From: Klebsiella variicola
GTDB lineage: Bacteria; Pseudomonadota; Gammaproteobacteria; Enterobacterales; Enterobacteriaceae
Length of the DNA: 64,000 bases
Direction of reading: 5' to 3'
Assembly (NCBI RefSeq): GCF_000828055.2
Contig: NZ_CP010523.2
Coordinates: forward strand, 1,302,001-1,366,000
A program made the position numbers and the translations under genes. The number at the start of each line of letters is the position of its first letter. The stretch's first letter is position 1. The notes below the pieces were generated by a model that worked only from the letters and a program-made list of their open reading frames with translations, was not told the origin of the DNA and made no database searches. Below are positions 1 to 64,000 of the stretch, piece after piece.

Positions 1-203
<203 letters not shown>

Positions 204-226
204 TCCTCGCTGCTCGCTGCAGTATT

Positions 227-252
227 GCCGGGTGACGCTGCGCTTACCCGGC
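227..252. repeat. REP palindrome between glnB and hmp
   Basis: An imperfect palindrome with arms GCCGGGTGACGC and GCGCTTACCCGGC, of the REP/PU type common in Klebsiella intergenic regions. It sits between the convergent 3' ends of glnB and hmp and may stabilise or end both transcripts. Confidence 0.75.
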
Positions 253-277
253 CTCCAAATCCCCGCGTCGTCGGGGC

Positions 278-1468
278 TTACAGGACCTTATGCGGGCCGA
301 AACATTCGTAATGAATGTTGTCTTTATTAACCCCTAATTCTACCAGCTGCTTCGCTGCAAACTGCATAAACGCTACCGGGCCGCAGAGATAGAACTGCAT
401 CTGCGGGGCGCGAATATTGTCCGCCACTGCCGCTAAATCCATCAAACCTTCGCTATCAAAACGTCCAGTCTGACGGTCGGCTTCGCTCGGGTTGCGATAC
501 CACACGTGCGAGGTAAACGCCGGCAGCGCCGCGCCAAGCGCACTCACTTCATCGGCAAAGGCGTGAACGTCGCCATTTTCCGCCGCATGGAACCAGTTCA
601 CCTGACCCTGATGACCGCTCTTCGCCAGCGCATCCAGCATCGCCAGCATTGGCGTTTGCCCGACGCCCCCGGAGAGCAGGGTGACCGGCGTCTGTGGTTC
701 AACGTTAAGGAAGAAGTCTCCCGCCGGGGCGGCTAAATAGACCACATCGCCTTCGCTGGCATGGTTATGCAGCCAGCTGGAAACCTGACCGCCGTCCTCA
801 CGTTTTACCGCGATGCGGTAGCCTTTGCCGTCTGCTTTGCGGGTTAAAGAGTATTGACGAATTTCCTGATAGTCGAAGCCTTCCGGTTTCAGCCAGATGG
901 CCAGGTACTGCCCCGGCTGGTAATCGGCGACCGGCTGACCGTCGACTGGAGCCAACTCAAAGCTGGTGATAAGCTGGCTGCGCGGGGTTTTCTTCACGAT
1001 GCGGAACGCGCGGGTCCCTTCCCAGCCGCCGGTTTTACTGGCGTTTTGCTGATAGATCTCGGCTTCACGGCCGATAAAGACGTTCGCCAGCACGCCGTAA
1101 GCTTTTCCCCAGGCATCAAGCACTTCCTGACCCGGGCTGAACATTTCATCGAGGGTCGCCAGCAGATGGCTGCCAACGATGTTGTACTGCTCCGGTTTGA
1201 TCTGGAAGCTGGTGTGTTTCTGGGCGATTTTTTCCACCGCCGGCAGCAGGGCGGGCAGGTTATCGATATTGCTGGCGTAGGCGGCAATGGCATTGAATAA
1301 CGCTTCGCGCTGATCGCCGTTGCGCTGGTTGCTCATGTTGAAAATCTCTTTGAGCTCCGGATTATGCGCGAACATACGATCGTAGAAATGGGCGGTGAGC
1401 TTTGGGCCGGTCTCTACCAGCAGGGGGATGGTGGCTTTGACCGTGGCGATGGTTTGAGCGTCGAGCAT
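278..1468 (-). CDS. hmp: Flavohemoglobin, nitric oxide dioxygenase
   Basis: Hmp detoxifies nitric oxide in the cytoplasm by oxidising it to nitrate with O2 and NAD(P)H. The 396-residue product has the usual family length. The N-terminal globin domain has the expected heme-pocket residues Tyr-29, Gln-53 and proximal His-85 (KIAQKHTSF). It is followed by a ferredoxin-reductase-like FAD domain with RQYSLT and an NAD-binding domain with GGVGQTPML. The ATG start is preceded by AAGGAAGC. It is transcribed divergently from glyA, and an NsrR-type palindrome lies about 27 bases upstream of the start codon, so induction by nitrosative stress is expected. Confidence 0.97.
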
Positions 1469-1494
1469 AGCGTGCTTCCTTGTGTGTTATCTTA

Positions 1495-1517
1495 TTAATG
1501 CATTTTAAATGCATCTT
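1495..1517 (-). promoter_or_regulatory. NsrR-type operator of hmp
   Basis: On the minus strand the site is an imperfect inverted repeat with half-sites AAGATGCATTT and AATGCATTAA. It closely resembles the NsrR operators known upstream of enterobacterial hmp genes. Its position just upstream of the start codon fits repression by NsrR, relieved by NO. This is a motif match only. Confidence 0.75.
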
Positions 1518-1578
1518 ATAGAAATAACCCTGCTATGTAAATGGTTCTTTAACACTTAACCCCGATGCCGTTACAACA

Positions 1579-1591
1579 TGAAGAATTTGCA
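1579..1591 (+). promoter_or_regulatory. MetR-like site upstream of glyA
   Basis: TGAAGAATTTGCA differs at one defined base from the MetR consensus TGAANNWNNTTCA. MetR is known to activate glyA in enterics and the spacing to the gene is similar. The remainder of the 325-base hmp-glyA gap holds the other sites listed here. Confidence 0.5.
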
Positions 1592-1660
1592 TCACAAACC
1601 TGAAAAGAAATCCGTTGATAATGAGAGAGACGTTATTGCTCAAAGCCTTGTGTCATGCGG

Positions 1661-1676
1661 AGCCAATCGTTTGCGT
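1661..1676 (+). promoter_or_regulatory. PurR operator-like site upstream of glyA
   Basis: AGCCAATCGTTTGCGT matches the 16-bp PurR consensus at all defined positions but one. glyA belongs to the PurR regulon in E. coli. The site lies just upstream of the putative promoter. Confidence 0.65.
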
Positions 1677-1694
1677 AAAATCCTTTGTCAAGAC

Positions 1695-1723
1695 CTGTTA
1701 TCACAGAATGATTAGGTTATACT
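1695..1723 (+). promoter_or_regulatory. Putative sigma-70 promoter of glyA
   Basis: A good -10 hexamer TATACT (1718-1723) lies 17 bases after a weak -35 CTGTTA (1695-1700). The weak -35 fits a promoter needing an activator such as MetR. The predicted transcript has a leader of about 65 bases. Confidence 0.5.
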
Positions 1724-1793
1724 GTGGGCCGTTGTCCAATCGGACCGCCTTTTTAGGCCGAAATTTTATTGTTAGCTGAGTCAGGAGATGCGG

Positions 1794-3047
1794 ATGTTAA
1801 AGCGTGAAATGAACATTGCCGATTATGATGCCGAACTGTGGCAGGCTATGGAGCAGGAAAAAGTACGTCAGGAAGAGCACATCGAACTGATCGCCTCCGA
1901 AAACTACACCAGTCCGCGCGTCATGCAGGCGCAGGGCTCTCAGCTGACCAACAAATATGCTGAAGGGTATCCGGGCAAGCGTTACTACGGCGGCTGTGAA
2001 TATGTCGACGTGGTTGAGCAACTGGCTATCGACCGCGCGAAAGAACTGTTCGGCGCTGACTATGCTAACGTCCAGCCGCACTCCGGCTCTCAGGCTAACT
2101 TTGCGGTCTACACCGCGCTGCTGCAGCCGGGCGATACCGTGCTCGGTATGAACCTGGCGCAGGGCGGCCACCTGACTCACGGCTCTCCGGTTAACTTCTC
2201 CGGCAAACTGTACAACATCATCCCTTACGGTATTGATGAGTCCGGTAAAATTGACTATGACGACATGGCGAAGCAGGCTCAGGAACACAAACCGAAGATG
2301 ATCATCGGTGGTTTCTCCGCTTACTCCGGTATCGTTGACTGGGCGAAAATGCGTGAAATCGCTGACAGCATCGGCGCTTACCTGTTTGTCGATATGGCGC
2401 ACGTGGCAGGCCTGATTGCCGCGGGTGTGTATCCGAACCCGGTTCCGCATGCTCACGTTGTGACCACCACCACCCACAAAACCCTGGCGGGTCCGCGCGG
2501 CGGCCTGATTCTGGCGAAAGGCGGTAGCGAAGAGCTGTACAAAAAACTGAACTCTGCCGTGTTCCCAAGCGCGCAGGGCGGCCCGCTGATGCACGTTATC
2601 GCGGCCAAAGCGGTGGCGCTGAAAGAAGCGATGGAGCCAGAGTTTAAAGTTTACCAGCAGCAGGTTGCGAAAAACGCCAAAGCAATGGTGGAAGTGTTCC
2701 TGAACCGCGGCTACAAAGTGGTTTCTGGCGGTACTGAGAACCACCTGTTCCTGCTGGATCTGGTGGATAAAAACCTGACCGGTAAAGAAGCTGACGCCGC
2801 CCTGGGCCGCGCCAACATCACCGTGAACAAAAACAGCGTGCCGAACGATCCGAAGAGCCCGTTCGTGACTTCCGGTATCCGTATCGGTTCTCCGGCTGTG
2901 ACTCGCCGCGGCTTCAAAGAAGCGGAAGTTAAAGAGCTGGCTGGCTGGATGTGTGACGTGCTGGACAATATCAATGACGAAGCGGTCATTGAACGTGTGA
3001 AAGGCAAAGTGCTGGATATCTGCGCACGTTTCCCGGTTTATGCGTAA
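1794..3047 (+). CDS. glyA: Serine hydroxymethyltransferase
   Basis: GlyA interconverts serine and glycine with tetrahydrofolate and is the main source of one-carbon units for purine, thymidylate and methionine synthesis. The 417-residue protein is nearly identical to E. coli GlyA and starts [16 protein letters not shown]. An ATG two codons upstream is in frame, but the AGGAGATG ribosome site and homology favour 1794. The PLP lysine lies in [14 protein letters not shown], and the substrate-binding [10 protein letters not shown] and pyridoxal contacts such as VDMAHVAGL are intact. It is divergent from hmp, with PurR- and MetR-like sites upstream, and ends at a strong terminator. Confidence 0.98.
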
Positions 3048-3063
3048 GCGTTAACGTTGCAAT

Positions 3064-3091
3064 AAAAAAGGCCGCGATTGCGGCCTTTTTT
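3064..3091. terminator. Rho-independent terminator after glyA
   Basis: A 12-bp stem (AAAAAAGGCCGC / GCGGCCTTTTTT) with a GATT loop. A and T tracts on both sides let it serve glyA on the plus strand and yphA on the minus strand. Confidence 0.92.
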
Positions 3092-3102
3092 GTGTCTGCC
3101 GA

Positions 3103-3525
3103 TTAGCGGCGGTCGAGCGAAATCGCGCCGGGGCCGGTAATCGCCAACAGCAGAAAAGCGCCGGCAATACTGACGTTTTTCCAGAAATTAATCATGTTCG
3201 GCAATACCGCATCGCCGGTCATATCCCAGTAATGATGGCCAATCACCGCCGTACCCAGCGTATAAAAAATAAAGATGACCGCCAGCGGGCGGGTGAAAAA
3301 GCCCAACACAATTAAGATCGCCGCAGGGACCTCCATTATCACAGCGATAATCGCCGCCAGCGTCGGCATCGGCGCGCCGGAGGCGGCCATGTACTGCACC
3401 GTACCGCCAAAGCCTAACAGTTTCGGATAACCAAAAAGGATAAACAGGACCACCACGGCGATGCGGGCGATGAGCAGCAGCAAGGAGCGGGAAGCGCCAA
3501 AATCAAAATAGCGGAGTGTGTTCAT
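3103..3525 (-). CDS. yphA: DoxX-family inner membrane protein YphA
   Basis: A 140-residue hydrophobic protein with about four transmembrane segments, very similar to E. coli YphA (DoxX/SURF4-like family). The start at [11 protein letters not shown] is set by homology. An upstream in-frame ATG would add 41 residues with no similarity. Typical family stretches are [19 protein letters not shown] and [13 protein letters not shown]. Its biochemical role is unknown; DoxX relatives have been linked to quinone or thiol redox chemistry in membranes. It is convergent with glyA and divergent from hcaT. Confidence 0.9.
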
Positions 3526-3707
3526 AATCAGCTCGTTATGAGAGAAGTGTGATCTAAACGTAATACACAAATTTGCCCGCCGCCATGGAGAGAAAATAAT
3601 AATGTTGCGCTTCGTTTCATCAGGATTTGGCTGCGGGGTTGCTCGCACTTTGATGCCCGGTTATCGGATTTTATTTAATACAACCGGCGATGGGATGGTG
3701 CTCGCTC

Positions 3708-3723
3708 TGTGATGTGTGTCACG
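3708..3723 (+). promoter_or_regulatory. CRP-like site upstream of hcaT
   Basis: TGTGATGTGTGTCACG matches the CRP consensus TGTGA-N6-TCACA at nine of ten core bases. It lies in the 300-base gap between the divergent yphA and hcaT, about 100 bases before hcaT. The rest of this gap shows no other feature I can support. Confidence 0.6.
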
Positions 3724-3825
3724 ATTTAAAGACAAATGTACTCAACTTCCATATAGAGAGTGAGACACCGGTTTACTCAAGATGGGGTTTGTCGCCAGAC
3801 TATCGCCACCATTCGGGAGGAAATC

Positions 3826-4962
3826 ATGGTCTTGCACTCCACGCGCTGGCTGGCGCTCAGTTATTTCACCTACTTTTTTAGCTACGGTATTTTTCTGCCC
3901 TTCTGGAGCGTCTGGCTGGCCGGAAACGGGCTGACTCCGGAAACCATCGGCCTGTTGCTTGGCGCCGGCCTGGTGGCCCGTTTTCTTGGGAGCCTGCTGA
4001 TTGCCCCGCGTGTCAGCGATCCCTCCCGGCTCATTGCCGCGTTGCGCGTGCTGGCCCTGTTAACGTTGCTTTTCGCGCTGGCCTTCTGGGTCGGCAGTCA
4101 CGTGGCATGGCTGCTGGCGGTCATCATCGGCTTCAACCTGTTCTTTTCGCCGCTGGTGCCGCTGAGGGATGCCCTGGCCAATACCTGGCAAAAGCAGATC
4201 ACCATGGACTATGGCCGGGTACGGCTATGGGGCTCCATTGCCTTTGTCATCGGTTCGGCGCTGACCGGCAAGCTGGTCAGTCTGTTTGACTACCGGGCGA
4301 TCCTGCTGATGTTAAGCCTGGGTGTCGCCTCGATGCTGCTGGGTATGCTGCTTAAGCCGTCGGTGATGCCCCACGGGGAGTCGCGCCAGCAGCAGGGAGC
4401 AGGACTGACGGCCTGGCTGACGCTGGTACGCCAGAGCTGGCGCTTTCTCGCCTGCGTCTGTTTGCTACAGGGGGCGCACGCCGCCTACTACGGCTTTAGC
4501 GCCATCTACTGGCAGCAGGCCGGCTATTCTGCCTCGGCGGTCGGTTATCTGTGGTCGTTAGGCGTGGTGGCGGAAGTGGTGATCTTCGCGTTGAGTAAAA
4601 AGGTGTTCCGCCGCTTCAGCGCACGCGACCTGCTGCTGCTCTCCGCCGTCTGCGGGCTGATTCGCTGGGGACTGATGGGCTGGACCACGGCGCTGCCGGG
4701 ACTCCTCCTTGCGCAGATCCTTCACTGTGGCACCTTCACGGTGTGTCACTTGGCGGCGATGCGCTATATCGCCGCCCGTCAGGGCAGCGAAGTGATCCGC
4801 CTGCAGGCCGTCTACTCCGCGGTGGCGATGGGCGGGAGTATTGCCATCATGACCGTCTTCGCCGGTTTCCTCTATCAGCACCTGCACCAGGGCGTGTTCT
4901 GGGTAATGGCCCTGCTGACGATCCCGGCGCTGATTATCCGGCCAAAAGCGGTGGCGGCCTAG
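3826..4962 (+). CDS. hcaT: MFS transporter HcaT, predicted 3-phenylpropionate permease
   Basis: A 378-residue, twelve-helix major facilitator protein very close to E. coli HcaT, the presumed 3-phenylpropionate/cinnamate proton symporter. The ATG at 3826 follows GGGAGG by five bases and matches the E. coli N-terminus (MVL.STRWLAL); an open frame further upstream is not conserved. Strongly conserved blocks include FFSYGIFLPFWSVWL near the N-terminus and LQAVYSAVAMGGSIAIMTVF near the C-terminus. In E. coli hcaT neighbours hcaR and hcaEFCBD. Here those genes are absent and yphA lies directly upstream, so the transporter is an orphan. Its stop overlaps the convergent csiE by four bases. Confidence 0.93.
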   Translation: MVLHSTRWLALSYFTYFFSYGIFLPFWSVWLAGNGLTPETIGLLLGAGLVARFLGSLLIAPRVSDPSRLIAALRVLALLTLLFALAFWVGSHVAWLLAVIIGFNLFFSPLVPLRDALANTWQKQITMDYGRVRLWGSIAFVIGSALTGKLVSLFDYRAILLMLSLGVASMLLGMLLKPSVMPHGESRQQQGAGLTAWLTLVRQSWRFLACVCLLQGAHAAYYGFSAIYWQQAGYSASAVGYLWSLGVVAEVVIFALSKKVFRRFSARDLLLLSAVCGLIRWGLMGWTTALPGLLLAQILHCGTFTVCHLAAMRYIAARQGSEVIRLQAVYSAVAMGGSIAIMTVFAGFLYQHLHQGVFWVMALLTIPALIIRPKAVAA

Positions 4963-6236
4963 TCCTCAAGCATCGCGCAGATATGCTGCTGCTGGCGTTC
5001 AGTGAAGCAGTTTTCCGCGTGGATCAGCGGCGGCGAAAACAGCGGTAGCGCCGTCGCATAAGGGGTGACGATAAGCGTCACCCCTTTGGGCGCGCCTTCC
5101 TTCTGAAAGCGCTCTACGCTCTGGTATTTGATATTCAGCGGCAGCAGCGTGAGTTCGCGCAGCTGCTGTTCCAGAGCCTCTTCTATAGCCGGGTTGTCAT
5201 CGGTTAGCAACAGCACCTGTTTTTCGTGCAGGTCGCTTTTCTGCATCAGCCAGGCGCCAAAGATCACCGCGATTAAGCCGGTCTCTTCCTCATTAAAACG
5301 GATGTGCCAGGCCTCCTCGAATTCGCTCAATGCCGCCTGGGTGGTACGCAGTAAGCGAGGATAGAGCCGGCTCACTTCCTCCGTGAGCGTGCTGTCGATG
5401 CCGATGGCAAACACGCTGCGGATCAACGCCTGCGATAAATGAATATAGAGTTGATCGCTGAGCCCCTGCTCATCACTGAAAGCCCTGCCGGCGAGGACCT
5501 GGAAACGATGGATCAGGCCGGAGATAGCCAGTCGCAGGCGGCGATCGTGCGGGTGACCGTCGCGGACCGGGTCGGGGGTTTTGAGCAACATAAACAGTAG
5601 CGAGAGGAAGAAGGGCTCTCCAACATGCGGCGGAGCGCCGACCCGGCGCTGCCAGTGGCGGACAATCTCCTGCGCCAGGGTAAACTCGGCGGCGGTCTGG
5701 GCCCAACGCTGCTGTTCATCATTGAAGTCCGGAGAGTATCCCCGGTGATGCTCAAGCAGACAGTACTGCAGATATAAGCGCAGAAACTGCACGTCGCGGC
5801 AGTCAAACTGGCGATTGAGCGCCCGCGCGCAGCGGTTCACCAGCGCCTGCAGATTGGTATCATCGTATAAGGTACGGGCAATGCCTTCCTGTTTAAGCTG
5901 CGTTTTCAGGGCCGGGGTAAAATGATGATTGACGAACTGCGGGCAGAGGCGTAGCCCCCGCCGCAGCGCATGCAGCAGACATAAACGTTGGTCGAGCGCG
6001 GCGCCTTCAATCCGATAGCTGCCGTCCACCTCTGACCGGAGGGTCAAACGGTGGTAACGCTGAATTTCGCGTCCGGTCTCCTCAATATCCTGCCGGGCCG
6101 TGGTCTCATCAACGAGGTTGATCCTGCCAAGCCGTTCAGTCGTCACCGACTGTCCGGGCAGATAAAACATCAGGAGCACCTGGCTACGGCGCTGTGGACT
6201 GGAAAGCGCAGATGGTGGTTCAATGACGGTCATCAT
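4959..6236 (-). CDS. csiE: Stationary-phase protein CsiE, PRD-containing
   Basis: A 425-residue homologue of E. coli CsiE, a carbon-starvation and stationary-phase-induced protein (sigma-S and cAMP-CRP dependent in E. coli) whose activity is unknown. Its middle part resembles PTS regulation domains, and conserved blocks include YDDTNLQALVNRCARALN, FAIGIDSTLTEE and GLIAVIFGAWLMQ. Two adjacent ATGs (6236 and 6233) could start it. It is convergent and slightly overlapping with hcaT, an arrangement shared with E. coli. N-terminal divergence from the E. coli protein is considerable, but the second half aligns well. Confidence 0.92.
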   Translation of the reverse strand: MMTVIEPPSALSSPQRRSQVLLMFYLPGQSVTTERLGRINLVDETTARQDIEETGREIQRYHRLTLRSEVDGSYRIEGAALDQRLCLLHALRRGLRLCPQFVNHHFTPALKTQLKQEGIARTLYDDTNLQALVNRCARALNRQFDCRDVQFLRLYLQYCLLEHHRGYSPDFNDEQQRWAQTAAEFTLAQEIVRHWQRRVGAPPHVGEPFFLSLLFMLLKTPDPVRDGHPHDRRLRLAISGLIHRFQVLAGRAFSDEQGLSDQLYIHLSQALIRSVFAIGIDSTLTEEVSRLYPRLLRTTQAALSEFEEAWHIRFNEEETGLIAVIFGAWLMQKSDLHEKQVLLLTDDNPAIEEALEQQLRELTLLPLNIKYQSVERFQKEGAPKGVTLIVTPYATALPLFSPPLIHAENCFTERQQQHICAMLED

Positions 6237-6360
6237 CTGGTAAGTTCCAGTTAGGGTTTTCGCTAAGAATAGACAATGGCAGAGGCGGGGGCAGGGCGAA
6301 ACGCCCGCTTTAGCTCAGGATTGCTGGTGAAGTTCACAGAATTTTTCACGTGAGGAACAG

Positions 6361-6999
6361 ATGAACAGAGTGAAACAATGCACCAGCGCGGCGTTTTTCA
6401 TGGTTTTATCATTTTCAGCCGCCGCGCATCCGCATAGCTTCATTAGTTTGCAGAGCGAGCCGGTGGTTAAAGACGGTCTGCTGAGCGGGTTTAAAATGCG
6501 CTGGACCATGGATGAAATTACCTCATCGGATCTGCTCTATGACGCCGGTAACGCCAAACCGGGCAGCGAAGTATGGAAAAAGCTGGCGGCTGAGGTGATG
6601 GCCAACGTACTCGGCCAGCACTATTTCAGCGAGCTGTGGCACAACGGCCAGCGGGTGAAATTTGAAAATCGTCCCGACGGCTATGGCCTCGAGCGTGACG
6701 GACTGCAGGCGGTACTGACCTTTACGCTGCCGCTGGCGACGCCGCAACCCGTTGTCGGGCAGACGTTTACCTTTTCCACCTTCGACCCGACCTACTACGT
6801 CGACATGTTTTATGACAAGGATAGCGATTTTTCCCTGCCCGCCGCGCTGCGGGCCGCCTGTAAGGCAACGGTGATGACGCCAAAACCGAACGACAAAATG
6901 CTCTCGTACGCTCAGTCGCTGGATAAAGCGGATGCGCCGCCGGAGGATATGGCGCTGGGCAGCTATTTTGCCCAGAAGGTGACCCTGACATGTCAGTAA
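6361..6999 (+). CDS. DUF1007 periplasmic protein, ZevA-like metal-system partner
   Basis: A 212-residue secreted protein. A signal peptide of about 22 residues ends AAA, leaving a mature N-terminus HPHSF, the histidine motif typical of DUF1007 proteins. The body carries DPTYYVDMFYDKDSDF, also characteristic. Its last codons overlap the start of the NicO-family gene by ten bases, so the two are translationally coupled. In Haemophilus the equivalent pair (ZevA/ZevB) is a zinc system with a periplasmic binder and a membrane transporter. A similar role, with zinc, nickel or cobalt, is inferred here. I see no clear Zur or NikR site upstream. The ribosome site is GTGAGGAAC. Confidence 0.85.
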   Translation: MNRVKQCTSAAFFMVLSFSAAAHPHSFISLQSEPVVKDGLLSGFKMRWTMDEITSSDLLYDAGNAKPGSEVWKKLAAEVMANVLGQHYFSELWHNGQRVKFENRPDGYGLERDGLQAVLTFTLPLATPQPVVGQTFTFSTFDPTYYVDMFYDKDSDFSLPAALRAACKATVMTPKPNDKMLSYAQSLDKADAPPEDMALGSYFAQKVTLTCQ

Positions 7000-7970
7000 T
7001 TTTCACCCCCCGCGCGCGATCCTCGCGCTGGAAAGCGCTGTGGCCGCTGGCGCTGTTGCTGGCTGTGAGCATCATCGGCGGCATTTGGCTATGGCGGGTG
7101 TGGCCGCAGGTGCTGATGCAGAGCGCGGTCTGGCAGCGCTCGTTGAATCTGGAACTCAGCCGCCTGCTGCAGGCGGTGGCGGAGAACCCGGCAACGGCGG
7201 GCCTGTCGCTGCTCGGGTTCAGTTTCGTTTATGGTGTAGTGCATGCCTTAGGGCCCGGCCATGGCAAAATTGTCATTACTACCTGGCTCGCCACCCATCC
7301 CTCGAAGCTGAAATCAAGCATTAACCTGACGCTGGCCGCCTCTTTATTACAGGGGCTGGTGGCCATCGCGCTGGTGGTCGTGGTGCTGGCGCTGCTGCAG
7401 CTGCCGGCGCGCCAGCTGCATCTCAGCAGTTTCTGGCTGGAGAAGGGCAGCTATCTGCTGGTGGGCGCATTAGGCTTGCTGCTGTGCTGGCGGGCGTTAA
7501 AAAAGCTGCGTCTGCTGCTGAGCCGGCCAACGTTTACCGCTTTTACCCCACATCATGTTCATCACGAGCATTGCGGCTGCGGGCATCAGCATCTCCCGGC
7601 GCCGGATCAGCTTCAGAGCGGCGACGACTGGCGGGCACGCGCCGCGATCGTCCTGTCGATGGGCATGCGCCCCTGCTCGGGAGCGATCATGGTGCTGCTG
7701 TTCAGCAAGGTGATCGGGGTGTTCAGTTGGGGAATGGCGGCGGCGCTGGCGATGGCGGCGGGAACCTCGTTGACCATCACGGCGCTGGCGCTGCTGGTGC
7801 ACAGTTTTCGCCAGCTGGCGGTGAAGTTGGGTCAGCATCAGGCGCCGCCGCTGTGGCGTCAGGTGGGCTGGCTGACGCTGGCGCTGGCCGGCGGCGTGAT
7901 TTTGCTGGCGGGGGCAGGAGTGATGTGGTTCACCGCAGTCCCGGCCGGCGGTGGGATCCGCCCGTTTTAG
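6990..7970 (+). CDS. NicO/RcnA-family divalent metal transporter, ZevB-like
   Basis: A 326-residue polytopic inner membrane protein of the NicO (RcnA/nickel-cobalt) family. An N-terminal membrane segment is followed by about six more. The signature HALGPGHGKIV is at about residues 86-96, a histidine-rich cytoplasmic loop (HHVHHEHCGCGHQH) lies near 185, and the second family motif MGMRPCSGA is near 220. Such proteins move Ni, Co or Zn ions. Direction and metal cannot be read from sequence. It overlaps the DUF1007 gene upstream and is followed 99 bases later by an uncharacterised membrane protein on the same strand, suggesting one functional cluster. Confidence 0.88.
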   Translation: MSVIFTPRARSSRWKALWPLALLLAVSIIGGIWLWRVWPQVLMQSAVWQRSLNLELSRLLQAVAENPATAGLSLLGFSFVYGVVHALGPGHGKIVITTWLATHPSKLKSSINLTLAASLLQGLVAIALVVVVLALLQLPARQLHLSSFWLEKGSYLLVGALGLLLCWRALKKLRLLLSRPTFTAFTPHHVHHEHCGCGHQHLPAPDQLQSGDDWRARAAIVLSMGMRPCSGAIMVLLFSKVIGVFSWGMAAALAMAAGTSLTITALALLVHSFRQLAVKLGQHQAPPLWRQVGWLTLALAGGVILLAGAGVMWFTAVPAGGGIRPF

Positions 7971-8069
7971 TCAGACGCCGGGCGCAAATCCGAAAGTGGG
8001 CGCCTGTGCTTGCCGCTGGCGAAGCGATGCTCTAGTTTTCCGCTTTTCGGCGGATGACAAGGAGTCGCT

Positions 8070-8915
8070 ATGGCCGCAAATATCGTTTCTTCCGCACCGA
8101 GCGGGCGGTTTTATTATGGCTGCGCCGGTGCCGCCGGTGCCGCCGGGCTGCTGGCGGGCCTGGCGATCGTCTACTGGTTTCCGGCGCTGGCCAGCTGGTG
8201 GCCGTCAGATCTGGTGCGCGTCTACCACGCCATGTCGTATGTCATGGGATTCGGGGTGTCGCGTATCGGGGATATCCCGCTGGTGGCCTACGCCACCTTA
8301 ACGCTGTCGGGTTTCGTCATGGCTTTTTGCCACCCCGGGCACAGTAAACTGCCCATTGTTGCCTGGGCTGTGCATAATCAGCCTTCGCCACGGGAGATGG
8401 TCGATTGGATCCTGCGCAGCTGGGTATTGCAGTTCGGTTTCCTGGTGATCATTTTCTGGCGTTTTGCTTTCATGGGGAAGCTGACCAGCTATCGGCTGAT
8501 GCAGTTCGTGGGCATCTTTAACGACGTCTGCTATCTGGCCACGCTGGTGCTGGCTGGGATACTGCTGCGCGATAGCTGGCGAGACTTTCAAGGCGTTTCC
8601 GCACCGGCAAGCAATATTCGCATTCCGCTGATCTTTGCCCTGAGCTTTTATCTGCCGTTTCAGCTGGTATGGATTTTACTCAGTGCGCAGCAGTTCGAGT
8701 TGCCGCTGTGGGGATGGCTGCTGCTGGTTCCGGCGATGGTCGGCGTGCTGTTAGCCCGCCTGGCGACAGTAGGAATAGCGTTGTGTTTCCGGCGCTGGCT
8801 GGGACCGCAGGGCTGCCTGCGCTGGCGCGGGCCGCTGGCCTTGTTTAGCGGCCTGACGGTACTGTGCATCGGCGGCAATGCGGTGATTCGCCAGATCCTC
8901 AACATGATAAAATGA
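8070..8915 (+). CDS. Uncharacterised polytopic membrane protein, paralogue A
   Basis: I do not recognise this family. The 281-residue protein has about seven or eight hydrophobic segments and a good ribosome site (AAGGAG, six bases before ATG). Notable motifs are GDIPLVAY, then CHPGHSKLPIVAWAVHN around residues 87-103, ILLRDSWRDF in the middle and LRWRGPLALFSG near the C-terminus. The protein encoded at 18846-19688 is collinear and shares all these landmarks, so the two are paralogues. The position just after the NicO-family gene, with the same strand and no terminator I can see between, suggests a link to metal transport. That is inference. Confidence 0.82.
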   Translation: MAANIVSSAPSGRFYYGCAGAAGAAGLLAGLAIVYWFPALASWWPSDLVRVYHAMSYVMGFGVSRIGDIPLVAYATLTLSGFVMAFCHPGHSKLPIVAWAVHNQPSPREMVDWILRSWVLQFGFLVIIFWRFAFMGKLTSYRLMQFVGIFNDVCYLATLVLAGILLRDSWRDFQGVSAPASNIRIPLIFALSFYLPFQLVWILLSAQQFELPLWGWLLLVPAMVGVLLARLATVGIALCFRRWLGPQGCLRWRGPLALFSGLTVLCIGGNAVIRQILNMIK

Positions 8916-8920
8916 CATAA

Positions 8921-8946
8921 AAAAAGGAAGCCGCGGCTTCCTTTTT
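8921..8946. terminator. Bidirectional terminator between paralogue A and suhB
   Basis: A near-perfect inverted repeat (AAAAAGGAAGCCG / CGGCTTCCTTTTT) between convergent genes, with A and T tracts on both flanks. Confidence 0.9.
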
Positions 8947-8961
8947 GACATCTGTAAGAGA

Positions 8962-9765
8962 TTAACGCTTCAGCGCATCGCTCAGCTGCTCACGCATATT
9001 CGCCAGCATCGCTTTCACCACGCGCGGGTTACCGGCAACGATGTTGCCCGTCAGCAGGTAGTTATGGCCACCGGTGAAGTCGCAGACAATCGCGCCAGCT
9101 TCACGGGCGATCAGCTCGCCTGCGGCGAAATCCCAAGGCTTCAGGGCGATCTCAAAGTAACCGTCAACGCGGCCGGCGGCTACATAGGCCAGATCCAGCG
9201 CGGCAGAGCCGGTGCGACGGAAGTCGGCACATTCGGTAAACATGTTGCCGAGAATATTCATGTAAGTGGTGGCGTGCTGCTTCGCTTTGAACGGGAAGCC
9301 GGTCGCGATGATGGTGCCGTCGAGGTCGCGAGCGTTGCTGCCGCGCAGACGGTAGCCGTTCAGCTGCGCGCCCTGGCCGCGGGTCGCGGTAAACAGTTCG
9401 TTACGCATCGGATCGTAAACCACCGCGACTTCAGTACGACCTTTGATGCGTACGGCGATGGAAACAGAGAAGTGGGGCAGACGTTTAACGAAGTTGGTGG
9501 TGCCATCCAGTGGATCGATAACCCATTGAACATCCTGCTCTTCACCAGCGTGTTCACCGCTTTCTTCGGTGATAATGGTGTGCTGCGGGTAAGATTTGCG
9601 AATGGTTTCGATAATAATCGCTTCAGCGGCTTTATCGACGTTGGTCACAAAATCATTGCTGCCTTTCTGGCTGGTTTCTACGGTGTCTGGCGTTTCGTAG
9701 TGCTTGGCAATTAAATTACCCGCCTTGCGCGCGGCGCGCACGGCGATGTTCAGCATCGGATGCAT
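8962..9765 (-). CDS. suhB: Inositol-1-monophosphatase / Nus factor SuhB
   Basis: A 267-residue member of the Mg2+-dependent, Li+-sensitive phosphatase family. In enterics SuhB also binds RNA polymerase and takes part in rRNA antitermination. The metal-site motifs are intact: ITEESGEH, WVIDPLDGTTNF and KPWDFAAGELIARE. The sequence is nearly identical to E. coli SuhB, which is 267 residues long. It is divergent from trmJ with a 120-base shared upstream region and convergent with the membrane protein at 8.1-8.9 kb. Confidence 0.97.
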   Translation of the reverse strand: MHPMLNIAVRAARKAGNLIAKHYETPDTVETSQKGSNDFVTNVDKAAEAIIIETIRKSYPQHTIITEESGEHAGEEQDVQWVIDPLDGTTNFVKRLPHFSVSIAVRIKGRTEVAVVYDPMRNELFTATRGQGAQLNGYRLRGSNARDLDGTIIATGFPFKAKQHATTYMNILGNMFTECADFRRTGSAALDLAYVAAGRVDGYFEIALKPWDFAAGELIAREAGAIVCDFTGGHNYLLTGNIVAGNPRVVKAMLANMREQLSDALKR

Positions 9766-9885
9766 CGGTCTCTCTCACTGGATGTTAAAGAACGGGAAAA
9801 AACGGCGCATATAATAACAGCGAAATCTGCTTATGTCTCCGTTTTATGGTAGCATGCCCGAATAATCTTTAGCCGAAGAACCATA

Positions 9886-10620
9886 ATGCTGCAAAATATT
9901 CGAATCGTACTGGTAGAAACCTCCCACACCGGCAATATGGGCTCTGTAGCCCGCGCGATGAAAACCATGGGCTTAACTAACCTGTGGCTGGTCAACCCAC
10001 TGGTCAAACCCGATTCACAGGCGATAGCCCTCGCCGCGGGCGCCAGCGATGTGATCGGCAACGCGCAGATCGTCGATACCCTTGATGAAGCCCTGGCGGG
10101 CTGCAGCCTGGTGGTGGGTACCAGCGCGCGCTCCCGCACACTGCCGTGGCCAATGCTCGATCCGCGCGAATGCGGCCTGAAAAGCGTCGCCGAGGGGCAG
10201 CATGCGCCGGTGGCGCTGGTCTTTGGCCGCGAACGCGTTGGCCTGACCAACGAAGAGCTGCAGAAGTGCCACTACCACGTGGCGATCGCCGCGAACCCGG
10301 AGTACAGCTCGTTGAACCTGGCGATGGCGGTGCAGGTTATCGCTTATGAAGTGCGGATGGCCTGGCTGGCGACGCAGGAGCAGGCGCAGCCTGCGGTTGA
10401 CCATGAAGAGGCGCCGTACCCGCTGGTGGACGATCTGGAGCGTTTCTACGGCCATCTTGAGCAGACGCTGCTGGCGACGGGCTTCATCCGCCCGAATCAT
10501 CCGGGGCAGGTGATGAACAAGCTGCGTCGTCTGTTCACCCGCGCGCGTCCGGAAAGTCAGGAGCTGAACATTCTGCGCGGCATGCTGGCGTCTATTGAGC
10601 AGCAGAATAAAGGTAAGTAA
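9886..10620 (+). CDS. trmJ: tRNA (Cm32/Um32) 2'-O-methyltransferase TrmJ
   Basis: A SPOUT-class methyltransferase of 244 residues that uses SAM to methylate the 2'-OH of nucleotide 32 in several tRNA anticodon loops. Knot-fold motifs are visible: [13 protein letters not shown] near the N-terminus, [15 protein letters not shown] in the centre and [15 protein letters not shown]. It lies directly upstream of the isc operon, as in E. coli, but the 250-base gap with its own IscR-controlled promoter and a REP element argues for separate transcription. Confidence 0.96.
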
Positions 10621-10630
10621 GCGCGTTAAC

Positions 10631-10711
10631 GCCGGATGGCGCTTCGCTTATCCGGCCTACGAATCTACATCTCTGTTGTAGCCCGGGCGAGGCCTTTGGC
10701 CGACCCCGGGA
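10631..10711. repeat. Pair of REP-like palindromes between trmJ and iscR
   Basis: The first unit, 10631-10658, has arms GCCGGAT and ATCCGGC. The second, 10681-10710, has outer arms CCCGGG and inner GGCC-TTT-GGCC. Together they form a small BIME-like cluster that probably protects or ends the trmJ transcript. Confidence 0.65.
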
Positions 10712-10745
10712 GCGGCTCGAAATTAATAACGGCACGGAAAGCCAA

Positions 10746-10795
10746 ATACCTGACTAAAACAGTCAAGTAAATAGTTGACCAAATTACTCGGGAAT
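10746..10795 (+). promoter_or_regulatory. Two tandem type-1 IscR boxes
   Basis: Two adjacent 25-bp sites, 10746-10770 and 10771-10795. The first reads ATACCTGACTAAAACAGTCA and onwards, an almost perfect dyad for the [2Fe-2S]-IscR consensus (CTGACT / AGTCA arms). The second is weaker (AGTTGACC / ACTCGGG). They lie directly upstream of the promoter, as in E. coli, where holo-IscR represses its own operon. Confidence 0.88.
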
Positions 10796-10802
10796 GTCAG
10801 AC

Positions 10803-10831
10803 TTGGCCCTGCTATGCAATACCCATATTAA
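10803..10831 (+). promoter_or_regulatory. isc operon promoter
   Basis: A -35 TTGGCC and a -10 TATTAA are separated by 17 bases immediately downstream of the IscR boxes. The E. coli iscR promoter has TTGACC at the equivalent place. Confidence 0.65.
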
Positions 10832-10872
10832 TAAAAAGCCCGGCCAGGGGCGAGTTTGAGGTTAAGTAAGAC

Positions 10873-11364
10873 ATGAGACTGACATCTAAAGGGCGTTATG
10901 CCGTGACCGCGATGCTTGACGTTGCGCTCAACTCTGAAACGGGCCCGGTGCCGTTGGCAGATATTTCAGAGCGTCAGGGAATTTCGCTTTCCTATCTGGA
11001 ACAGCTGTTCTCTCGCCTGCGTAAAAATGGCCTGGTTTCCAGCGTTCGTGGTCCAGGCGGTGGTTATCTGTTAGGTAAAGATGCCAGCAGCATCGCCGTC
11101 GGCGAAGTGATCAGCGCGGTAGACGAATCCGTTGACGCGACCCGTTGCCAGGGCAAAGGCGGCTGTCAGGGCGGCGATAAGTGCCTGACTCACGCGCTGT
11201 GGCGCGATTTGAGCGAACGCCTGACCGGCTTCCTGAACAATATCACCCTGGGTGAACTGGTGAATAACCAGGAGATCCTTGATGTGTCCGGCCGTCAGCA
11301 TCAGCACGAAACCCAGCGCAATGCGCGCACCCAGGACGCGATCAACGTTAAGCTGCGCGCCTGA
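10873..11364 (+). CDS. iscR: Fe-S cluster regulator IscR
   Basis: An Rrf2-family repressor/activator of 163 residues that carries a [2Fe-2S] cluster. It senses cluster supply and represses isc in its holo form. The winged helix-turn-helix occupies roughly residues 1-75. The cluster ligands Cys-92, Cys-98, Cys-104 and His-107 are all present ([16 protein letters not shown]). It is the first gene of the isc operon. A 179-base gap with a strong hairpin follows before iscS, matching the segment where the sRNA RyhB acts on E. coli iscRSUA mRNA. Confidence 0.98.
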
Positions 11365-11371
11365 GTGACCC

Positions 11372-11424
11372 GTCCCGTTTCGGACTGCGGCTGACAGGGC
11401 GAGGCAGCACGAAACGGTCGGGAC
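11372..11424 (+). other. Stem-loop in the iscR-iscS spacer
   Basis: GTCCCG..TTTCG at the left pairs with CGAAACGG..CGGGAC at the right, with a small bulge and a loop of about 27 bases. There is no T tract, so it is not a simple terminator. A structured spacer here is known in E. coli to keep the iscR part stable when RyhB triggers loss of iscSUA mRNA. A similar role is inferred. Confidence 0.6.
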
Positions 11425-11543
11425 AACGATTATAAAGAGCTTTCAGAATCAGGCCGGGATGCGCCAGCATTCCGTGTACTCGGTCGTACATCAAGCCGGT
11501 TGCCTGATTCCTTGCATTGAGTGATGTACGGAGTTTAAGAGCA

Positions 11544-12758
11544 ATGAAATTACCGATTTATCTCGATTACTCCGCAACCACGCCGGTGGACCCGCGTGTT
11601 GCCGAGAAAATGATGCAGTTCCTGACCATGGACGGGACCTTTGGTAACCCGGCCTCCCGTTCCCACCGTTTTGGCTGGCAGGCTGAAGAGGCGGTTGATA
11701 TTGCCCGCAATCAGATTGCCGAGCTGGTCGGTGCCGACCCGCGCGAAATCGTCTTTACCTCTGGTGCGACTGAATCCGACAACCTGGCGATCAAGGGTGC
11801 AGCCAACTTTTATCAGAAAAAAGGCAAGCACATCATCACCAGCAAAACCGAGCATAAAGCGGTTCTGGATACCTGCCGTCAGCTGGAGCGTGAAGGCTTC
11901 GAGGTGACCTACCTGGCGCCGCAGCGCAACGGGATTATCGATCTCAAAGAGCTGGAAGCGGCGATGCGTGACGACACCATCCTGGTTTCCATCATGCATG
12001 TGAATAACGAAATCGGCGTGGTGCAGGATATCGCTACCATCGGCGAGATGTGTCGCGCCCGCGGTATCATTTACCACGTAGACGCCACCCAGAGCGTGGG
12101 CAAGCTGCCTATCGATCTGAGCCAGCTGAAGGTGGACCTGATGTCCTTCTCCGGCCATAAAATCTATGGTCCGAAAGGCATTGGCGCGCTGTACGTTCGC
12201 CGTAAACCGCGTATCCGTATCGAAGCGCAGATGCACGGTGGTGGCCACGAGCGCGGTATGCGTTCTGGTACTTTGCCTGTTCACCAGATCGTCGGCATGG
12301 GTGAAGCTTACCGTATCGCCAAAGAAGAGATGGAAAGCGAAATGGCGCGTCTGCGCACGCTGCGCAACCGTCTGTGGAACGGCGTGAAGGATATGGAAGA
12401 AGTTTATCTCAACGGCGACCTCGAGCAGGGCGCGCCGAACATTCTTAACGTCAGCTTCAACTACGTTGAAGGTGAGTCGCTGATTATGGCGCTGAAAGAC
12501 CTGGCGGTTTCCTCCGGTTCAGCCTGTACTTCCGCGAGCCTTGAGCCATCCTACGTACTGCGCGCGTTAGGCATGACTGATGAACTGGCGCACAGCTCTA
12601 TTCGTTTCTCTTTAGGTCGTTTCACTACCGAAGAAGAGATTGACTACACCATCAAACTGGTTCGTAACTCCATCGGCCGTCTGCGCGATCTTTCTCCGCT
12701 GTGGGAAATGTTTAAGCAGGGCGTGGATTTGAACAGTATTGAATGGTCACATCACTAA
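11544..12758 (+). CDS. iscS: Cysteine desulfurase IscS
   Basis: A 404-residue PLP enzyme that removes sulfur from cysteine and passes it as persulfide to IscU, and also to tRNA thiolation and cofactor pathways. The start [18 protein letters not shown] is set by homology to E. coli; an ATG nine codons upstream is not conserved. The PLP lysine is in [12 protein letters not shown], the mobile-loop catalytic Cys is in [14 protein letters not shown], and the C-terminus HH is as usual. It is second in the isc operon and about 95% identical to E. coli by eye. Confidence 0.98.
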
Positions 12759-12784
12759 TTCGGCACCGATAAGGAGAATTCAAC

Positions 12785-13171
12785 ATGGCATACAGCGAAA
12801 AAGTTATCGATCATTACGAGAATCCGCGCAACGTCGGCTCTTTTGACAACAGCGACGAGAACGTCGGCAGCGGTATGGTCGGCGCGCCGGCCTGCGGCGA
12901 CGTGATGAAGTTGCAGATTAAAGTCAACAATGAAGGTATCATTGAAGACGCGCGCTTCAAAACCTACGGCTGCGGTTCCGCCATCGCTTCCAGCTCCCTG
13001 GTCACCGAGTGGGTGAAGGGCAAATCCCTGGACGAAGCGCAGGCGATCAAGAACACCGATATCGCCGATGAACTGGAACTGCCGCCGGTGAAAATTCACT
13101 GCTCTATTCTGGCGGAAGACGCGATTAAAGCCGCGATTGCGGATTACAAAAGCAAACGTGAAGCAAAATAA
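12785..13171 (+). CDS. iscU: Fe-S cluster scaffold IscU
   Basis: A 128-residue scaffold on which [2Fe-2S] clusters are built before transfer by HscA/HscB. Ligands Cys-37 and Asp-39 (APACGDV), the second Cys (YGCGSA) and the third (KIHCS) are in place. The LPPVK motif bound by HscA is present just before the last Cys. Its ribosome site is AAGGAG. It lies 26 bases after iscS. Confidence 0.98.
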   Translation: MAYSEKVIDHYENPRNVGSFDNSDENVGSGMVGAPACGDVMKLQIKVNNEGIIEDARFKTYGCGSAIASSSLVTEWVKGKSLDEAQAIKNTDIADELELPPVKIHCSILAEDAIKAAIADYKSKREAK

Positions 13172-13188
13172 TTAGTTGAGGTTTTGTT

Positions 13189-13512
13189 ATGTCGATTACT
13201 CTTAGCGACAGTGCTGCAGCGCGAGTCAATGCCTTTCTGGCGAACCGCGGTAAAGGGTTTGGCCTGCGCCTGGGCGTGAGAACCTCCGGCTGCTCGGGTA
13301 TGGCCTATGTACTGGAGTTTGTTGACGAGCCGGCGGCAGAAGACACCGTGTTTGAAGACAAAGGCGTGAAGGTCGTGATCGACGGCAAAAGTCTGCAATT
13401 CCTCGACGGCACTCAGCTGGACTTCGTCAAAGAAGGTCTCAACGAAGGGTTCAAGTTCACCAACCCTAACGTCAAAGACGAGTGCGGCTGCGGCGAAAGC
13501 TTTAACGTATAA
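13189..13512 (+). CDS. iscA: A-type Fe-S carrier IscA
   Basis: A 107-residue A-type carrier that delivers clusters to apo-targets. The three conserved cysteines Cys-35 (RTSGCSG), Cys-99 and Cys-101 (ECGCGESF) are present. It lies 17 bases after iscU. An attenuator-like hairpin follows it before hscB. Confidence 0.98.
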
Positions 13513-13524
13513 TCGGTCATCCCC

Positions 13525-13560
13525 AACCCCACCGCGGTTACGCCGCGCGTGGGGTTTTCA
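13525..13560 (+). terminator. Hairpin between iscA and hscB, likely partial terminator
   Basis: Outer arms AACCCCA / TGGGGTT enclose inner arms CGCGG / CCGCG, followed by TTTTCATTT. Because hscBA-fdx-iscX continue on the same strand with no obvious new promoter, it probably reduces rather than stops read-through. Confidence 0.65.
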
Positions 13561-13586
13561 TTTAGATGCATGACCCTGAGGTTACT

Positions 13587-14102
13587 ATGGACTATTTCAC
13601 CCTCTTCGGGTTACCAGCCAGCTATACCCTCTCGCTTGAACAACTGGCTGTCCGGTATCAGGATCTGCAGCGCCAGTACCATCCGGATAAATTTGCCAGC
13701 GCGCCTGCTGCGGAACAGCTTGCGGCGGTTCAGCATTCCGCGACCATAAACCAGGCCTGGCAGACGCTGCGCCATCCGTTGACCCGGGCGGAATACCTCC
13801 TCTCGCTTCATGGCTTCGATCTGGCCAGCGAGCAGCATACCGTTCGCGATACCGCATTCCTGATGGAACAGCTGGAGCTACGCGAAGAGCTCGACGAGAT
13901 CGGTAAGGCGAAAGACGATGCGCGGCTGGAAGCCTTTATCAAACGAGTGAAAGCGCTGTTTGATACCCGCCATCAACTGATGGTTGACCAATTGCATAAT
14001 GAGAGCTGGGAGGCGGCGGCGGATACGGTACGTAAGCTCCGTTTTCTTGATAAACTGCGCAGCAGTGCTGAAGAACTCGAAGAAAAACTGCTCGATTTTT
14101 AA
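13587..14102 (+). CDS. hscB: J-type co-chaperone HscB
   Basis: A 171-residue J-protein that presents IscU to HscA and stimulates its ATPase. The HPD signature is at residues 32-34 (QYHPDKF). A C-terminal helical domain with [11 protein letters not shown] binds IscU. The start [13 protein letters not shown] is chosen by homology; an in-frame ATG seven codons earlier sits in the hairpin region. hscA follows after 15 bases. Confidence 0.97.
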
Positions 14103-14117
14103 TTTTCGGAAGCAATT

Positions 14118-15968
14118 ATGGCCTTATTACAAATTAGTGAGCCCGGCCTGAGCGCCGCGCCGCACCAGCGTCGTCTGGCGGCCGGTATCGACCTGGGCAC
14201 CACCAATTCTCTGGTGGCTACCGTGCGTAGCGGCCAGGCCGAAACCTTGCCCGACCATCAAGGCCGCTATCTGCTGCCGTCGGTGGTGAACTACCACGCT
14301 TCGGGGCTGACCGTCGGCTATGATGCCCGGCTTAACGCCGCCCAGGATCCTGCCAATACCATCAGCTCGGTGAAGCGAATGATGGGGCGCTCCCTCGCCG
14401 ATATTCAAAACCGCTACCCGCATCTGCCGTATCAGCTGCAGGCCAGTGAAAACGGCCTGCCGATGATCCAGACCGCCGGCGGCCTGCTGAACCCGATTCG
14501 CGTCTCCGCCGACATCCTGAAAGCGCTGGCTGCCCGGGCAACCGAAGCGCTGGCTGGCGAACTCGACGGCGTGGTGATCACCGTTCCCGCTTATTTCGAC
14601 GACGCTCAGCGTCAGGGGACCAAAGACGCGGCGCGTCTGGCGGGGCTGCACGTGCTGCGCCTGCTCAATGAGCCGACCGCGGCGGCTATCGCCTACGGCC
14701 TCGATTCCGGTCAGGAAGGGGTAATTGCGGTCTACGATCTCGGCGGCGGCACCTTTGATATTTCCATTCTGCGCTTAAGCCGCGGGGTGTTTGAAGTGCT
14801 GGCGACCGGCGGTGACTCGGCGCTCGGCGGCGATGATTTCGACCATCTGCTGGCCGACTATCTGCGCGAGCAGGCGGGCTTCAGCGACCGCAGCGATAAC
14901 CGCCTGCAGCGTGAGCTGCTGGATGCCGCCATCGCGGCGAAAATCACCCTCAGCGATGCCGAGGCAGCGCACGTCGAGGTCGGCGGCTGGCAGGGCGATA
15001 TCACCCGCAGCCAGTTTAACGATCTGATTGCCCCGCTGGTAAAACGCACTTTACTGGCCTGCCGTCGCGCGCTGAAAGACGCCGGCGTTGAGGCGCAAGA
15101 GGTGCTGGAAGTGGTGATGGTCGGCGGTTCCACTCGCGTGCCGCTGGTGCGCGAACGCGTTGGCGAATTCTTTGGCCGCACCCCGCTGACCTCCATCGAC
15201 CCGGACAAAGTCGTCGCCATCGGCGCGGCGATTCAGGCGGATATTCTGGTCGGCAACAAGCCGGACAGCGAACTGCTGCTGCTCGACGTTATCCCGCTGT
15301 CGTTAGGGCTGGAGACCATGGGTGGCCTGGTGGAGAAAGTGATCCCGCGTAATACCACCATTCCGGTGGCCCGCGCGCAGGAGTTTACCACCTTCAAAGA
15401 TGGTCAGACGGCGATGTCCATTCATGTGATGCAGGGCGAGCGTGAGCTGGTGCAGGATTGCCGCTCGCTGGCGCGTTTTGCGCTGCGTGGGATCCCGGCC
15501 CTGCCGGCAGGCGGGGCGCATATTCGCGTCACCTTCCAGGTCGATGCCGACGGTCTGCTGAGCGTCACGGCGATGGAAAAATCGACCGGCGTGGAAGCCT
15601 CTATCCAGGTGAAACCGTCTTACGGTCTGACCGATGGCGAAATCGCCACCATGATTAAAGATTCGATGAGCTACGCCGAACAGGATGTCCAGGCCCGCAT
15701 GCTGGCTGAACAGAAAGTGGAAGCCGCCCGCGTCCTGGAGAGCCTGACAAGCGCGCTGGCCGCCGACGCCGCGCTGTTAAGCGCCGCGGAGCGTCAGGCT
15801 ATCGATGCTGCTGCGGAGCAGGTACGCGCCGCGGCGGCAGGCGACGACGCCGACGCCATTAAAGAAGCGATTAAAAATATCGACACACAAACCCAGGAAT
15901 TCGCCGCCCGCCGTATGGATCAGTCGGTCCGTATCGCGCTGAAAGGCCAATCCGTGGACGAGGTTTAA
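14118..15968 (+). CDS. hscA: Hsp70-type chaperone HscA
   Basis: A specialised DnaK homologue of 616 residues that drives cluster release from IscU. The nucleotide-binding domain shows [51 protein letters not shown] and [14 protein letters not shown]. The substrate-binding domain begins near [14 protein letters not shown] and ends in a helical lid. It ends one base before the fdx start, so coupled translation is likely. Confidence 0.97.
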
Positions 15969-15969
15969 A

Positions 15970-16305
15970 ATGCCAAAAATTGTATTTCTGCCCCACCAGG
16001 ACCTGTGTCCGGATGGTATCGTTGTGGAAGCTGAGACTGGTGAAACTATTCTGGATGCGGCGCTGCGTAGCGGCATCGAGATTGAACACGCCTGCGAAAA
16101 ATCCTGTGCCTGCACCACCTGCCACTGCATCGTGCGTGAAGGCTTTGACTCGCTGGCGGAAAGTACCGAAGATGAAGACGATATGCTGGATAAAGCCTGG
16201 GGACTGGAGCCTGACAGCCGCCTGAGCTGCCAGGCGCGCGTCACCGACGAAGATCTGGTCGTTGAGATCCCGCGTTACACCATCAACCACGCACGCGAGC
16301 ATTAA
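15970..16305 (+). CDS. fdx: Isc [2Fe-2S] ferredoxin
   Basis: An adrenodoxin-type ferredoxin of 111 residues that supplies electrons for cluster assembly on IscU. Ligand cysteines are visible in [16 protein letters not shown] and, near the C-terminus, RLSCQARV. It lies one base after hscA and one base before iscX. Confidence 0.97.
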
Positions 16306-16306
16306 T

Positions 16307-16507
16307 ATGGCACTGAAATGGACCGACAGCCGTGAAATCGGCGAAGCGCTGTACGACGCTTATCCGGATCTCGATCCGAAAACCGTTCGCTTTACCGACA
16401 TGCATCAGTGGATTTGCGATCTGGAAGAGTTCGATGACGACCCAAACGCATCCAATGAAAAAATTCTCGAGGCGATTCTGTTAGTCTGGTTAGACGAAGC
16501 CGAATAA
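16307..16507 (+). CDS. iscX: Fe-S assembly modulator IscX
   Basis: A 66-residue acidic protein that binds IscS and iron and tunes the rate of cluster synthesis. It has the usual length, begins [17 protein letters not shown] and ends LVWLDEAE. It is the last gene of the isc-hsc operon, followed by a spacer with a small GC-rich hairpin (16571-16592) before pepB. Confidence 0.96.
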
Positions 16508-16614
16508 TTTTCGCGTTATGATTTATGCGACGGTATTAAGTCGGATGAATCATCGAGCGAGAGAACATTACGGGCTGCCATACGGTGGCCCGTTTGCTAA
16601 GAAGGATAATGATA

Positions 16615-17901
16615 ATGACCGAAGCCATGAAGATTACGCTTTCTACTCAGCCAGCCGATGCACGCTGGGGAGAAAAGGCGTCTTACAGCATTAATAACGA
16701 CGGCATCGCCCTGCACCTCAACGGCAAAGACGACCTGGGCCTGATTCAGCGCGCGGCGCGTAAAATTGACGGTATGGGCATCAAACATGTCGCGTTAAGC
16801 GGCGAAGGCTGGGACACCGACCGCGCGTGGGCGTTCTGGGCGGGTTATAAAGGTCCGAAAGGCACCCGTAAAGTTGAATGGCCGACCCTGGACGATGCGC
16901 AGCGTAGCGAGCTGGACAACCGTCTGACCATTATTGACTGGGTGCGCGACACCATCAACGCGCCGGCGGAAGAGCTGGGCCCGGAGCAGCTGGCACAGCG
17001 CGCCGTGGACCTGCTGTGCAGCGTGGCGGGCGAGCAGATGAGCTATCGCATCACCAAAGGCGAAGATCTGCGTGAGCAGGGCTATCTCGGTCTGCACACC
17101 GTAGGCCGCGGCTCCGAGCGTCCGCCGGTCCTGCTGGCGCTGGATTATAACCCGACCGGCGATAAAGAAGCCCCGGTATACGCCTGCCTGGTGGGCAAAG
17201 GCATCACTTTTGATTCCGGCGGCTACAGCATCAAACAGAGCGCCTTTATGGATTCAATGAAATCCGATATGGGCGGCGCGGCGACCATCACCGGCGCGCT
17301 GGCTTTTGCCATTACCCGCGGGCTGAACAAGCGCGTGAAGCTCTACCTGTGCTGCGCCGACAACCTGATCAGCGGTAACGCCTTTAAACTCGGCGATATT
17401 ATTCATTATCGTAACGGCAAAACCGTTGAAGTGATGAACACTGACGCCGAAGGCCGCCTGGTGCTGGCGGATGGCCTGATTGACGCTTCGGCGCAGAAGC
17501 CGGCGCTGATCATCGATGCCGCCACCCTGACCGGCGCGGCGAAAACCGCGTTGGGTAATGACTACCACGCGCTGTTCAGCTTTGACGATGCGCTGGCGAA
17601 TCGCCTGCTGGCGAGCGCCCAGGCGGAAAACGAAGCCTTCTGGCGTCTGCCGCTGGCCGAGTTCCACCGCAACCAGCTGCCGTCGAACTTCGCTGAACTG
17701 AACAACACCGGCAGTGCCGCCTATCCGGCTGGCGCCAGTACCGCGGCGGGTTTCCTGTCCCACTTCGTGGAAAACTACCATCAGGGCTGGCTGCATATCG
17801 ACTGTTCGGCAACCTACCGTAAATCTGCCGTTGAGCAGTGGTCGGCGGGCGCGACGGGTCTTGGCGTGCGTACCATTGCTAACCTGCTGACGGCTGAGTA
17901 A
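16615..17901 (+). CDS. pepB: Peptidase B, M17 leucyl aminopeptidase family
   Basis: A 428-residue cytoplasmic, manganese-dependent aminopeptidase with broad specificity. M17 metal and catalytic residues lie in [14 protein letters not shown] (Lys, Asp), MKSDMGGAA and [13 protein letters not shown] (Asp, Glu, Arg). The start [18 protein letters not shown] matches E. coli PepB; an upstream in-frame ATG overlaps the ribosome site AGAAGGATAATG. A CGGGC..GCCCG hairpin lies in its leader. It directly follows the isc-hsc genes, as in E. coli. Confidence 0.97.
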
Positions 17902-17908
17902 CGGCCTT

Positions 17909-17934
17909 GCCGGGGGCGCTACGCTTACCCGGCC
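17909..17934. repeat. REP palindrome after pepB
   Basis: Arms GCCGGGGGCGC and ACGCTTACCCGGC form the Klebsiella-type REP stem-loop, closely similar to the one after glnB. It separates pepB from sseB. Confidence 0.7.
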
Positions 17935-17998
17935 AGGAAAACCGTATGCCCGCGTGGACGAATGGCCGCCGGGCAATTCATTGTGAAGTAGCCAAACT

Positions 17999-18775
17999 AT
18001 GTCTGTTACGAAAAATGAATTAGAAACCCTGCTGGAAAAAGCGGCGACCGAGCCTGCCCACCGTCCGGCATTTTTCAGCGCGCTGCTGGAGGCGACCGTC
18101 TGGGTACCCGGCAGTGCAGCCGATGGTGAGCAGATTGTCGAAGACAGCGCGCTGGATCTGCAGCACTGGGAAAAAGATGACGGCAGCTCGGTGATCCCGT
18201 TCTTTACCTCGCTGGAGGCGCTGCAGCAGGCGGTGGAAGACGAACAGGCTTTCGTGATGATGCCGGCCCGTACGCTGATGGCGATGACGCTGGGCGAATC
18301 GCTGTTCCTCAACCCGAAGCTGCCGAGCGGCAAAGAGTTCACCCCGCGTGAAATCAGCCATCTGCTCGGGGAAGAGGGCAGCCCGCTCAGCACCCAGACG
18401 GTGCTGGAAGGGGGCGAAGCGCTGTTATTGTCTGAAGTCGCTGACCCCCCGGCGCAGATGGTCGATTCGCTGACCACGCTGTTCAAAACGCTGAAAACCG
18501 TCAAGCGGGCGTTTCTGTGCTCGATTAAAGAGAGCGCCGACGCGCCGGCCAACTTGTTGATCGGTATTGAAGCGGAAGGGGATATCGAGTCCGTTATCCA
18601 GACCACCGGCAGCGTGGCGACCGATACCCTGCCCGGCGATGAGCCGATCGATATTTGTCAGGTGGTGGAAGGCGAGAAGGGCATCAGCCACTTTATGATT
18701 GCCCATATCACACCGTTCTATGAAAAGCGCTGGGGCAGCTTCCTGCGCGATTTCAAACAAAACCGCATTATCTGA
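17999..18775 (+). CDS. sseB: SseB, enhanced serine sensitivity protein
   Basis: A 258-residue homologue of E. coli SseB (not the Salmonella SPI-2 translocon protein of the same name). Overexpression in E. coli increases serine sensitivity, and the molecular role is unresolved. The N-terminal domain includes PAFFSALLEATVWVPGS and VIPFFTSLEALQQAV. The C-terminal domain ends near FLRDFKQNRII. It is followed at once by a strong terminator. Confidence 0.94.
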   Translation: MSVTKNELETLLEKAATEPAHRPAFFSALLEATVWVPGSAADGEQIVEDSALDLQHWEKDDGSSVIPFFTSLEALQQAVEDEQAFVMMPARTLMAMTLGESLFLNPKLPSGKEFTPREISHLLGEEGSPLSTQTVLEGGEALLLSEVADPPAQMVDSLTTLFKTLKTVKRAFLCSIKESADAPANLLIGIEAEGDIESVIQTTGSVATDTLPGDEPIDICQVVEGEKGISHFMIAHITPFYEKRWGSFLRDFKQNRII

Positions 18776-18777
18776 CC

Positions 18778-18806
18778 GCGGGGGCGGCTGCCCCCGCTGT
18801 TTCTTT
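18778..18806 (+). terminator. Terminator after sseB
   Basis: An 8-bp GC stem (GCGGGGGC / GCCCCCGC) with a GGCT loop, followed by TGTTTCTTT. Confidence 0.85.
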
Positions 18807-18845
18807 ATGCTTCCAGTGTGAGGCCGAAAATCGGCTTTGCCAGGG

Positions 18846-19688
18846 TTAATGCAGCGCAGCAAAGATCCGCGGATAGGCTGACGCCATGTTATAGATAAGA
18901 AATCCCGTCACACACAGCGTGACAATGCCGTTGAAGAGCGCCATATCCCCACGCCATGCCCGACATCTCTCCTCGCCCAGCAAAGAACGTAGCGCTGCCA
19001 CCAGCCCGCCGACCAGCATAAACGCCAGTAACACCCCTGCCATTTGCGCGATAACAATGTACCAGCCCAGCGGCGTATTCACGCCCCGGGCGCTCATCAG
19101 CGCGATCTGCGCCGGCAAAATCGTCTGAAACCCCAGAGTGAGTATCACGAGGAGGCGCAGGTCCGCCAGCTGAGCGTCGAACGTGCGGGCCAGACGTCGG
19201 GCGTCACGCAGGAGCAGCACCCCTGACGCCACCGCCGCGGCAACGCTGACGTGCTGGAGAATAAAAATATATAACGCCAGGGTCCCGGATCCGACCCGGG
19301 ATAAAAAGAACAGATTGCAAAAGACGATAATCAGCAGGCCAAATTTTATGCCCCAGGCGCGGAGAACCTCGCCGGGCCAGCGCCGGCTTGACGCAGGGTT
19401 ATGCATCATCCACGCGGCAAGGGTCGACTTACCGTAACCGGGCGCGAGCAGCACCATCAGAAAACCCAGCAGCGCCTGGTGACCATAGGTTATTAACGGG
19501 ACCTCTTCCAGCGTGACCCCGAGAAAGCGGGTATAAACAGAAACCGGCACAGGCACCAGGCTTAACCATGTCCGGTTCCATTGCGGCCAAAAATAAAGAA
19601 TGACTCCGCCCGCCAGCAGGCCAGCTATGCCTCCCAGCCAGGGACGGCGCGGTGAATCAGCAGAATGTGGGTTAGAGACTAATGCCAT
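18846..19688 (-). CDS. Uncharacterised polytopic membrane protein, paralogue B
   Basis: I do not recognise this family. The 280-residue protein has about seven or eight hydrophobic segments. The ATG at 19688 has an ideal AAGGAG seven bases upstream; an ATG seven codons earlier does not. It aligns from end to end with the protein at 8070-8915: GLLAGGVILYFWP near the N-terminus, EEVPLITY, LAPGYGKSTLAAWMMHN, VLLLRDARRL and RAWRGDMALFNGIVTLCV. The PGYGK motif recalls the PGHGK signature of NicO-type metal transporters. It stands alone between sseB and sseA, with a 190-base leader that holds a compact predicted RNA fold (19756-19830). Confidence 0.82.
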   Translation of the reverse strand: MALVSNPHSADSPRRPWLGGIAGLLAGGVILYFWPQWNRTWLSLVPVPVSVYTRFLGVTLEEVPLITYGHQALLGFLMVLLAPGYGKSTLAAWMMHNPASSRRWPGEVLRAWGIKFGLLIIVFCNLFFLSRVGSGTLALYIFILQHVSVAAAVASGVLLLRDARRLARTFDAQLADLRLLVILTLGFQTILPAQIALMSARGVNTPLGWYIVIAQMAGVLLAFMLVGGLVAALRSLLGEERCRAWRGDMALFNGIVTLCVTGFLIYNMASAYPRIFAALH

Positions 19689-19755
19689 TTTCACTCCTTG
19701 TGGTGACATCAGATTGGGACGGACTGGATGCGCTATCAGTCCTGAGGAATTCCGT

Positions 19756-19830
19756 ACCGGTGCTCTGCCTCCTCATCAGGCAAAGCGAATACGGCAGGTA
19801 CAAACCCTGCGGCAGCACAGAGTAACCGGT
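19756..19830 (-). promoter_or_regulatory. Compact structured leader element, type unknown
   Basis: Read on the minus strand, ACCGGT-TA-CTCTG at the 5' end pairs with CAGAG-C-ACCGGT at the 3' end, an 11-bp closing helix with a small internal loop. Inside are two hairpins: GCAGG-GTTTGTA-CCTGC and GCCT-GATGAGG-AGGC. GTGCTGCC can also pair with GGCAGAGCAC, which would compete with the closing helix. It lies about 70 bases upstream of the membrane-protein start. It matches no riboswitch consensus I know, and function is inferred only from position and fold. Confidence 0.4.
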
Positions 19831-19877
19831 TTAGCGAGAAGCAGAAGGAGGGGAGAGGGAAAATCAGAAATTATTTA

Positions 19878-19907
19878 GTGACCGCGGGACGGGAGGCCCG
19901 CGGTCAC
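19878..19907 (-). terminator. Hairpin terminator after sseA
   Basis: A perfect 11-bp stem (GTGACCGCGGG / CCCGCGGTCAC) with an 8-base loop, eight bases past the sseA stop on the minus strand and followed by AU-rich sequence. The T tract is weak, so read-through into the downstream membrane-protein gene is possible. Confidence 0.7.
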
Positions 19908-19914
19908 GCCGTGT

Positions 19915-20772
19915 TTACGGAGCGGCAGAGGCCGGTTCAATCGGCAGATCGCTCCGCGCGCCCCATTCGCTCCAGGAGCCGTCGTACAGGCAGACGCCGT
20001 TCACGCCAAGCGTGGTGAGCGCCAGCACGACCACTGCCGCCGTCACCCCCGATCCGCAGCTGGCGATGATTGGCCGTTCAAAATCGACACCCTGACGTAA
20101 AAAGATGTCGTTCAGCTCGTCGACGGTTTTCAGTTCGCCGTTAATCACCAGCTCCGTCCACGGCACGTTAAGCGCGCCAGGGATATGCCCGCGACGCAGG
20201 CCCGGGCGCGGTTCGTCGGCCTGGCCGTTAAACCGGGCCGCCGGACGCGCATCGACAATCTGCGCCGACCCTTCATGGCTGACCAGCAGGACGTCGGTCA
20301 GGCGCTTAATTTGTTGGGGATCGAAACGCACGTCGAATTCCCCTTCGGCCACCTCGGGCACGCCTTGCTCCAGCGGCAGTTCGTCACGTCGCCAGCCCTC
20401 CAGCCCACCGGCCAGTATGGACACCTTCTCCACGCCAAAGGTGCGCAGCATCCACCAGGCGCGAGGCGCGGAAAACAGATTGCCTTCGTCATAAACCACC
20501 AGGTGCTTATCGCTGCAGACGCCCAGCTCGCGCATGGCGACGGCAAACGCCTCGGCGCGCGGCATCATATGCGGCAGCGGGCTGGTGTGATCGGACAGCG
20601 CCTCGATATCGAAAAACAGCGCGTTCGGCACGTGGCCGGCGCGGTATTCCGCGGCCATATCGCGCAGGGCCTCCTGCCCGGCGGGCGCCATACGGGCGTC
20701 GATAATCTGGATCTCCGGGTCATCAATATGTTCTGCCAGCCAGTCGGCGGCGACAAAAAACGAGGTGGACAT
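19915..20772 (-). CDS. sseA: 3-mercaptopyruvate sulfurtransferase SseA
   Basis: A two-domain rhodanese-fold enzyme of 285 residues that transfers sulfur from 3-mercaptopyruvate to thiols or cyanide. The active-site loop SCGSGVTA in the C-terminal domain has the serine/glycine pattern typical of mercaptopyruvate rather than thiosulfate enzymes. The N-terminal domain has FDIEALSDHTSPLPHM and VYDEGNLFSAPRAWW. The start MSTSFFVAADWLAEHID follows GGAGG, and an upstream in-frame ATG is not conserved. It is divergent from yfhM. Confidence 0.96.
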   Translation of the reverse strand: MSTSFFVAADWLAEHIDDPEIQIIDARMAPAGQEALRDMAAEYRAGHVPNALFFDIEALSDHTSPLPHMMPRAEAFAVAMRELGVCSDKHLVVYDEGNLFSAPRAWWMLRTFGVEKVSILAGGLEGWRRDELPLEQGVPEVAEGEFDVRFDPQQIKRLTDVLLVSHEGSAQIVDARPAARFNGQADEPRPGLRRGHIPGALNVPWTELVINGELKTVDELNDIFLRQGVDFERPIIASCGSGVTAAVVVLALTTLGVNGVCLYDGSWSEWGARSDLPIEPASAAP

Positions 20773-20978
20773 GGGTGCCTCCGTTTTACAATTCATGACT
20801 GAATTGTCGGCGTTTTATCTCACGCTGACAAGTTAAGGACGTCAGAGTGGGGACGACGTCACGGCACTTTTCTGATTAATCGGCAGAAACCCGCGTCATC
20901 ACTGTTGAGAAGTGCCGCCTTAACGCATAATAAAAAGTGATAATTTGCATCAGGCCCACCGGCCGAGGGGTTAGAAGG

Positions 20979-23900
20979 ATGAAACCATTTCGTTTAGCGG
21001 CGCTGTCACTGGCGCTCCTTACCGCATTTTCATTAACCGGGTGTGATGACAGCGGTACGCCGCAGGCCACGGCCCCGGCGCCAGCTGCGGATAGCAACCC
21101 AGGCGCGACGGCAAAACCGGACCGCGTCCAGCTGGCGGCGCTGGCGGAAAAAAGCCAGGGCAAAGCGCTGACGCTGCTCGACGCCTCGGAGGTGCAACTG
21201 GATGGCGCCGCGACCCTGGTGCTGACGTTTTCCGTGCCGCTGCAGCCGGACCAGGATTTCTCCCGCAGCGTGCATCTGGTCGACAAGAAAAGCGGTAAGG
21301 TCGACGGTGCCTGGGAACTGGCGCCGAATCTGAAAGAGCTGCGTCTGCGTCACCTTGAGCCAAAGCGAGAGCTGATTGTCTCGGTCGACCCGACGCTGAC
21401 CGCCCTGAACAAGGCCACGCTCGACAAACCGTTTGAGAAGACCCTGACCACCCGCGATATCGCACCGAGCGTTGGGTTTGCCAGCCGCGGCTCGCTGCTG
21501 CCGGGCAACGTGGTCGCCGGGCTGCCGGTGATGGCGCTGAACGTCGACAATGTCGATGTCAATTTCTTCCGTATTAAGCCGGAATCACTCTCCGCGTTTG
21601 TCAGCCAGTGGGAATACCGTAACTCGTTAAGCAACTGGGAGTCTGACGAGCTGCTGAAGATGGCGGATCTGGTCTATACCGGCCGCTTCGATCTCAACCC
21701 TGCACGCAATACCCGCGAAAAGCTGCTGCTGCCGCTGAACGATATCAAGCCGCTCCAGCAGCCGGGCGTCTACGTGGCGGTGATGAACCCGGCGGGCCAT
21801 TATAGCTACAGCAACGCGGCGACGCTGTTTACCCTCAGCGATATCGGCGTCTCGGCGCATCGCTACCACAATCGGCTGGACGTCTTTACCCAGAGCCTGG
21901 AAAACGGCGCCGCCCAGTCTGGTATCGACGTCCAGCTGCTCAACGCCAAAGGGCAGACCCTGGCGGAGGCGAAAAGCGACAGCCAGGGCCACGTTACTCT
22001 GCAAACCGATAAAGAAGCCGCGCTGCTGCTGGCGCGTAAAGAGGGGCAGACGACACTGCTGGATCTCAAGTTGCCGGCGCTGGATCTGGCGGAATTCTCT
22101 ATCGCAGGGGCGCCCGGTTTTAGCAAACAGTTCTTTATGTTTGGCCCGCGCGATCTCTATCGGCCGGGCGAAACGGTGATCCTCAATGCGCTGTTGCGCG
22201 ATAGCGACGGCAAGCCGCTGGCGGAGCAGCCGGTGAAGCTGGAGGTGGTGCAGCCGGACGGCCAGGTGATCCGTTCGGTGATGAGCAAACCGGTGAATGG
22301 TCTGTACCAGTTCACTTATCCGCTCGACAGCGGCGCGGCTACCGGCATGTGGCACATTCGCGCCAGCACCGGCGATAACCAGCCGCGCGAGTGGGACTTC
22401 CACGTCGAAGACTTTATGCCGGAACGCATGGCCCTGAACCTGACGCCGCAGGCTGCGCCAGTCGCGCCGGATGCCGACGTCACCTTTGCCGTCAGCGGCG
22501 CTTATCTCTACGGCGCGCCGGCCAGCGGCAACCAGCTGCAGGGCAAGCTGTTCCTGCGCCCGCTGCGCGACGCCGTCGCTGCGCTGCCGGGCTTCCAGTT
22601 CGGCGATATTGCGGAAGAAAACCTCTCCCGTAGTCTGGATGAAGTCCAGCTGACGCTGGACGAAAAAGGTCATGGCGAAGTGACCACCTCAAGCCAGTGG
22701 CAGGATAGCCATTCGCCGCTGCAGGTGGTGTTGCAGGCGAGCCTGCTGGAATCCGGGGGGCGTCCGGTGACCCGTACCGTACAGCAGCCGATCTGGCCCG
22801 CCGGGGCGCTGCCGGGGATCCGCCCGCAATTTACGCTGAAGGACGTTTACGATTACCGCACCGATACCACCGTGAAGCAGCCGGTGGTCGATGAGAACAG
22901 TAACGCCGCGTTTGATATCGTCTATGCCGACGCCAAAGGCGAGAAAAAAGCGGTCTCGGGCCTGCAGGTACGGCTGATCCGCGAGCGCCGCGACTACTAC
23001 TGGAACTGGTCCGACAGCGAAGGCTGGCAGTCGCAGTTCGATCAGAAAGATCTGCAGGAGGGCGAGGAGTCGCTGGATCTGCAGGCCGGACAAACCGGCA
23101 AAGTGAGCTTCCCGGTAGAGTGGGGCTCCTATCGCCTGGAGGTGAAAGGGCCGGACGACGTGGTCAGCAGCGTGCGATTCTGGGCCGGCTATAGCTGGCA
23201 GGATAACAGCGAAGGTACCGGCGCGGCGCGTCCTGACCGGGTCACCATGAAGCTGGATAAACCGAGTTATAAACCGGGCGACACCATCAAGCTGCACATC
23301 GCCGCCCCGGCGGCGGGTAAAGGCTACGCGATGGTGGAATCCAGCGAAGGGCCGCTGTGGTGGCAGGAAATTGACGTCCCGGCGGAGGGGATGGATTTGT
23401 CTATTCCGGTGGATAAAGCCTGGAACCGCCACGATCTCTACCTCAGCACGCTGGTGGTTCGCCCCGGCGATAAATCCCGCTCGGCGACGCCGAAACGCGC
23501 GGTCGGCCTGCTGCATCTGCCGCTGGGCGATGAAAACCGCCGCCTGACGCTGGCGCTGGAGGCTCCGGACAAAATGCGCCCCAACCAGCCGCTGACGGTG
23601 AAAGTGAAAGCCAGCGTCAAAGAGGGCGAGGCGCCGAAACAGGTCAACGTCCTGCTCTCGGCGGTGGATAGCGGGGTACTGAATATCACCGATTACGCTA
23701 CCCCGGATCCGTGGAACGCCTTCTTTGGCCAGAAGCGTTACGGCGCAGATATCTATGACATCTACGGCCAGGTGATCGAAGGGCAGGGACGTGTGGCCAG
23801 CCTGCGCTTCGGCGGCGATGGCGACGAGTTAAAACGCGGCGGCAAACCGCCGGTCAACCACGTGACGATCGTCGCCCAGCAGGCGCAGCCGGTGGTATTG

Positions 23901-25928
23901 AACGATCAGGGCGAAGGCACGGTGACGTTACCCATTGGCGATTTTAACGGCGAGCTGCGGGTGATGGCCCAGGCGTGGACGGCGGATGACTTCGGCAGCA
24001 GCGAAGATAAAGTGGTGGTGGCCGCCCCGGTCATCGCCGAACTGAACACCCCGCGCTTCCTCGCCAGCGGCGATACCACACGGCTGGCGCTGGATCTCAG
24101 CAATCTAACCGATAAACCGCAAACCCTGCAGGTACATCTTACCGCCAGCGGGCTGGTGACCTTGACCGATGGCCAACTGCCACCGGTGCAACTGGCGCCG
24201 GGGGCGCGCAGCACGCTGTTTATACCGGTGAGCGCGCTGGCGGGATTCGGCGATGGTCAGGTCAATGCTACTATCAGCGGCCTGAGTCTGCCGGGAGAAA
24301 CCTTCGCCCCGCTGCAGAAACAGTGGAGAATCGGCGTCCGTCCGGCGTTCCCGGCCCAGACTGTCAACAGCGGCGCGGTGCTACAGCCCGGCGAAAGCTG
24401 GCAGGCGCCGGCGGCGCAGAGCCAGGGGTTCGCCCCGCAAACGCTGCAGGGCCAACTGCTGCTCAGCGGGAAACCGCCGTTGAACCTCGCGCGCTATATC
24501 CGTGAGCTGAAAGCCTATCCTTACGGCTGCCTTGAGCAGACCGCCAGCGGCCTGTTCCCGTCGCTGTACACCAGCGCGGCGCAGCTAAAAGCGCTGGGCA
24601 TCAGCGGCGATAGCGATGAAAAACGCCGCGCGGCAATCGATGTTGGTATCTCACGCCTGCTGCAGATGCAACTGGAAAATGGCGGCTTTGCGTTGTGGGA
24701 TAAAGAGGGGCCGGAAGAGTACTGGCTGACCGCCTACGCCATGGACTTCCTCGTCCGCGCGGGCGAGCAGGGCTATAGCGTACCGGTCAACGCCATTAAT
24801 AAAGGTAACGAACGCCTGCTGCGCTATCTGCAGGAGCCGGGGCTGATGACCGTGCGCTACAGCGATGACGCCCAGGCCAGCCGCTTTGCCGCCCAGGCAT
24901 ACGCCGCGCTGGTGCTGGCGCGTCAGCAAAAAGCCCCGCTCGGCGCATTGCGTGAAATCTGGAGCCGTCACGACCAGGCGCGATCCGGCTTGCCGCTGCT
25001 GCAGCTCGGCATTGCGCTGAAAACCATGGGCGATGCGCCGCGCGGCGATGAGGCCATGAAGCTGGCGGTTGCCACCCCGCGCCAGGATGAGAATCGTTGG
25101 CTGGGCGATTACGGTAGCCCGCTTCGCGATGACGCCCTGAAGCTGGCGCTGCTGGAAGAGAACAGGCTGCTGCCGGAGGTGCAAAACACGCTGTTGAGCA
25201 CGCTGTCGGAAGAGGCCTACGGCCAGCGCTGGCTGTCGACCCAGGAAACCAACGCCCTGTTCCTTGCCGGACGTACGCTTGCCGACCTGCCGGGCAACTG
25301 GCAGGCGCAAACCTCGCTGCAGGCTGAACCGCTGGCCGGCGACAAAGCGCAAACCCGTAACCTCGACGGCGATCGGCTGGCGACGCTGCAGGTGAGTAAT
25401 ACCGGCAGTCAGCCGCTGTGGCTGCGTCTCGACAGCAGCGGCTATCCGCATAGCGCGCCACAGCCGGGCGGCAACGTGTTGGGGATTGAACGCGCTATTT
25501 TCGATACCCAAGGTCAGCAGAAATCGCTGACCTCGTTGCGCAGCGGCGAACTGGTACTGGTGAAGCTGGAAGTGAGCGCCAAACGCAATGTGCCTGACGC
25601 GCTGGTGGTTGATCTGTTGCCTGCCGGTCTGGAGCTGGAAAACCAGAATCTGGCCAACAGCAGCGCCAGCCTGCAGGAGAATGGCGACGCGGTGCAAAAT
25701 CTCCTTAACCAGATGCAGCAGGCGGATATTCAGCATATCGAGTTCCGTGACGACCGTTTCGTCGCCGCTGTCGCTGTCAATGAAGGCCAGCCGGTGACGC
25801 TGGTCTATCTGGCGCGGGCGGTAACGCCAGGCACTTATCAGGTCCCGCAGCCCCAGGTGGAATCGATGTATGTACCGCAGTGGCGGGCAACCGGGGCGGC
25901 CAGCGGCCCGCTTACCGTGACGCCGTAA
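20979..25928 (+). CDS. yfhM: Bacterial alpha-2-macroglobulin, periplasmic lipoprotein
   Basis: A 1649-residue protease-trapping protein homologous to E. coli YfhM (ECAM). A signal peptide ends in the lipobox LTGC, with Cys-22 as the lipidated residue and Asp at +2, which favours retention in the inner membrane. The thioester motif CLEQ is intact in YPYGCLEQTASG at about residue 1190. The middle region aligns throughout with E. coli (FFMFGPRDLYRPGET, RDYYWNWSDSEGW). Together with PBP1C, encoded with no gap downstream, it is thought to guard the periplasm against host or competitor proteases when the wall is breached. The start at 20979 gives the signal peptide directly; an upstream in-frame ATG does not. 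Confidence 0.97.
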   Translation: MKPFRLAALSLALLTAFSLTGCDDSGTPQATAPAPAADSNPGATAKPDRVQLAALAEKSQGKALTLLDASEVQLDGAATLVLTFSVPLQPDQDFSRSVHLVDKKSGKVDGAWELAPNLKELRLRHLEPKRELIVSVDPTLTALNKATLDKPFEKTLTTRDIAPSVGFASRGSLLPGNVVAGLPVMALNVDNVDVNFFRIKPESLSAFVSQWEYRNSLSNWESDELLKMADLVYTGRFDLNPARNTREKLLLPLNDIKPLQQPGVYVAVMNPAGHYSYSNAATLFTLSDIGVSAHRYHNRLDVFTQSLENGAAQSGIDVQLLNAKGQTLAEAKSDSQGHVTLQTDKEAALLLARKEGQTTLLDLKLPALDLAEFSIAGAPGFSKQFFMFGPRDLYRPGETVILNALLRDSDGKPLAEQPVKLEVVQPDGQVIRSVMSKPVNGLYQFTYPLDSGAATGMWHIRASTGDNQPREWDFHVEDFMPERMALNLTPQAAPVAPDADVTFAVSGAYLYGAPASGNQLQGKLFLRPLRDAVAALPGFQFGDIAEENLSRSLDEVQLTLDEKGHGEVTTSSQWQDSHSPLQVVLQASLLESGGRPVTRTVQQPIWPAGALPGIRPQFTLKDVYDYRTDTTVKQPVVDENSNAAFDIVYADAKGEKKAVSGLQVRLIRERRDYYWNWSDSEGWQSQFDQKDLQEGEESLDLQAGQTGKVSFPVEWGSYRLEVKGPDDVVSSVRFWAGYSWQDNSEGTGAARPDRVTMKLDKPSYKPGDTIKLHIAAPAAGKGYAMVESSEGPLWWQEIDVPAEGMDLSIPVDKAWNRHDLYLSTLVVRPGDKSRSATPKRAVGLLHLPLGDENRRLTLALEAPDKMRPNQPLTVKVKASVKEGEAPKQVNVLLSAVDSGVLNITDYATPDPWNAFFGQKRYGADIYDIYGQVIEGQGRVASLRFGGDGDELKRGGKPPVNHVTIVAQQAQPVVLNDQGEGTVTLPIGDFNGELRVMAQAWTADDFGSSEDKVVVAAPVIAELNTPRFLASGDTTRLALDLSNLTDKPQTLQVHLTASGLVTLTDGQLPPVQLAPGARSTLFIPVSALAGFGDGQVNATISGLSLPGETFAPLQKQWRIGVRPAFPAQTVNSGAVLQPGESWQAPAAQSQGFAPQTLQGQLLLSGKPPLNLARYIRELKAYPYGCLEQTASGLFPSLYTSAAQLKALGISGDSDEKRRAAIDVGISRLLQMQLENGGFALWDKEGPEEYWLTAYAMDFLVRAGEQGYSVPVNAINKGNERLLRYLQEPGLMTVRYSDDAQASRFAAQAYAALVLARQQKAPLGALREIWSRHDQARSGLPLLQLGIALKTMGDAPRGDEAMKLAVATPRQDENRWLGDYGSPLRDDALKLALLEENRLLPEVQNTLLSTLSEEAYGQRWLSTQETNALFLAGRTLADLPGNWQAQTSLQAEPLAGDKAQTRNLDGDRLATLQVSNTGSQPLWLRLDSSGYPHSAPQPGGNVLGIERAIFDTQGQQKSLTSLRSGELVLVKLEVSAKRNVPDALVVDLLPAGLELENQNLANSSASLQENGDAVQNLLNQMQQADIQHIEFRDDRFVAAVAVNEGQPVTLVYLARAVTPGTYQVPQPQVESMYVPQWRATGAASGPLTVTP

Positions 25929-28253
25929 ATGCGCGTATTGCCTCGGGTAAAACGCCGCTGGCGCTGGCTGGCGGCGTTTATTTTTCTGCTGTGGCTGGCG
26001 GTGCTGGCCGCCGATCGCTTGTGGCCGCTGCCGCTGCAGGACGTCACGCCTGCCCGCGTGGTGGTGGCGGAAGACGGCACGCCGCTCTGGCGCTTTGCCG
26101 ATGCGCAGGGCGTCTGGCGTTATCCGGTGACTCTCGCCGACGTGTCGCCGCGCTATCTGCAGGCGCTCATTCAGTATGAAGACCGCTGGTTCTGGAAACA
26201 TCCAGGGGTCAATCCCTTCGCGGTGCTGCGCGCCGCCTGGCAGGATTTAACCTCCGGGCGGGTCATTTCCGGCGGCAGCACGCTTACCATGCAGGTCGCG
26301 CGTCTGCTCGACCCTCATCCGCGCACCTTCGGCGGCAAGCTACGACAGCTATGGCGGGCGCTGCAGCTGGAGTGGCATCTGTCAAAAAACGACATTCTTA
26401 CCCTGTATCTGAACCGCGCGCCTTTTGGCGGCACTCTGCAGGGGATCGGCGCGGCCAGCTGGGCTTATCTTGGCAAACCGCCCGCTCAGCTCAGCTACGG
26501 CGAGGCGGCGCTGCTGGCGGTGCTGCCCCAGGCGCCCAGTCGTTTGCGCCCGGACCGCTGGCCGCAGCGGGCCCAGGCGGCGCGCGATAAAGTCCTCACG
26601 CGTATGGTCAGCCAGGGCGTCTGGCCGCAACGGCCGGTACAGGAAGCGATGGAAGAACCTGTATGGCTATTCCCGCGGCAGATGCCGCAGCTGGCGCCGC
26701 TTTTTTCACGCCGGGCGCTGGCGACCAGTCGCGACGAAAAGGTGACGACAACGCTCGATGCCGGGCTCCAGCGGCAGCTTGAGGATCTGGCGCTGAACTG
26801 GAAATCGCGCCTGCCGCCGCGCAGCTCACTGGCGATTGTTGTCGTCGATCACACGGATATGAAAGTCCGCGGCTGGGTGGGATCGGCGGATATCACCGAC
26901 GACAGCCGCTTCGGCCATATTGATATGGTCTCGGCGGTGCGTTCGCCGGGATCGGTGCTGAAACCCTTTGTCTACGCGATGGCGATGGATGACGGGCTGA
27001 TCCATCCGGCGTCGTTATTACAGGATGTTCCACGACGCTTTAGCGATTATCGTCCCGGCAATTTTGACAGCGGATTTCATGGCCCGGTGAGCGTCAGCGA
27101 GGCGCTGGTGCGCTCCCTGAATCTGCCGGCGGTGCAGGTGCTTGAAGCCTACGGGCCCAAACGTTTCGCGGCGAATTTACGCAACGCCGGGCTGCCCCTG
27201 ACGCTGCCCGCTGGCGCAGAGCCGAACCTGTCGCTGATCCTCGGTGGGGCCGGGGCACGGCTGGAAGATATCGTCGCGGCGTACAGCGCCTTTGCCCGTC
27301 ACGGCAAGGCGGCGTGGCTGCGCCTGAAGCCCGACGACCCGCTGGTGGAAAGATCGCTGATGTCACCCGGCGCGGCGTGGATTGTCCGGCGCATTTTGGC
27401 CGGCGAAGCGCAACCGGTTCCCGATGCCTCACTGCCGCAAGTGGTGCCGCTGGCGTGGAAAACCGGTACCAGCTATGGCTATCGCGATGCGTGGGCGGTC
27501 GGCCTCAATGCGCGATATCTGATAGGTATCTGGACCGGACGGCCCGACGGTACGCCGGTGGTGGGCCAGTTTGGCTTCGCCAGCGCCGTGCCGCTGTTAA
27601 ACCAGGTCAATAATCTGTTGCTGGCGCGCCAGGCGATGAGCCGCGGCGGGCTGCCGGTCGACCCGCGCCCGCAAACGGTGAGCCGCGGGGCTATTTGCTG
27701 GCCAGGCGGGCAGGATCTACCGGCCGGTGACAGCAACTGCCGCCGGCGCTTAGCCAGCTGGCTGCTGGATGCCAGCCAGCCACCGACGCTGCTGCTGCCC
27801 GGGCAGGAGGGCGTGCGCGGGATCCGCTTCCCGGTGTGGCGCAACGCAGCAGGGGAAAGGGTGGCCGCGGATTGTCCGGGTGCGACTGAAGTCGTTATTG
27901 ATGTCTGGCCGCTGCCGCTGGAACCGTGGCTGCCGGCCAGCGAGCGCCGTCGCGCGCGTCTGGGGCCGGTATCGAAAGTGTGCCCACCGTTGCAAACTCA
28001 GAATGCCGCGCCGCTGGTGTTGTCAGGTATTCGCGAAGGGGCGTTAATAAAACGTCTGCCGGGCGAGGCGCGGGTGATGTTACCCGTGCAAACCAGCGGT
28101 GGAGAAGGGCGGCGCTGGTGGTTTATCAACGGCCAGCCGTTAGACGCCGCCGGTGCGACAACCACGCTAACGCTGGATAAGCCTGGCGAGTGGCAGCTGG
28201 TGGTCATGGATGAGGCTGGGCAAACGGCGGCCGCCAGTTTCACCCTGCAATAA
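25929..28253 (+). CDS. pbpC: Penicillin-binding protein 1C
   Basis: A 774-residue class A PBP with both glycosyltransferase and transpeptidase domains. A membrane anchor lies at residues ~11-30. The glycosyltransferase motifs are YEDRWFWKHPGVNP (catalytic Glu), GGSTLTMQVARLL and TLYLNRAPFGG. The transpeptidase motifs are SPGSVLKPF (active Ser), SLN and KTGTSYGYRDAW. A BiPBP_C-type beta domain closes the protein. Its ATG starts one base after the yfhM stop, a fusion-like arrangement conserved in many bacteria that links wall repair to the macroglobulin. Confidence 0.97.
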   Translation: MRVLPRVKRRWRWLAAFIFLLWLAVLAADRLWPLPLQDVTPARVVVAEDGTPLWRFADAQGVWRYPVTLADVSPRYLQALIQYEDRWFWKHPGVNPFAVLRAAWQDLTSGRVISGGSTLTMQVARLLDPHPRTFGGKLRQLWRALQLEWHLSKNDILTLYLNRAPFGGTLQGIGAASWAYLGKPPAQLSYGEAALLAVLPQAPSRLRPDRWPQRAQAARDKVLTRMVSQGVWPQRPVQEAMEEPVWLFPRQMPQLAPLFSRRALATSRDEKVTTTLDAGLQRQLEDLALNWKSRLPPRSSLAIVVVDHTDMKVRGWVGSADITDDSRFGHIDMVSAVRSPGSVLKPFVYAMAMDDGLIHPASLLQDVPRRFSDYRPGNFDSGFHGPVSVSEALVRSLNLPAVQVLEAYGPKRFAANLRNAGLPLTLPAGAEPNLSLILGGAGARLEDIVAAYSAFARHGKAAWLRLKPDDPLVERSLMSPGAAWIVRRILAGEAQPVPDASLPQVVPLAWKTGTSYGYRDAWAVGLNARYLIGIWTGRPDGTPVVGQFGFASAVPLLNQVNNLLLARQAMSRGGLPVDPRPQTVSRGAICWPGGQDLPAGDSNCRRRLASWLLDASQPPTLLLPGQEGVRGIRFPVWRNAAGERVAADCPGATEVVIDVWPLPLEPWLPASERRRARLGPVSKVCPPLQTQNAAPLVLSGIREGALIKRLPGEARVMLPVQTSGGEGRRWWFINGQPLDAAGATTTLTLDKPGEWQLVVMDEAGQTAAASFTLQ

Positions 28254-28350
28254 CCCGGGTAAATTTGTTGTTGGCGGTTTGTGTTTCCAATACTCATCTT
28301 ATTTTAACAAAATGTTACCTTCATCCGTAGGCATCGCCGACGTTGCTCAT

Positions 28351-28381
28351 TATAATGCGCGCCAGGCCATACGATCGTATG
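28351..28381 (+). promoter_or_regulatory. Putative ndk promoter and 5'-UTR palindrome
   Basis: A consensus -10 TATAAT (28351-28356) lies about 60 bases before ndk, with only a weak -35 (TAGGCA). Just past the expected start point is a perfect 14-bp palindrome CATACGATCGTATG (28368-28381), a possible operator or small hairpin. No regulator is known to me for it. Confidence 0.5.
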
Positions 28382-28413
28382 CGCAACAACAGAACATTTA
28401 ATTAGAGGTAATC

Positions 28414-28845
28414 ATGGCTATTGAACGTACTTTTTCCATCATCAAACCAAACGCGGTGGCAAAAAACGTTATTGGCAGCATCTTTTCTCGCTTTGAAGCT
28501 GCAGGGTTCAAAATCGTCGGCACCAAAATGCTGCATCTGACCGTTGAGCAGGCTCGCGGTTTCTATGCTGAGCACGAAGGTCGTCCGTTCTTCGATGGTC
28601 TGGTTGAATTCATGACCTCCGGCCCGATCGTGGTTTCCGTCCTGGAAGGCGAAAATGCGGTTCAGCGTCACCGTGACCTGCTGGGCGCCACCAACCCGGC
28701 GAACGCTCTGGCCGGTACCCTGCGCGCTGACTACGCTGATAGCTTCACTGAGAACGGCACCCATGGTTCCGATTCTGTAGAATCCGCTGCTCGCGAAATC
28801 GCGTTCTTCTTTGCTGAAGGCGAGGTTTGCCCGCGCACTCGCTAA
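28414..28845 (+). CDS. ndk: Nucleoside diphosphate kinase
   Basis: A 143-residue enzyme that balances NTP and dNTP pools by a phosphohistidine ping-pong mechanism. The active histidine is in [12 protein letters not shown], and the N-terminal [15 protein letters not shown] binds nucleotide. It has the normal family length and a good ribosome site (TAGAGGTAATC). Confidence 0.98.
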
Positions 28846-28890
28846 TCTCCTGCGTCTTTCACGCCACAGCATTGTTGGCTTCCTTCGCGC

Positions 28891-29053
28891 ACCCCGGTCA
28901 CATAGTTTTATCTATGCTCCCGGGGATTTGCGAACTCGCCGCCTCGCTGTGACCTGAAATACTTTGGAGATACAAACCTCGTCTTTTCGACCGTCGCGGC
29001 GTTGGCTGCGCGCGTTCACCCCGGTCACATAGTTATCTATGCTCCCGGGGATT
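28891..29053. repeat. Two copies of a palindromic intergenic repeat
   Basis: Copies at 28891-28928 and 29018-29053 share ACCCCGGTCACATAGTT, then ATCTATGCTCCCGGGGATT, differing by a TT insertion in the loop. Each is an inverted repeat (CCCCGG / CCGGGG and CATAG / CTATG). They lie in direct orientation, 127 bases apart. Similar elements occur in other enterobacterial spacers. They lie within the 487-base gap between ndk and rlmN. Confidence 0.75.
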
Positions 29054-29055
29054 AA

Positions 29056-29120
29056 TGAGAGGCTCCTGCCTCTCACCGGAGGCCAGCCTACGGCTGGTCA
29101 AATTCGTTCCCGACGAATTT
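29056..29120. repeat. Run of three short hairpins in the ndk-rlmN gap
   Basis: Three perfect inverted repeats follow one another: TGAGAGGC-TCCT-GCCTCTCA (29056-29075), CCAGCC-TAC-GGCTGG (29083-29097) and AAATTCGT-TCCCG-ACGAATTT (29100-29120). With the palindrome ending at 29053 they make an almost continuous string of stems. No coding potential is apparent. Confidence 0.6.
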
Positions 29121-29234
29121 GTCACTTGCTTGCCGCCTTGCGACAATCGAAAAGCCTTAGAGGATTGAGCAGTCAGTAACAGATTTTTTCATCATTGACT
29201 GCGCGCAGGCATGGCTTCCATGCGCCAGACTTTG

Positions 29235-29285
29235 TAGAATATAGCGCCCCTGGACGAGCAGTCGCTCTCCGGGGCGTTTCTTTTT
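29235..29285 (+). promoter_or_regulatory. -10-like hexamer and terminator-like hairpin before rlmN
   Basis: TAGAAT (29235-29240), with a poor -35 TGGCTT 17 bases earlier, could start the rlmN transcript. A hairpin with outer arms CGCCCC / GGGGCG and inner pairing around GAGC-AGTC-GCTC then ends in TTTCTTTTTC. It looks like an attenuator or the end of a short RNA rather than the end of ndk. Confidence 0.4.
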
Positions 29286-29332
29286 CAACCCACCTGGGGC
29301 CATAACGTGTAATAACGAGGCCGGAAAACATT

Positions 29333-30499
29333 ATGTCTGAACAAATTGTCACGCCTGATACCGCCGCTCTGACGGTGCCGAACAAAGATGCCAAAATCAA
29401 CCTGCTGGATTTAAACCGTCAGCAGATGCGCGAGTTTTTTAAAAACATGGGCGAGAAGCCTTTCCGCGCCGATCAGGTGATGAAATGGATGTATCACTAC
29501 TGCTGCGACGACTTTGATGAAATGACCGACATCAACAAAGTCCTGCGCGGCAAACTGAAAGAAGTCGCTGAGATCCGTGCCCCGGAAGTGGTGGAAGAGC
29601 AACGCTCAACCGACGGCACCATCAAATGGGCGATCGCCGTTGGCGATCAGCGCGTCGAGACCGTCTATATCCCGGAAGAAGACCGCGCCACCCTGTGCGT
29701 CTCTTCACAGGTAGGCTGCGCGCTGGAATGTAAATTCTGCTCCACCGCCCAGCAGGGCTTTAACCGCAACCTGCGGGTGTCCGAAATTATCGGCCAGGTC
29801 TGGCGCGCGGCGAAAATCGTCGGCGCGGTGAAGACCACCGGCGTGCGTCCGATCACCAACGTGGTAATGATGGGCATGGGCGAGCCGCTGCTGAACCTCA
29901 ACAACGTCGTCCCGGCGATGGAAATCATGCTGGATGACTTCGGTTTTGGTCTCTCCAAACGTCGCGTCACCCTGTCGACGTCTGGCGTGGTGCCGGCGCT
30001 GGATAAGCTCGGCGATATGATCGACGTTGCGCTGGCGATTTCCCTGCACGCGCCGAACGACACCATTCGTGACGAAATCGTCCCGATCAACAAAAAATAC
30101 AACATCGAGACCTTCCTCAACTCGGTGCGTGGTTATATTTCGAAGTCCAACGCCAACCAGGGCCGGGTGACCATCGAGTACGTCATGCTGGATCACGTCA
30201 ACGACGGTACCGAGCATGCCCACGAGCTGGCGGCGCTGCTGAAAGACACCCCGTGCAAGATCAACCTGATCCCATGGAACCCCTTCCCGGGGGCGCCTTA
30301 CGGCCGTAGCTCCAACAGCCGCATCGACCGTTTCTCCAAGGTCCTGATGGAATATGGATTTACGACCATCGTGCGTAAAACCCGCGGTGACGATATTGAT
30401 GCCGCCTGCGGCCAGTTGGCGGGCGATGTTATTGACCGTACCAAGCGCACGCTGCGTAAGCGGATGCAGGGTGAAGCGATTGACGTAAAAGCGGTCTGA
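29333..30499 (+). CDS. rlmN: 23S rRNA/tRNA adenine-C2 methyltransferase RlmN
   Basis: A 388-residue radical-SAM enzyme that makes 2-methyladenosine at 23S rRNA A2503 and at position 37 of some tRNAs. The cluster motif [17 protein letters not shown] (CxxxCxxC) is intact. The methyl-carrying cysteine is in the C-terminal AACGQLAG region. [11 protein letters not shown] and [12 protein letters not shown] are further radical-SAM blocks. It has E. coli-like length and is followed by rodZ and ispG on the same strand. Confidence 0.97.
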
Positions 30500-30775
30500 C
30501 AAATGATGACCCGTGCAGCACAGGCGGCGCGGGTCATATTTATGACCAATAACCAGGCGAAATACGCTGATTCAGTTAATAATTACGGTGCGTTTTTGTC
30601 GACTTTGAGGCAGTATGTAGCGGCACAACAACCGCTTAGCATTCAATTTTGATTCGTCTCTGTGATCGCGCGCCTGACAGTCCTATACTGTGAGGCTGAC
30701 GTACCACAGATGTCTCGCGGCGCCGGCGTTTTCCCGCGCTGAACTTTAAATTTCACGTACCAGTAGTTGTAGCGA

Positions 30776-31768
30776 ATGAATACTGAAGCCACTCAAGATC
30801 ATCAAGAAGCAAACACCACGGGCGCGCGTTTGCGTCACGCCCGCGAACAACTCGGACTTAGCCAGCAAGCGGTGGCCGAACGCTTATGCCTGAAGGTGTC
30901 CACGGTTCGTGATATTGAAGACGATAAGGCACCTGCCGACCTCGCCTCCACCTTCCTGCGCGGTTACATCCGCTCCTACGCTCGCCTCGTACATATCCCT
31001 GAAGAAGAACTGCTGCCGATGATGGCCAAGCAAGCGCCTATCCGTGCGGCAAAGGTCGCGCCAATGCAGAGCTTCTCTTTAGGCAAGCGTCGCAAAAAGC
31101 GCGATGGCTGGCTGATGAGCTTTACCTGGCTGGTGCTGTTTGTGGTTATCGGCCTGAGCGGTGCCTGGTGGTGGCAAGACCATAAGGCGCAGCAGGAAGA
31201 GATCTCGACCATGGCCGATCAGTCTTCCGCTGAGCTGAACGGCGGTGACGCCAACAGCCAGAACGTGCCGCTGGATACCAGCGCGCCGGTAGACTCAGGC
31301 ACCGATAGCGCCGCGAACAGCGCGCCAACCGATACCGCCAGCAAACCGACCACCAGCGCCCCGGCTCAGACGCCAGCGGACAATAACGCGGTCGTGGCAC
31401 CTTCTCAGGCTAATGTCGATACCGCCGGAACGGCCCCGACGACCCCGGCAACGCCGGCCTCGCCGTTACCGACCGATCAGGCGAACGTCACGACCCCTGC
31501 GGCGTCGGCACAGGATCTGGTGATGAACTTTTCCGCCGACTGCTGGCTGGAAGTGAGCGATGCCACCGGTAAAAAACTGTTCAGCGGCCTGCAGCGTAAA
31601 GGCGGCAACCTGAACCTGAGCGGTCAGGCGCCGTATAAACTGAAAATTGGCGCCCCGGCAGCGGTACAGATCCAGTTCCTCGGCAAGCCAGTCGATTTGA
31701 GTCGTTTTATCAGAACTAACCAGGTTGCGCGTCTGACCCTCAATGCCGAACAATCACCGGCGCAGTAA
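30776..31768 (+). CDS. rodZ: Cytoskeletal protein RodZ
   Basis: A bitopic inner membrane protein of 330 residues that links MreB filaments to the rod elongation complex. An N-terminal Xre-type helix-turn-helix ([19 protein letters not shown] onwards) serves MreB binding rather than DNA binding. A basic stretch [11 protein letters not shown] precedes the single transmembrane helix at about 111-130. A Ser/Thr/Pro/Ala-rich periplasmic linker follows, then the C-terminal beta domain ([20 protein letters not shown]). A 276-base spacer upstream holds a GACCCG/CGGGTC hairpin after rlmN and a -10-like TATACT at 30684. Confidence 0.96.
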
Positions 31769-31794
31769 CAGACGGGTAACGCGGGAGATTTTTC

Positions 31795-32916
31795 ATGCAT
31801 AACCAGGCTCCGATTCAACGTAGAAAATCTAAACGTATTTACGTTGGTAATGTGCCAATTGGCGATGGGGCCCCCATCGCCGTCCAGTCAATGACCAATA
31901 CGCGTACCACCGATGTGGCCGCGACGGTAAGCCAAATCAAAGCGTTAGAGCGCGTCGGCGCGGACATCGTCCGCGTCTCTGTTCCGACGATGGATGCCGC
32001 CGAAGCGTTCAAACTGATCAAACAGCAGGTCAACGTCCCGCTGGTCGCCGATATCCATTTTGACTACCGTATCGCGCTGAAAGTCGCCGAATACGGTGTT
32101 GACTGCCTGCGTATCAACCCGGGCAACATCGGCAACGAAGAGCGCATTCGCACGGTTGTGGACTGCGCACGCGATAAAAACATTCCTATCCGCATCGGCG
32201 TCAACGCCGGCTCGCTGGAAAAAGATCTGCAGGAAAAATATGGCGAGCCGACGCCGCAGGCGCTGCTCGAATCGGCTATGCGCCACGTCGATCATCTCGA
32301 TCGCCTCAACTTCGATCAGTTTAAAGTCAGCGTTAAAGCCTCCGACGTCTTCCTGGCGGTAGAGTCTTATCGCCTGCTGGCGAAACAGATCGATCAGCCG
32401 CTGCATCTCGGGATCACCGAAGCGGGTGGGGCACGCAGCGGCGCGGTGAAGTCCGCGATCGGCCTGGGCCTGCTGTTATCCGAGGGGATCGGCGATACGC
32501 TGCGCGTCTCGCTGGCGGCGGATCCGGTGGAAGAGATCAAGGTCGGCTTCGATATCCTCAAGTCCCTGCGCATTCGTGCTCGCGGCATTAACTTCATTGC
32601 CTGCCCAACCTGCTCGCGTCAGGAGTTTGACGTTATCGGTACGGTCAACGCCCTGGAGCAGCGTCTGGAAGATATCATCACCCCGATGGATGTTTCGATC
32701 ATCGGCTGCGTGGTGAATGGTCCGGGCGAAGCGCTGGTCTCCACCCTCGGCGTGACCGGCGGCAACAAGAAAAGCGGCCTTTATGAAGACGGCGTGCGTA
32801 AAGATCGACTGGACAACGACGACATGATCGACCAGCTGGAAGCGCGTATTCGTGCCAAAGCCTCGATGCTCGATGAAGCCCGTCGTATTGACGTTCAACA
32901 GCTTGAAGCAAAATAA
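31795..32916 (+). CDS. ispG: HMBPP synthase IspG
   Basis: A [4Fe-4S] enzyme of 373 residues that converts 2-C-methyl-D-erythritol 2,4-cyclodiphosphate to HMBPP in the non-mevalonate isoprenoid pathway. Cluster ligands lie in [11 protein letters not shown] and [14 protein letters not shown]. The N-terminal TIM-barrel region starts [19 protein letters not shown]. It lies 26 bases after rodZ, likely in one operon, with hairpins between it and hisS. Confidence 0.97.
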
Positions 32917-32922
32917 CGTGTT

Positions 32923-32986
32923 GGGAAGCGATACGCTTCCCGTGTATGATTGAACCTGCGGGCGCAAGGCGCCGGGGTTCATTTTT
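32923..32986 (+). terminator. Two hairpins between ispG and hisS
   Basis: GGGAAGCG-ATA-CGCTTCCC (32923-32941) is followed by a longer stem TGAACC...GGTTCA with inner GGCGC-AAG-GCGCC (32951-32981) and TTTTTG. The second has the look of an intrinsic terminator or attenuator. A TATGAT (32945-32950) between them could be a hisS -10. Confidence 0.6.
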
Positions 32987-33007
32987 GTATATATAAAGAG
33001 AATAAAC

Positions 33008-34282
33008 GTGGCAAAGAACATTCAAGCCATCCGTGGCATGAACGATTATCTGCCGGGCGAAACCGCTCTCTGGCAGCGCATTGAAGGCTCACTGAAGCAG
33101 GTGCTCGGTAGCTACGGTTACAGCGAAATCCGTTTGCCGATTGTAGAGCAGACCCCGTTATTCAAACGCGCGATCGGCGAAGTGACCGACGTGGTTGAAA
33201 AAGAGATGTACACCTTTGAGGACCGCAACGGCGACAGCCTGACGCTGCGTCCGGAAGGGACGGCGGGCTGCGTACGTGCCGGCATCGAACATGGTCTGCT
33301 GTACAATCAAGAACAGCGTCTGTGGTACGTCGGGCCAATGTTCCGCCACGAGCGTCCGCAGAAAGGTCGCTACCGCCAGTTCCATCAGATTGGCGCCGAA
33401 GTGTTTGGCCTGCAGGGCCCGGACATCGATGCCGAGCTGATTATGCTGACCGCGCGCTGGTGGCGTGAGCTGGGCATCTCCGATCACGTCAGCCTTGAGC
33501 TGAACTCCATCGGTTCGCTGGAAGCGCGTGCCAACTACCGCGACGCGCTGGTGGCATACCTGGAGCAGTTTACCGATAAACTGGATGAAGACAGCAAACG
33601 CCGGATGTACACCAACCCGCTGCGGGTGCTGGACTCCAAGAACCCGGACGTGCAGGCGCTGCTGAACGACGCGCCGGCGCTCGGCGACTACCTCGACGAA
33701 GAGTCGAAAGCCCACTTTGCCGGCCTGTGCGCGCTGCTTGACGATGCCGGGATCCGCTACACCGTCAACCAGCGTCTGGTACGCGGCCTCGACTACTATA
33801 ACCGTACCGTGTTCGAGTGGGTAACCACCAGCCTCGGTTCCCAGGGCACCGTCTGCGCCGGCGGTCGTTACGACGGCCTGGTTGAGCAGCTGGGCGGTCG
33901 TGCCACCCCGGGCGTGGGCTTTGCTATGGGGCTGGAACGTCTTGTTTTACTGGTCCAGGCAGTGAATCCGGAATTTAAAGCCGATCCTGTTGTCGATATA
34001 TACCTGGTAGCCTCCGGGACCGATACTCAGTCTGCTGCAATGCGTCTGGCTGAGCAGGTTCGCGATGCGCTGCCCGGCGTGAAGCTGATGACCAACCACG
34101 GCGGCGGCAACTTTAAGAAGCAGTTTGCCCGCGCCGATAAGTGGGGCGCCCGTATCGCCCTGGTGGTCGGTGAGTCAGAGATCGCTGACGGAAACGTGGT
34201 AGTGAAGGATTTACGCTCAGGTGAGCAAACTACCGTAACGCAGGAGAGCGTTGCCGCGCATTTGCGCACACTTCTGGGTTAA
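33008..34282 (+). CDS. hisS: Histidyl-tRNA synthetase
   Basis: A class II aminoacyl-tRNA synthetase of 424 residues that charges tRNA-His. It starts with GTG (homology to [16 protein letters not shown]). Histidine-specific motifs are visible: [14 protein letters not shown] and [15 protein letters not shown]. The motif 2 region is [18 protein letters not shown]. The C-terminal anticodon-binding domain is complete. yfgM follows after 34 bases. Confidence 0.98.
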
Positions 34283-34316
34283 TCTCCCGGGAATTATTAG
34301 TCAGGAGAAGGACTGC

Positions 34317-34937
34317 GTGGAAACTTTTAACAACGAGAACGATCAGGTCGATGCGCTGAAGCGCTTCTTTGCCGAAAACGGCAAAGCGCTGGCGGTCGGG
34401 GTGATTTTAGGGATTGGCGCGCTGGTTGGCTGGCGCTACTGGACCTCCCATCAGCAGGATACGGCCAGAGACGCGTCTCTGGCTTACGAACAGGCGACTT
34501 CCGCGCTGAAATCGAATACGCCAGAAGTACTGTCAGGGGCGGAGAAATTCGCGGCTGACAATAAAAATACCTACGGCGCCTTCGCCTCTCTCGAGCTGGC
34601 ACAGCATTTTGTTGAACAGAACGATCTGCCTAACGCTGAAAAGCAGCTGCAGCAGGGGCTGGCGGCCGCGTCTGATGATAACCTGAAATCGGTTATCAGC
34701 ATGCGTCTTGCCCGCGTTCAGCTGCAGATGAAACAGGCTGATGCGGCGCTGAAAACCCTCGACAGCATCAAAGGTGAGGGCTGGACCGCCATTGTGGCCG
34801 ATTTGCGCGGCGAAATTCTGTTGAGCAAAGGCGATAAGCAAGGGGCCCGTGCGGCGTGGGAAGCTGGCGTGAAAAGCGATGCTTCTCCTGCGCTCAGCGA
34901 AATGATGCGTATGAAAATGAATAATTTGTCCATCTGA
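34317..34937 (+). CDS. yfgM: SecYEG-associated ancillary protein YfgM
   Basis: A 206-residue inner membrane protein with a short cytoplasmic N-terminus, one membrane helix (ALAVGVILGIGALVGWRYW) and a periplasmic TPR-like domain. In E. coli it binds PpiD and the SecYEG translocon, helps periplasmic chaperone transfer and affects RcsB stability. The GTG at 34317, eight bases after AGGAGAAGG, gives exactly the E. coli length; an upstream ATG in frame overlaps the end of hisS and is not conserved. bamB follows within 10 bases. Confidence 0.95.
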   Translation: METFNNENDQVDALKRFFAENGKALAVGVILGIGALVGWRYWTSHQQDTARDASLAYEQATSALKSNTPEVLSGAEKFAADNKNTYGAFASLELAQHFVEQNDLPNAEKQLQQGLAAASDDNLKSVISMRLARVQLQMKQADAALKTLDSIKGEGWTAIVADLRGEILLSKGDKQGARAAWEAGVKSDASPALSEMMRMKMNNLSI

Positions 34938-34947
34938 GAGGGACTCG

Positions 34948-36126
34948 ATGCAATTGCGTAAATTACTTTTGCCAGGGCTGCTTTCCGTTACCTTGCTGAG
35001 CGGGTGTTCGCTGTTTAATAGCGAAGAAGATGTGGTGAAAATGTCACCGCTGCCGACGGTAGAAAACCAGTTTACGCCGTCCACGTCCTGGAGCACCTCG
35101 GTTGGCGATGGTATCGGCGAATTTTACTCTAACCTTCATCCGGCCTTCGCCGACGGCGTAGTGTATGCTGCTGACCGTAAAGGCACCGTCAAAGCGCTGA
35201 ACGCGGACGACGGCAAAGAGGTGTGGTCTGTGAACCTGGCGGAGAAAGATGGCTGGTTCTCGCGCGTGCCAGCGCTGCTTTCCGGCGGTGTGACCGTCTC
35301 TGGCGGCCATGTTTATATTGGCAGTGAGAAAGCGCAGCTGTATGCGCTGAATACCAGCGATGGTACCGTTGCCTGGCAAACCCGCGTTGCTGGCGAGGCG
35401 CTGTCGCGTCCGGTGGTGAGCGATGGCATGGTGCTGGTGCATACCAGTAACGGCCAGCTGCAGGCGTTGAATGAGACCGATGGTGCCGTGAAGTGGACCG
35501 TTAACCTCGATATGCCGGCACTCTCCCTGCGCGGCGAGTCTGCGCCTGCGACCGCTTATGGCGCGGCGATCGTCGGAGGCGACAACGGCCGCGTCAGTGC
35601 AGTATTGATGCAGCAGGGGCAGATGATTTGGCAGCAGCGTATTTCTACGGCCACCGGCCCGACGGAAATTGACCGCCTGAACGACGTCGACACGACGCCG
35701 ATCATCGTTAACGGTGTGGTTTATGCGCTGGCTTATAACGGTAACCTGACCGCGCTGGACCTGCGTAGCGGCCAGATTATGTGGAAACGCGAGCTGGGTT
35801 CGGTGAATGATTTCATCGTCGATGGTAACCGTATCTACCTGGTTGACCAGAACGATCGCCTGCTGGCACTGACCACCGATGGTGGTGTGACCCTGTGGAC
35901 GCAAAGCGATCTGCTGCACCGTTTGCTGACCGCGCCGGTGTTGTATAATGGCAATCTGGTCGTCGGTGATAGCGAAGGCTACATGCACTGGGTGAATCCG
36001 GAAGATGGCCATTTTGTGGCACAGCAGAAAGTCGATAGTTCCGGCTTCCTGACCGATCCGGTGGTTGCAGATGGTCGACTGCTGATCCAGGCGAAAGACG
36101 GTACGCTGTACGCGATTACGCGTTAA
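34948..36126 (+). CDS. bamB: Outer membrane assembly lipoprotein BamB
   Basis: A 392-residue eight-bladed beta-propeller lipoprotein of the BAM complex that helps insert beta-barrel proteins. The signal peptide ends LLSGCS, with lipidated Cys-20 and Ser at +2, directing it to the outer membrane. Repeated propeller motifs such as VKALNADDGKEVWSV, LYALNTSDGTVAWQT and LQALNETDGAVKWTV are clear. It is followed by a strong terminator. Confidence 0.97.
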   Translation: MQLRKLLLPGLLSVTLLSGCSLFNSEEDVVKMSPLPTVENQFTPSTSWSTSVGDGIGEFYSNLHPAFADGVVYAADRKGTVKALNADDGKEVWSVNLAEKDGWFSRVPALLSGGVTVSGGHVYIGSEKAQLYALNTSDGTVAWQTRVAGEALSRPVVSDGMVLVHTSNGQLQALNETDGAVKWTVNLDMPALSLRGESAPATAYGAAIVGGDNGRVSAVLMQQGQMIWQQRISTATGPTEIDRLNDVDTTPIIVNGVVYALAYNGNLTALDLRSGQIMWKRELGSVNDFIVDGNRIYLVDQNDRLLALTTDGGVTLWTQSDLLHRLLTAPVLYNGNLVVGDSEGYMHWVNPEDGHFVAQQKVDSSGFLTDPVVADGRLLIQAKDGTLYAITR

Positions 36127-36150
36127 TTACCGCTGTCGTGAATGATTAAG

Positions 36151-36184
36151 AAACGGCCCCTGGCAGACAGGGGCCGTTTTGACT
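36151..36184 (+). terminator. Terminator after bamB
   Basis: A 12-bp stem AAACGGCCCCTG / CAGGGGCCGTTT with a GCAGA loop, followed by TGACTTTTTT. Confidence 0.92.
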
Positions 36185-36239
36185 TTTTTAAAAACGTCGT
36201 TAAGACGATGTTGCTTAGTGATTGTATGAGGCATTTAAC

Positions 36240-37718
36240 ATGATACCTGTGGTCGCGCTTGTCGGGCGCCCTAACGTTGGAAAATCCACGCTCTTTAACC
36301 GCCTGACGCGCACTCGTGATGCGCTGGTTGCGGATTTCCCGGGGCTGACTCGTGACCGTAAGTACGGTCGGGCCGAAGTCGAAGGCCGCGAATTCATCTG
36401 TATCGATACCGGTGGTATTGATGGTACGGAAGAGGGCGTGGAAACCCGGATGGCGGAGCAGTCGCTGTTGGCTATCGAAGAGGCCGATGTGGTGCTGTTT
36501 ATGGTCGATGCGCGCGCAGGCCTGATGCCGGCGGACATCGCCATCGCTAAACATCTGCGCTCTCGTGAAAAGCCCACCTTCCTGGTGGCCAATAAAACCG
36601 ACGGCATCGATGTCGACCAGGCGATGGCGGACTTCTGGTCCTTAGGCCTGGGTGATATCTATCCTATCGCTGCTTCGCACGGCCGCGGCGTGACCAGCCT
36701 GCTGGAGCAGGCCCTGCTGCCATGGGTGGATGAGATCAGCCCGCAGGAAGAGGTGGATGAAGACGCCGAATACTGGGCAAAATTCGAAGCCGAGCAGAAT
36801 GGTGAAGCGGAAGAAGAGCCGGAGGACGACTTCAATCCGCAGGATCTGCCGATCAAGCTGGCGATTGTTGGACGCCCTAACGTCGGTAAATCAACCCTCA
36901 CCAACCGCATCCTCGGTGAAGATCGCGTGGTGGTTTACGATATGCCGGGCACCACCCGCGACAGTATTTACATCCCGATGCAGCGTGACGAGCGTGAATA
37001 TGTGCTCATCGATACCGCCGGGGTACGTAAGCGCGGGAAAATCACCGACGTCGTGGAAAAGTTCTCGGTGATCAAAACGCTGCAGGCGATTGAAGACGCC
37101 AACGTCGTGCTGCTGGTGATCGATGCTCGCGAAGGGATCTCCGATCAGGACCTCTCGCTGCTGGGCTTTATTCTCAACAGCGGTCGTTCGCTGGTGATCG
37201 TTGTTAACAAGTGGGATGGCCTGAGTCAGGAAGTGAAGGAGCAGGTGAAGGAGACCCTCGACTATCGTCTGGGCTTTATCGACTTTGCCCGGGTGCACTT
37301 CATCTCCGCCCTGCACGGCAGCGGCGTCGGCAACCTGTTTGAATCGGTACGCGAAGCCTATGACAGCGCCACCCGCCGCGTAAGCACCGCGATGCTGACC
37401 CGGATCATGAACATGGCGGCGGAAGATCATCAGCCACCGCTGGTGCGTGGCCGTCGCGTGAAGCTGAAATATGCCCACGCCGGGGGCTACAACCCGCCTA
37501 TCGTGGTGATCCACGGTAACCAGGTGAAGGATCTGCCGGATTCCTACAAGCGCTACCTGATGAACTACTTCCGTAAATCCCTGGACGTGATGGGTACGCC
37601 AATCCGGATCCAGTTCAAGGAAGGGGAAAACCCGTTCGCCAACAAGCGCAACACCCTGACGCCGAACCAGATGCGTAAACGTAAGCGCTTGATCAAGCAC
37701 ATCAAGAAAAGCAAATAA
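36240..37718 (+). CDS. der: Ribosome-associated GTPase Der (EngA)
   Basis: An essential tandem GTPase of 492 residues needed for 50S subunit maturation. Two G domains each show the P-loop GRPNVGKS (residues ~9 and ~210) with their own DxxG and NKxD motifs (ANKTDG, VNKWDG). They are joined by a long acidic linker rich in Glu and Asp. A KH-like C-terminal domain ends in a basic tail ([14 protein letters not shown]). The start at [12 protein letters not shown] fits E. coli; an ATG six codons earlier is not conserved. Confidence 0.97.
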
Positions 37719-37723
37719 TCATC

Positions 37724-37746
37724 AAACCCGCTTCGGCGGGTTTTTT
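37724..37746 (+). terminator. Terminator after der
   Basis: AAACCCGC-TTCG-GCGGGTTT, a stable tetraloop hairpin, followed by a T tract. Confidence 0.93.
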
Positions 37747-37835
37747 GTGGCCGCCATGCCGGTAAATGTCAAAACCTTCCGCCATAATCCCGCGATACTT
37801 CGCGGGGAACAGAGCGGCTCAAAGGTGGACTTACT

Positions 37836-38915
37836 ATGCAGATTGGTTTTATCGGCTTCGGCGCGGTGGTGGAAACCGCCTATTTACCGGCGCTGCGTCG
37901 CCTGGGAAACATCATCGACCGCTGCCAGGGCTATGACCTGGACTGCAGCAGAGCGCTGCCGGGGATCCAGCGCTGTAGTTCGCTGTCGGCACTGCTGGCC
38001 GAACCTCTGGATACGCTCTTCATTACCACCTCATCACTTCAGCATCTGCCCGTGCTGGAGAGAGCGTTAGCCAGCGGCATTTCCCGCATCGTGGTGGAAA
38101 AGCCGATCGTGGCCAACCTTGAGCAGGCCGCCCGACTGCGGGCGCTGCTGGCACCGCCTGAGCAGGCCGCGCGGGTGCTGGCTCTTGACCACTGGATGGC
38201 GCGAGGCGTTGCGCTGAACGCTCCTGGCCCACGGTGGCGGGCGGAAGGGGAGGCCAGCCGCCAGCCGCCGCCGCACCTGTCAGCGCAGGATATCGTCTGG
38301 CTCGAAGGCTATTTACAGGAGCCAAGCGGCTTTAACGCTGCCGGAGAGCCGGTCGCGCTCAATTTTGCCACCGGGGAGCTGGATACCCGGCAGCTGCGTC
38401 ACCCTGATGGGGTGATCCTTGATATCGGCACCCATGTCCTGGCGATGCTCCGCGAAACCCTGCACGCCAGCGGAAGCGATACGGCTCTGAGCCTTTCCCT
38501 TCGGGTGGCGAAAGACCGCCTCGGCCATGACATTGCCCCTGGGGATACGGTCACCGCAGAGGGGGAGGCGCATCTGCAGGGAACCCTCGGAACTATCCCG
38601 CTTAATATCTGGCTAAACAAATACGCGGGCCCCGCGGGCGGGCAAAAGGGAATGCGGATAGGGCTGCGGGACGGGCGAATCCTCATCCTCGACCGCTCCC
38701 CTGAGGGCGAAGTGGTGACGCTGCACGACGGCGAGCGGATCCAGCGCTGGACCCGCCCCGGGACGATCTATTCGCACTGCCTCGATGAGCAGATCCTCGG
38801 CGCGGATAATCTGTTTATCCGGGCGCCCGACAGCGTGGCCGGGTTGACGCGACGTCGGCTTGAGGAAGTGGAATGGCTGCTCCGGCTACAGCAGCAATTA
38901 CGCGGCCCTCATTAA
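37836..38915 (+). CDS. Gfo/Idh/MocA-family oxidoreductase, substrate unknown
   Basis: A 359-residue protein with an N-terminal Rossmann fold (IGFIGFGAVVETAYLPAL) and the family signature VVEKPIVANLEQA at about residues 86-98, followed by an alpha/beta domain with VILDIGTHVLAMLRE that supplies substrate contacts. Members usually act on sugars, inositols or their derivatives with NAD(P). The third glycine of the nucleotide-binding GxGxxG is replaced, as seen in some members. It is not present between der and yfgJ in E. coli, so it is accessory. It appears monocistronic, flanked by the der terminator and the small yfgJ gene. Its substrate cannot be told from sequence. Confidence 0.85.
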   Translation: MQIGFIGFGAVVETAYLPALRRLGNIIDRCQGYDLDCSRALPGIQRCSSLSALLAEPLDTLFITTSSLQHLPVLERALASGISRIVVEKPIVANLEQAARLRALLAPPEQAARVLALDHWMARGVALNAPGPRWRAEGEASRQPPPHLSAQDIVWLEGYLQEPSGFNAAGEPVALNFATGELDTRQLRHPDGVILDIGTHVLAMLRETLHASGSDTALSLSLRVAKDRLGHDIAPGDTVTAEGEAHLQGTLGTIPLNIWLNKYAGPAGGQKGMRIGLRDGRILILDRSPEGEVVTLHDGERIQRWTRPGTIYSHCLDEQILGADNLFIRAPDSVAGLTRRRLEEVEWLLRLQQQLRGPH

Positions 38916-38964
38916 ACCCGGAACATGATAAAATAGGTGCAGATAAACGTTGAAAGGAATGGTT

Positions 38965-39183
38965 ATGGAACTTGATTGCCCTCTGTGCCACGCGCCGTTA
39001 GATGTCAAAGGCAGCAGCGCGCATTGCGCCCAGTGCGAAAGGGTATTTGCCCTCGAGGCCCGCTGCCCGGAATGCCACCAGCCGCTGGAGGTGCTCAAGG
39101 CGTGCGGCGCGGTGGATTACTTTTGCCAGCATGGGCATGGCCTGATCTCGAAAAAACGGGTGGAATTTATTCCGCTGGTTTAG
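38965..39183 (+). CDS. yfgJ: Small zinc-ribbon protein YfgJ
   Basis: A 72-residue protein with paired CxxC motifs (CPLC, CAQC, CPEC) and a conserved tail [20 protein letters not shown], nearly identical to E. coli YfgJ over the second half. Zinc binding is likely; function is unknown. An AAGGA lies six bases before the ATG at 38965; earlier in-frame ATG/TTG codons are not conserved. Its last 17 bases overlap the 3' end of the convergent xseA. Confidence 0.88.
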
Positions 39184-40558
39184 CGGGTGAAGGCTTTCTG
39201 GCCCGCGTTTTTTTCACCGGCGCGATCTGCTTCACTTCGCTTTCGATCCAGCCGTCTTTCAGGCGGGTGGTGAGCAGATCGCCGGTTTTGACCTGTTTCG
39301 TCTGTTTCAGCACCGTACCGTCGCTCACCGAGGTGACGCTGTAGCCGCGCGCCAGAGTGGCTAAGGGACTCACCGCCTCCAGATGGGTCACCGCGTTGCC
39401 AAACCGTTCACGCCGCTCGCTGAGGCGGCCACGCATATTTTCCGCCAGCCGGTATTCCAGCTGCTGGATCCGCGATTGCGCCCGGTGGATCCGTGGCTGC
39501 GGGTTGTAGTGATCCAGACGTTGAACGGTGCGCTTTTGCCGCTGTTCGGCGCGCTTAAGCTGCGATTCCACGGCGATACGCATCCGCTGGCGCAGGCGTT
39601 CCAGGGCGGTCTGCTGGCGGGCCAGGCGCAGCTGCGGATGCTGTTGCTGCAGGCGATGGAACAGCTGGGTAAAACGGCGCTGGCGACTGGCGAGGAAATA
39701 GTCCATCGCCATCTCCAGACGCTGCTGTCCGGACTGCAGCTGGCGCAGCAGCTCCTGCTGATTGCGGCTGACGATCTCCGCGGCGGCTGAGGGAGTCGGT
39801 GCTCGCAGGTCGGCAACAAAATCGGCGATCGTGACGTCGGTTTCATGGCCGACGGCGCTAACGATAGGGATCTGGCTGGCGAAAATAGCCCGTGCCACCC
39901 GTTCATCGTTAAAACTCCACAGATCCTCCAGCGAACCGCCGCCGCGTCCGACAATCAGTACGTCACACTCCTGGCGCGCGTTGGCCAGCGCGATGGCGCG
40001 CACAATCTGCCCGGGGGCGTCGTCACCCTGGACCGCGGTTGGGTAGATGATCACCGGCAGCCCGGGATCGCGGCGCCTGAGAACATGGAGAATATCGTGC
40101 AGCGCCGCACCGGTTTTCGAGGTGATGACGCCGACGCAGTGGGCGGGTGAGGGGAGCGCCTGCTTATGTTTTTGCTCGAACAGTCCTTCCGCCGTTAACT
40201 GCGCTTTGAGCTGCTCATACTTCTGCTGTAATAACCCTTCGCCGGCGGGCTGCATGCTTTCGACGATAATCTGGTAGTCGCCGCGCGGCTCATACAGGGT
40301 GATGTTGGCGCGAACCAGCACCTGCTGCCCGTGCTGTGGGCGAAACGTCACCCGGCGGTTGCTGTTGCGGAACATCGCGCAGCGCACCTGGGCGTTATCG
40401 TCTTTTAAGGTGAAGTACCAGTGGCCAGAGGAGGGCTGGCTGAAGTTAGAGATCTCGCCGCTGATCCAAACCTGGCCCATTTCGCGCTCAAGCAGCAGAC
40501 GCACCGTCTGATTGAGGCGGCTTACGGTAAAAATTGCGGGGGATTGAGAGGGTAACAT
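39167..40558 (-). CDS. xseA: Exodeoxyribonuclease VII large subunit
   Basis: The catalytic 463-residue subunit of the ssDNA exonuclease ExoVII. The N-terminal OB fold ([18 protein letters not shown]) is followed by the nuclease core with [17 protein letters not shown] and [19 protein letters not shown] long helical region and a basic C-terminus ([10 protein letters not shown]) complete it. It is divergent from guaB and overlaps yfgJ tail to tail. Confidence 0.96.
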
Positions 40559-40650
40559 GTGAGCAAGATCAAACTTTAAATCAGCAGGTTATTCAGTCGA
40601 TAGTAACGCGCTCAGAGGGGATGGCAAGTATTATTTGCAAAAAAGGGTAG

Positions 40651-40676
40651 ATGCAATCGGTTACGCTCTGTATAAT
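40651..40676 (+). promoter_or_regulatory. PurR site and -10 of the guaBA promoter
   Basis: ATGCAATCGGTTACGC (40651-40666) matches the PurR consensus except for the last base. A perfect -10 TATAAT follows at 40671-40676. The operator would cover the -35 region, which fits repression of guaBA by purines, as in E. coli. Confidence 0.75.
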
Positions 40677-40716
40677 GCCACGGCAATATTTATCCACCCT
40701 GGTCGAGATATTGCCC

Positions 40717-42183
40717 ATGCTACGTATCGCTAAAGAAGCCCTGACGTTTGACGACGTCCTCCTCGTTCCCGCTCATTCTACCGTTCTGCCGAATACTGCC
40801 GATCTCAGCACTCAGCTGACGAAAACCATTCGTCTGAATATTCCTATGCTCTCCGCAGCCATGGATACCGTAACGGAAGCGCGTCTGGCTATTGCCCTGG
40901 CACAGGAAGGCGGCATCGGCTTTATTCACAAAAACATGTCCATCGAGCGCCAGGCGGAAGAAGTTCGTCGCGTGAAGAAACATGAGTCCGGCGTGGTCAC
41001 CGACCCGCAGACCGTTCTGCCAACCACCACCCTGCGTGAAGTGAAAGAGCTGACCGAGCGTAACGGCTTCGCCGGCTACCCGGTGGTTACGGAAGAGAAC
41101 GAGCTGGTCGGTATCATCACTGGCCGCGACGTGCGTTTCGTCACCGATTTGAACCAGCCGGTCAGCGTCTATATGACCCCGAAAGAGCGTCTGGTTACCG
41201 TACGTGAAGGCGAAAGCCGCGAGGTGGTCTTCGCTAAGATGCATGAAAAACGCGTTGAGAAGGCGCTGGTCGTGGATGAGAGCTTCCACCTGCGCGGCAT
41301 GATCACTGTTAAAGATTTCCAGAAAGCAGAACGTAAACCGAATGCCTGTAAAGATGAGCAGGGCCGTCTGCGCGTAGGCGCGGCGGTCGGCGCCGGTGCC
41401 GGCAACGAAGAGCGCGTTGACGCGCTGGTAGCCGCGGGCGTTGACGTTCTGCTGATCGACTCCTCGCACGGTCATTCTGAAGGCGTCCTGCAGCGCATTC
41501 GTGAAACCCGCGCGAAATACCCGGACCTGCAGATCATCGGCGGCAACGTGGCCACCGGTGCAGGCGCGCGCGCGCTGGCGGAAGCCGGTTGCAGCGCGGT
41601 GAAAGTGGGTATCGGCCCGGGCTCCATCTGTACGACCCGTATCGTCACCGGTGTGGGCGTGCCGCAGATCACCGCCGTTTCCGACGCGGTGGAAGCACTG
41701 GAAGGGACCGGTATTCCGGTTATCGCTGACGGCGGTATCCGTTTCTCCGGCGATATCGCCAAAGCCATCGCTGCCGGCGCGGCCGCGGTGATGGTCGGCT
41801 CTATGCTGGCGGGTACCGAAGAATCCCCGGGTGAAATCGAACTCTACCAGGGCCGTTCTTACAAATCTTACCGCGGCATGGGCTCTCTTGGCGCGATGTC
41901 TAAAGGCTCCTCTGACCGCTACTTCCAGAGCGATAACGCCGCTGACAAACTGGTGCCGGAAGGTATCGAAGGCCGCGTGGCCTATAAAGGTCGCCTGAAA
42001 GAAATCATTCACCAGCAGATGGGCGGTCTGCGTTCCTGTATGGGTCTGACCGGCTGTGGTACCATTGACCTGCTGCGTACCAAAGCTGAATTCGTACGCA
42101 TCAGCGGTGCGGGCATTCAGGAAAGCCACGTTCACGACGTGACCATCACCAAAGAGTCCCCGAACTACCGTCTGGGCTCCTGA
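40717..42183 (+). CDS. guaB: IMP dehydrogenase
   Basis: A 488-residue enzyme that oxidises IMP to XMP with NAD, the committed step to GMP. The barrel holds the catalytic cysteine in [13 protein letters not shown] and the mobile flap SKGSSDRYF. Two CBS domains are inserted at about residues 95-200. The start [16 protein letters not shown] is chosen by homology; an in-frame ATG 22 codons earlier falls inside the promoter. It forms an operon with guaA. Confidence 0.98.
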
Positions 42184-42250
42184 TTTCTTCGCCCGACCTA
42201 GCGTCGGGCGATTTATTTACTCTGTTTCACTTGCCTCGGAATTAGCGTCA

Positions 42251-43828
42251 ATGACGGAAAACATTCATAAACATCGCATTCTCATCCTCGACTTCGGCTC
42301 TCAGTATACTCAGCTGGTGGCGCGTCGCGTGCGTGAGCTGGGCGTCTACTGTGAGCTGTGGGCGTGGGATGTCACAGAAGCACAGATCCGCGAATTCAAT
42401 CCAAGCGGCATCATTCTTTCCGGCGGCCCGGAAAGTACTACCGAAGAGAACAGCCCGCGCGCGCCGCAGTATGTGTTTGAAGCCGGCGTGCCGGTATTTG
42501 GCGTCTGCTACGGCATGCAGACCATGGCGATGCAGCTGGGCGGCCATGTGGAAGGTTCTAACGAGCGTGAGTTTGGCTACGCGCAGGTTGAAGTGGTTAA
42601 CGACAGCGCGCTGGTGCGCGGTATCGAAGACTCCCTGACCGCGGACGGCAAACCGTTGCTGGACGTGTGGATGAGCCACGGCGACAAAGTCACCTCCATC
42701 CCGTCTGACTTCGTCACCGTCGCCAGCACCGACAACTGCCCGTTCGCCATTATGGCCAACGAAGAAAAACGCTTCTACGGCGTGCAGTTCCACCCGGAAG
42801 TGACCCACACCCGTCAGGGGATGCGTATGCTGGAGCGCTTCGTGCGCGACATCTGCCAGTGTGAAGCCCTGTGGACCCCGGCGAAAATCATCGACGACGC
42901 CGTCGAGCGTATCCGCCAGCAGGTTGGCGATGACAAAGTGATCCTTGGCCTCTCCGGCGGCGTGGACTCTTCGGTGACCGCGATGTTGCTGCACCGCGCC
43001 ATCGGCAAAAACCTGACCTGCGTATTCGTGGATAACGGTCTCCTGCGTCTGAATGAAGCGCAGCAGGTGATGGACATGTTTGGCGACCACTTTGGCCTGA
43101 ACATTGTTCACGTTGAAGGCGAGCAGCGCTTCCTCGACGCGCTGAAAGGCGAGAACGATCCGGAAGCGAAACGTAAAATCATCGGCCGCGTCTTCGTGGA
43201 AGTGTTCGACGAAGAAGCGCTGAAGCTGGACGACGTCAAATGGCTGGCGCAGGGTACCATCTACCCTGACGTTATCGAGTCTGCCGCTTCCGCTACCGGT
43301 AAAGCACACGTCATTAAATCTCACCACAACGTGGGCGGCCTGCCGAAAGAGATGAAGATGGGGCTGGTTGAGCCGCTGCGTGAGCTGTTCAAAGACGAAG
43401 TGCGTAAGATCGGTCTGGAACTGGGCCTGCCGTACGATATGCTCTACCGTCACCCGTTCCCGGGCCCGGGCCTCGGCGTGCGCGTGCTGGGCGAAGTGAA
43501 GAAAGAGTACTGCGACCTGCTGCGTCGTGCGGACGCTATCTTCATCGAAGAGCTGCACAAAGCTGACCTGTACAACAAAGTGAGTCAGGCGTTTACCGTG
43601 TTCCTGCCGGTTCGTTCCGTCGGCGTGATGGGCGATGGCCGTAAATACGACTGGGTCGTTTCCCTGCGCGCAGTGGAAACCATCGACTTTATGACCGCGC
43701 ACTGGGCGCACCTGCCGTATGATTTCCTCGGCCGCGTCTCTAACCGTATCATCAATGAAGTGAACGGTATCTCCCGCGTGGTGTATGACATCAGCGGTAA
43801 GCCGCCAGCAACGATTGAGTGGGAATGA
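42251..43828 (+). CDS. guaA: GMP synthase (glutamine-hydrolysing)
   Basis: A 525-residue two-domain enzyme that converts XMP to GMP. The class I amidotransferase domain has the nucleophile in [12 protein letters not shown] and the His/Glu pair in VQFHPEVTH. The ATP-pyrophosphatase domain has the loop [11 protein letters not shown], and the dimerisation domain ends PPATIEWE. It lies 67 bases after guaB. The last 12 bases, GAGTGGGAATGA, coincide with a well-known integration site for genomic islands, and foreign genes indeed follow. Confidence 0.98.
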
Positions 43829-43874
43829 TTTCGCGTCTGGCAACAGCCTGCACGTAAAAGCAGTAAAGTACTCT

Positions 43875-43900
43875 AAGCCCGCGTAACTGCGGGCTTTTTT
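43875..43900 (+). terminator. Terminator after guaA
   Basis: AAGCCCGC-GTAACT-GCGGGCTT followed by six T residues in total. It marks the last clearly native sequence before the foreign segment. Confidence 0.92.
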
Positions 43901-44079
43901 GTTTTTATGTCTGGCACTTTCTGGCAGCTGTTAGCAACGGGAAGCACGGTTTTTTCAATGGAATTTTTGATGGTACTCTCTGGTTTTGAATTTTGATCTC
44001 TTCCCTGAAAACAGTGCCAGGGTCACCTTGCTGGTGTGGATTTCACGGTGCTCACGAGAGTGCTACCAGTTGGCCGCCA

Positions 44080-44317
44080 AGCCCAGGGAGCGCGGCCTGT
44101 AGTATCTGGAAAACCTGACGCTGCTGATCGAAAGTACTTCAGGGAACACCAGCGCATCATGCCCGAAGCCAAGGGCAACCTGATCTACACCTCGTTGACG
44201 GTTGGCCAGGTCGCCGACAGCCTGGGGGGCGCCGAGCAGGCTTACTTCTCACGGTTCTTCAAGCGCACCACGGACCTGACCCTAAAGGCGTTTCGCCTTC
44301 AGCGCCGGGAAATCTAG
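44080..44317 (+). pseudogene. AraC-family regulator remnant (C-terminal HTH)
   Basis: The readable frame gives a segment typical of the second helix-turn-helix of AraC/XylS proteins: SLTVGQVADSLGGAEQAYFS, then RFFKRTTDLTLKAFRLQRRE. Upstream, GKPDAADRKYFREHQR resembles an earlier part of the same family in a shifted frame, and the first HTH between them seems deleted. There is no start codon with a ribosome site and no N-terminal effector domain. It is probably the broken regulator of an ancestral aromatic cluster. The preceding 180 bases (43901-44079) show nothing I can identify. Confidence 0.7.
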
Positions 44318-45222
44318 CCTTCGCTCAACTTCACCAGGCTGAACAGCATCTCCAGCACCGGCGTGGCGACGCCCAGGCGCTTGCCACGTTCGACCACCGC
44401 GCCATTGATGAAATCGATCTCGGTTTTGCGACCTGCCTCGACATCCTGCAGCATCGACGGTTTGTGCTGCTGGTGATGGCGAAAGGCATAGTCGACAGCA
44501 GCGATAACCCGCCGCTGATCAGCATCAACGCCAGCAGCCTGGGCAACCGCCACGGTTTCGCTGACGATGCGGGAGGTCACCTGCCGTCCCTCTTCAGCGT
44601 GGCCGATCGCGCCCACGGTCCGGCGGGTCACCGCGCAAACCGAATTGAGCGCTGCGTTGAACGCCACCTTCTCCCAGATCGACACCTGCACCTGCGGATC
44701 GGCCTCGCACGGCAAACCGGCCTGGCTAAAATTCGCCGCGATTTCGTGCACGGTCGGGCTGTCCTTACCATTGCCTGCCCAGATATTGATGTGCCCTTCG
44801 CCGTGGCTGTGCACCACGCCAGGCGCGACAAGGTCTGCCGGCAAGTTGGTCATGCCGACGATGATGCGCTCGGCCGGAACCACGCGGGCGATGAGCTCGG
44901 CATTGCCCAGCCCGTTCTGCACCGAAAGCGCCCAAGTCTGCGGCCCCACCAGGTGGCGCACTGACTCGATGGCGGCGGCGGTATGAAACCCCTTGGTAAA
45001 GATCACCAGCAGGTCGAAGTGGCCTGTCACTTGGTGTGCACGAGAGATTGGCACCCAGACGCTTTCCTGTACGTCAGGCGTCTCCAGGCGCAAGCCCTGG
45101 CGAGAGATGACCTCGATGGTCGTCTCCGACGCCTCGACGAAAGACACGTCCTGTCCAGCCAAGGCCAGGCGCGCACCAAACAGTCCGCCCATCGCCCCTG
45201 CGCCCACTATTGCAATTTTCAT
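44314..45222 (-). CDS. Ketopantoate reductase-like protein (PanE/ApbA family)
   Basis: A 302-residue NADPH-dependent 2-keto-acid reductase homologue. The Rossmann motif VGAGAMGGLFGARLALAG is at the N-terminus. The catalytic-lysine region SIWEKVAFNAALNSVCAVTR lies near residue 170, and the C-terminal DVEAGRKTEIDFINGAVVE is also diagnostic. GGAGC lies before the ATG at 45222. The genuine panE of a Klebsiella lies elsewhere, so this copy is accessory. In an aryl-glyoxylate cluster it may reduce a 2-keto acid other than ketopantoate, which is inference. Its 3' end touches the AraC remnant, and its 5' side borders a broken porin. Confidence 0.85.
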   Translation of the reverse strand: MKIAIVGAGAMGGLFGARLALAGQDVSFVEASETTIEVISRQGLRLETPDVQESVWVPISRAHQVTGHFDLLVIFTKGFHTAAAIESVRHLVGPQTWALSVQNGLGNAELIARVVPAERIIVGMTNLPADLVAPGVVHSHGEGHINIWAGNGKDSPTVHEIAANFSQAGLPCEADPQVQVSIWEKVAFNAALNSVCAVTRRTVGAIGHAEEGRQVTSRIVSETVAVAQAAGVDADQRRVIAAVDYAFRHHQQHKPSMLQDVEAGRKTEIDFINGAVVERGKRLGVATPVLEMLFSLVKLSEG

Positions 45223-45269
45223 CGCTGCTCCTTCGAGTAAATGAATGGCCACTTCAGGAAGCCATTCTC

Positions 45270-45550
45270 TGTCTCACAAATAAATGCGTACCCGGCAAAA
45301 CATAAATGCCGTCTATGTCCTGAGGCATTGCACCACCGCTGACCCACGCCATGCCCGCCGATTGTCAGGGTGGTCATGGCGCCGTAACTCTTGTTGTCGA
45401 TATCGCCATACAACGCTTTGCCGTCTTCACGGTTCTGGGAGTGGCGCAACTCGGTCTGCAGCGAGTAGCCGGTCGACAAGACGGACGGTTGGACAAGTCC
45501 AGGTAATGCTGCTGATAAATGTCCTCGATCTGGCCGTAGAAATCAGAAGA
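45270..45550 (-). pseudogene. OprD-family porin remnant, frameshifted
   Basis: Two pieces in different frames read SDFYGQIEDIYQQHYLDLSN and then STGYSLQTELRHSQNREDGK, followed by ALYGDIDNKSYGAMTTLTIG. These match the OprD substrate-specific porin family of pseudomonads, which take up aromatic and amino acids. The start, signal peptide and most barrel strands are missing. It lies on the same strand between the aldehyde dehydrogenase and the PanE-like gene, where a porin would fit a catabolic operon. Enterobacteria normally lack OprD, so this is evidence of transfer followed by decay. Confidence 0.72.
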
Positions 45551-45611
45551 ATCACGGCGTCAGTGGATTCGCAGGACCAGGCGCAAGCCGGAAGGGACCT
45601 GCGCCAGTGTG

Positions 45612-47090
45612 CTAGAACGGGTATTTGCGTGGTGTCATCTGCACGCTGATCCAGTGATCGGTGGTGAATTCCTCGATTGCCCACTCACCGTTGAAACGCC
45701 CCAGCCCCGAGTTCTTCTCACCGCCAAAGGGAGCGTGCGCCTCGTCGTTGACCGGAATGTCGTTCACATGGGTCATGCCAGCCTTGATTCGACGCGCGAA
45801 ACGCGCGCCGCGCTCCAGGTCGGCAGTGAATACGGCGCTAGATAGCCCGAACTCACTGTCGTTCGCTAGCGCCAGCGCGTGGGCCTCATCTCGCGCGCGC
45901 TGAATGCCGACCAGCGGGCCGAAAATTTCCTCGCGGGTGATCTCCATTTCTGCCGTCACATCGGCGAACACGTGAGGCGGCAGCAGTTGCCCACGCACGT
46001 CACCTTCGACGACCGGACGGGCACCCTCCTCCCTGGCCCGCGCCACCTTGCTCAGCAACGTGTCCAGTTGCTTGCGGTTGATGATCGGCCCGACCACGGT
46101 ATCCGGCTCGCTGGGGTCGCCCACCTTCAACGCCTTGACCCTTTCGGCATAGCGCTCGACGAAGCGGTCATACAGTGCGTCCTCGACGATGATGCGGTTG
46201 ATCGCCATGCAGATCTGCCCCTGGTGCAGGAACTTGCCCATCACCGCCGCTGCTACCGCCTGCTCCAGGTCGGCATCGGCCAGCACCACGAACGGGCTGT
46301 TGCCGCCCAGCTCCAGTGCCACGTGCTTGAGGTGCTTGCCACCGCTGGCGATACGGCCAATGTTGGCGCCCACAGGGGTCGAGCCCGTGAAGGAGATGAA
46401 TTTGGGTACCGGATGCTCGACGAACGCATCACCAATCTCGGCACCAGAGCCGACCAGCACGCTAATCACGCCTGCCGGAACGCCAGCTTCCTCGAAGATG
46501 CGCGCGGCCAGCAGGCCGCCCGTCACGGGGGTATCGCTCGCGGGCTTGATCACCACGGCATTGCCCAGGGCCAATGCTGGTGCCACCGAACGCTGGGTGA
46601 GGTGGAGCGGGAAGTTCCATGGGCTGATCACCCCCACCACACCCAGCGGCTCTCGGTAAACGCGATTTTCCTTGCCCGGGACGTTGGACGGCAGAATGCG
46701 CCCGTACACCCGCGCCGGAAAAGAGGCTGACTCAAGGGTGATGCTGCGCGCAGCGCCCCACTCGATTTGCGCCTTGATGCGGGTACTGCCCGACTCGCGG
46801 ATGATCCAGCCGATGATCTCCTCGCGACGCTCATCGAAGATCTGCACCGCACGGTGCAGGATGGCAGAGCGCTGCCCCGGTCCTATCATCGCCCACTCGA
46901 CCTGGGCGCGCTGCGCGGTCTGATAGGCTTCGTCCAGGTCATCGCGGGTAGCCTGCTTGATCTGCAGCAGGGTTTCTCCGTTGTACGGATCGCTGACCTG
47001 CAGTGATTGCGGCGCACTGCCTTCACGCCATGCGCCGGCAATCGGCAGCAGGTGAAGATCGCGATACGGCGTGTGATTGACTTGACTCAC
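45612..47090 (-). CDS. Aromatic aldehyde dehydrogenase (benzaldehyde/vanillin type)
   Basis: A 492-residue NAD(P)-dependent aldehyde dehydrogenase. Family motifs are all present: [14 protein letters not shown] for cofactor binding, [13 protein letters not shown], the general-base Glu in [12 protein letters not shown], and the nucleophile Cys in GQICMAINR. The C-terminal MTPRKYPF is typical of the benzaldehyde and vanillin dehydrogenase group. It starts with GTG behind AAAGGAG. With benzoylformate decarboxylase upstream in the same direction, its natural role is most likely to oxidise the aryl aldehyde product to the aryl carboxylate. Confidence 0.88.
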
Positions 47091-47124
47091 GGAATATCTC
47101 CTTTATCAGTATTGGGCACGTTGT

Positions 47125-48459
47125 TCAGTGATGGGTGTCTGCCGGCTGGGCATTCAAGCCCACGCTGGCAACGTCCCTTCTTTTGATCATGGCAATGGCG
47201 AAAATCGCCACCAATCCGGGGACTGCGCAGAGAATGAAATTGAGCTGCAGTGGCAGGTTTATGCTCAGCATCAGGCCGCCCATTGCCGGGCCAGCCACGG
47301 CCCCGAAACGGCCAATTGCCGAACACCAACTCACGCCCGTCGCACGGATCTCGCTCGGGTACTGCTGTGCAGCGAAGGCATGGATGACGGCCAGGGTGCC
47401 GATGGTGGTGGCACCGGCGATCAGCAACATGGCGTTGAGCAACAGCGGGCCAGGCTTGATACCCAGCGTGCAGAGTGAGATCACCGCCAGCAGGAAGAAC
47501 AGTATCAACGTGGGCTTGCAGCCCCAGCGATCGGCGAGCCAGCCACCACCCAGGGCGCCGAAGGTGGCGCCAATGTTCAAGGTCACAAGGAACATCAGGC
47601 TCGAACCCAGCGGGAAGCCACCGGCGACCATGATCTTCGGCAGCCAGGTATTGAGCCCATAGACCATCAGCATGCACATGCCAAACCCCAGCCACAGGAA
47701 CACCGTACCCACGCCACGTCCTTCGGTGAACAGACGCGACAACGGTGCCGCGCTCGAAGTGCGTACGGGCGCATCGAAACGTACCTGGTCAGCGTTGACG
47801 GCGGGATCGATGCGTTTGAGCAGCGCACTGGCCGCGGCCTTGTCCTTTTTCAGCAGGAAGTTCAGCGACTCGGGCAGTTGGCGGTACATCCACGGCAGGA
47901 ACAGCAGCGGGATGCCGCCCACCAGAAACGTTGCCTCCCATCCAAAGCGAGGAATGATAAACATGGCTACCAGAGCCGAAAAAATTGCCCCGATCGAGTA
48001 GAAGCTGAGCATGATGGTGGTCATTCGGCTGCGACGTGCTTTCGGTGTCAGGTCATTCATCAACGCGACGATGTTGGGGATCGCCCCGCCCAACCCGACG
48101 CCGGTGACGAAACGCAGAGTTGCGAAACTCTCCGCATCCCAGGCCCACGCGGTACCCAGCGTGCAAACACTGGCCAGCGTCATGGCGCTGAGAATAACTT
48201 TGCGCCGTCCCAGGCGATCTGCTAGCGGGCCGATGACGACAGCGCCGAACATCATGCCGAACAGCGCGGCACTGCCCATCCAGCCGGCAATGACCGGAGT
48301 CAATGCCCAATGCTCCATCAATTGCGGCACGACAGAGCCGTAGATGACCAGGTCATAGCCATCGAACAGCATGATGAAGGAACACCAGAACAGTAGGGTA
48401 TAGTGGAGTTTTCCAAGCGGAGCGGAGCCCGCGACATCCAAGGCACGTCGTTGAGTCAT
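47125..48459 (-). CDS. Aromatic acid:H+ symporter (AAHS family, MFS)
   Basis: A 444-residue twelve-helix transporter. AAHS hallmarks are the charged motif FDGYDLVIYGSVVPQLM in helix 1 and GPLADRLGRRKVILSAM between helices 2 and 3, as in PcaK and BenK. It lies between the decarboxylase and aldehyde dehydrogenase genes on the same strand, with gaps of 70 and 34 bases, so a common operon is likely. It would import the aromatic acid or keto-acid substrate. Exact specificity is not readable. Confidence 0.88.
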   Translation of the reverse strand: MTQRRALDVAGSAPLGKLHYTLLFWCSFIMLFDGYDLVIYGSVVPQLMEHWALTPVIAGWMGSAALFGMMFGAVVIGPLADRLGRRKVILSAMTLASVCTLGTAWAWDAESFATLRFVTGVGLGGAIPNIVALMNDLTPKARRSRMTTIMLSFYSIGAIFSALVAMFIIPRFGWEATFLVGGIPLLFLPWMYRQLPESLNFLLKKDKAAASALLKRIDPAVNADQVRFDAPVRTSSAAPLSRLFTEGRGVGTVFLWLGFGMCMLMVYGLNTWLPKIMVAGGFPLGSSLMFLVTLNIGATFGALGGGWLADRWGCKPTLILFFLLAVISLCTLGIKPGPLLLNAMLLIAGATTIGTLAVIHAFAAQQYPSEIRATGVSWCSAIGRFGAVAGPAMGGLMLSINLPLQLNFILCAVPGLVAIFAIAMIKRRDVASVGLNAQPADTHH

Positions 48460-48529
48460 TGTTGTATCTCTTATTGTTGTTATCGAGATTAGTGAGCGAG
48501 GCGCGGGCGGCGACCACGTTCACATGAGG

Positions 48530-50218
<1,689 letters not shown>

Positions 50219-50238
50219 ATACAACTGGAGATTAGCCA

Positions 50239-51144
50239 ATGGCCGGTTTCGACCTCAACCTGATCACGACTTTCGTCACGCTTTATGAAACCCAGAGTGT
50301 CACCGTGGCTGCCGAGCGACTCTGCGTAACTCAGCCATCAGTGAGCTATGCATTGGCCAAACTCAGGGAACAGTTCGATGACGCCTTATTCGTACGTAAC
50401 CAACAAGGCATGCAACCTACGCGGTTGGCTACTCAGCTCTATGAGGGATTCAAGGAAGCCAGCCGTAGCATCAATGATGCCGTTTCCGAGGCACGCAAAT
50501 TTTCCCCATCAACCTCAAAGCGACGTTTTCGTCTTGCCTTGTCGGATTTGGGCGAAATTGCGTTGCTGCCAAGAGTGCTCGAACGTCTCAACCAGATGGC
50601 GCCCAGTATCGAGCTTGACATCGTGCCGCTTGAGATCGACCAGGTCGCAACATGGCTGAACGATGGGCATATCGACGCGGCTATCTGTAGTCAGATATTG
50701 CCGGGGGCCGGCATTACCCACCAAAGGCTGATGAGCGAGCAATACTGTTGCCTGGTCGATGACGCTCATCCACGTATTGGCACGCAGATGAATATGCAGC
50801 AATTTCTCGCCGAACCCCATGCAATTGTCACCCGAACATCCGGCCATGGCATGGTAGAAGACGTCCTGAAAAAAATGGCCGTCGAGCGCCGAGTGCGGCT
50901 ACGCATCCCACATTTTTCGGTACTGCCAAAGATCATCCCCGGGACCGAGATGATCACTATCTTGCCCTATCGCATTGCCTGGAGCTTTTGCGAATTTCCA
51001 GGAGATAAGCCATTGAAAGTCGTCGATCTACCTTTCGAGGTACCATCTTTCGAAGTGACCCTGCACTGGCATTCGCGAAGTGAAAAATCCACTTCGCTGA
51101 AGTGGTTCTGCGAGCAGATTGAGGCTGCACTTGGTGAGCCTTAA
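50239..51144 (+). CDS. LysR-family regulator of the aromatic operon
   Basis: A 301-residue LysR protein. The N-terminal winged helix holds VTVAAERLCVTQPSVSYALA, and the rest is a periplasmic-binding-fold effector domain. Overall it resembles the NahR/NodD branch, which often senses aromatic acids. It is transcribed away from mdlC across a 119-base spacer with two T-N11-A motifs, so it very likely controls the decarboxylase operon. It is intact, with a GGAG ribosome site. Confidence 0.88.
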   Translation: MAGFDLNLITTFVTLYETQSVTVAAERLCVTQPSVSYALAKLREQFDDALFVRNQQGMQPTRLATQLYEGFKEASRSINDAVSEARKFSPSTSKRRFRLALSDLGEIALLPRVLERLNQMAPSIELDIVPLEIDQVATWLNDGHIDAAICSQILPGAGITHQRLMSEQYCCLVDDAHPRIGTQMNMQQFLAEPHAIVTRTSGHGMVEDVLKKMAVERRVRLRIPHFSVLPKIIPGTEMITILPYRIAWSFCEFPGDKPLKVVDLPFEVPSFEVTLHWHSRSEKSTSLKWFCEQIEAALGEP

Positions 51145-51213
51145 GACCGCTACCGGCAGATTCTGTTGAAAAAGTAGCGGCCTCTCCGTGCCGACGGCAG
51201 AATCACTCTGTCG

Positions 51214-51455
51214 GTGAACGCGGGGACGAACAGCATGATGGGACCGCTACCGGGTGGACGGCGGCGCCTGTTCTACTCGTTCAATCTGGAAGACCATGTC
51301 CCAGTCCAACACCTCCTGCGCAGTATCGACCAGTGTCTGGTCTGCGTGATCTACTCAGCTACCTTGCGGATTTCTACAGCTCCATCGGACGCTCCTCGAT
51401 CGACCCAAAGTTGATGATGCGGATGCTGGTCATTGGCTACTGCTACGTGGGCGAT
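51214..51455 (+). mobile_element. Transposase remnant, IS1182-like
   Basis: In one frame MMGPLPGGRRRLFYSFNLED, then HVPVQHLLRSID; in the next frame DLLSYLADFYSSIGRSSIDP, then KLMMRMLVIGYCY. Together they match the N-terminal part of an IS5/IS1182-type transposase, interrupted by a frameshift near 51340. The catalytic domain is missing. The sequence just upstream (TTCTGTTGAAAAAG at about 51160) may be part of the element's left end. The IS is dead, but it marks past mobility at the island's right side. Confidence 0.7.
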
Positions 51456-51458
51456 CGC

Positions 51459-51899
51459 TAATGGCGACAGGGATTTGTCCCGCGCAGCTCTCTCCGTTCT
51501 GGCAAAGGTAGCAGTCGTAATATCGCAAGATTTAAAGCGCTTAATCGATGACCCTGCTGTCGTTACTTTGCCCCGCCACGAAGCATACCGCAGCAATCTT
51601 GATTACCAGCGGCTTAGGCGCTGATGCCGTGAAAGTCGCAAGATCGTTATCGTTTACCAGGATAGAAACGGTGTCGAGACGCAGCGTACCGTCTGGCCGT
51701 TCATGATGGGCTTATGTCACAGGAGCGCAAGTGGTGATCGTATGGTGTGAACTGCGTGAAGACTTTAGGGTATTGCGAGACGAGCGGATCAAGGTCGTCA
51801 AGTTTTGTGAGATGCAATACCCAGTCCTCAGAGCCGTACTACGTAGAGACTGGATGCAGCGTCAAGCGCTGTTGGCAGTTCAGACAGGCTCTCAAAAGT
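51459..51899 (+). pseudogene. WYL-domain (YafY-like) regulator remnant
   Basis: Three consecutive pieces in different frames look like one protein: GDRDLSRAALSVLAKVAVVI (continuing SQDLKRLIDDPAV), CRESRKIVIVYQDRNGVETQ (continuing RTVWPFMMG) and CELREDFRVLRDERIKVVKF (continuing CEMQYPVLRAVLRRDWMQRQ). This is the middle and WYL domain of a YafY-type transcriptional regulator with at least two frameshifts. The N-terminal HTH is missing, and the remnant joins directly onto the transposase remnant. The following 130 bases (51900-52030) contain no gene. Confidence 0.7.
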
Positions 51900-52030
51900 G
51901 ATGTTGATCCTTTATGGTATTTGTCATGGTTTTAAAGTTTTTCGTGCCTTGTAGGCTTCGGATTTACTGGTCTGTGCGGGGCTATTGATAATAGAGTGGG
52001 AGTCATCCCCGGTGTTAGCTGAATGAAACG

Positions 52031-52059
52031 AAACCCTCTGTTTTTACAGAGGGTTTTTT
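52031..52059 (+). terminator. Terminator at the right edge of the island
   Basis: AAACCCTCTG-TTTTTA-CAGAGGGTTT followed by TTTA. It would end plus-strand transcripts. Native-looking genes resume beyond it. Confidence 0.85.
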
Positions 52060-52074
52060 ACTTTAGACATCCCT

Positions 52075-53373
52075 TCAATCCCGTCGTCCCAGAAGGTTAT
52101 CTGGCAGGGTGAGGTTTCCCTGTGAATTCCCCGTTTGCGGTTCCGGCAGATGTTCAGCTGGCCCATTTTTTGCCGCCGCCGTGCGGAGCGCGGAAAGTTT
52201 ACCCGGCTGTACCGTGCCCGCCCCGCGCACCATCGCCAGCGCCAGTCCGGCAACGATCAACGTTAACCCGGTGGACACCCACATTCCGCCGATAATGCCC
52301 AGCCGGTGGTTCAGCCATGCGTAGGCAAAGGGTGAGGCAGCCGCCATCAGTTGCCCGGGGATTAGCAGGATACCGGTGCGGCAGGCATAGCTTTCTGCGC
52401 TAAACAGCGCCAGCGGTAGCGTTGCTTTGACAATCGTCACCAGCCCGTTAATCGCGCCATAGCCCAGCACAAACCCGGCTGCGCATCCGGCATAAGCCGT
52501 GCTGCTCAATCCAAGGAGAAAACAGAGCGGCATGGCGAGCGCGGTAAAACGCGTCAGCGTGAGTGGGGTGACCCGGGGACCGGCCAGCACTTCCCCCAGC
52601 CGGGCGCCGGTCTGGCCGAATCCCCACAGCATACCGACGGCAACCGGCAGACCAAAGTGGCTGATAAACTCCGGCAGATGGGTGGAGGTGCCGTTAGAGA
52701 TGAAGGTGATCAGCGCAATAAAGATCGCGTAACGCACTCCGTTACGCCGATCGCCCTCTGCTGTCGTCGTTGGGGCTATCATTTTCACCGATGTACTGAG
52801 TCGCTGGCGTGGCAACTGATAATTCAGACAGGCGCTCAGCAGGCCAAAAAGCGCATAGATCCGCAGGGCATCCTGCCAGGACATGACGGTTAATAACGCC
52901 TCGCCCAGCGGCCAGAAGAGGGCAGAGGCCAGACCGCCAGCGAGAGTGATATGAGAGATAGTTTTCCGCGCCTGCTGACCGTACAGATTCACCACTGCGG
53001 CGAACAGCGCATCATACAGCGAGAGCCGCATGCCGATGCCGGTCAGCAGCCAGGCGCCGTACCAGCCGGCCAGCGAAGGGCGCCAGGCCATCATGGCGCA
53101 GCTGGCGGCTATCAGTAAGGTTCCGCTGGTGACCACCAGCCTTCCGCCAAAGCGAGCCAGCAGCCTGGCAACGAACGGAGAAACAGCGGCCATCATCAGC
53201 ATGGCGAGCGTCAGGCCGAGATAGATCTGCGGCAAGGACCATCCTTTGTCGGCGGCGATAGCCCCGGCAAAGGTGCCGGGCATATAAAAAGAGATCCCCC
53301 AGTTGATCAGTTGCTGACCACCCGCGGTGAAGGCGAGCCGTCGGGGAATAGCGCGTGTTTCCATGGTTTTCAT
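52075..53373 (-). CDS. MFS transporter, substrate unknown
   Basis: A 432-residue major facilitator protein with about twelve membrane helices (for example LTLAMLMMAAVSPFVARLLA and YAGCAAGFVLGYGAINGLV) and a polar C-terminal tail. Starts at 53373 or 53364 are equally possible (MKTMET). It is divergent from a LysR regulator 88 bases away, a classic regulator-transporter pair. It occupies the place of yfgH-yfgI in E. coli. I cannot assign a substrate. Confidence 0.82.
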   Translation of the reverse strand: MKTMETRAIPRRLAFTAGGQQLINWGISFYMPGTFAGAIAADKGWSLPQIYLGLTLAMLMMAAVSPFVARLLARFGGRLVVTSGTLLIAASCAMMAWRPSLAGWYGAWLLTGIGMRLSLYDALFAAVVNLYGQQARKTISHITLAGGLASALFWPLGEALLTVMSWQDALRIYALFGLLSACLNYQLPRQRLSTSVKMIAPTTTAEGDRRNGVRYAIFIALITFISNGTSTHLPEFISHFGLPVAVGMLWGFGQTGARLGEVLAGPRVTPLTLTRFTALAMPLCFLLGLSSTAYAGCAAGFVLGYGAINGLVTIVKATLPLALFSAESYACRTGILLIPGQLMAAASPFAYAWLNHRLGIIGGMWVSTGLTLIVAGLALAMVRGAGTVQPGKLSALRTAAAKNGPAEHLPEPQTGNSQGNLTLPDNLLGRRD

Positions 53374-53461
53374 TCCGTTAAGGCAGTTGTCCTGAGCATA
53401 CCCGGCAGGCTATTGTTCTGGCAGAGCGGCCACCTTATGCGCGGTATAAGAGAAACTTTGT

Positions 53462-54346
53462 ATGACAACACTGAACCTGGGAAACCTGGCGACCTTCCGG
53501 CTGGTCGTACAGCGCGGCAGCTTTTCTGCCGCCGCCGACGCGCTGGGGATCTCCCAACCTGCCGTTAGCCTGCAGGTGCGTCAGCTGGAGCAGTTTTTAC
53601 AGACCCGTTTGCTGGAGCGTACCGGCCGCGGGATCAAGGCGACGGCGGCGGGAATGGCACTGCTGGCCCACAGCGAGCAGATCGATCGGGCGGTGAATAG
53701 CGCAATGCAGTCGGTCAGTGTATTCAGTCAGGAAGTTAATGGGGCGGTAACGCTGGGGACCGGCGCGACGGCCTGCATTCATCTTCTCCCGCCGCTGCTG
53801 CAGCATCTTCGTCAGCAGCATCCGCTGTTGACGGTGGGGGTGACCACCGGCAACACGCTGGATATCGTCCGGGCGGTGGAGGAAAATCGCCTCGATCTCG
53901 GGCTGGTTACCTTGCCCGTACAGGGGCGCAGTCTGGCGGTGACCTCAGTGGTTGACGAGGAGTTCGTGGTTATCCATGCCAGTCACGAGACGGGGACGCT
54001 GGCGGATTATACTCCTGCAGAACTGCTGGCGCTGCCGCTCATTGCCTTCGAAGCCGGCAGCGGCACCCGGGATCTGATTGACCGCTGGTTCCGCTCGGCG
54101 GGAGTGGCGGTCACGCCGGTGATGCAGTTGGGCAGCATCGAGGCGATTAAACGGATGGTGCGGGCAGGGCTGGGCTACAGCATCGTGCCCCGCATGGCGG
54201 TGGAGCAGGAGAAGGATCGCGACGGATTAAGCGTGCACTCGCTGGCGCCGCGGCTATATCGACAGCTGGCGGTAGTCATGCGTCAGGACAAAATTGTGAC
54301 AAAAGGTATCGCGGAAATGCTGCGCCTGCTGCATGCCGTGCGCTGA
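53462..54346 (+). CDS. LysR-family regulator, divergent from MFS gene
   Basis: A 294-residue LysR protein with an N-terminal winged helix (FSAADALGISQPAVSLQVR) and a full effector domain (LPPLLQHLRQQHPLLTVGV onwards). It most resembles the CysB/CynR-like group by eye. It probably controls the divergent transporter gene. The effector is unknown. Confidence 0.85.
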   Translation: MTTLNLGNLATFRLVVQRGSFSAAADALGISQPAVSLQVRQLEQFLQTRLLERTGRGIKATAAGMALLAHSEQIDRAVNSAMQSVSVFSQEVNGAVTLGTGATACIHLLPPLLQHLRQQHPLLTVGVTTGNTLDIVRAVEENRLDLGLVTLPVQGRSLAVTSVVDEEFVVIHASHETGTLADYTPAELLALPLIAFEAGSGTRDLIDRWFRSAGVAVTPVMQLGSIEAIKRMVRAGLGYSIVPRMAVEQEKDRDGLSVHSLAPRLYRQLAVVMRQDKIVTKGIAEMLRLLHAVR

Positions 54347-54445
54347 TAAATCGCCGACGGCAAAATTACCGCATCAAAGACAATACATCAGCAGCGAGCG
54401 ACTCTGTCTGCGGAGTGTGGCGCTTCCAGTATTAGAATCAAAGGA

Positions 54446-54637
54446 TTACTCGCGAGCGGAGGGCTCGACGGTGAGTGAAGACTCCTGCGACGCTTTTTTA
54501 TCCTGGTGATGGTACCAGGCGCCGATGGAGGAGTAGACAAAGCGTCCAAAGAAGAAGAGAAAGCTGATAAGCAGTACGATACGGGTCATGCGACGGTTAA
54601 ATCGATGTCGTTTACGCATACTGGGTGCCTGACTCAC
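54446..54637 (-). CDS. yfgG: Small membrane protein YfgG
   Basis: A 63-residue protein with one membrane helix (RIVLLISFLFFFGRFVYSS) between a basic N-terminus and a polar tail. It is the same length as E. coli YfgG and very similar to it. In E. coli it has been linked to nickel/cobalt tolerance. The start is GTG at 54637 (MSQAPSMRKRHRFNRR), preceded by AAGGAACC. Confidence 0.9.
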   Translation of the reverse strand: MSQAPSMRKRHRFNRRMTRIVLLISFLFFFGRFVYSSIGAWYHHQDKKASQESSLTVEPSARE

Positions 54638-54844
54638 AAAAGGTTCCTTGAAGTATACCCGAAGATGGGCGATGGGGGTATTAAGGCACAGGAACGAGGT
54701 GGGGTCAATTGGTGCAGATGTAAAAGTGCCGCAGTGAAAACATTAATTAATGTTATATAAGATAATCATCGTATTTACATGCTCACTTTATTAGCAATAA
54801 AAAGGTAAAAAAATAAGTTTTATTAATGTTAGCGTCAGTATTTG

Positions 54845-54885
54845 TTGATTTATATCAACAGTCCCATTCTCTTGACCACTAAAAT
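54845..54885 (+). promoter_or_regulatory. Class II FNR-dependent promoter of yfgF
   Basis: TTGATTTATATCAA (54845-54858) is a perfect FNR box. A -10 TAAAAT (54880-54885) would place the start point near 54892, centring the box at about -41, the classic class II activator position. The rest of the 352-base yfgG-yfgF gap is AT-rich with no other feature I can support. Confidence 0.82.
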
Positions 54886-54989
54886 CAGCGAACATTACCG
54901 TATCGTTATTACTTATGCGGTCAGCATGGGGTGGTTGGATGCCTGCCTGAATATGCCTCGCAGGAGCAGAGGCTCTCTGTAGAGCACCT

Positions 54990-57218
54990 ATGAATTTATT
55001 AAAATATTATCAACAATATCGCGACAAGTGGTGGGCTTTACCGCTTGTTCTGCCCTCGCTGTTATTACCCTTCGCCAGATGGGCGAATACCTACACCATG
55101 CTCAATGGCCACATGGTATTCCTTTATTATCTTCCTCTGGCATTAGTACTCAGCCTGATGATGTTTTTCGGTTGGGCGGCGATCCCGGGTATTATTATTG
55201 GCCTGCTGCTCACGCTGGCCCGAGGAATGACGCCCGAGCAGGCTATCGGCGTGTTGTTTCATTTTCTCATCCCCTGCGTGCTGTGCTGGGGCGGATATCG
55301 CATCTTTGTACCCCGGCGCCAGCAGGTCTCGCACGGTAACGTCAAACTGATGCCGCACCGTCTGTTCTGGCAGATGCTGCTTCCCTCGGTCATTTTTCTT
55401 ATTCTGTCACAGATCGCTGAGTATCTGGGACTGCATCCACGTACGACGGAGATGACGGGGATTACGCCCTTTAGTTTACGGTCGTTAATCACCTTTCAGG
55501 CGTTGATGGTGGGGTGTCTGACGGGCGTGCCGCTGTGTTATTTTCTGCTGCGGATAATTCGGAATCCTTTTCATATTCGCGGATTTATTTCTCAGGTTCG
55601 CTTACAAATTGATCCAAAAATAAAAACAATTGAAATCATTTGCTGGGCGGCGATATTAATCCTGTTGCTGGGGCTATTATTGATGCCGCTTAATGATACC
55701 AGCACCATATTTAGTACGAATTATACGTTATCATTACTTATGCCGGTCATGCTCTGGGGAGCCATGCGTTTTGGCTATCGTTTTATCTCGCTGATCTGGA
55801 CGCCGGTACTGATTGCCGTGATCCATTTTCATTACCGTTACTTACCGGTTTATCCAAGCTATAACACCCAACTGGCGATCACCTCCTCAAGCTATCTGGT
55901 CTTCTCGTTTATTGTCGCCTACACGGCGATGCTGGCGACACAGCAGCGGCTGATCTACGCTCGCGTCCGGCAGATGGCTTTCCTCGACCCGGTCGTACAT
56001 ATGCCTAATCTGCGGGCGCTGAGTCGGGCGCTCAATGGCACGAGCTGGTCGACGCTCTGTTTTTTGCGCATTCCTGAGCTGGAACTGCTGGGCCGCCACT
56101 ACGGCGTATTGTTACGCATTCAGTATAAGCAAATGCTGGCGAACCACCTGAGCGCGTTACTGCAGCCTAACGAAGCGGTGTATCACCTTGCCGGCCATGA
56201 CTTGGTTTTTCGCCTCAACAGTGAAGGGCATCAGGCGCGTATTCATTTGATCGACCGCTCCCTGCGGCAGTTCCGTTTCTACTGGGACGGGGTTCCCCTC
56301 CAGCCGCGGATCGGCATGAGCTATTGCAACGTGCGCTCACCGGTCAAACATCTGTATTTGCTGCTTGGCGAACTAAACACGATTGCCGACATGTCGCTGG
56401 CCAGCGGCCATCCGGAGAATATGCAGCGCCGCGGCGCCGGCCATGTTCAGCAGGATCTGAAAGATAAAGTGGTGATGATGAATCGCATCCTCAAGGCGCT
56501 GGAGCAAGACCACTTTGTCCTGATGGCGCAGCCTATCCAGGGCATCCGCGGCGATAACTACTATGAAGTGTTGCTGAGGATGGAAGGGGAGTCGGGCGAA
56601 CTGACGGGGCCAAACGCGTTCCTGCCGGTGGCGCATGAGTTTGGCCTCTCCTCTCGTGTGGATCAGTGGGTCATTGAGCACACGCTAGCCTTTATGGATA
56701 CCCACCGGCGGGCACTGCCCGGTCTGCGGCTGGCGATCAATCTCTCTCCGGTCACGTTGAGCCGCAGCCAGTTTCCTCAGGAAGTCGAAGCGCTGCTGCA
56801 GACGTACAACATTGAGCCATGGCAGATTATTTTCGAATTGACCGAGAACTATGCGCTCAGTAACCCTGAGCTGGTCTGTCAGACTTTAGAGCATCTGCGG
56901 GCGCTGGGCTGCCGGGTGGCGATCGATGATTTTGGTACCGGCTACGCCAGCTACGCCCGGTTAAAAACGATGAACGTCGACATTCTTAAAATCGACGGCA
57001 GCTTTATTCGCAATCTGCTTGCCAGCAGTCTCGATTACCAGGTGGTGGATTCTATTTGTCGTCTGGCGCGTATGAAGAACATGCAGGTGGTGGCTGAATA
57101 TGTCGAGTCGCCGGAAATACGCCAGGCGGTCATCGCGCTGGGGATCGATTATTTGCAGGGCTACGATATCGGCGTACCGGTACCACTGGCGCAGCTGGCG
57201 GAAGGGATGACTGCCTGA
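54990..57218 (+). CDS. yfgF: Cyclic-di-GMP phosphodiesterase YfgF
   Basis: A 742-residue membrane protein. An N-terminal sensor of about eight helices (residues ~15-310) is followed by a degenerate GGDEF domain, where GHDLVFRL replaces the signature, and a C-terminal EAL domain. In the EAL domain the signature reads EVLLRME, while the other catalytic blocks, LTENYAL, IDDFGTGYASYARL and ILKIDGSFIRNL, are intact, so phosphodiesterase activity is expected. E. coli YfgF is an anaerobic phosphodiesterase affecting the cell surface and peroxide resistance. The FNR promoter upstream agrees with this. Confidence 0.95.
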   Translation: MNLLKYYQQYRDKWWALPLVLPSLLLPFARWANTYTMLNGHMVFLYYLPLALVLSLMMFFGWAAIPGIIIGLLLTLARGMTPEQAIGVLFHFLIPCVLCWGGYRIFVPRRQQVSHGNVKLMPHRLFWQMLLPSVIFLILSQIAEYLGLHPRTTEMTGITPFSLRSLITFQALMVGCLTGVPLCYFLLRIIRNPFHIRGFISQVRLQIDPKIKTIEIICWAAILILLLGLLLMPLNDTSTIFSTNYTLSLLMPVMLWGAMRFGYRFISLIWTPVLIAVIHFHYRYLPVYPSYNTQLAITSSSYLVFSFIVAYTAMLATQQRLIYARVRQMAFLDPVVHMPNLRALSRALNGTSWSTLCFLRIPELELLGRHYGVLLRIQYKQMLANHLSALLQPNEAVYHLAGHDLVFRLNSEGHQARIHLIDRSLRQFRFYWDGVPLQPRIGMSYCNVRSPVKHLYLLLGELNTIADMSLASGHPENMQRRGAGHVQQDLKDKVVMMNRILKALEQDHFVLMAQPIQGIRGDNYYEVLLRMEGESGELTGPNAFLPVAHEFGLSSRVDQWVIEHTLAFMDTHRRALPGLRLAINLSPVTLSRSQFPQEVEALLQTYNIEPWQIIFELTENYALSNPELVCQTLEHLRALGCRVAIDDFGTGYASYARLKTMNVDILKIDGSFIRNLLASSLDYQVVDSICRLARMKNMQVVAEYVESPEIRQAVIALGIDYLQGYDIGVPVPLAQLAEGMTA

Positions 57219-57223
57219 AGCAG

Positions 57224-57249
57224 AAAAAAGCCGGGCGCGATGGCCCGGC
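57224..57249 (-). terminator. Terminator of the ppk-ppx operon
   Basis: On the minus strand GCCGGGC...GCCCGGC followed by TTTTTTCTG, between the convergent ppx and yfgF genes. Confidence 0.9.
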
Positions 57250-57273
57250 ATGGAGAATATTCAGGAGCGCCGA

Positions 57274-58806
57274 TCAGGCGTCTGGCTCTTCTTCTGCAAT
57301 CTTCAGCAGCCATTCCGGCACACCTTCCCAGTACTGCTGCTCTTTTTCCAGATCCAACAGCACCAGCGCATTCTGGCTAAACCAGTTATGCGGGAAGGTC
57401 AGCGTCCAGTGGTGAGCTTCCGTCTGCAGCCGCAGGGTCGGCGGCGTGGTGGTGGCCTGACGCTGGTTATTCAGCAGCACGCCCAGGCGCAGCAGCTGGA
57501 TCAGCGGCAGAAACTGCTTTTTCCTGAACAGCGTAAAGCGCGGCAGGTCGTCGAGTTTTATCGCTTTGCGATGATAGCGCACCAGGGTGGCCATCAGCAT
57601 CTGCTGCTCCTGGTTGAAGCCCGGCAGGTCGCTGTTCTGCAGAATGTAGGCCGAGTGGCGATGCATACCGCTATGGTTGATATTCAGCCCTACCTCATGG
57701 AGCATCACCGCCCACTTCAACAGCGCCGCAAGGTGCGGATTGGCCAGCTTGGGGTTCTGTTCCTGCCACTGTTCCAGCATATGGGTGGTGGTTTCCAGCA
57801 CCCGGCGTGCCTGTTCGCGATCGATATTGTACTGATTCGCCAGACTCTGCGCTGTGCGGCTACGAATATCCTGGTGGCGGAAGCGGCCTTCCATTTCGTA
57901 CAGCACGCCCTCACGCAGGGCGCCATCGGACAGACGAAGTTCTTTAATGGCTAGCGCGTCAAACACGCCGCACAGAATCGCCAGCCCCGGTGCAAAGACC
58001 GCTTTACGATCTTCAGAGAGGCCTGGCAGACTGAGCGCGTCGAAGTTTTTATGCTTCAGCAGCTCACTGACCAGCATTTCGAGGCGTTCCGGCGTAATAA
58101 ACCCGTCCTTCTCACCCATGGCCACCAGCACTTCCTGCGCAGCTTTAATGGTGCCGGAGGCGCCCAGCGCCACGGTCCAGCCCTGAATACGGAACTGCCA
58201 GGCCAGGGTTTCCAGTTTTTGTACCGCCGCCAGGCGAGCACGCTGGAAATTTTCTTTATTGATTGTCCCGCCAGGGAAGTAGGCTTGCGAGAAGCTCACG
58301 CAGCCCATGCGACGGCTTTCCACCAGGCGGGGCTCAAAATCTTCACCGATGACCAGCTCGGTCGAACCGCCGCCGATATCAATCACCAGCTTACGACCGC
58401 GCTCCGGCTGCGTATGCTCAACGCCCATAAAAATCAGGCGCGCTTCTTCATTGCCGGAGATGATCTCGATCGGGTAGGGGATCACTTTTTCCGCGCGTTT
58501 AAGAAACTCTGCCGCGTTGGTCGCCTGACGCAGCGTATGCGTCCCGACGATGCAGACGCTGGAAGGGGAGAACCCTTGCAGACGTTCAGCAAACAGCGAC
58601 AGGCAGTTCAGCCCGCGGGTCATCGCTTCTTCGCTCAACACCGAGTTTTCATCAAGGCCATCGGCCAGATGCACGCGCTGTTTCAGGCGTCCAATGATCT
58701 GCATGGCGCCATCGACGACACGGGCGATCACCATATGAAAACTGTTCGAACCAAGGTCGACCGCAGCGAATTCCTGCGGCCGAGGGGTTATTTCGTTTAT
58801 TGGCAT
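57274..58806 (-). CDS. ppx: Exopolyphosphatase
   Basis: A 510-residue member of the ASKHA fold that cleaves terminal phosphate from polyphosphate and can also act on pppGpp. Phosphate-loop motifs [17 protein letters not shown] and [13 protein letters not shown] are intact, and an HD-like helical region ([20 protein letters not shown]) lies in the C-terminal half. Its start lies 3 bases after the ppk stop, so the two are co-transcribed. Confidence 0.97.
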
Positions 58807-58809
58807 AGG

Positions 58810-60870
58810 TTAGTCGGGTTGTTCGAGTGATTTGAGATAATCGTAAATCGCCATCTGTGCACGCACTTTACGGCGATTGCCGCGCGGCACATAGCGATTA
58901 CTCAGTTCTTTATCAAGATAGCGCGCTTTTACCGTATCGTTGAACAAGATATCAAAAATATCCAGCACTCGCTGTTTCAGACGCGGGTCGAGCAGCGGGG
59001 CGGCAACTTCAATACGGTAATCGATGTTACGCGTCATCCAGTCGGCAGAGGAGAGCCAGACCTGTTTATCGCCACCGTTTTCAAAACAGTAGACCCGGTC
59101 GTGCTCGAGGAAACGGTCAACGATGCTAATGACGCGGATATTATCGCTGATGCCTTCCAGTCCAGGGATCAGCGAGCACATGCCGCGGATCAACAGATTG
59201 ACCGGCACGCCGGAGCTGGAGGCGGCGTACAGTCTGTCCACCAGCCCTTTATCCACCAGGTTGTTCAGCTTCAGCGTAATCCCGGAGGGTTGCCCGTTCT
59301 GCGCATTGGCGATCTCGCGATCGATCATCTCATACAGCAGACGGCGCGAGTTCTGCGGCGACACCAGCAGGTAATCGAAGCTGACCGGGCGGTAGGGGTT
59401 TTCAATAAAGTTAAACACGCGGCGGACTTCATTGGTAATGCGCGCATCGGCGGTTAACAGCGAATAGTCGGTGTAGATCCGCGCGGTCTTCTCGTTAAAG
59501 TTACCGGTACCGATATGGGCGTAGCGCACCACCTCATCGCCTTCTTTACGCGAGATAAGGAACAGCTTGGCGTGGATCTTCAGACCCGGCGCGGAGAAGA
59601 TCACGTGGACCCCCGCTTCCGTCAGGCGTTTCGCCCAGTGAATGTTAGCCTCTTCATCGAAGCGTGCCTGCAGCTCCACCACCACGGTGACTTTTTTACC
59701 GTTATGGGCGGCGTGGATCATCGCGTCAATGATGCGCGAATCTTTGGCTACACGGTAGATGTTGATTTTGATCGCCAGTACGCTGGGGTCGAACGAGGCC
59801 TGACGCAGCAGCTCCAGCACATGCTCAAAAGTGTGATAGGGATAGTAGAGCAGGACGTCGCGTTCGCGGATGGCGTCGAAGCCGTTGCGGAATTTATCAA
59901 ACCACAGATGACGCAGGCGCGGCATAGGCTTATTGACCAGATTAGCCTTACCCACATTCGGGAAGCCGATAAAGTCTTTAAAGTTGTGGTAGCGGCCGCC
60001 CGGCAGCATCGAGTCGTAATTGGAGATGGAGAGCTTATCGCGCAGCATTTCGACCATCGCGTCCGGCATATCGCGCTGGTAGACGAAGCGAACCGGCTCG
60101 GCGGTCAGGCGCTGCTTGAGGCTGGAAGACATCAGCTCCATCAGGCTCGACTCCATCTCATGCACCAGATCGTACTCGGCGTCACGGGTCATTTTCATCG
60201 AGTAGGCGTTCAGCGCATCGTAATCAAAGAAGCCTTTAAAGATATCATCCAGGCAGTAACGCAGGATGTTATCCAAGAGGATCATTGGCTTACGGCGGCG
60301 CGGCGCCTCCGGCGGCAGATTTACGAAGCGCGGCACTTTGTCTGACGGAATTTCCAGCAGGGCATAGTTGATGTTTTCCCCGCGGATAATCTCTACCGCC
60401 AGATAGGTGTAATCATCTTTCAGGAACTGCACGAGGTCCGTTTCGCGGTTAATCAGGATCGGCGAGATATGCTGACGCAAATACTGTTTGAAGTAGTTGC
60501 GCAGCCAGGCCTGCTGATTGACGGACAGCTGGCGCTCGTTGATGAGGAAGATCTGGTTGCGCGCCATCTCCAGCAGCAGTTCGTTATACAGACTATCGAA
60601 TTCCTGATCGGCCTTCAGAACGCGGGCCTGGATTTTGCCTAACAGGTGGCGAGAATGGGCGGTACTGCCTTGTTCTTCACTGATAATAATCCGGCGCTTA
60701 AGCTCAGCGAAGCGCACTTTGTAAAACTCATCAAGGTTGTTGGAGTAGATCCCTAAGAAGCGCATGCGCTCAATCAGCGGGTTACTTTTGTCCGCCGCTT
60801 CCTGCAGCACGCGTTCGTTAAAAGACAACCAGCTGAGTTCTTTTTCGATGTATAGCTTTTCCTGGCCCAT
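58810..60870 (-). CDS. ppk: Polyphosphate kinase 1
   Basis: A 686-residue enzyme that polymerises ATP gamma-phosphate into polyphosphate. The N-terminal region ([19 protein letters not shown]) is followed by phospholipase D-like catalytic domains, with the autophosphorylated histidine in [12 protein letters not shown] and the second motif [20 protein letters not shown]. It heads the ppk-ppx operon and is preceded by a Pho-box-like sequence, indicating induction under phosphate starvation. Confidence 0.97.
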
Positions 60871-60908
60871 TACCGCTCACACTCCGTTTTACTCACAGGA
60901 CGTAGACT

Positions 60909-60961
60909 ATTATGACGAATTTTTCTGCATAGCGATTTACTGTGTCACAACAATATGACAG
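60909..60961 (-). promoter_or_regulatory. Pho box and -10 of the ppk promoter
   Basis: On the minus strand CTGTCATATTGTTGTGAC (60944-60961) consists of a perfect CTGTCATA half and a weaker TTGTGAC half, the direct-repeat pattern bound by PhoB. A third similar unit (ACAGTAAATC) follows. A -10-like CATAAT lies at 60909-60914. PhoB control of ppk has been described in Klebsiella. Confidence 0.65.
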
Positions 60962-61010
60962 TAAGAAGAAATATTTCTGTGAGATGATTGATTAATAAAC
61001 AATTTTAATT

Positions 61011-61044
61011 AAAAAAAAGCCCCGCGACAGGAAAAGGCGGGGCT
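61011..61044 (-). terminator. Terminator of the purMN operon
   Basis: On the minus strand AGCCCCGC...GCGGGGCT followed by a run of eight T residues. Confidence 0.92.
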
Positions 61045-61049
61045 GTTGT

Positions 61050-62773
<1,724 letters not shown>

Positions 62774-62783
62774 CTAACAGGGA

Positions 62784-62799
62784 AAGCAAACGTTTGCGA
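62784..62799 (-). promoter_or_regulatory. PurR operator of purMN
   Basis: AAGCAAACGTTTGCGA is a near-ideal PurR palindrome (GCAAACGTTTGC core), about 60 bases upstream of purM. Confidence 0.9.
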
Positions 62800-62842
62800 G
62801 CCTGCTTTACAGTCGGCGTGAAACAGCGGATGGATGGTCAAA

Positions 62843-62932
62843 TTTGATACTGCTCACGAAAATGAAACCGGGTACAGTCTTGTGCTTGCCTCAGCGTAAA
62901 GGAATCCTCATCATAAAACTGAAACCGGTTTC
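62843..62932 (+). promoter_or_regulatory. CRP-like site and two LacI-family operators before bglK
   Basis: TTTGATACTGCTCACG (62843-62858) matches the CRP consensus at eight of ten core bases. GAAACCGGTTTC (62921-62932) is a perfect 12-bp LacI/GalR-family palindrome, and GAAACCGGGTAC (62864-62875) is an imperfect second copy, 57 bases upstream. The layout suggests a CRP-activated beta-glucoside operon repressed by an AscG- or CelR-like protein encoded elsewhere. The remaining spacer shows nothing else. Confidence 0.6.
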
Positions 62933-62988
62933 TGTGTTGGTTTGCCACGCATTTTGCCAGTGATTGACGCTGGTCAGGAGAGGGATGA

Positions 62989-63882
62989 ATGAAAATTGCG
63001 GCATTTGATATCGGTGGCACCGCATTAAAGATGGGCGTGATGACCCGCGATGGCAGGCTACTGGAAAGCGCGAAGCAGTCGATCAATGACAGCGATGGCG
63101 ATCATATCTTACAGGTAATGCTGTCATGGCTGGCGGCCCACCCGTCGTGTGAAGGGGTAGCCATCAGCGCGCCAGGCTATGTTGAGCCGCACAGCGGCTT
63201 TATCACCATGGGCGGCGCTATTCGTCGATTTGATAACTTCGCCATGAAAGCATGGCTTGAAGCCCGGACCGGACTGCCGGTCTCAGTTGAAAATGATGCC
63301 AACTGTGTGCTGCTGGCCGAGCGCTGGCAGGGCAAAGCGGCGGAAATGGCCAATTTTCTGGTACTCACCATTGGCACCGGCATTGGTGGGGCGATTTATT
63401 GCCATCATCAGTTGGTTCACGGGGCGCGTTTTCGCGCCGGTGAGTTCGGCTACATGCTCACCGACCGTCCCGGCGGACGCGATCCTCGTCGCTATTCGAT
63501 GAATGAGAACTGCACCCTCAGAGTGCTGCGCCATCGCTATGCGGAACATATCGCTGCGCCGCTGGAGAGCGTGACAGGCGAAATGATTTTTGACCGCTAT
63601 GACGCCGGCGACCCGGTTTGCCAGCGTCTGGTCGCCGAGTTCTTCAATGGCCTGGGCCATGGCCTTTATAACCTCGTTAATATCTTCGATCCGCAGACCA
63701 TTTTTATCGGCGGCGGCATTGTGGAACGTCCAGGATTTCTGGCGCTGCTGCGCCAGCATCTGGCCTGGTTTGGCATTGCCGACTATCTCGATACCGTCAG
63801 TCACGGCAACGATGCCGGCCTGATTGGCGCGGTTTACCATTTCAATCAGCACTATCGTTCGCCTGGCGACGATCGACATTAG
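62989..63882 (+). CDS. bglK: Beta-glucoside kinase (ROK family)
   Basis: A 297-residue ROK sugar kinase. The phosphate-binding motif AAFDIGGTALKMGVM opens the protein, the catalytic Asp is in VENDANCVLLAERW, and the second ATP loop is LTIGTGIGGAIYCHH. The zinc-binding CxCGxxGC of many ROK proteins is absent. Length and context match K. pneumoniae BglK, which phosphorylates cellobiose and other beta-glucosides at C6 of the non-reducing glucose. The next gene encodes a GH1 enzyme that would split the phosphorylated product. Confidence 0.88.
   Translation: MKIAAFDIGGTALKMGVMTRDGRLLESAKQSINDSDGDHILQVMLSWLAAHPSCEGVAISAPGYVEPHSGFITMGGAIRRFDNFAMKAWLEARTGLPVSVENDANCVLLAERWQGKAAEMANFLVLTIGTGIGGAIYCHHQLVHGARFRAGEFGYMLTDRPGGRDPRRYSMNENCTLRVLRHRYAEHIAAPLESVTGEMIFDRYDAGDPVCQRLVAEFFNGLGHGLYNLVNIFDPQTIFIGGGIVERPGFLALLRQHLAWFGIADYLDTVSHGNDAGLIGAVYHFNQHYRSPGDDRH

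Positions 63883-64000
<118 letters not shown>

Follow-up and report, generated by a model that had tools for sequence, protein, structure and literature searches.

Several described systems resemble the locus reported here. The nearest is the bzfRABCD cluster of Pseudomonas sp. LLC-1, which, according to PMC7760541, converts benzoylformate to benzoate and runs in the order LysR regulator, benzoylformate decarboxylase (BFDC), MFS transporter, aldehyde dehydrogenase (ALDH) and, last, OprD porin. The mdl pathway of Pseudomonas putida likewise contains a BFDC and an aldehyde dehydrogenase. In P. fluorescens EBC191, a nitrilase is linked to mandelate genes (Kiziak 2005, as cited in PMC8955678). As for the place of insertion, GIsul2 and other guaA-integrating elements have GAGTGGGA, the integration core of this site, in the guaA 3' end (PMC9376610). 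We found no published account of the present island in the open-licence literature, as covered by titles and abstract openings.

The DNA that we analysed is a 64-kb stretch from Klebsiella (hereafter, the window), in which ~8.2 kb lying 3' of guaA comprise five intact genes and a number of relics, bracketed by two copies of GAGTGGGA (Table 1). Our preferred reading, to which we give a probability of about 0.66, is that this island is a Pseudomonas-type bzf cluster at the guaA site, likely delivered by an integrase, with a predicted route from D-mandelate through benzoylformate and benzaldehyde to benzoate.

Table 1. Features of the guaA island and its borders, in window coordinates
Feature	Position	Strand	Basis or remark
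attL-like core GAGTGGGA, in guaA 3' end	43817..43824	+	sequence match to guaA integration core
Left end of inserted DNA	43830..43992	.	95.9% common to genome G013
AraC-family regulator relic, C-terminal HTH	44036..44317	+	adjoins reductase gene, as in Pseudomonas
PanE/ApbA-type reductase (KPR family), predicted NAD-dependent D-mandelate dehydrogenase, 302 aa	44314..45222	-	
OprD-family porin relic, bzfD position	45252..45541	-	pieces of 438-aa porin
ALDH, predicted benzaldehyde dehydrogenase, bzfC-type, 492 aa	45612..47090	-	PF00171
AAHS-type MFS transporter, bzfB-type, 444 aa	47125..48459	-	TIGR00895, 337.9 bits, under cut-off 418.55
BFDC, bzfA-type, 529 aa	48530..50119	-	NF005485, 812.8 bits (cut-off 493)
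Operator-like ATTTGATCGAT, ~54 bp before decarboxylase start	50173..50183	-	motif search
Divergent LysR regulator, bzfR-type, 301 aa	50239..51144	+	
IS1182-family transposase gene relic	51145..51445	+	
WYL-domain-like relic, split over two frames	51625..51898	+	both halves below Pfam cut-off
attR-like core GAGTGGGA, in guaA-3'-end-like stretch	51994..52001	+	
Hairpin and T-run right of island	52031..52059 (about)	+	comparison with 20 same-genus genomes

Boundaries of the island and the guaA site

The integration core is duplicated on both sides of the block at the guaA 3' end, as expected for a guaA island. The Klebsiella island differs from GIsul2 and similar elements in carrying catabolic cargo and in that no integrase came up in the scan of ORFs and gene pieces, which took in part of the small ORFs; beside the relics, the DNA not occupied by the five genes leaves no stretch long enough for an intact one. 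A guaA-specific integrase, since lost, would thus be the likely vehicle of insertion.

The initial annotation had placed the start of the island after the guaA terminator. This border has to be moved, as the terminator in question (~43875-43900) lies inside the inserted DNA, the left end of which matches another genome (G013) up to position 43992. The hairpin to the right of the island lies directly 3' of guaA in 8 of 20 same-genus genomes and is ~8.2 kb away from it here; hence, the island most likely separated guaA from its former terminator. Other terminators occupy this place in the remaining 12 genomes, and the sequence 3' of guaA is variable across all 20.

The bzf-type gene set

ORFs and family matches agree with the initial annotation on the five intact genes, and pieces of the OprD, AraC and transposase genes that it listed as relics were all recovered, the transposase being of the IS1182 family. 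The genes follow the bzf order (divergent LysR, BFDC, MFS transporter, ALDH), and the import, decarboxylation and oxidation steps proposed earlier coincide with the known bzf route (PMC7760541). Compared with the LLC-1 cluster, the Klebsiella set sits at guaA, is followed by an intact KPR-family gene and keeps, where an intact porin gene would follow that for ALDH, no more than a piece of 87 aa (53%) and another of 22 aa (77%), together ~109 of the 438 porin residues; we therefore file it as a bzf variant and not as a complete cluster. Probably, the OprD gene decayed because the general porins of enterics would make it dispensable. On the other side of this relic, the DNA match to Pseudomonas-type loci (L022 and L023) extends from the reductase gene into the AraC relic.

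BFDC scores 757.6 bits against 1bfd and carries S26, E47, H70, H281, A460, L461 and F464, the first four of which we take to be active-site residues. With such residues and strong homology, it would split benzoylformate into CO2 and benzaldehyde, which the ALDH, homologous to BzfC, would oxidise to benzoate; the conversion of benzoylformate to benzoate by the island enzymes is thus a prediction from homology. The AAHS symporter would bring in mandelate or benzoylformate, and the genome's own ben/cat genes would then degrade the benzoate. The operator-like motif ATTTGATCGAT is retained between the lysR and decarboxylase genes, and it is likely through this motif that LysR would sense benzoylformate.

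A KPR-family enzyme as putative D-mandelate dehydrogenase

The PanE-like protein was taken from its ATG; a GTG at 45252 would add 10 residues, whose absence gives the 302 aa also seen in P0121, the database cluster nearest to it. It exceeds the TIGR00745 cut-off (262.1 against 141.35 bits), and it scores 159.1 and 149.5 bits against D-mandelate dehydrogenases versus 64.5 against E. coli KPR. In the predicted fold, D-mandelate dehydrogenases and archaeal ketopantoate reductases tie. K185 and E268, presumably the conserved Lys and Glu of the KPR family, are invariant in 20 aligned rows. In all 20, strand 2 is followed by an acidic residue (E or D), a trait shared with the aligned D-mandelate dehydrogenases and suggesting NAD as the cofactor. 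The protein is probably a KPR-family D-mandelate dehydrogenase that would oxidise D-mandelate to benzoylformate, as judged from sequence and, with the tie just noted, from fold, and the earlier statement that the set is without mandelate enzymes is probably wrong. From the reference enzymes of this kind, 3wfi (presumably from Enterococcus) and 8wl1 (Lactobacillus brevis), it differs in adjoining a benzoylformate gene set, its own activity being predicted.

Unlike the mdl pathway of P. putida, the island has neither a racemase nor an FMN-type (S)-mandelate dehydrogenase: the racemase family is absent among its five intact genes in a family search, and the five PF01070 matches in the genome all lie outside it, the single one within the window being in guaB. 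The KPR-family enzyme would instead use the D form directly. Mutual exclusion of KPR and FMN enzymes was considered and dropped as not significant. If the assignment is true, it names a one-step, racemase-free entry to the mandelate route and corrects the misleading automatic label "2-dehydropantoate 2-reductase" given to enzymes near BFDC in 18 of 37 loci.

Origin and distribution

In trees built from homologues at BFDC loci, which did not include enteric paralogues, each of the five proteins clusters with Pseudomonas sequences; the ALDH falls among these, its branching there not being resolved. A close decarboxylase occurs in 1 of 392 same-family genomes, namely the host itself, while 12 others have a homologue at 42-45%. 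It is absent from all 19 other same-genus genomes, and no second carrier at E <= 1e-200 appeared in the class sample (274 genomes). In none of 5426 E. coli genomes does a single place cover 80% of the island, as the initial annotation had anticipated; 430 give some match, and the 20 listed of 443 records all match the IS1182 piece. Among named hits, the MFS protein encoded next to the island is 93% identical to one of K. quasipneumoniae and 89% to one of K. pneumoniae, with two nearer matches at 95-96%. Overall, the cross-family transfer from Pseudomonas to Klebsiella proposed at the outset is supported by protein phylogeny and by the distribution of the decarboxylase.

Two of the earlier points need qualification. 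Composition was discarded as proof of transfer: four island genes (GC 0.60-0.64, GC3 0.75-0.78) resemble six flanking genes (GC 0.53-0.63, GC3 0.66-0.75), only LysR deviating (GC 0.53, GC3 0.59), so that the proposed GC and codon check is uninformative. Across species, the acquisition is indeed unusual; in the databases, though, the nearest clusters have 184 (BFDC) and 243 (PanE-like) member sequences, which suggests that such genes occur in more than one isolate. Plasmid carriage was also rejected: 789 plasmid records give a match, none of them over 80% of the island, and those listed (30) match only the IS1182 piece, at 82-84% identity. BFDC itself matches 44 plasmid records at E <= 1e-100, the best-ranked being 65.6% identical.

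Alternative explanations

It might be supposed that the island is simply a bzf cluster that handles lignin-derived benzoylformate or 4-hydroxybenzoylformate, the PanE-like gene being a passenger or serving another 2-oxoacid. LLC-1 has no mandelate genes and can use benzoylformate, but not mandelate, for growth, and the Pf-5 enzyme is reported to use both benzoylformate and 4-hydroxybenzoylformate (PMC7760541); a KPR homologue is also missing from the stretch fetched in 5 of 18 Pseudomonas BFDC loci. However, the other 13 loci have one, the gene stayed intact in the island while OprD and AraC decayed, and the nearest sequences of its product are D-mandelate dehydrogenases. We consider this alternative unlikely, albeit one to be taken seriously. 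Much less probable is a reductase running the other way, from surplus aromatic 2-oxoacids to D-hydroxyacids, or acting as a spare ketopantoate reductase for pantothenate. The TIGR00745 score and the tie with archaeal enzymes would suit it, whereas the strand and order shared with the catabolic genes, the acidic residue after strand 2 and the weak match to E. coli PanE speak against it.

Finally, the island might hold old Klebsiella genes lost from most lineages. Composition and the large database clusters agree with such a view, which we nevertheless regard as highly improbable in the face of the att cores on both sides, the lack of a close BFDC in the other 19 same-genus genomes and the placement among Pseudomonas proteins.

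A second locus and a possible link to cyanogenic glucosides

Within our preferred reading of an acquired bzf-type cluster, the set described earlier as compact may be half of a longer pathway. A second locus, ~2 Mb from the island, contains genes for an OprB porin, a GH3 glycosidase, a nitrilase and an AraC regulator; thus, glycosidase, nitrilase and benzoylformate genes, with substrates inferred, meet in one genome, which also has ben/cat genes. We link the two loci because such genes sit together in Pseudomonas: a nitrilase accompanies the bzf-type cluster in three of the five closest loci, and in one of these five an OprB porin and a GH3 glucosidase do so too. The LysR operator was rejected as a further link, since the two hits in L115, both with one mismatch, lie inside the OprB gene and at 3502, outside the operon.

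The best solved-structure match of the host nitrilase is NitA (6zby), which we take to be the nitrilase of P. fluorescens EBC191. That strain, too, has a nitrilase together with mandelate genes; in Klebsiella the halves stand in two loci, OprB and GH3 being on the nitrilase side. In PMC13184523, on amygdalin in peach soil, none of the terms looked for was found, and PMC6930498 gave no gene context.

By analogy with the Pseudomonas loci, the island may be the lower half of a pathway for mandelonitrile glucosides, such as prunasin and amygdalin, for which the second locus would supply mandelate. It is tempting to go further, if only tentatively and at somewhat less than even odds, and suppose that the two accessory loci permit feeding on prunasin and amygdalin: OprB, GH3 and nitrilase would yield D-mandelate, the island, with its KPR-fold enzyme in place of a racemase/FMN pair, would yield benzoate, and ben/cat would finish the route, so that an enteric would draw both carbon and nitrogen from a defence poison. 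If true, a pathway for the catabolism of plant-defence compounds passed from Pseudomonas to Klebsiella, losing its porin on the way, and there would be a testable reason why some Klebsiella might live on cyanogenic plants.

Gene content and predicted function of the island

Searches for ORFs and protein families placed five intact genes on about 8.2 kb to the right of guaA. A plus-strand LysR gene is divergent from the minus-strand genes for a benzoylformate decarboxylase (BFDC), an AAHS-type transporter, an aldehyde dehydrogenase (ALDH) and a PanE/ApbA-family reductase, separated in that order by 70, 34 and 389 bp. BFDC aligns full length to solved benzoylformate decarboxylases and retains S26, E47, H70, H281, A460, L461 and F464, which form the active-site set of the P. 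putida enzyme. According to PMC7760541, bzfRABCD of Pseudomonas sp. LLC-1 have the same gene order, and bzfABCD convert benzoylformate to benzoate in E. coli. We conclude that the island is genuine, a bzf-cluster variant acquired by horizontal transfer, in which the predicted reductase is likely a misnamed mandelate dehydrogenase. Benzoate made by the island would be used by the ben/cat genes of the same genome: catB, catA and benD each scored above the family cut-off, benA just below it, and benB and benC were read from the ORF list.

Features of the window and of the loci compared
Feature	Position	Remark
iscRS element	11433-11542	Rfam match
sroE RNA	32913-32988	Rfam match
Left GAGTGGGA	43817	
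guaA stop	43828	
Left end shared with G013	to 43992	
OprD porin relic		inside 389-bp gap
AraC relic		past the reductase gene, adjoining it
IS1182 and WYL-like relics		right end of island
Right end shared with G013	51989-52049	
Right GAGTGGGA	51994	within AATAGAGTGGGAGTCAT
Hairpin	~52031-52059	
MFS/LysR pair	52075-54346	right of island
L115, island-bearing genome	G000:C1:3356000-3375000	AraC, OprB, GH3, membrane transporter, nitrilase
L117, G008	G008:C32:40000-58000	
L088, G013	G013:C1:1426500-1445000	cargo about 2804-10209
L089, G019	G019:C1:4006000-4024000	from 2305
L119, P. sp. T1-3-2	G449:C1:3925000-3943000	nitrilase and divergent AraC gene, 9199-11221

Origin of the cluster

BFDC was 86-90% identical to proteins of P. 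bharatica CSV86, P. parafulva, P. cremoricolorata, P. frederiksbergensis DM22 and P. sp. T1-3-2, and at most 76% identical in 32 further loci. In trees of homologues taken from these loci, the Klebsiella BFDC and PanE-like proteins stood beside the CSV86/parafulva/cremoricolorata group (support 88/80 and 99/96), LysR branched basal to the five closest Pseudomonas (100/100), and AAHS joined four of these (100/100), a frame-broken fifth copy having been omitted. ALDH (best match DM22, 86%) grouped with the Pseudomonas rows (94/96), without a settled place among them. All five trees thus support the cross-family transfer from Pseudomonas proposed in the initial annotation. Among 392 same-family genomes, 13 had BFDC matches at 1e-80: the island-bearing genome and 12 others at 42-45% identity. 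DNA identity across BFDC and AAHS to CSV86, parafulva and cremoricolorata was 80-81%, so either the donor was an unsampled relative or the transfer was not recent. For BFDC and for the PanE-like protein, the nearest database clusters contain 184 and 243 sequences, respectively, which suggests more than one isolate.

The motif ATTTGATCGAT, found upstream of BFDC in the window, recurred in 24 of 37 loci (exact in 11, one mismatch in 13), five of the 24 having served to define it. Since it is kept ahead of BFDC, this putative LysR operator likely moved along with the cluster.

The guaA site

Integration at the 3' end of guaA is known, and the core of this site is GAGTGGGA (PMC9376610). Two copies of this 8-mer (3 in the window vs 1.42 expected) bracket the island, and the sequence around the right one closely resembles the guaA end of another same-genus genome, AATAGAGTGGGAATGAT (G014). 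All 20 same-genus genomes, the island-bearing one included, have guaA, followed by several types of sequence; in 8 of the 20, the hairpin now right of the island lies directly 3' of guaA. G013 shares both island ends, but with different cargo and an altered right core. The guaA site is variable, and the island is one among its occupants. No integrase was left among the ORFs and pieces scanned in the island, so we make no claim of present mobility.

By ORF-list reading, the G013 cargo comprises ATPase-like, transposase, sulfatase-like and radical-SAM maturase-like genes, while G019 has phage-like genes directly 3' of guaA, beginning with an integrase-like ORF. Several same-genus genomes have matches to the MFS/LysR pair 3' of guaA; G013 (short LysR fragments aside) and G019, whose guaA genes are the two nearest to this one, have none there, so the variable region extends beyond the island.

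A possible link to cyanogenic glucosides

In DM22, a single 32.8-kb contig carries in a row amidase, OprB, LysR/BFDC-AAHS-ALDH-OprD-KPR (KPR being the PanE-like gene), AraC, OprB, GH3 and nitrilase. CSV86 and T1-3-2 also have a nitrilase within the cluster's locus; such a nitrilase occurred in 3 of 18 Pseudomonas BFDC genomes, and in all three a copy lies at the cluster. T1-3-2 holds an additional one away from it, beside a divergent AraC gene (L119). In P. fluorescens EBC191, mandelate-pathway genes near a nitrilase gene are thought to allow use of plant mandelonitrile, according to a review (PMC8955678).

The second accessory locus of the island-bearing genome, L115, encodes GH3 and OprB proteins 64-68% and 57-59% identical to those of DM22, and a nitrilase 58-62% identical to Pseudomonas nitrilases (best solved match NitA 6zby, 420.5 bits). 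Such a GH3 gene and 58% nitrilase occurred in 2 of 20 same-genus genomes, G000 and G008, of which G000 alone has the island. Prunasin bears (R)-mandelonitrile, which a nitrilase would convert to D-mandelate, the form accepted by a D-mandelate dehydrogenase. It is plausible, with every step predicted, that the island is half of a split cyanogenic-glucoside pathway.

In G008, homologues of amidase, AraC, OprB, GH3 and nitrilase lie together without a close BFDC (L117).
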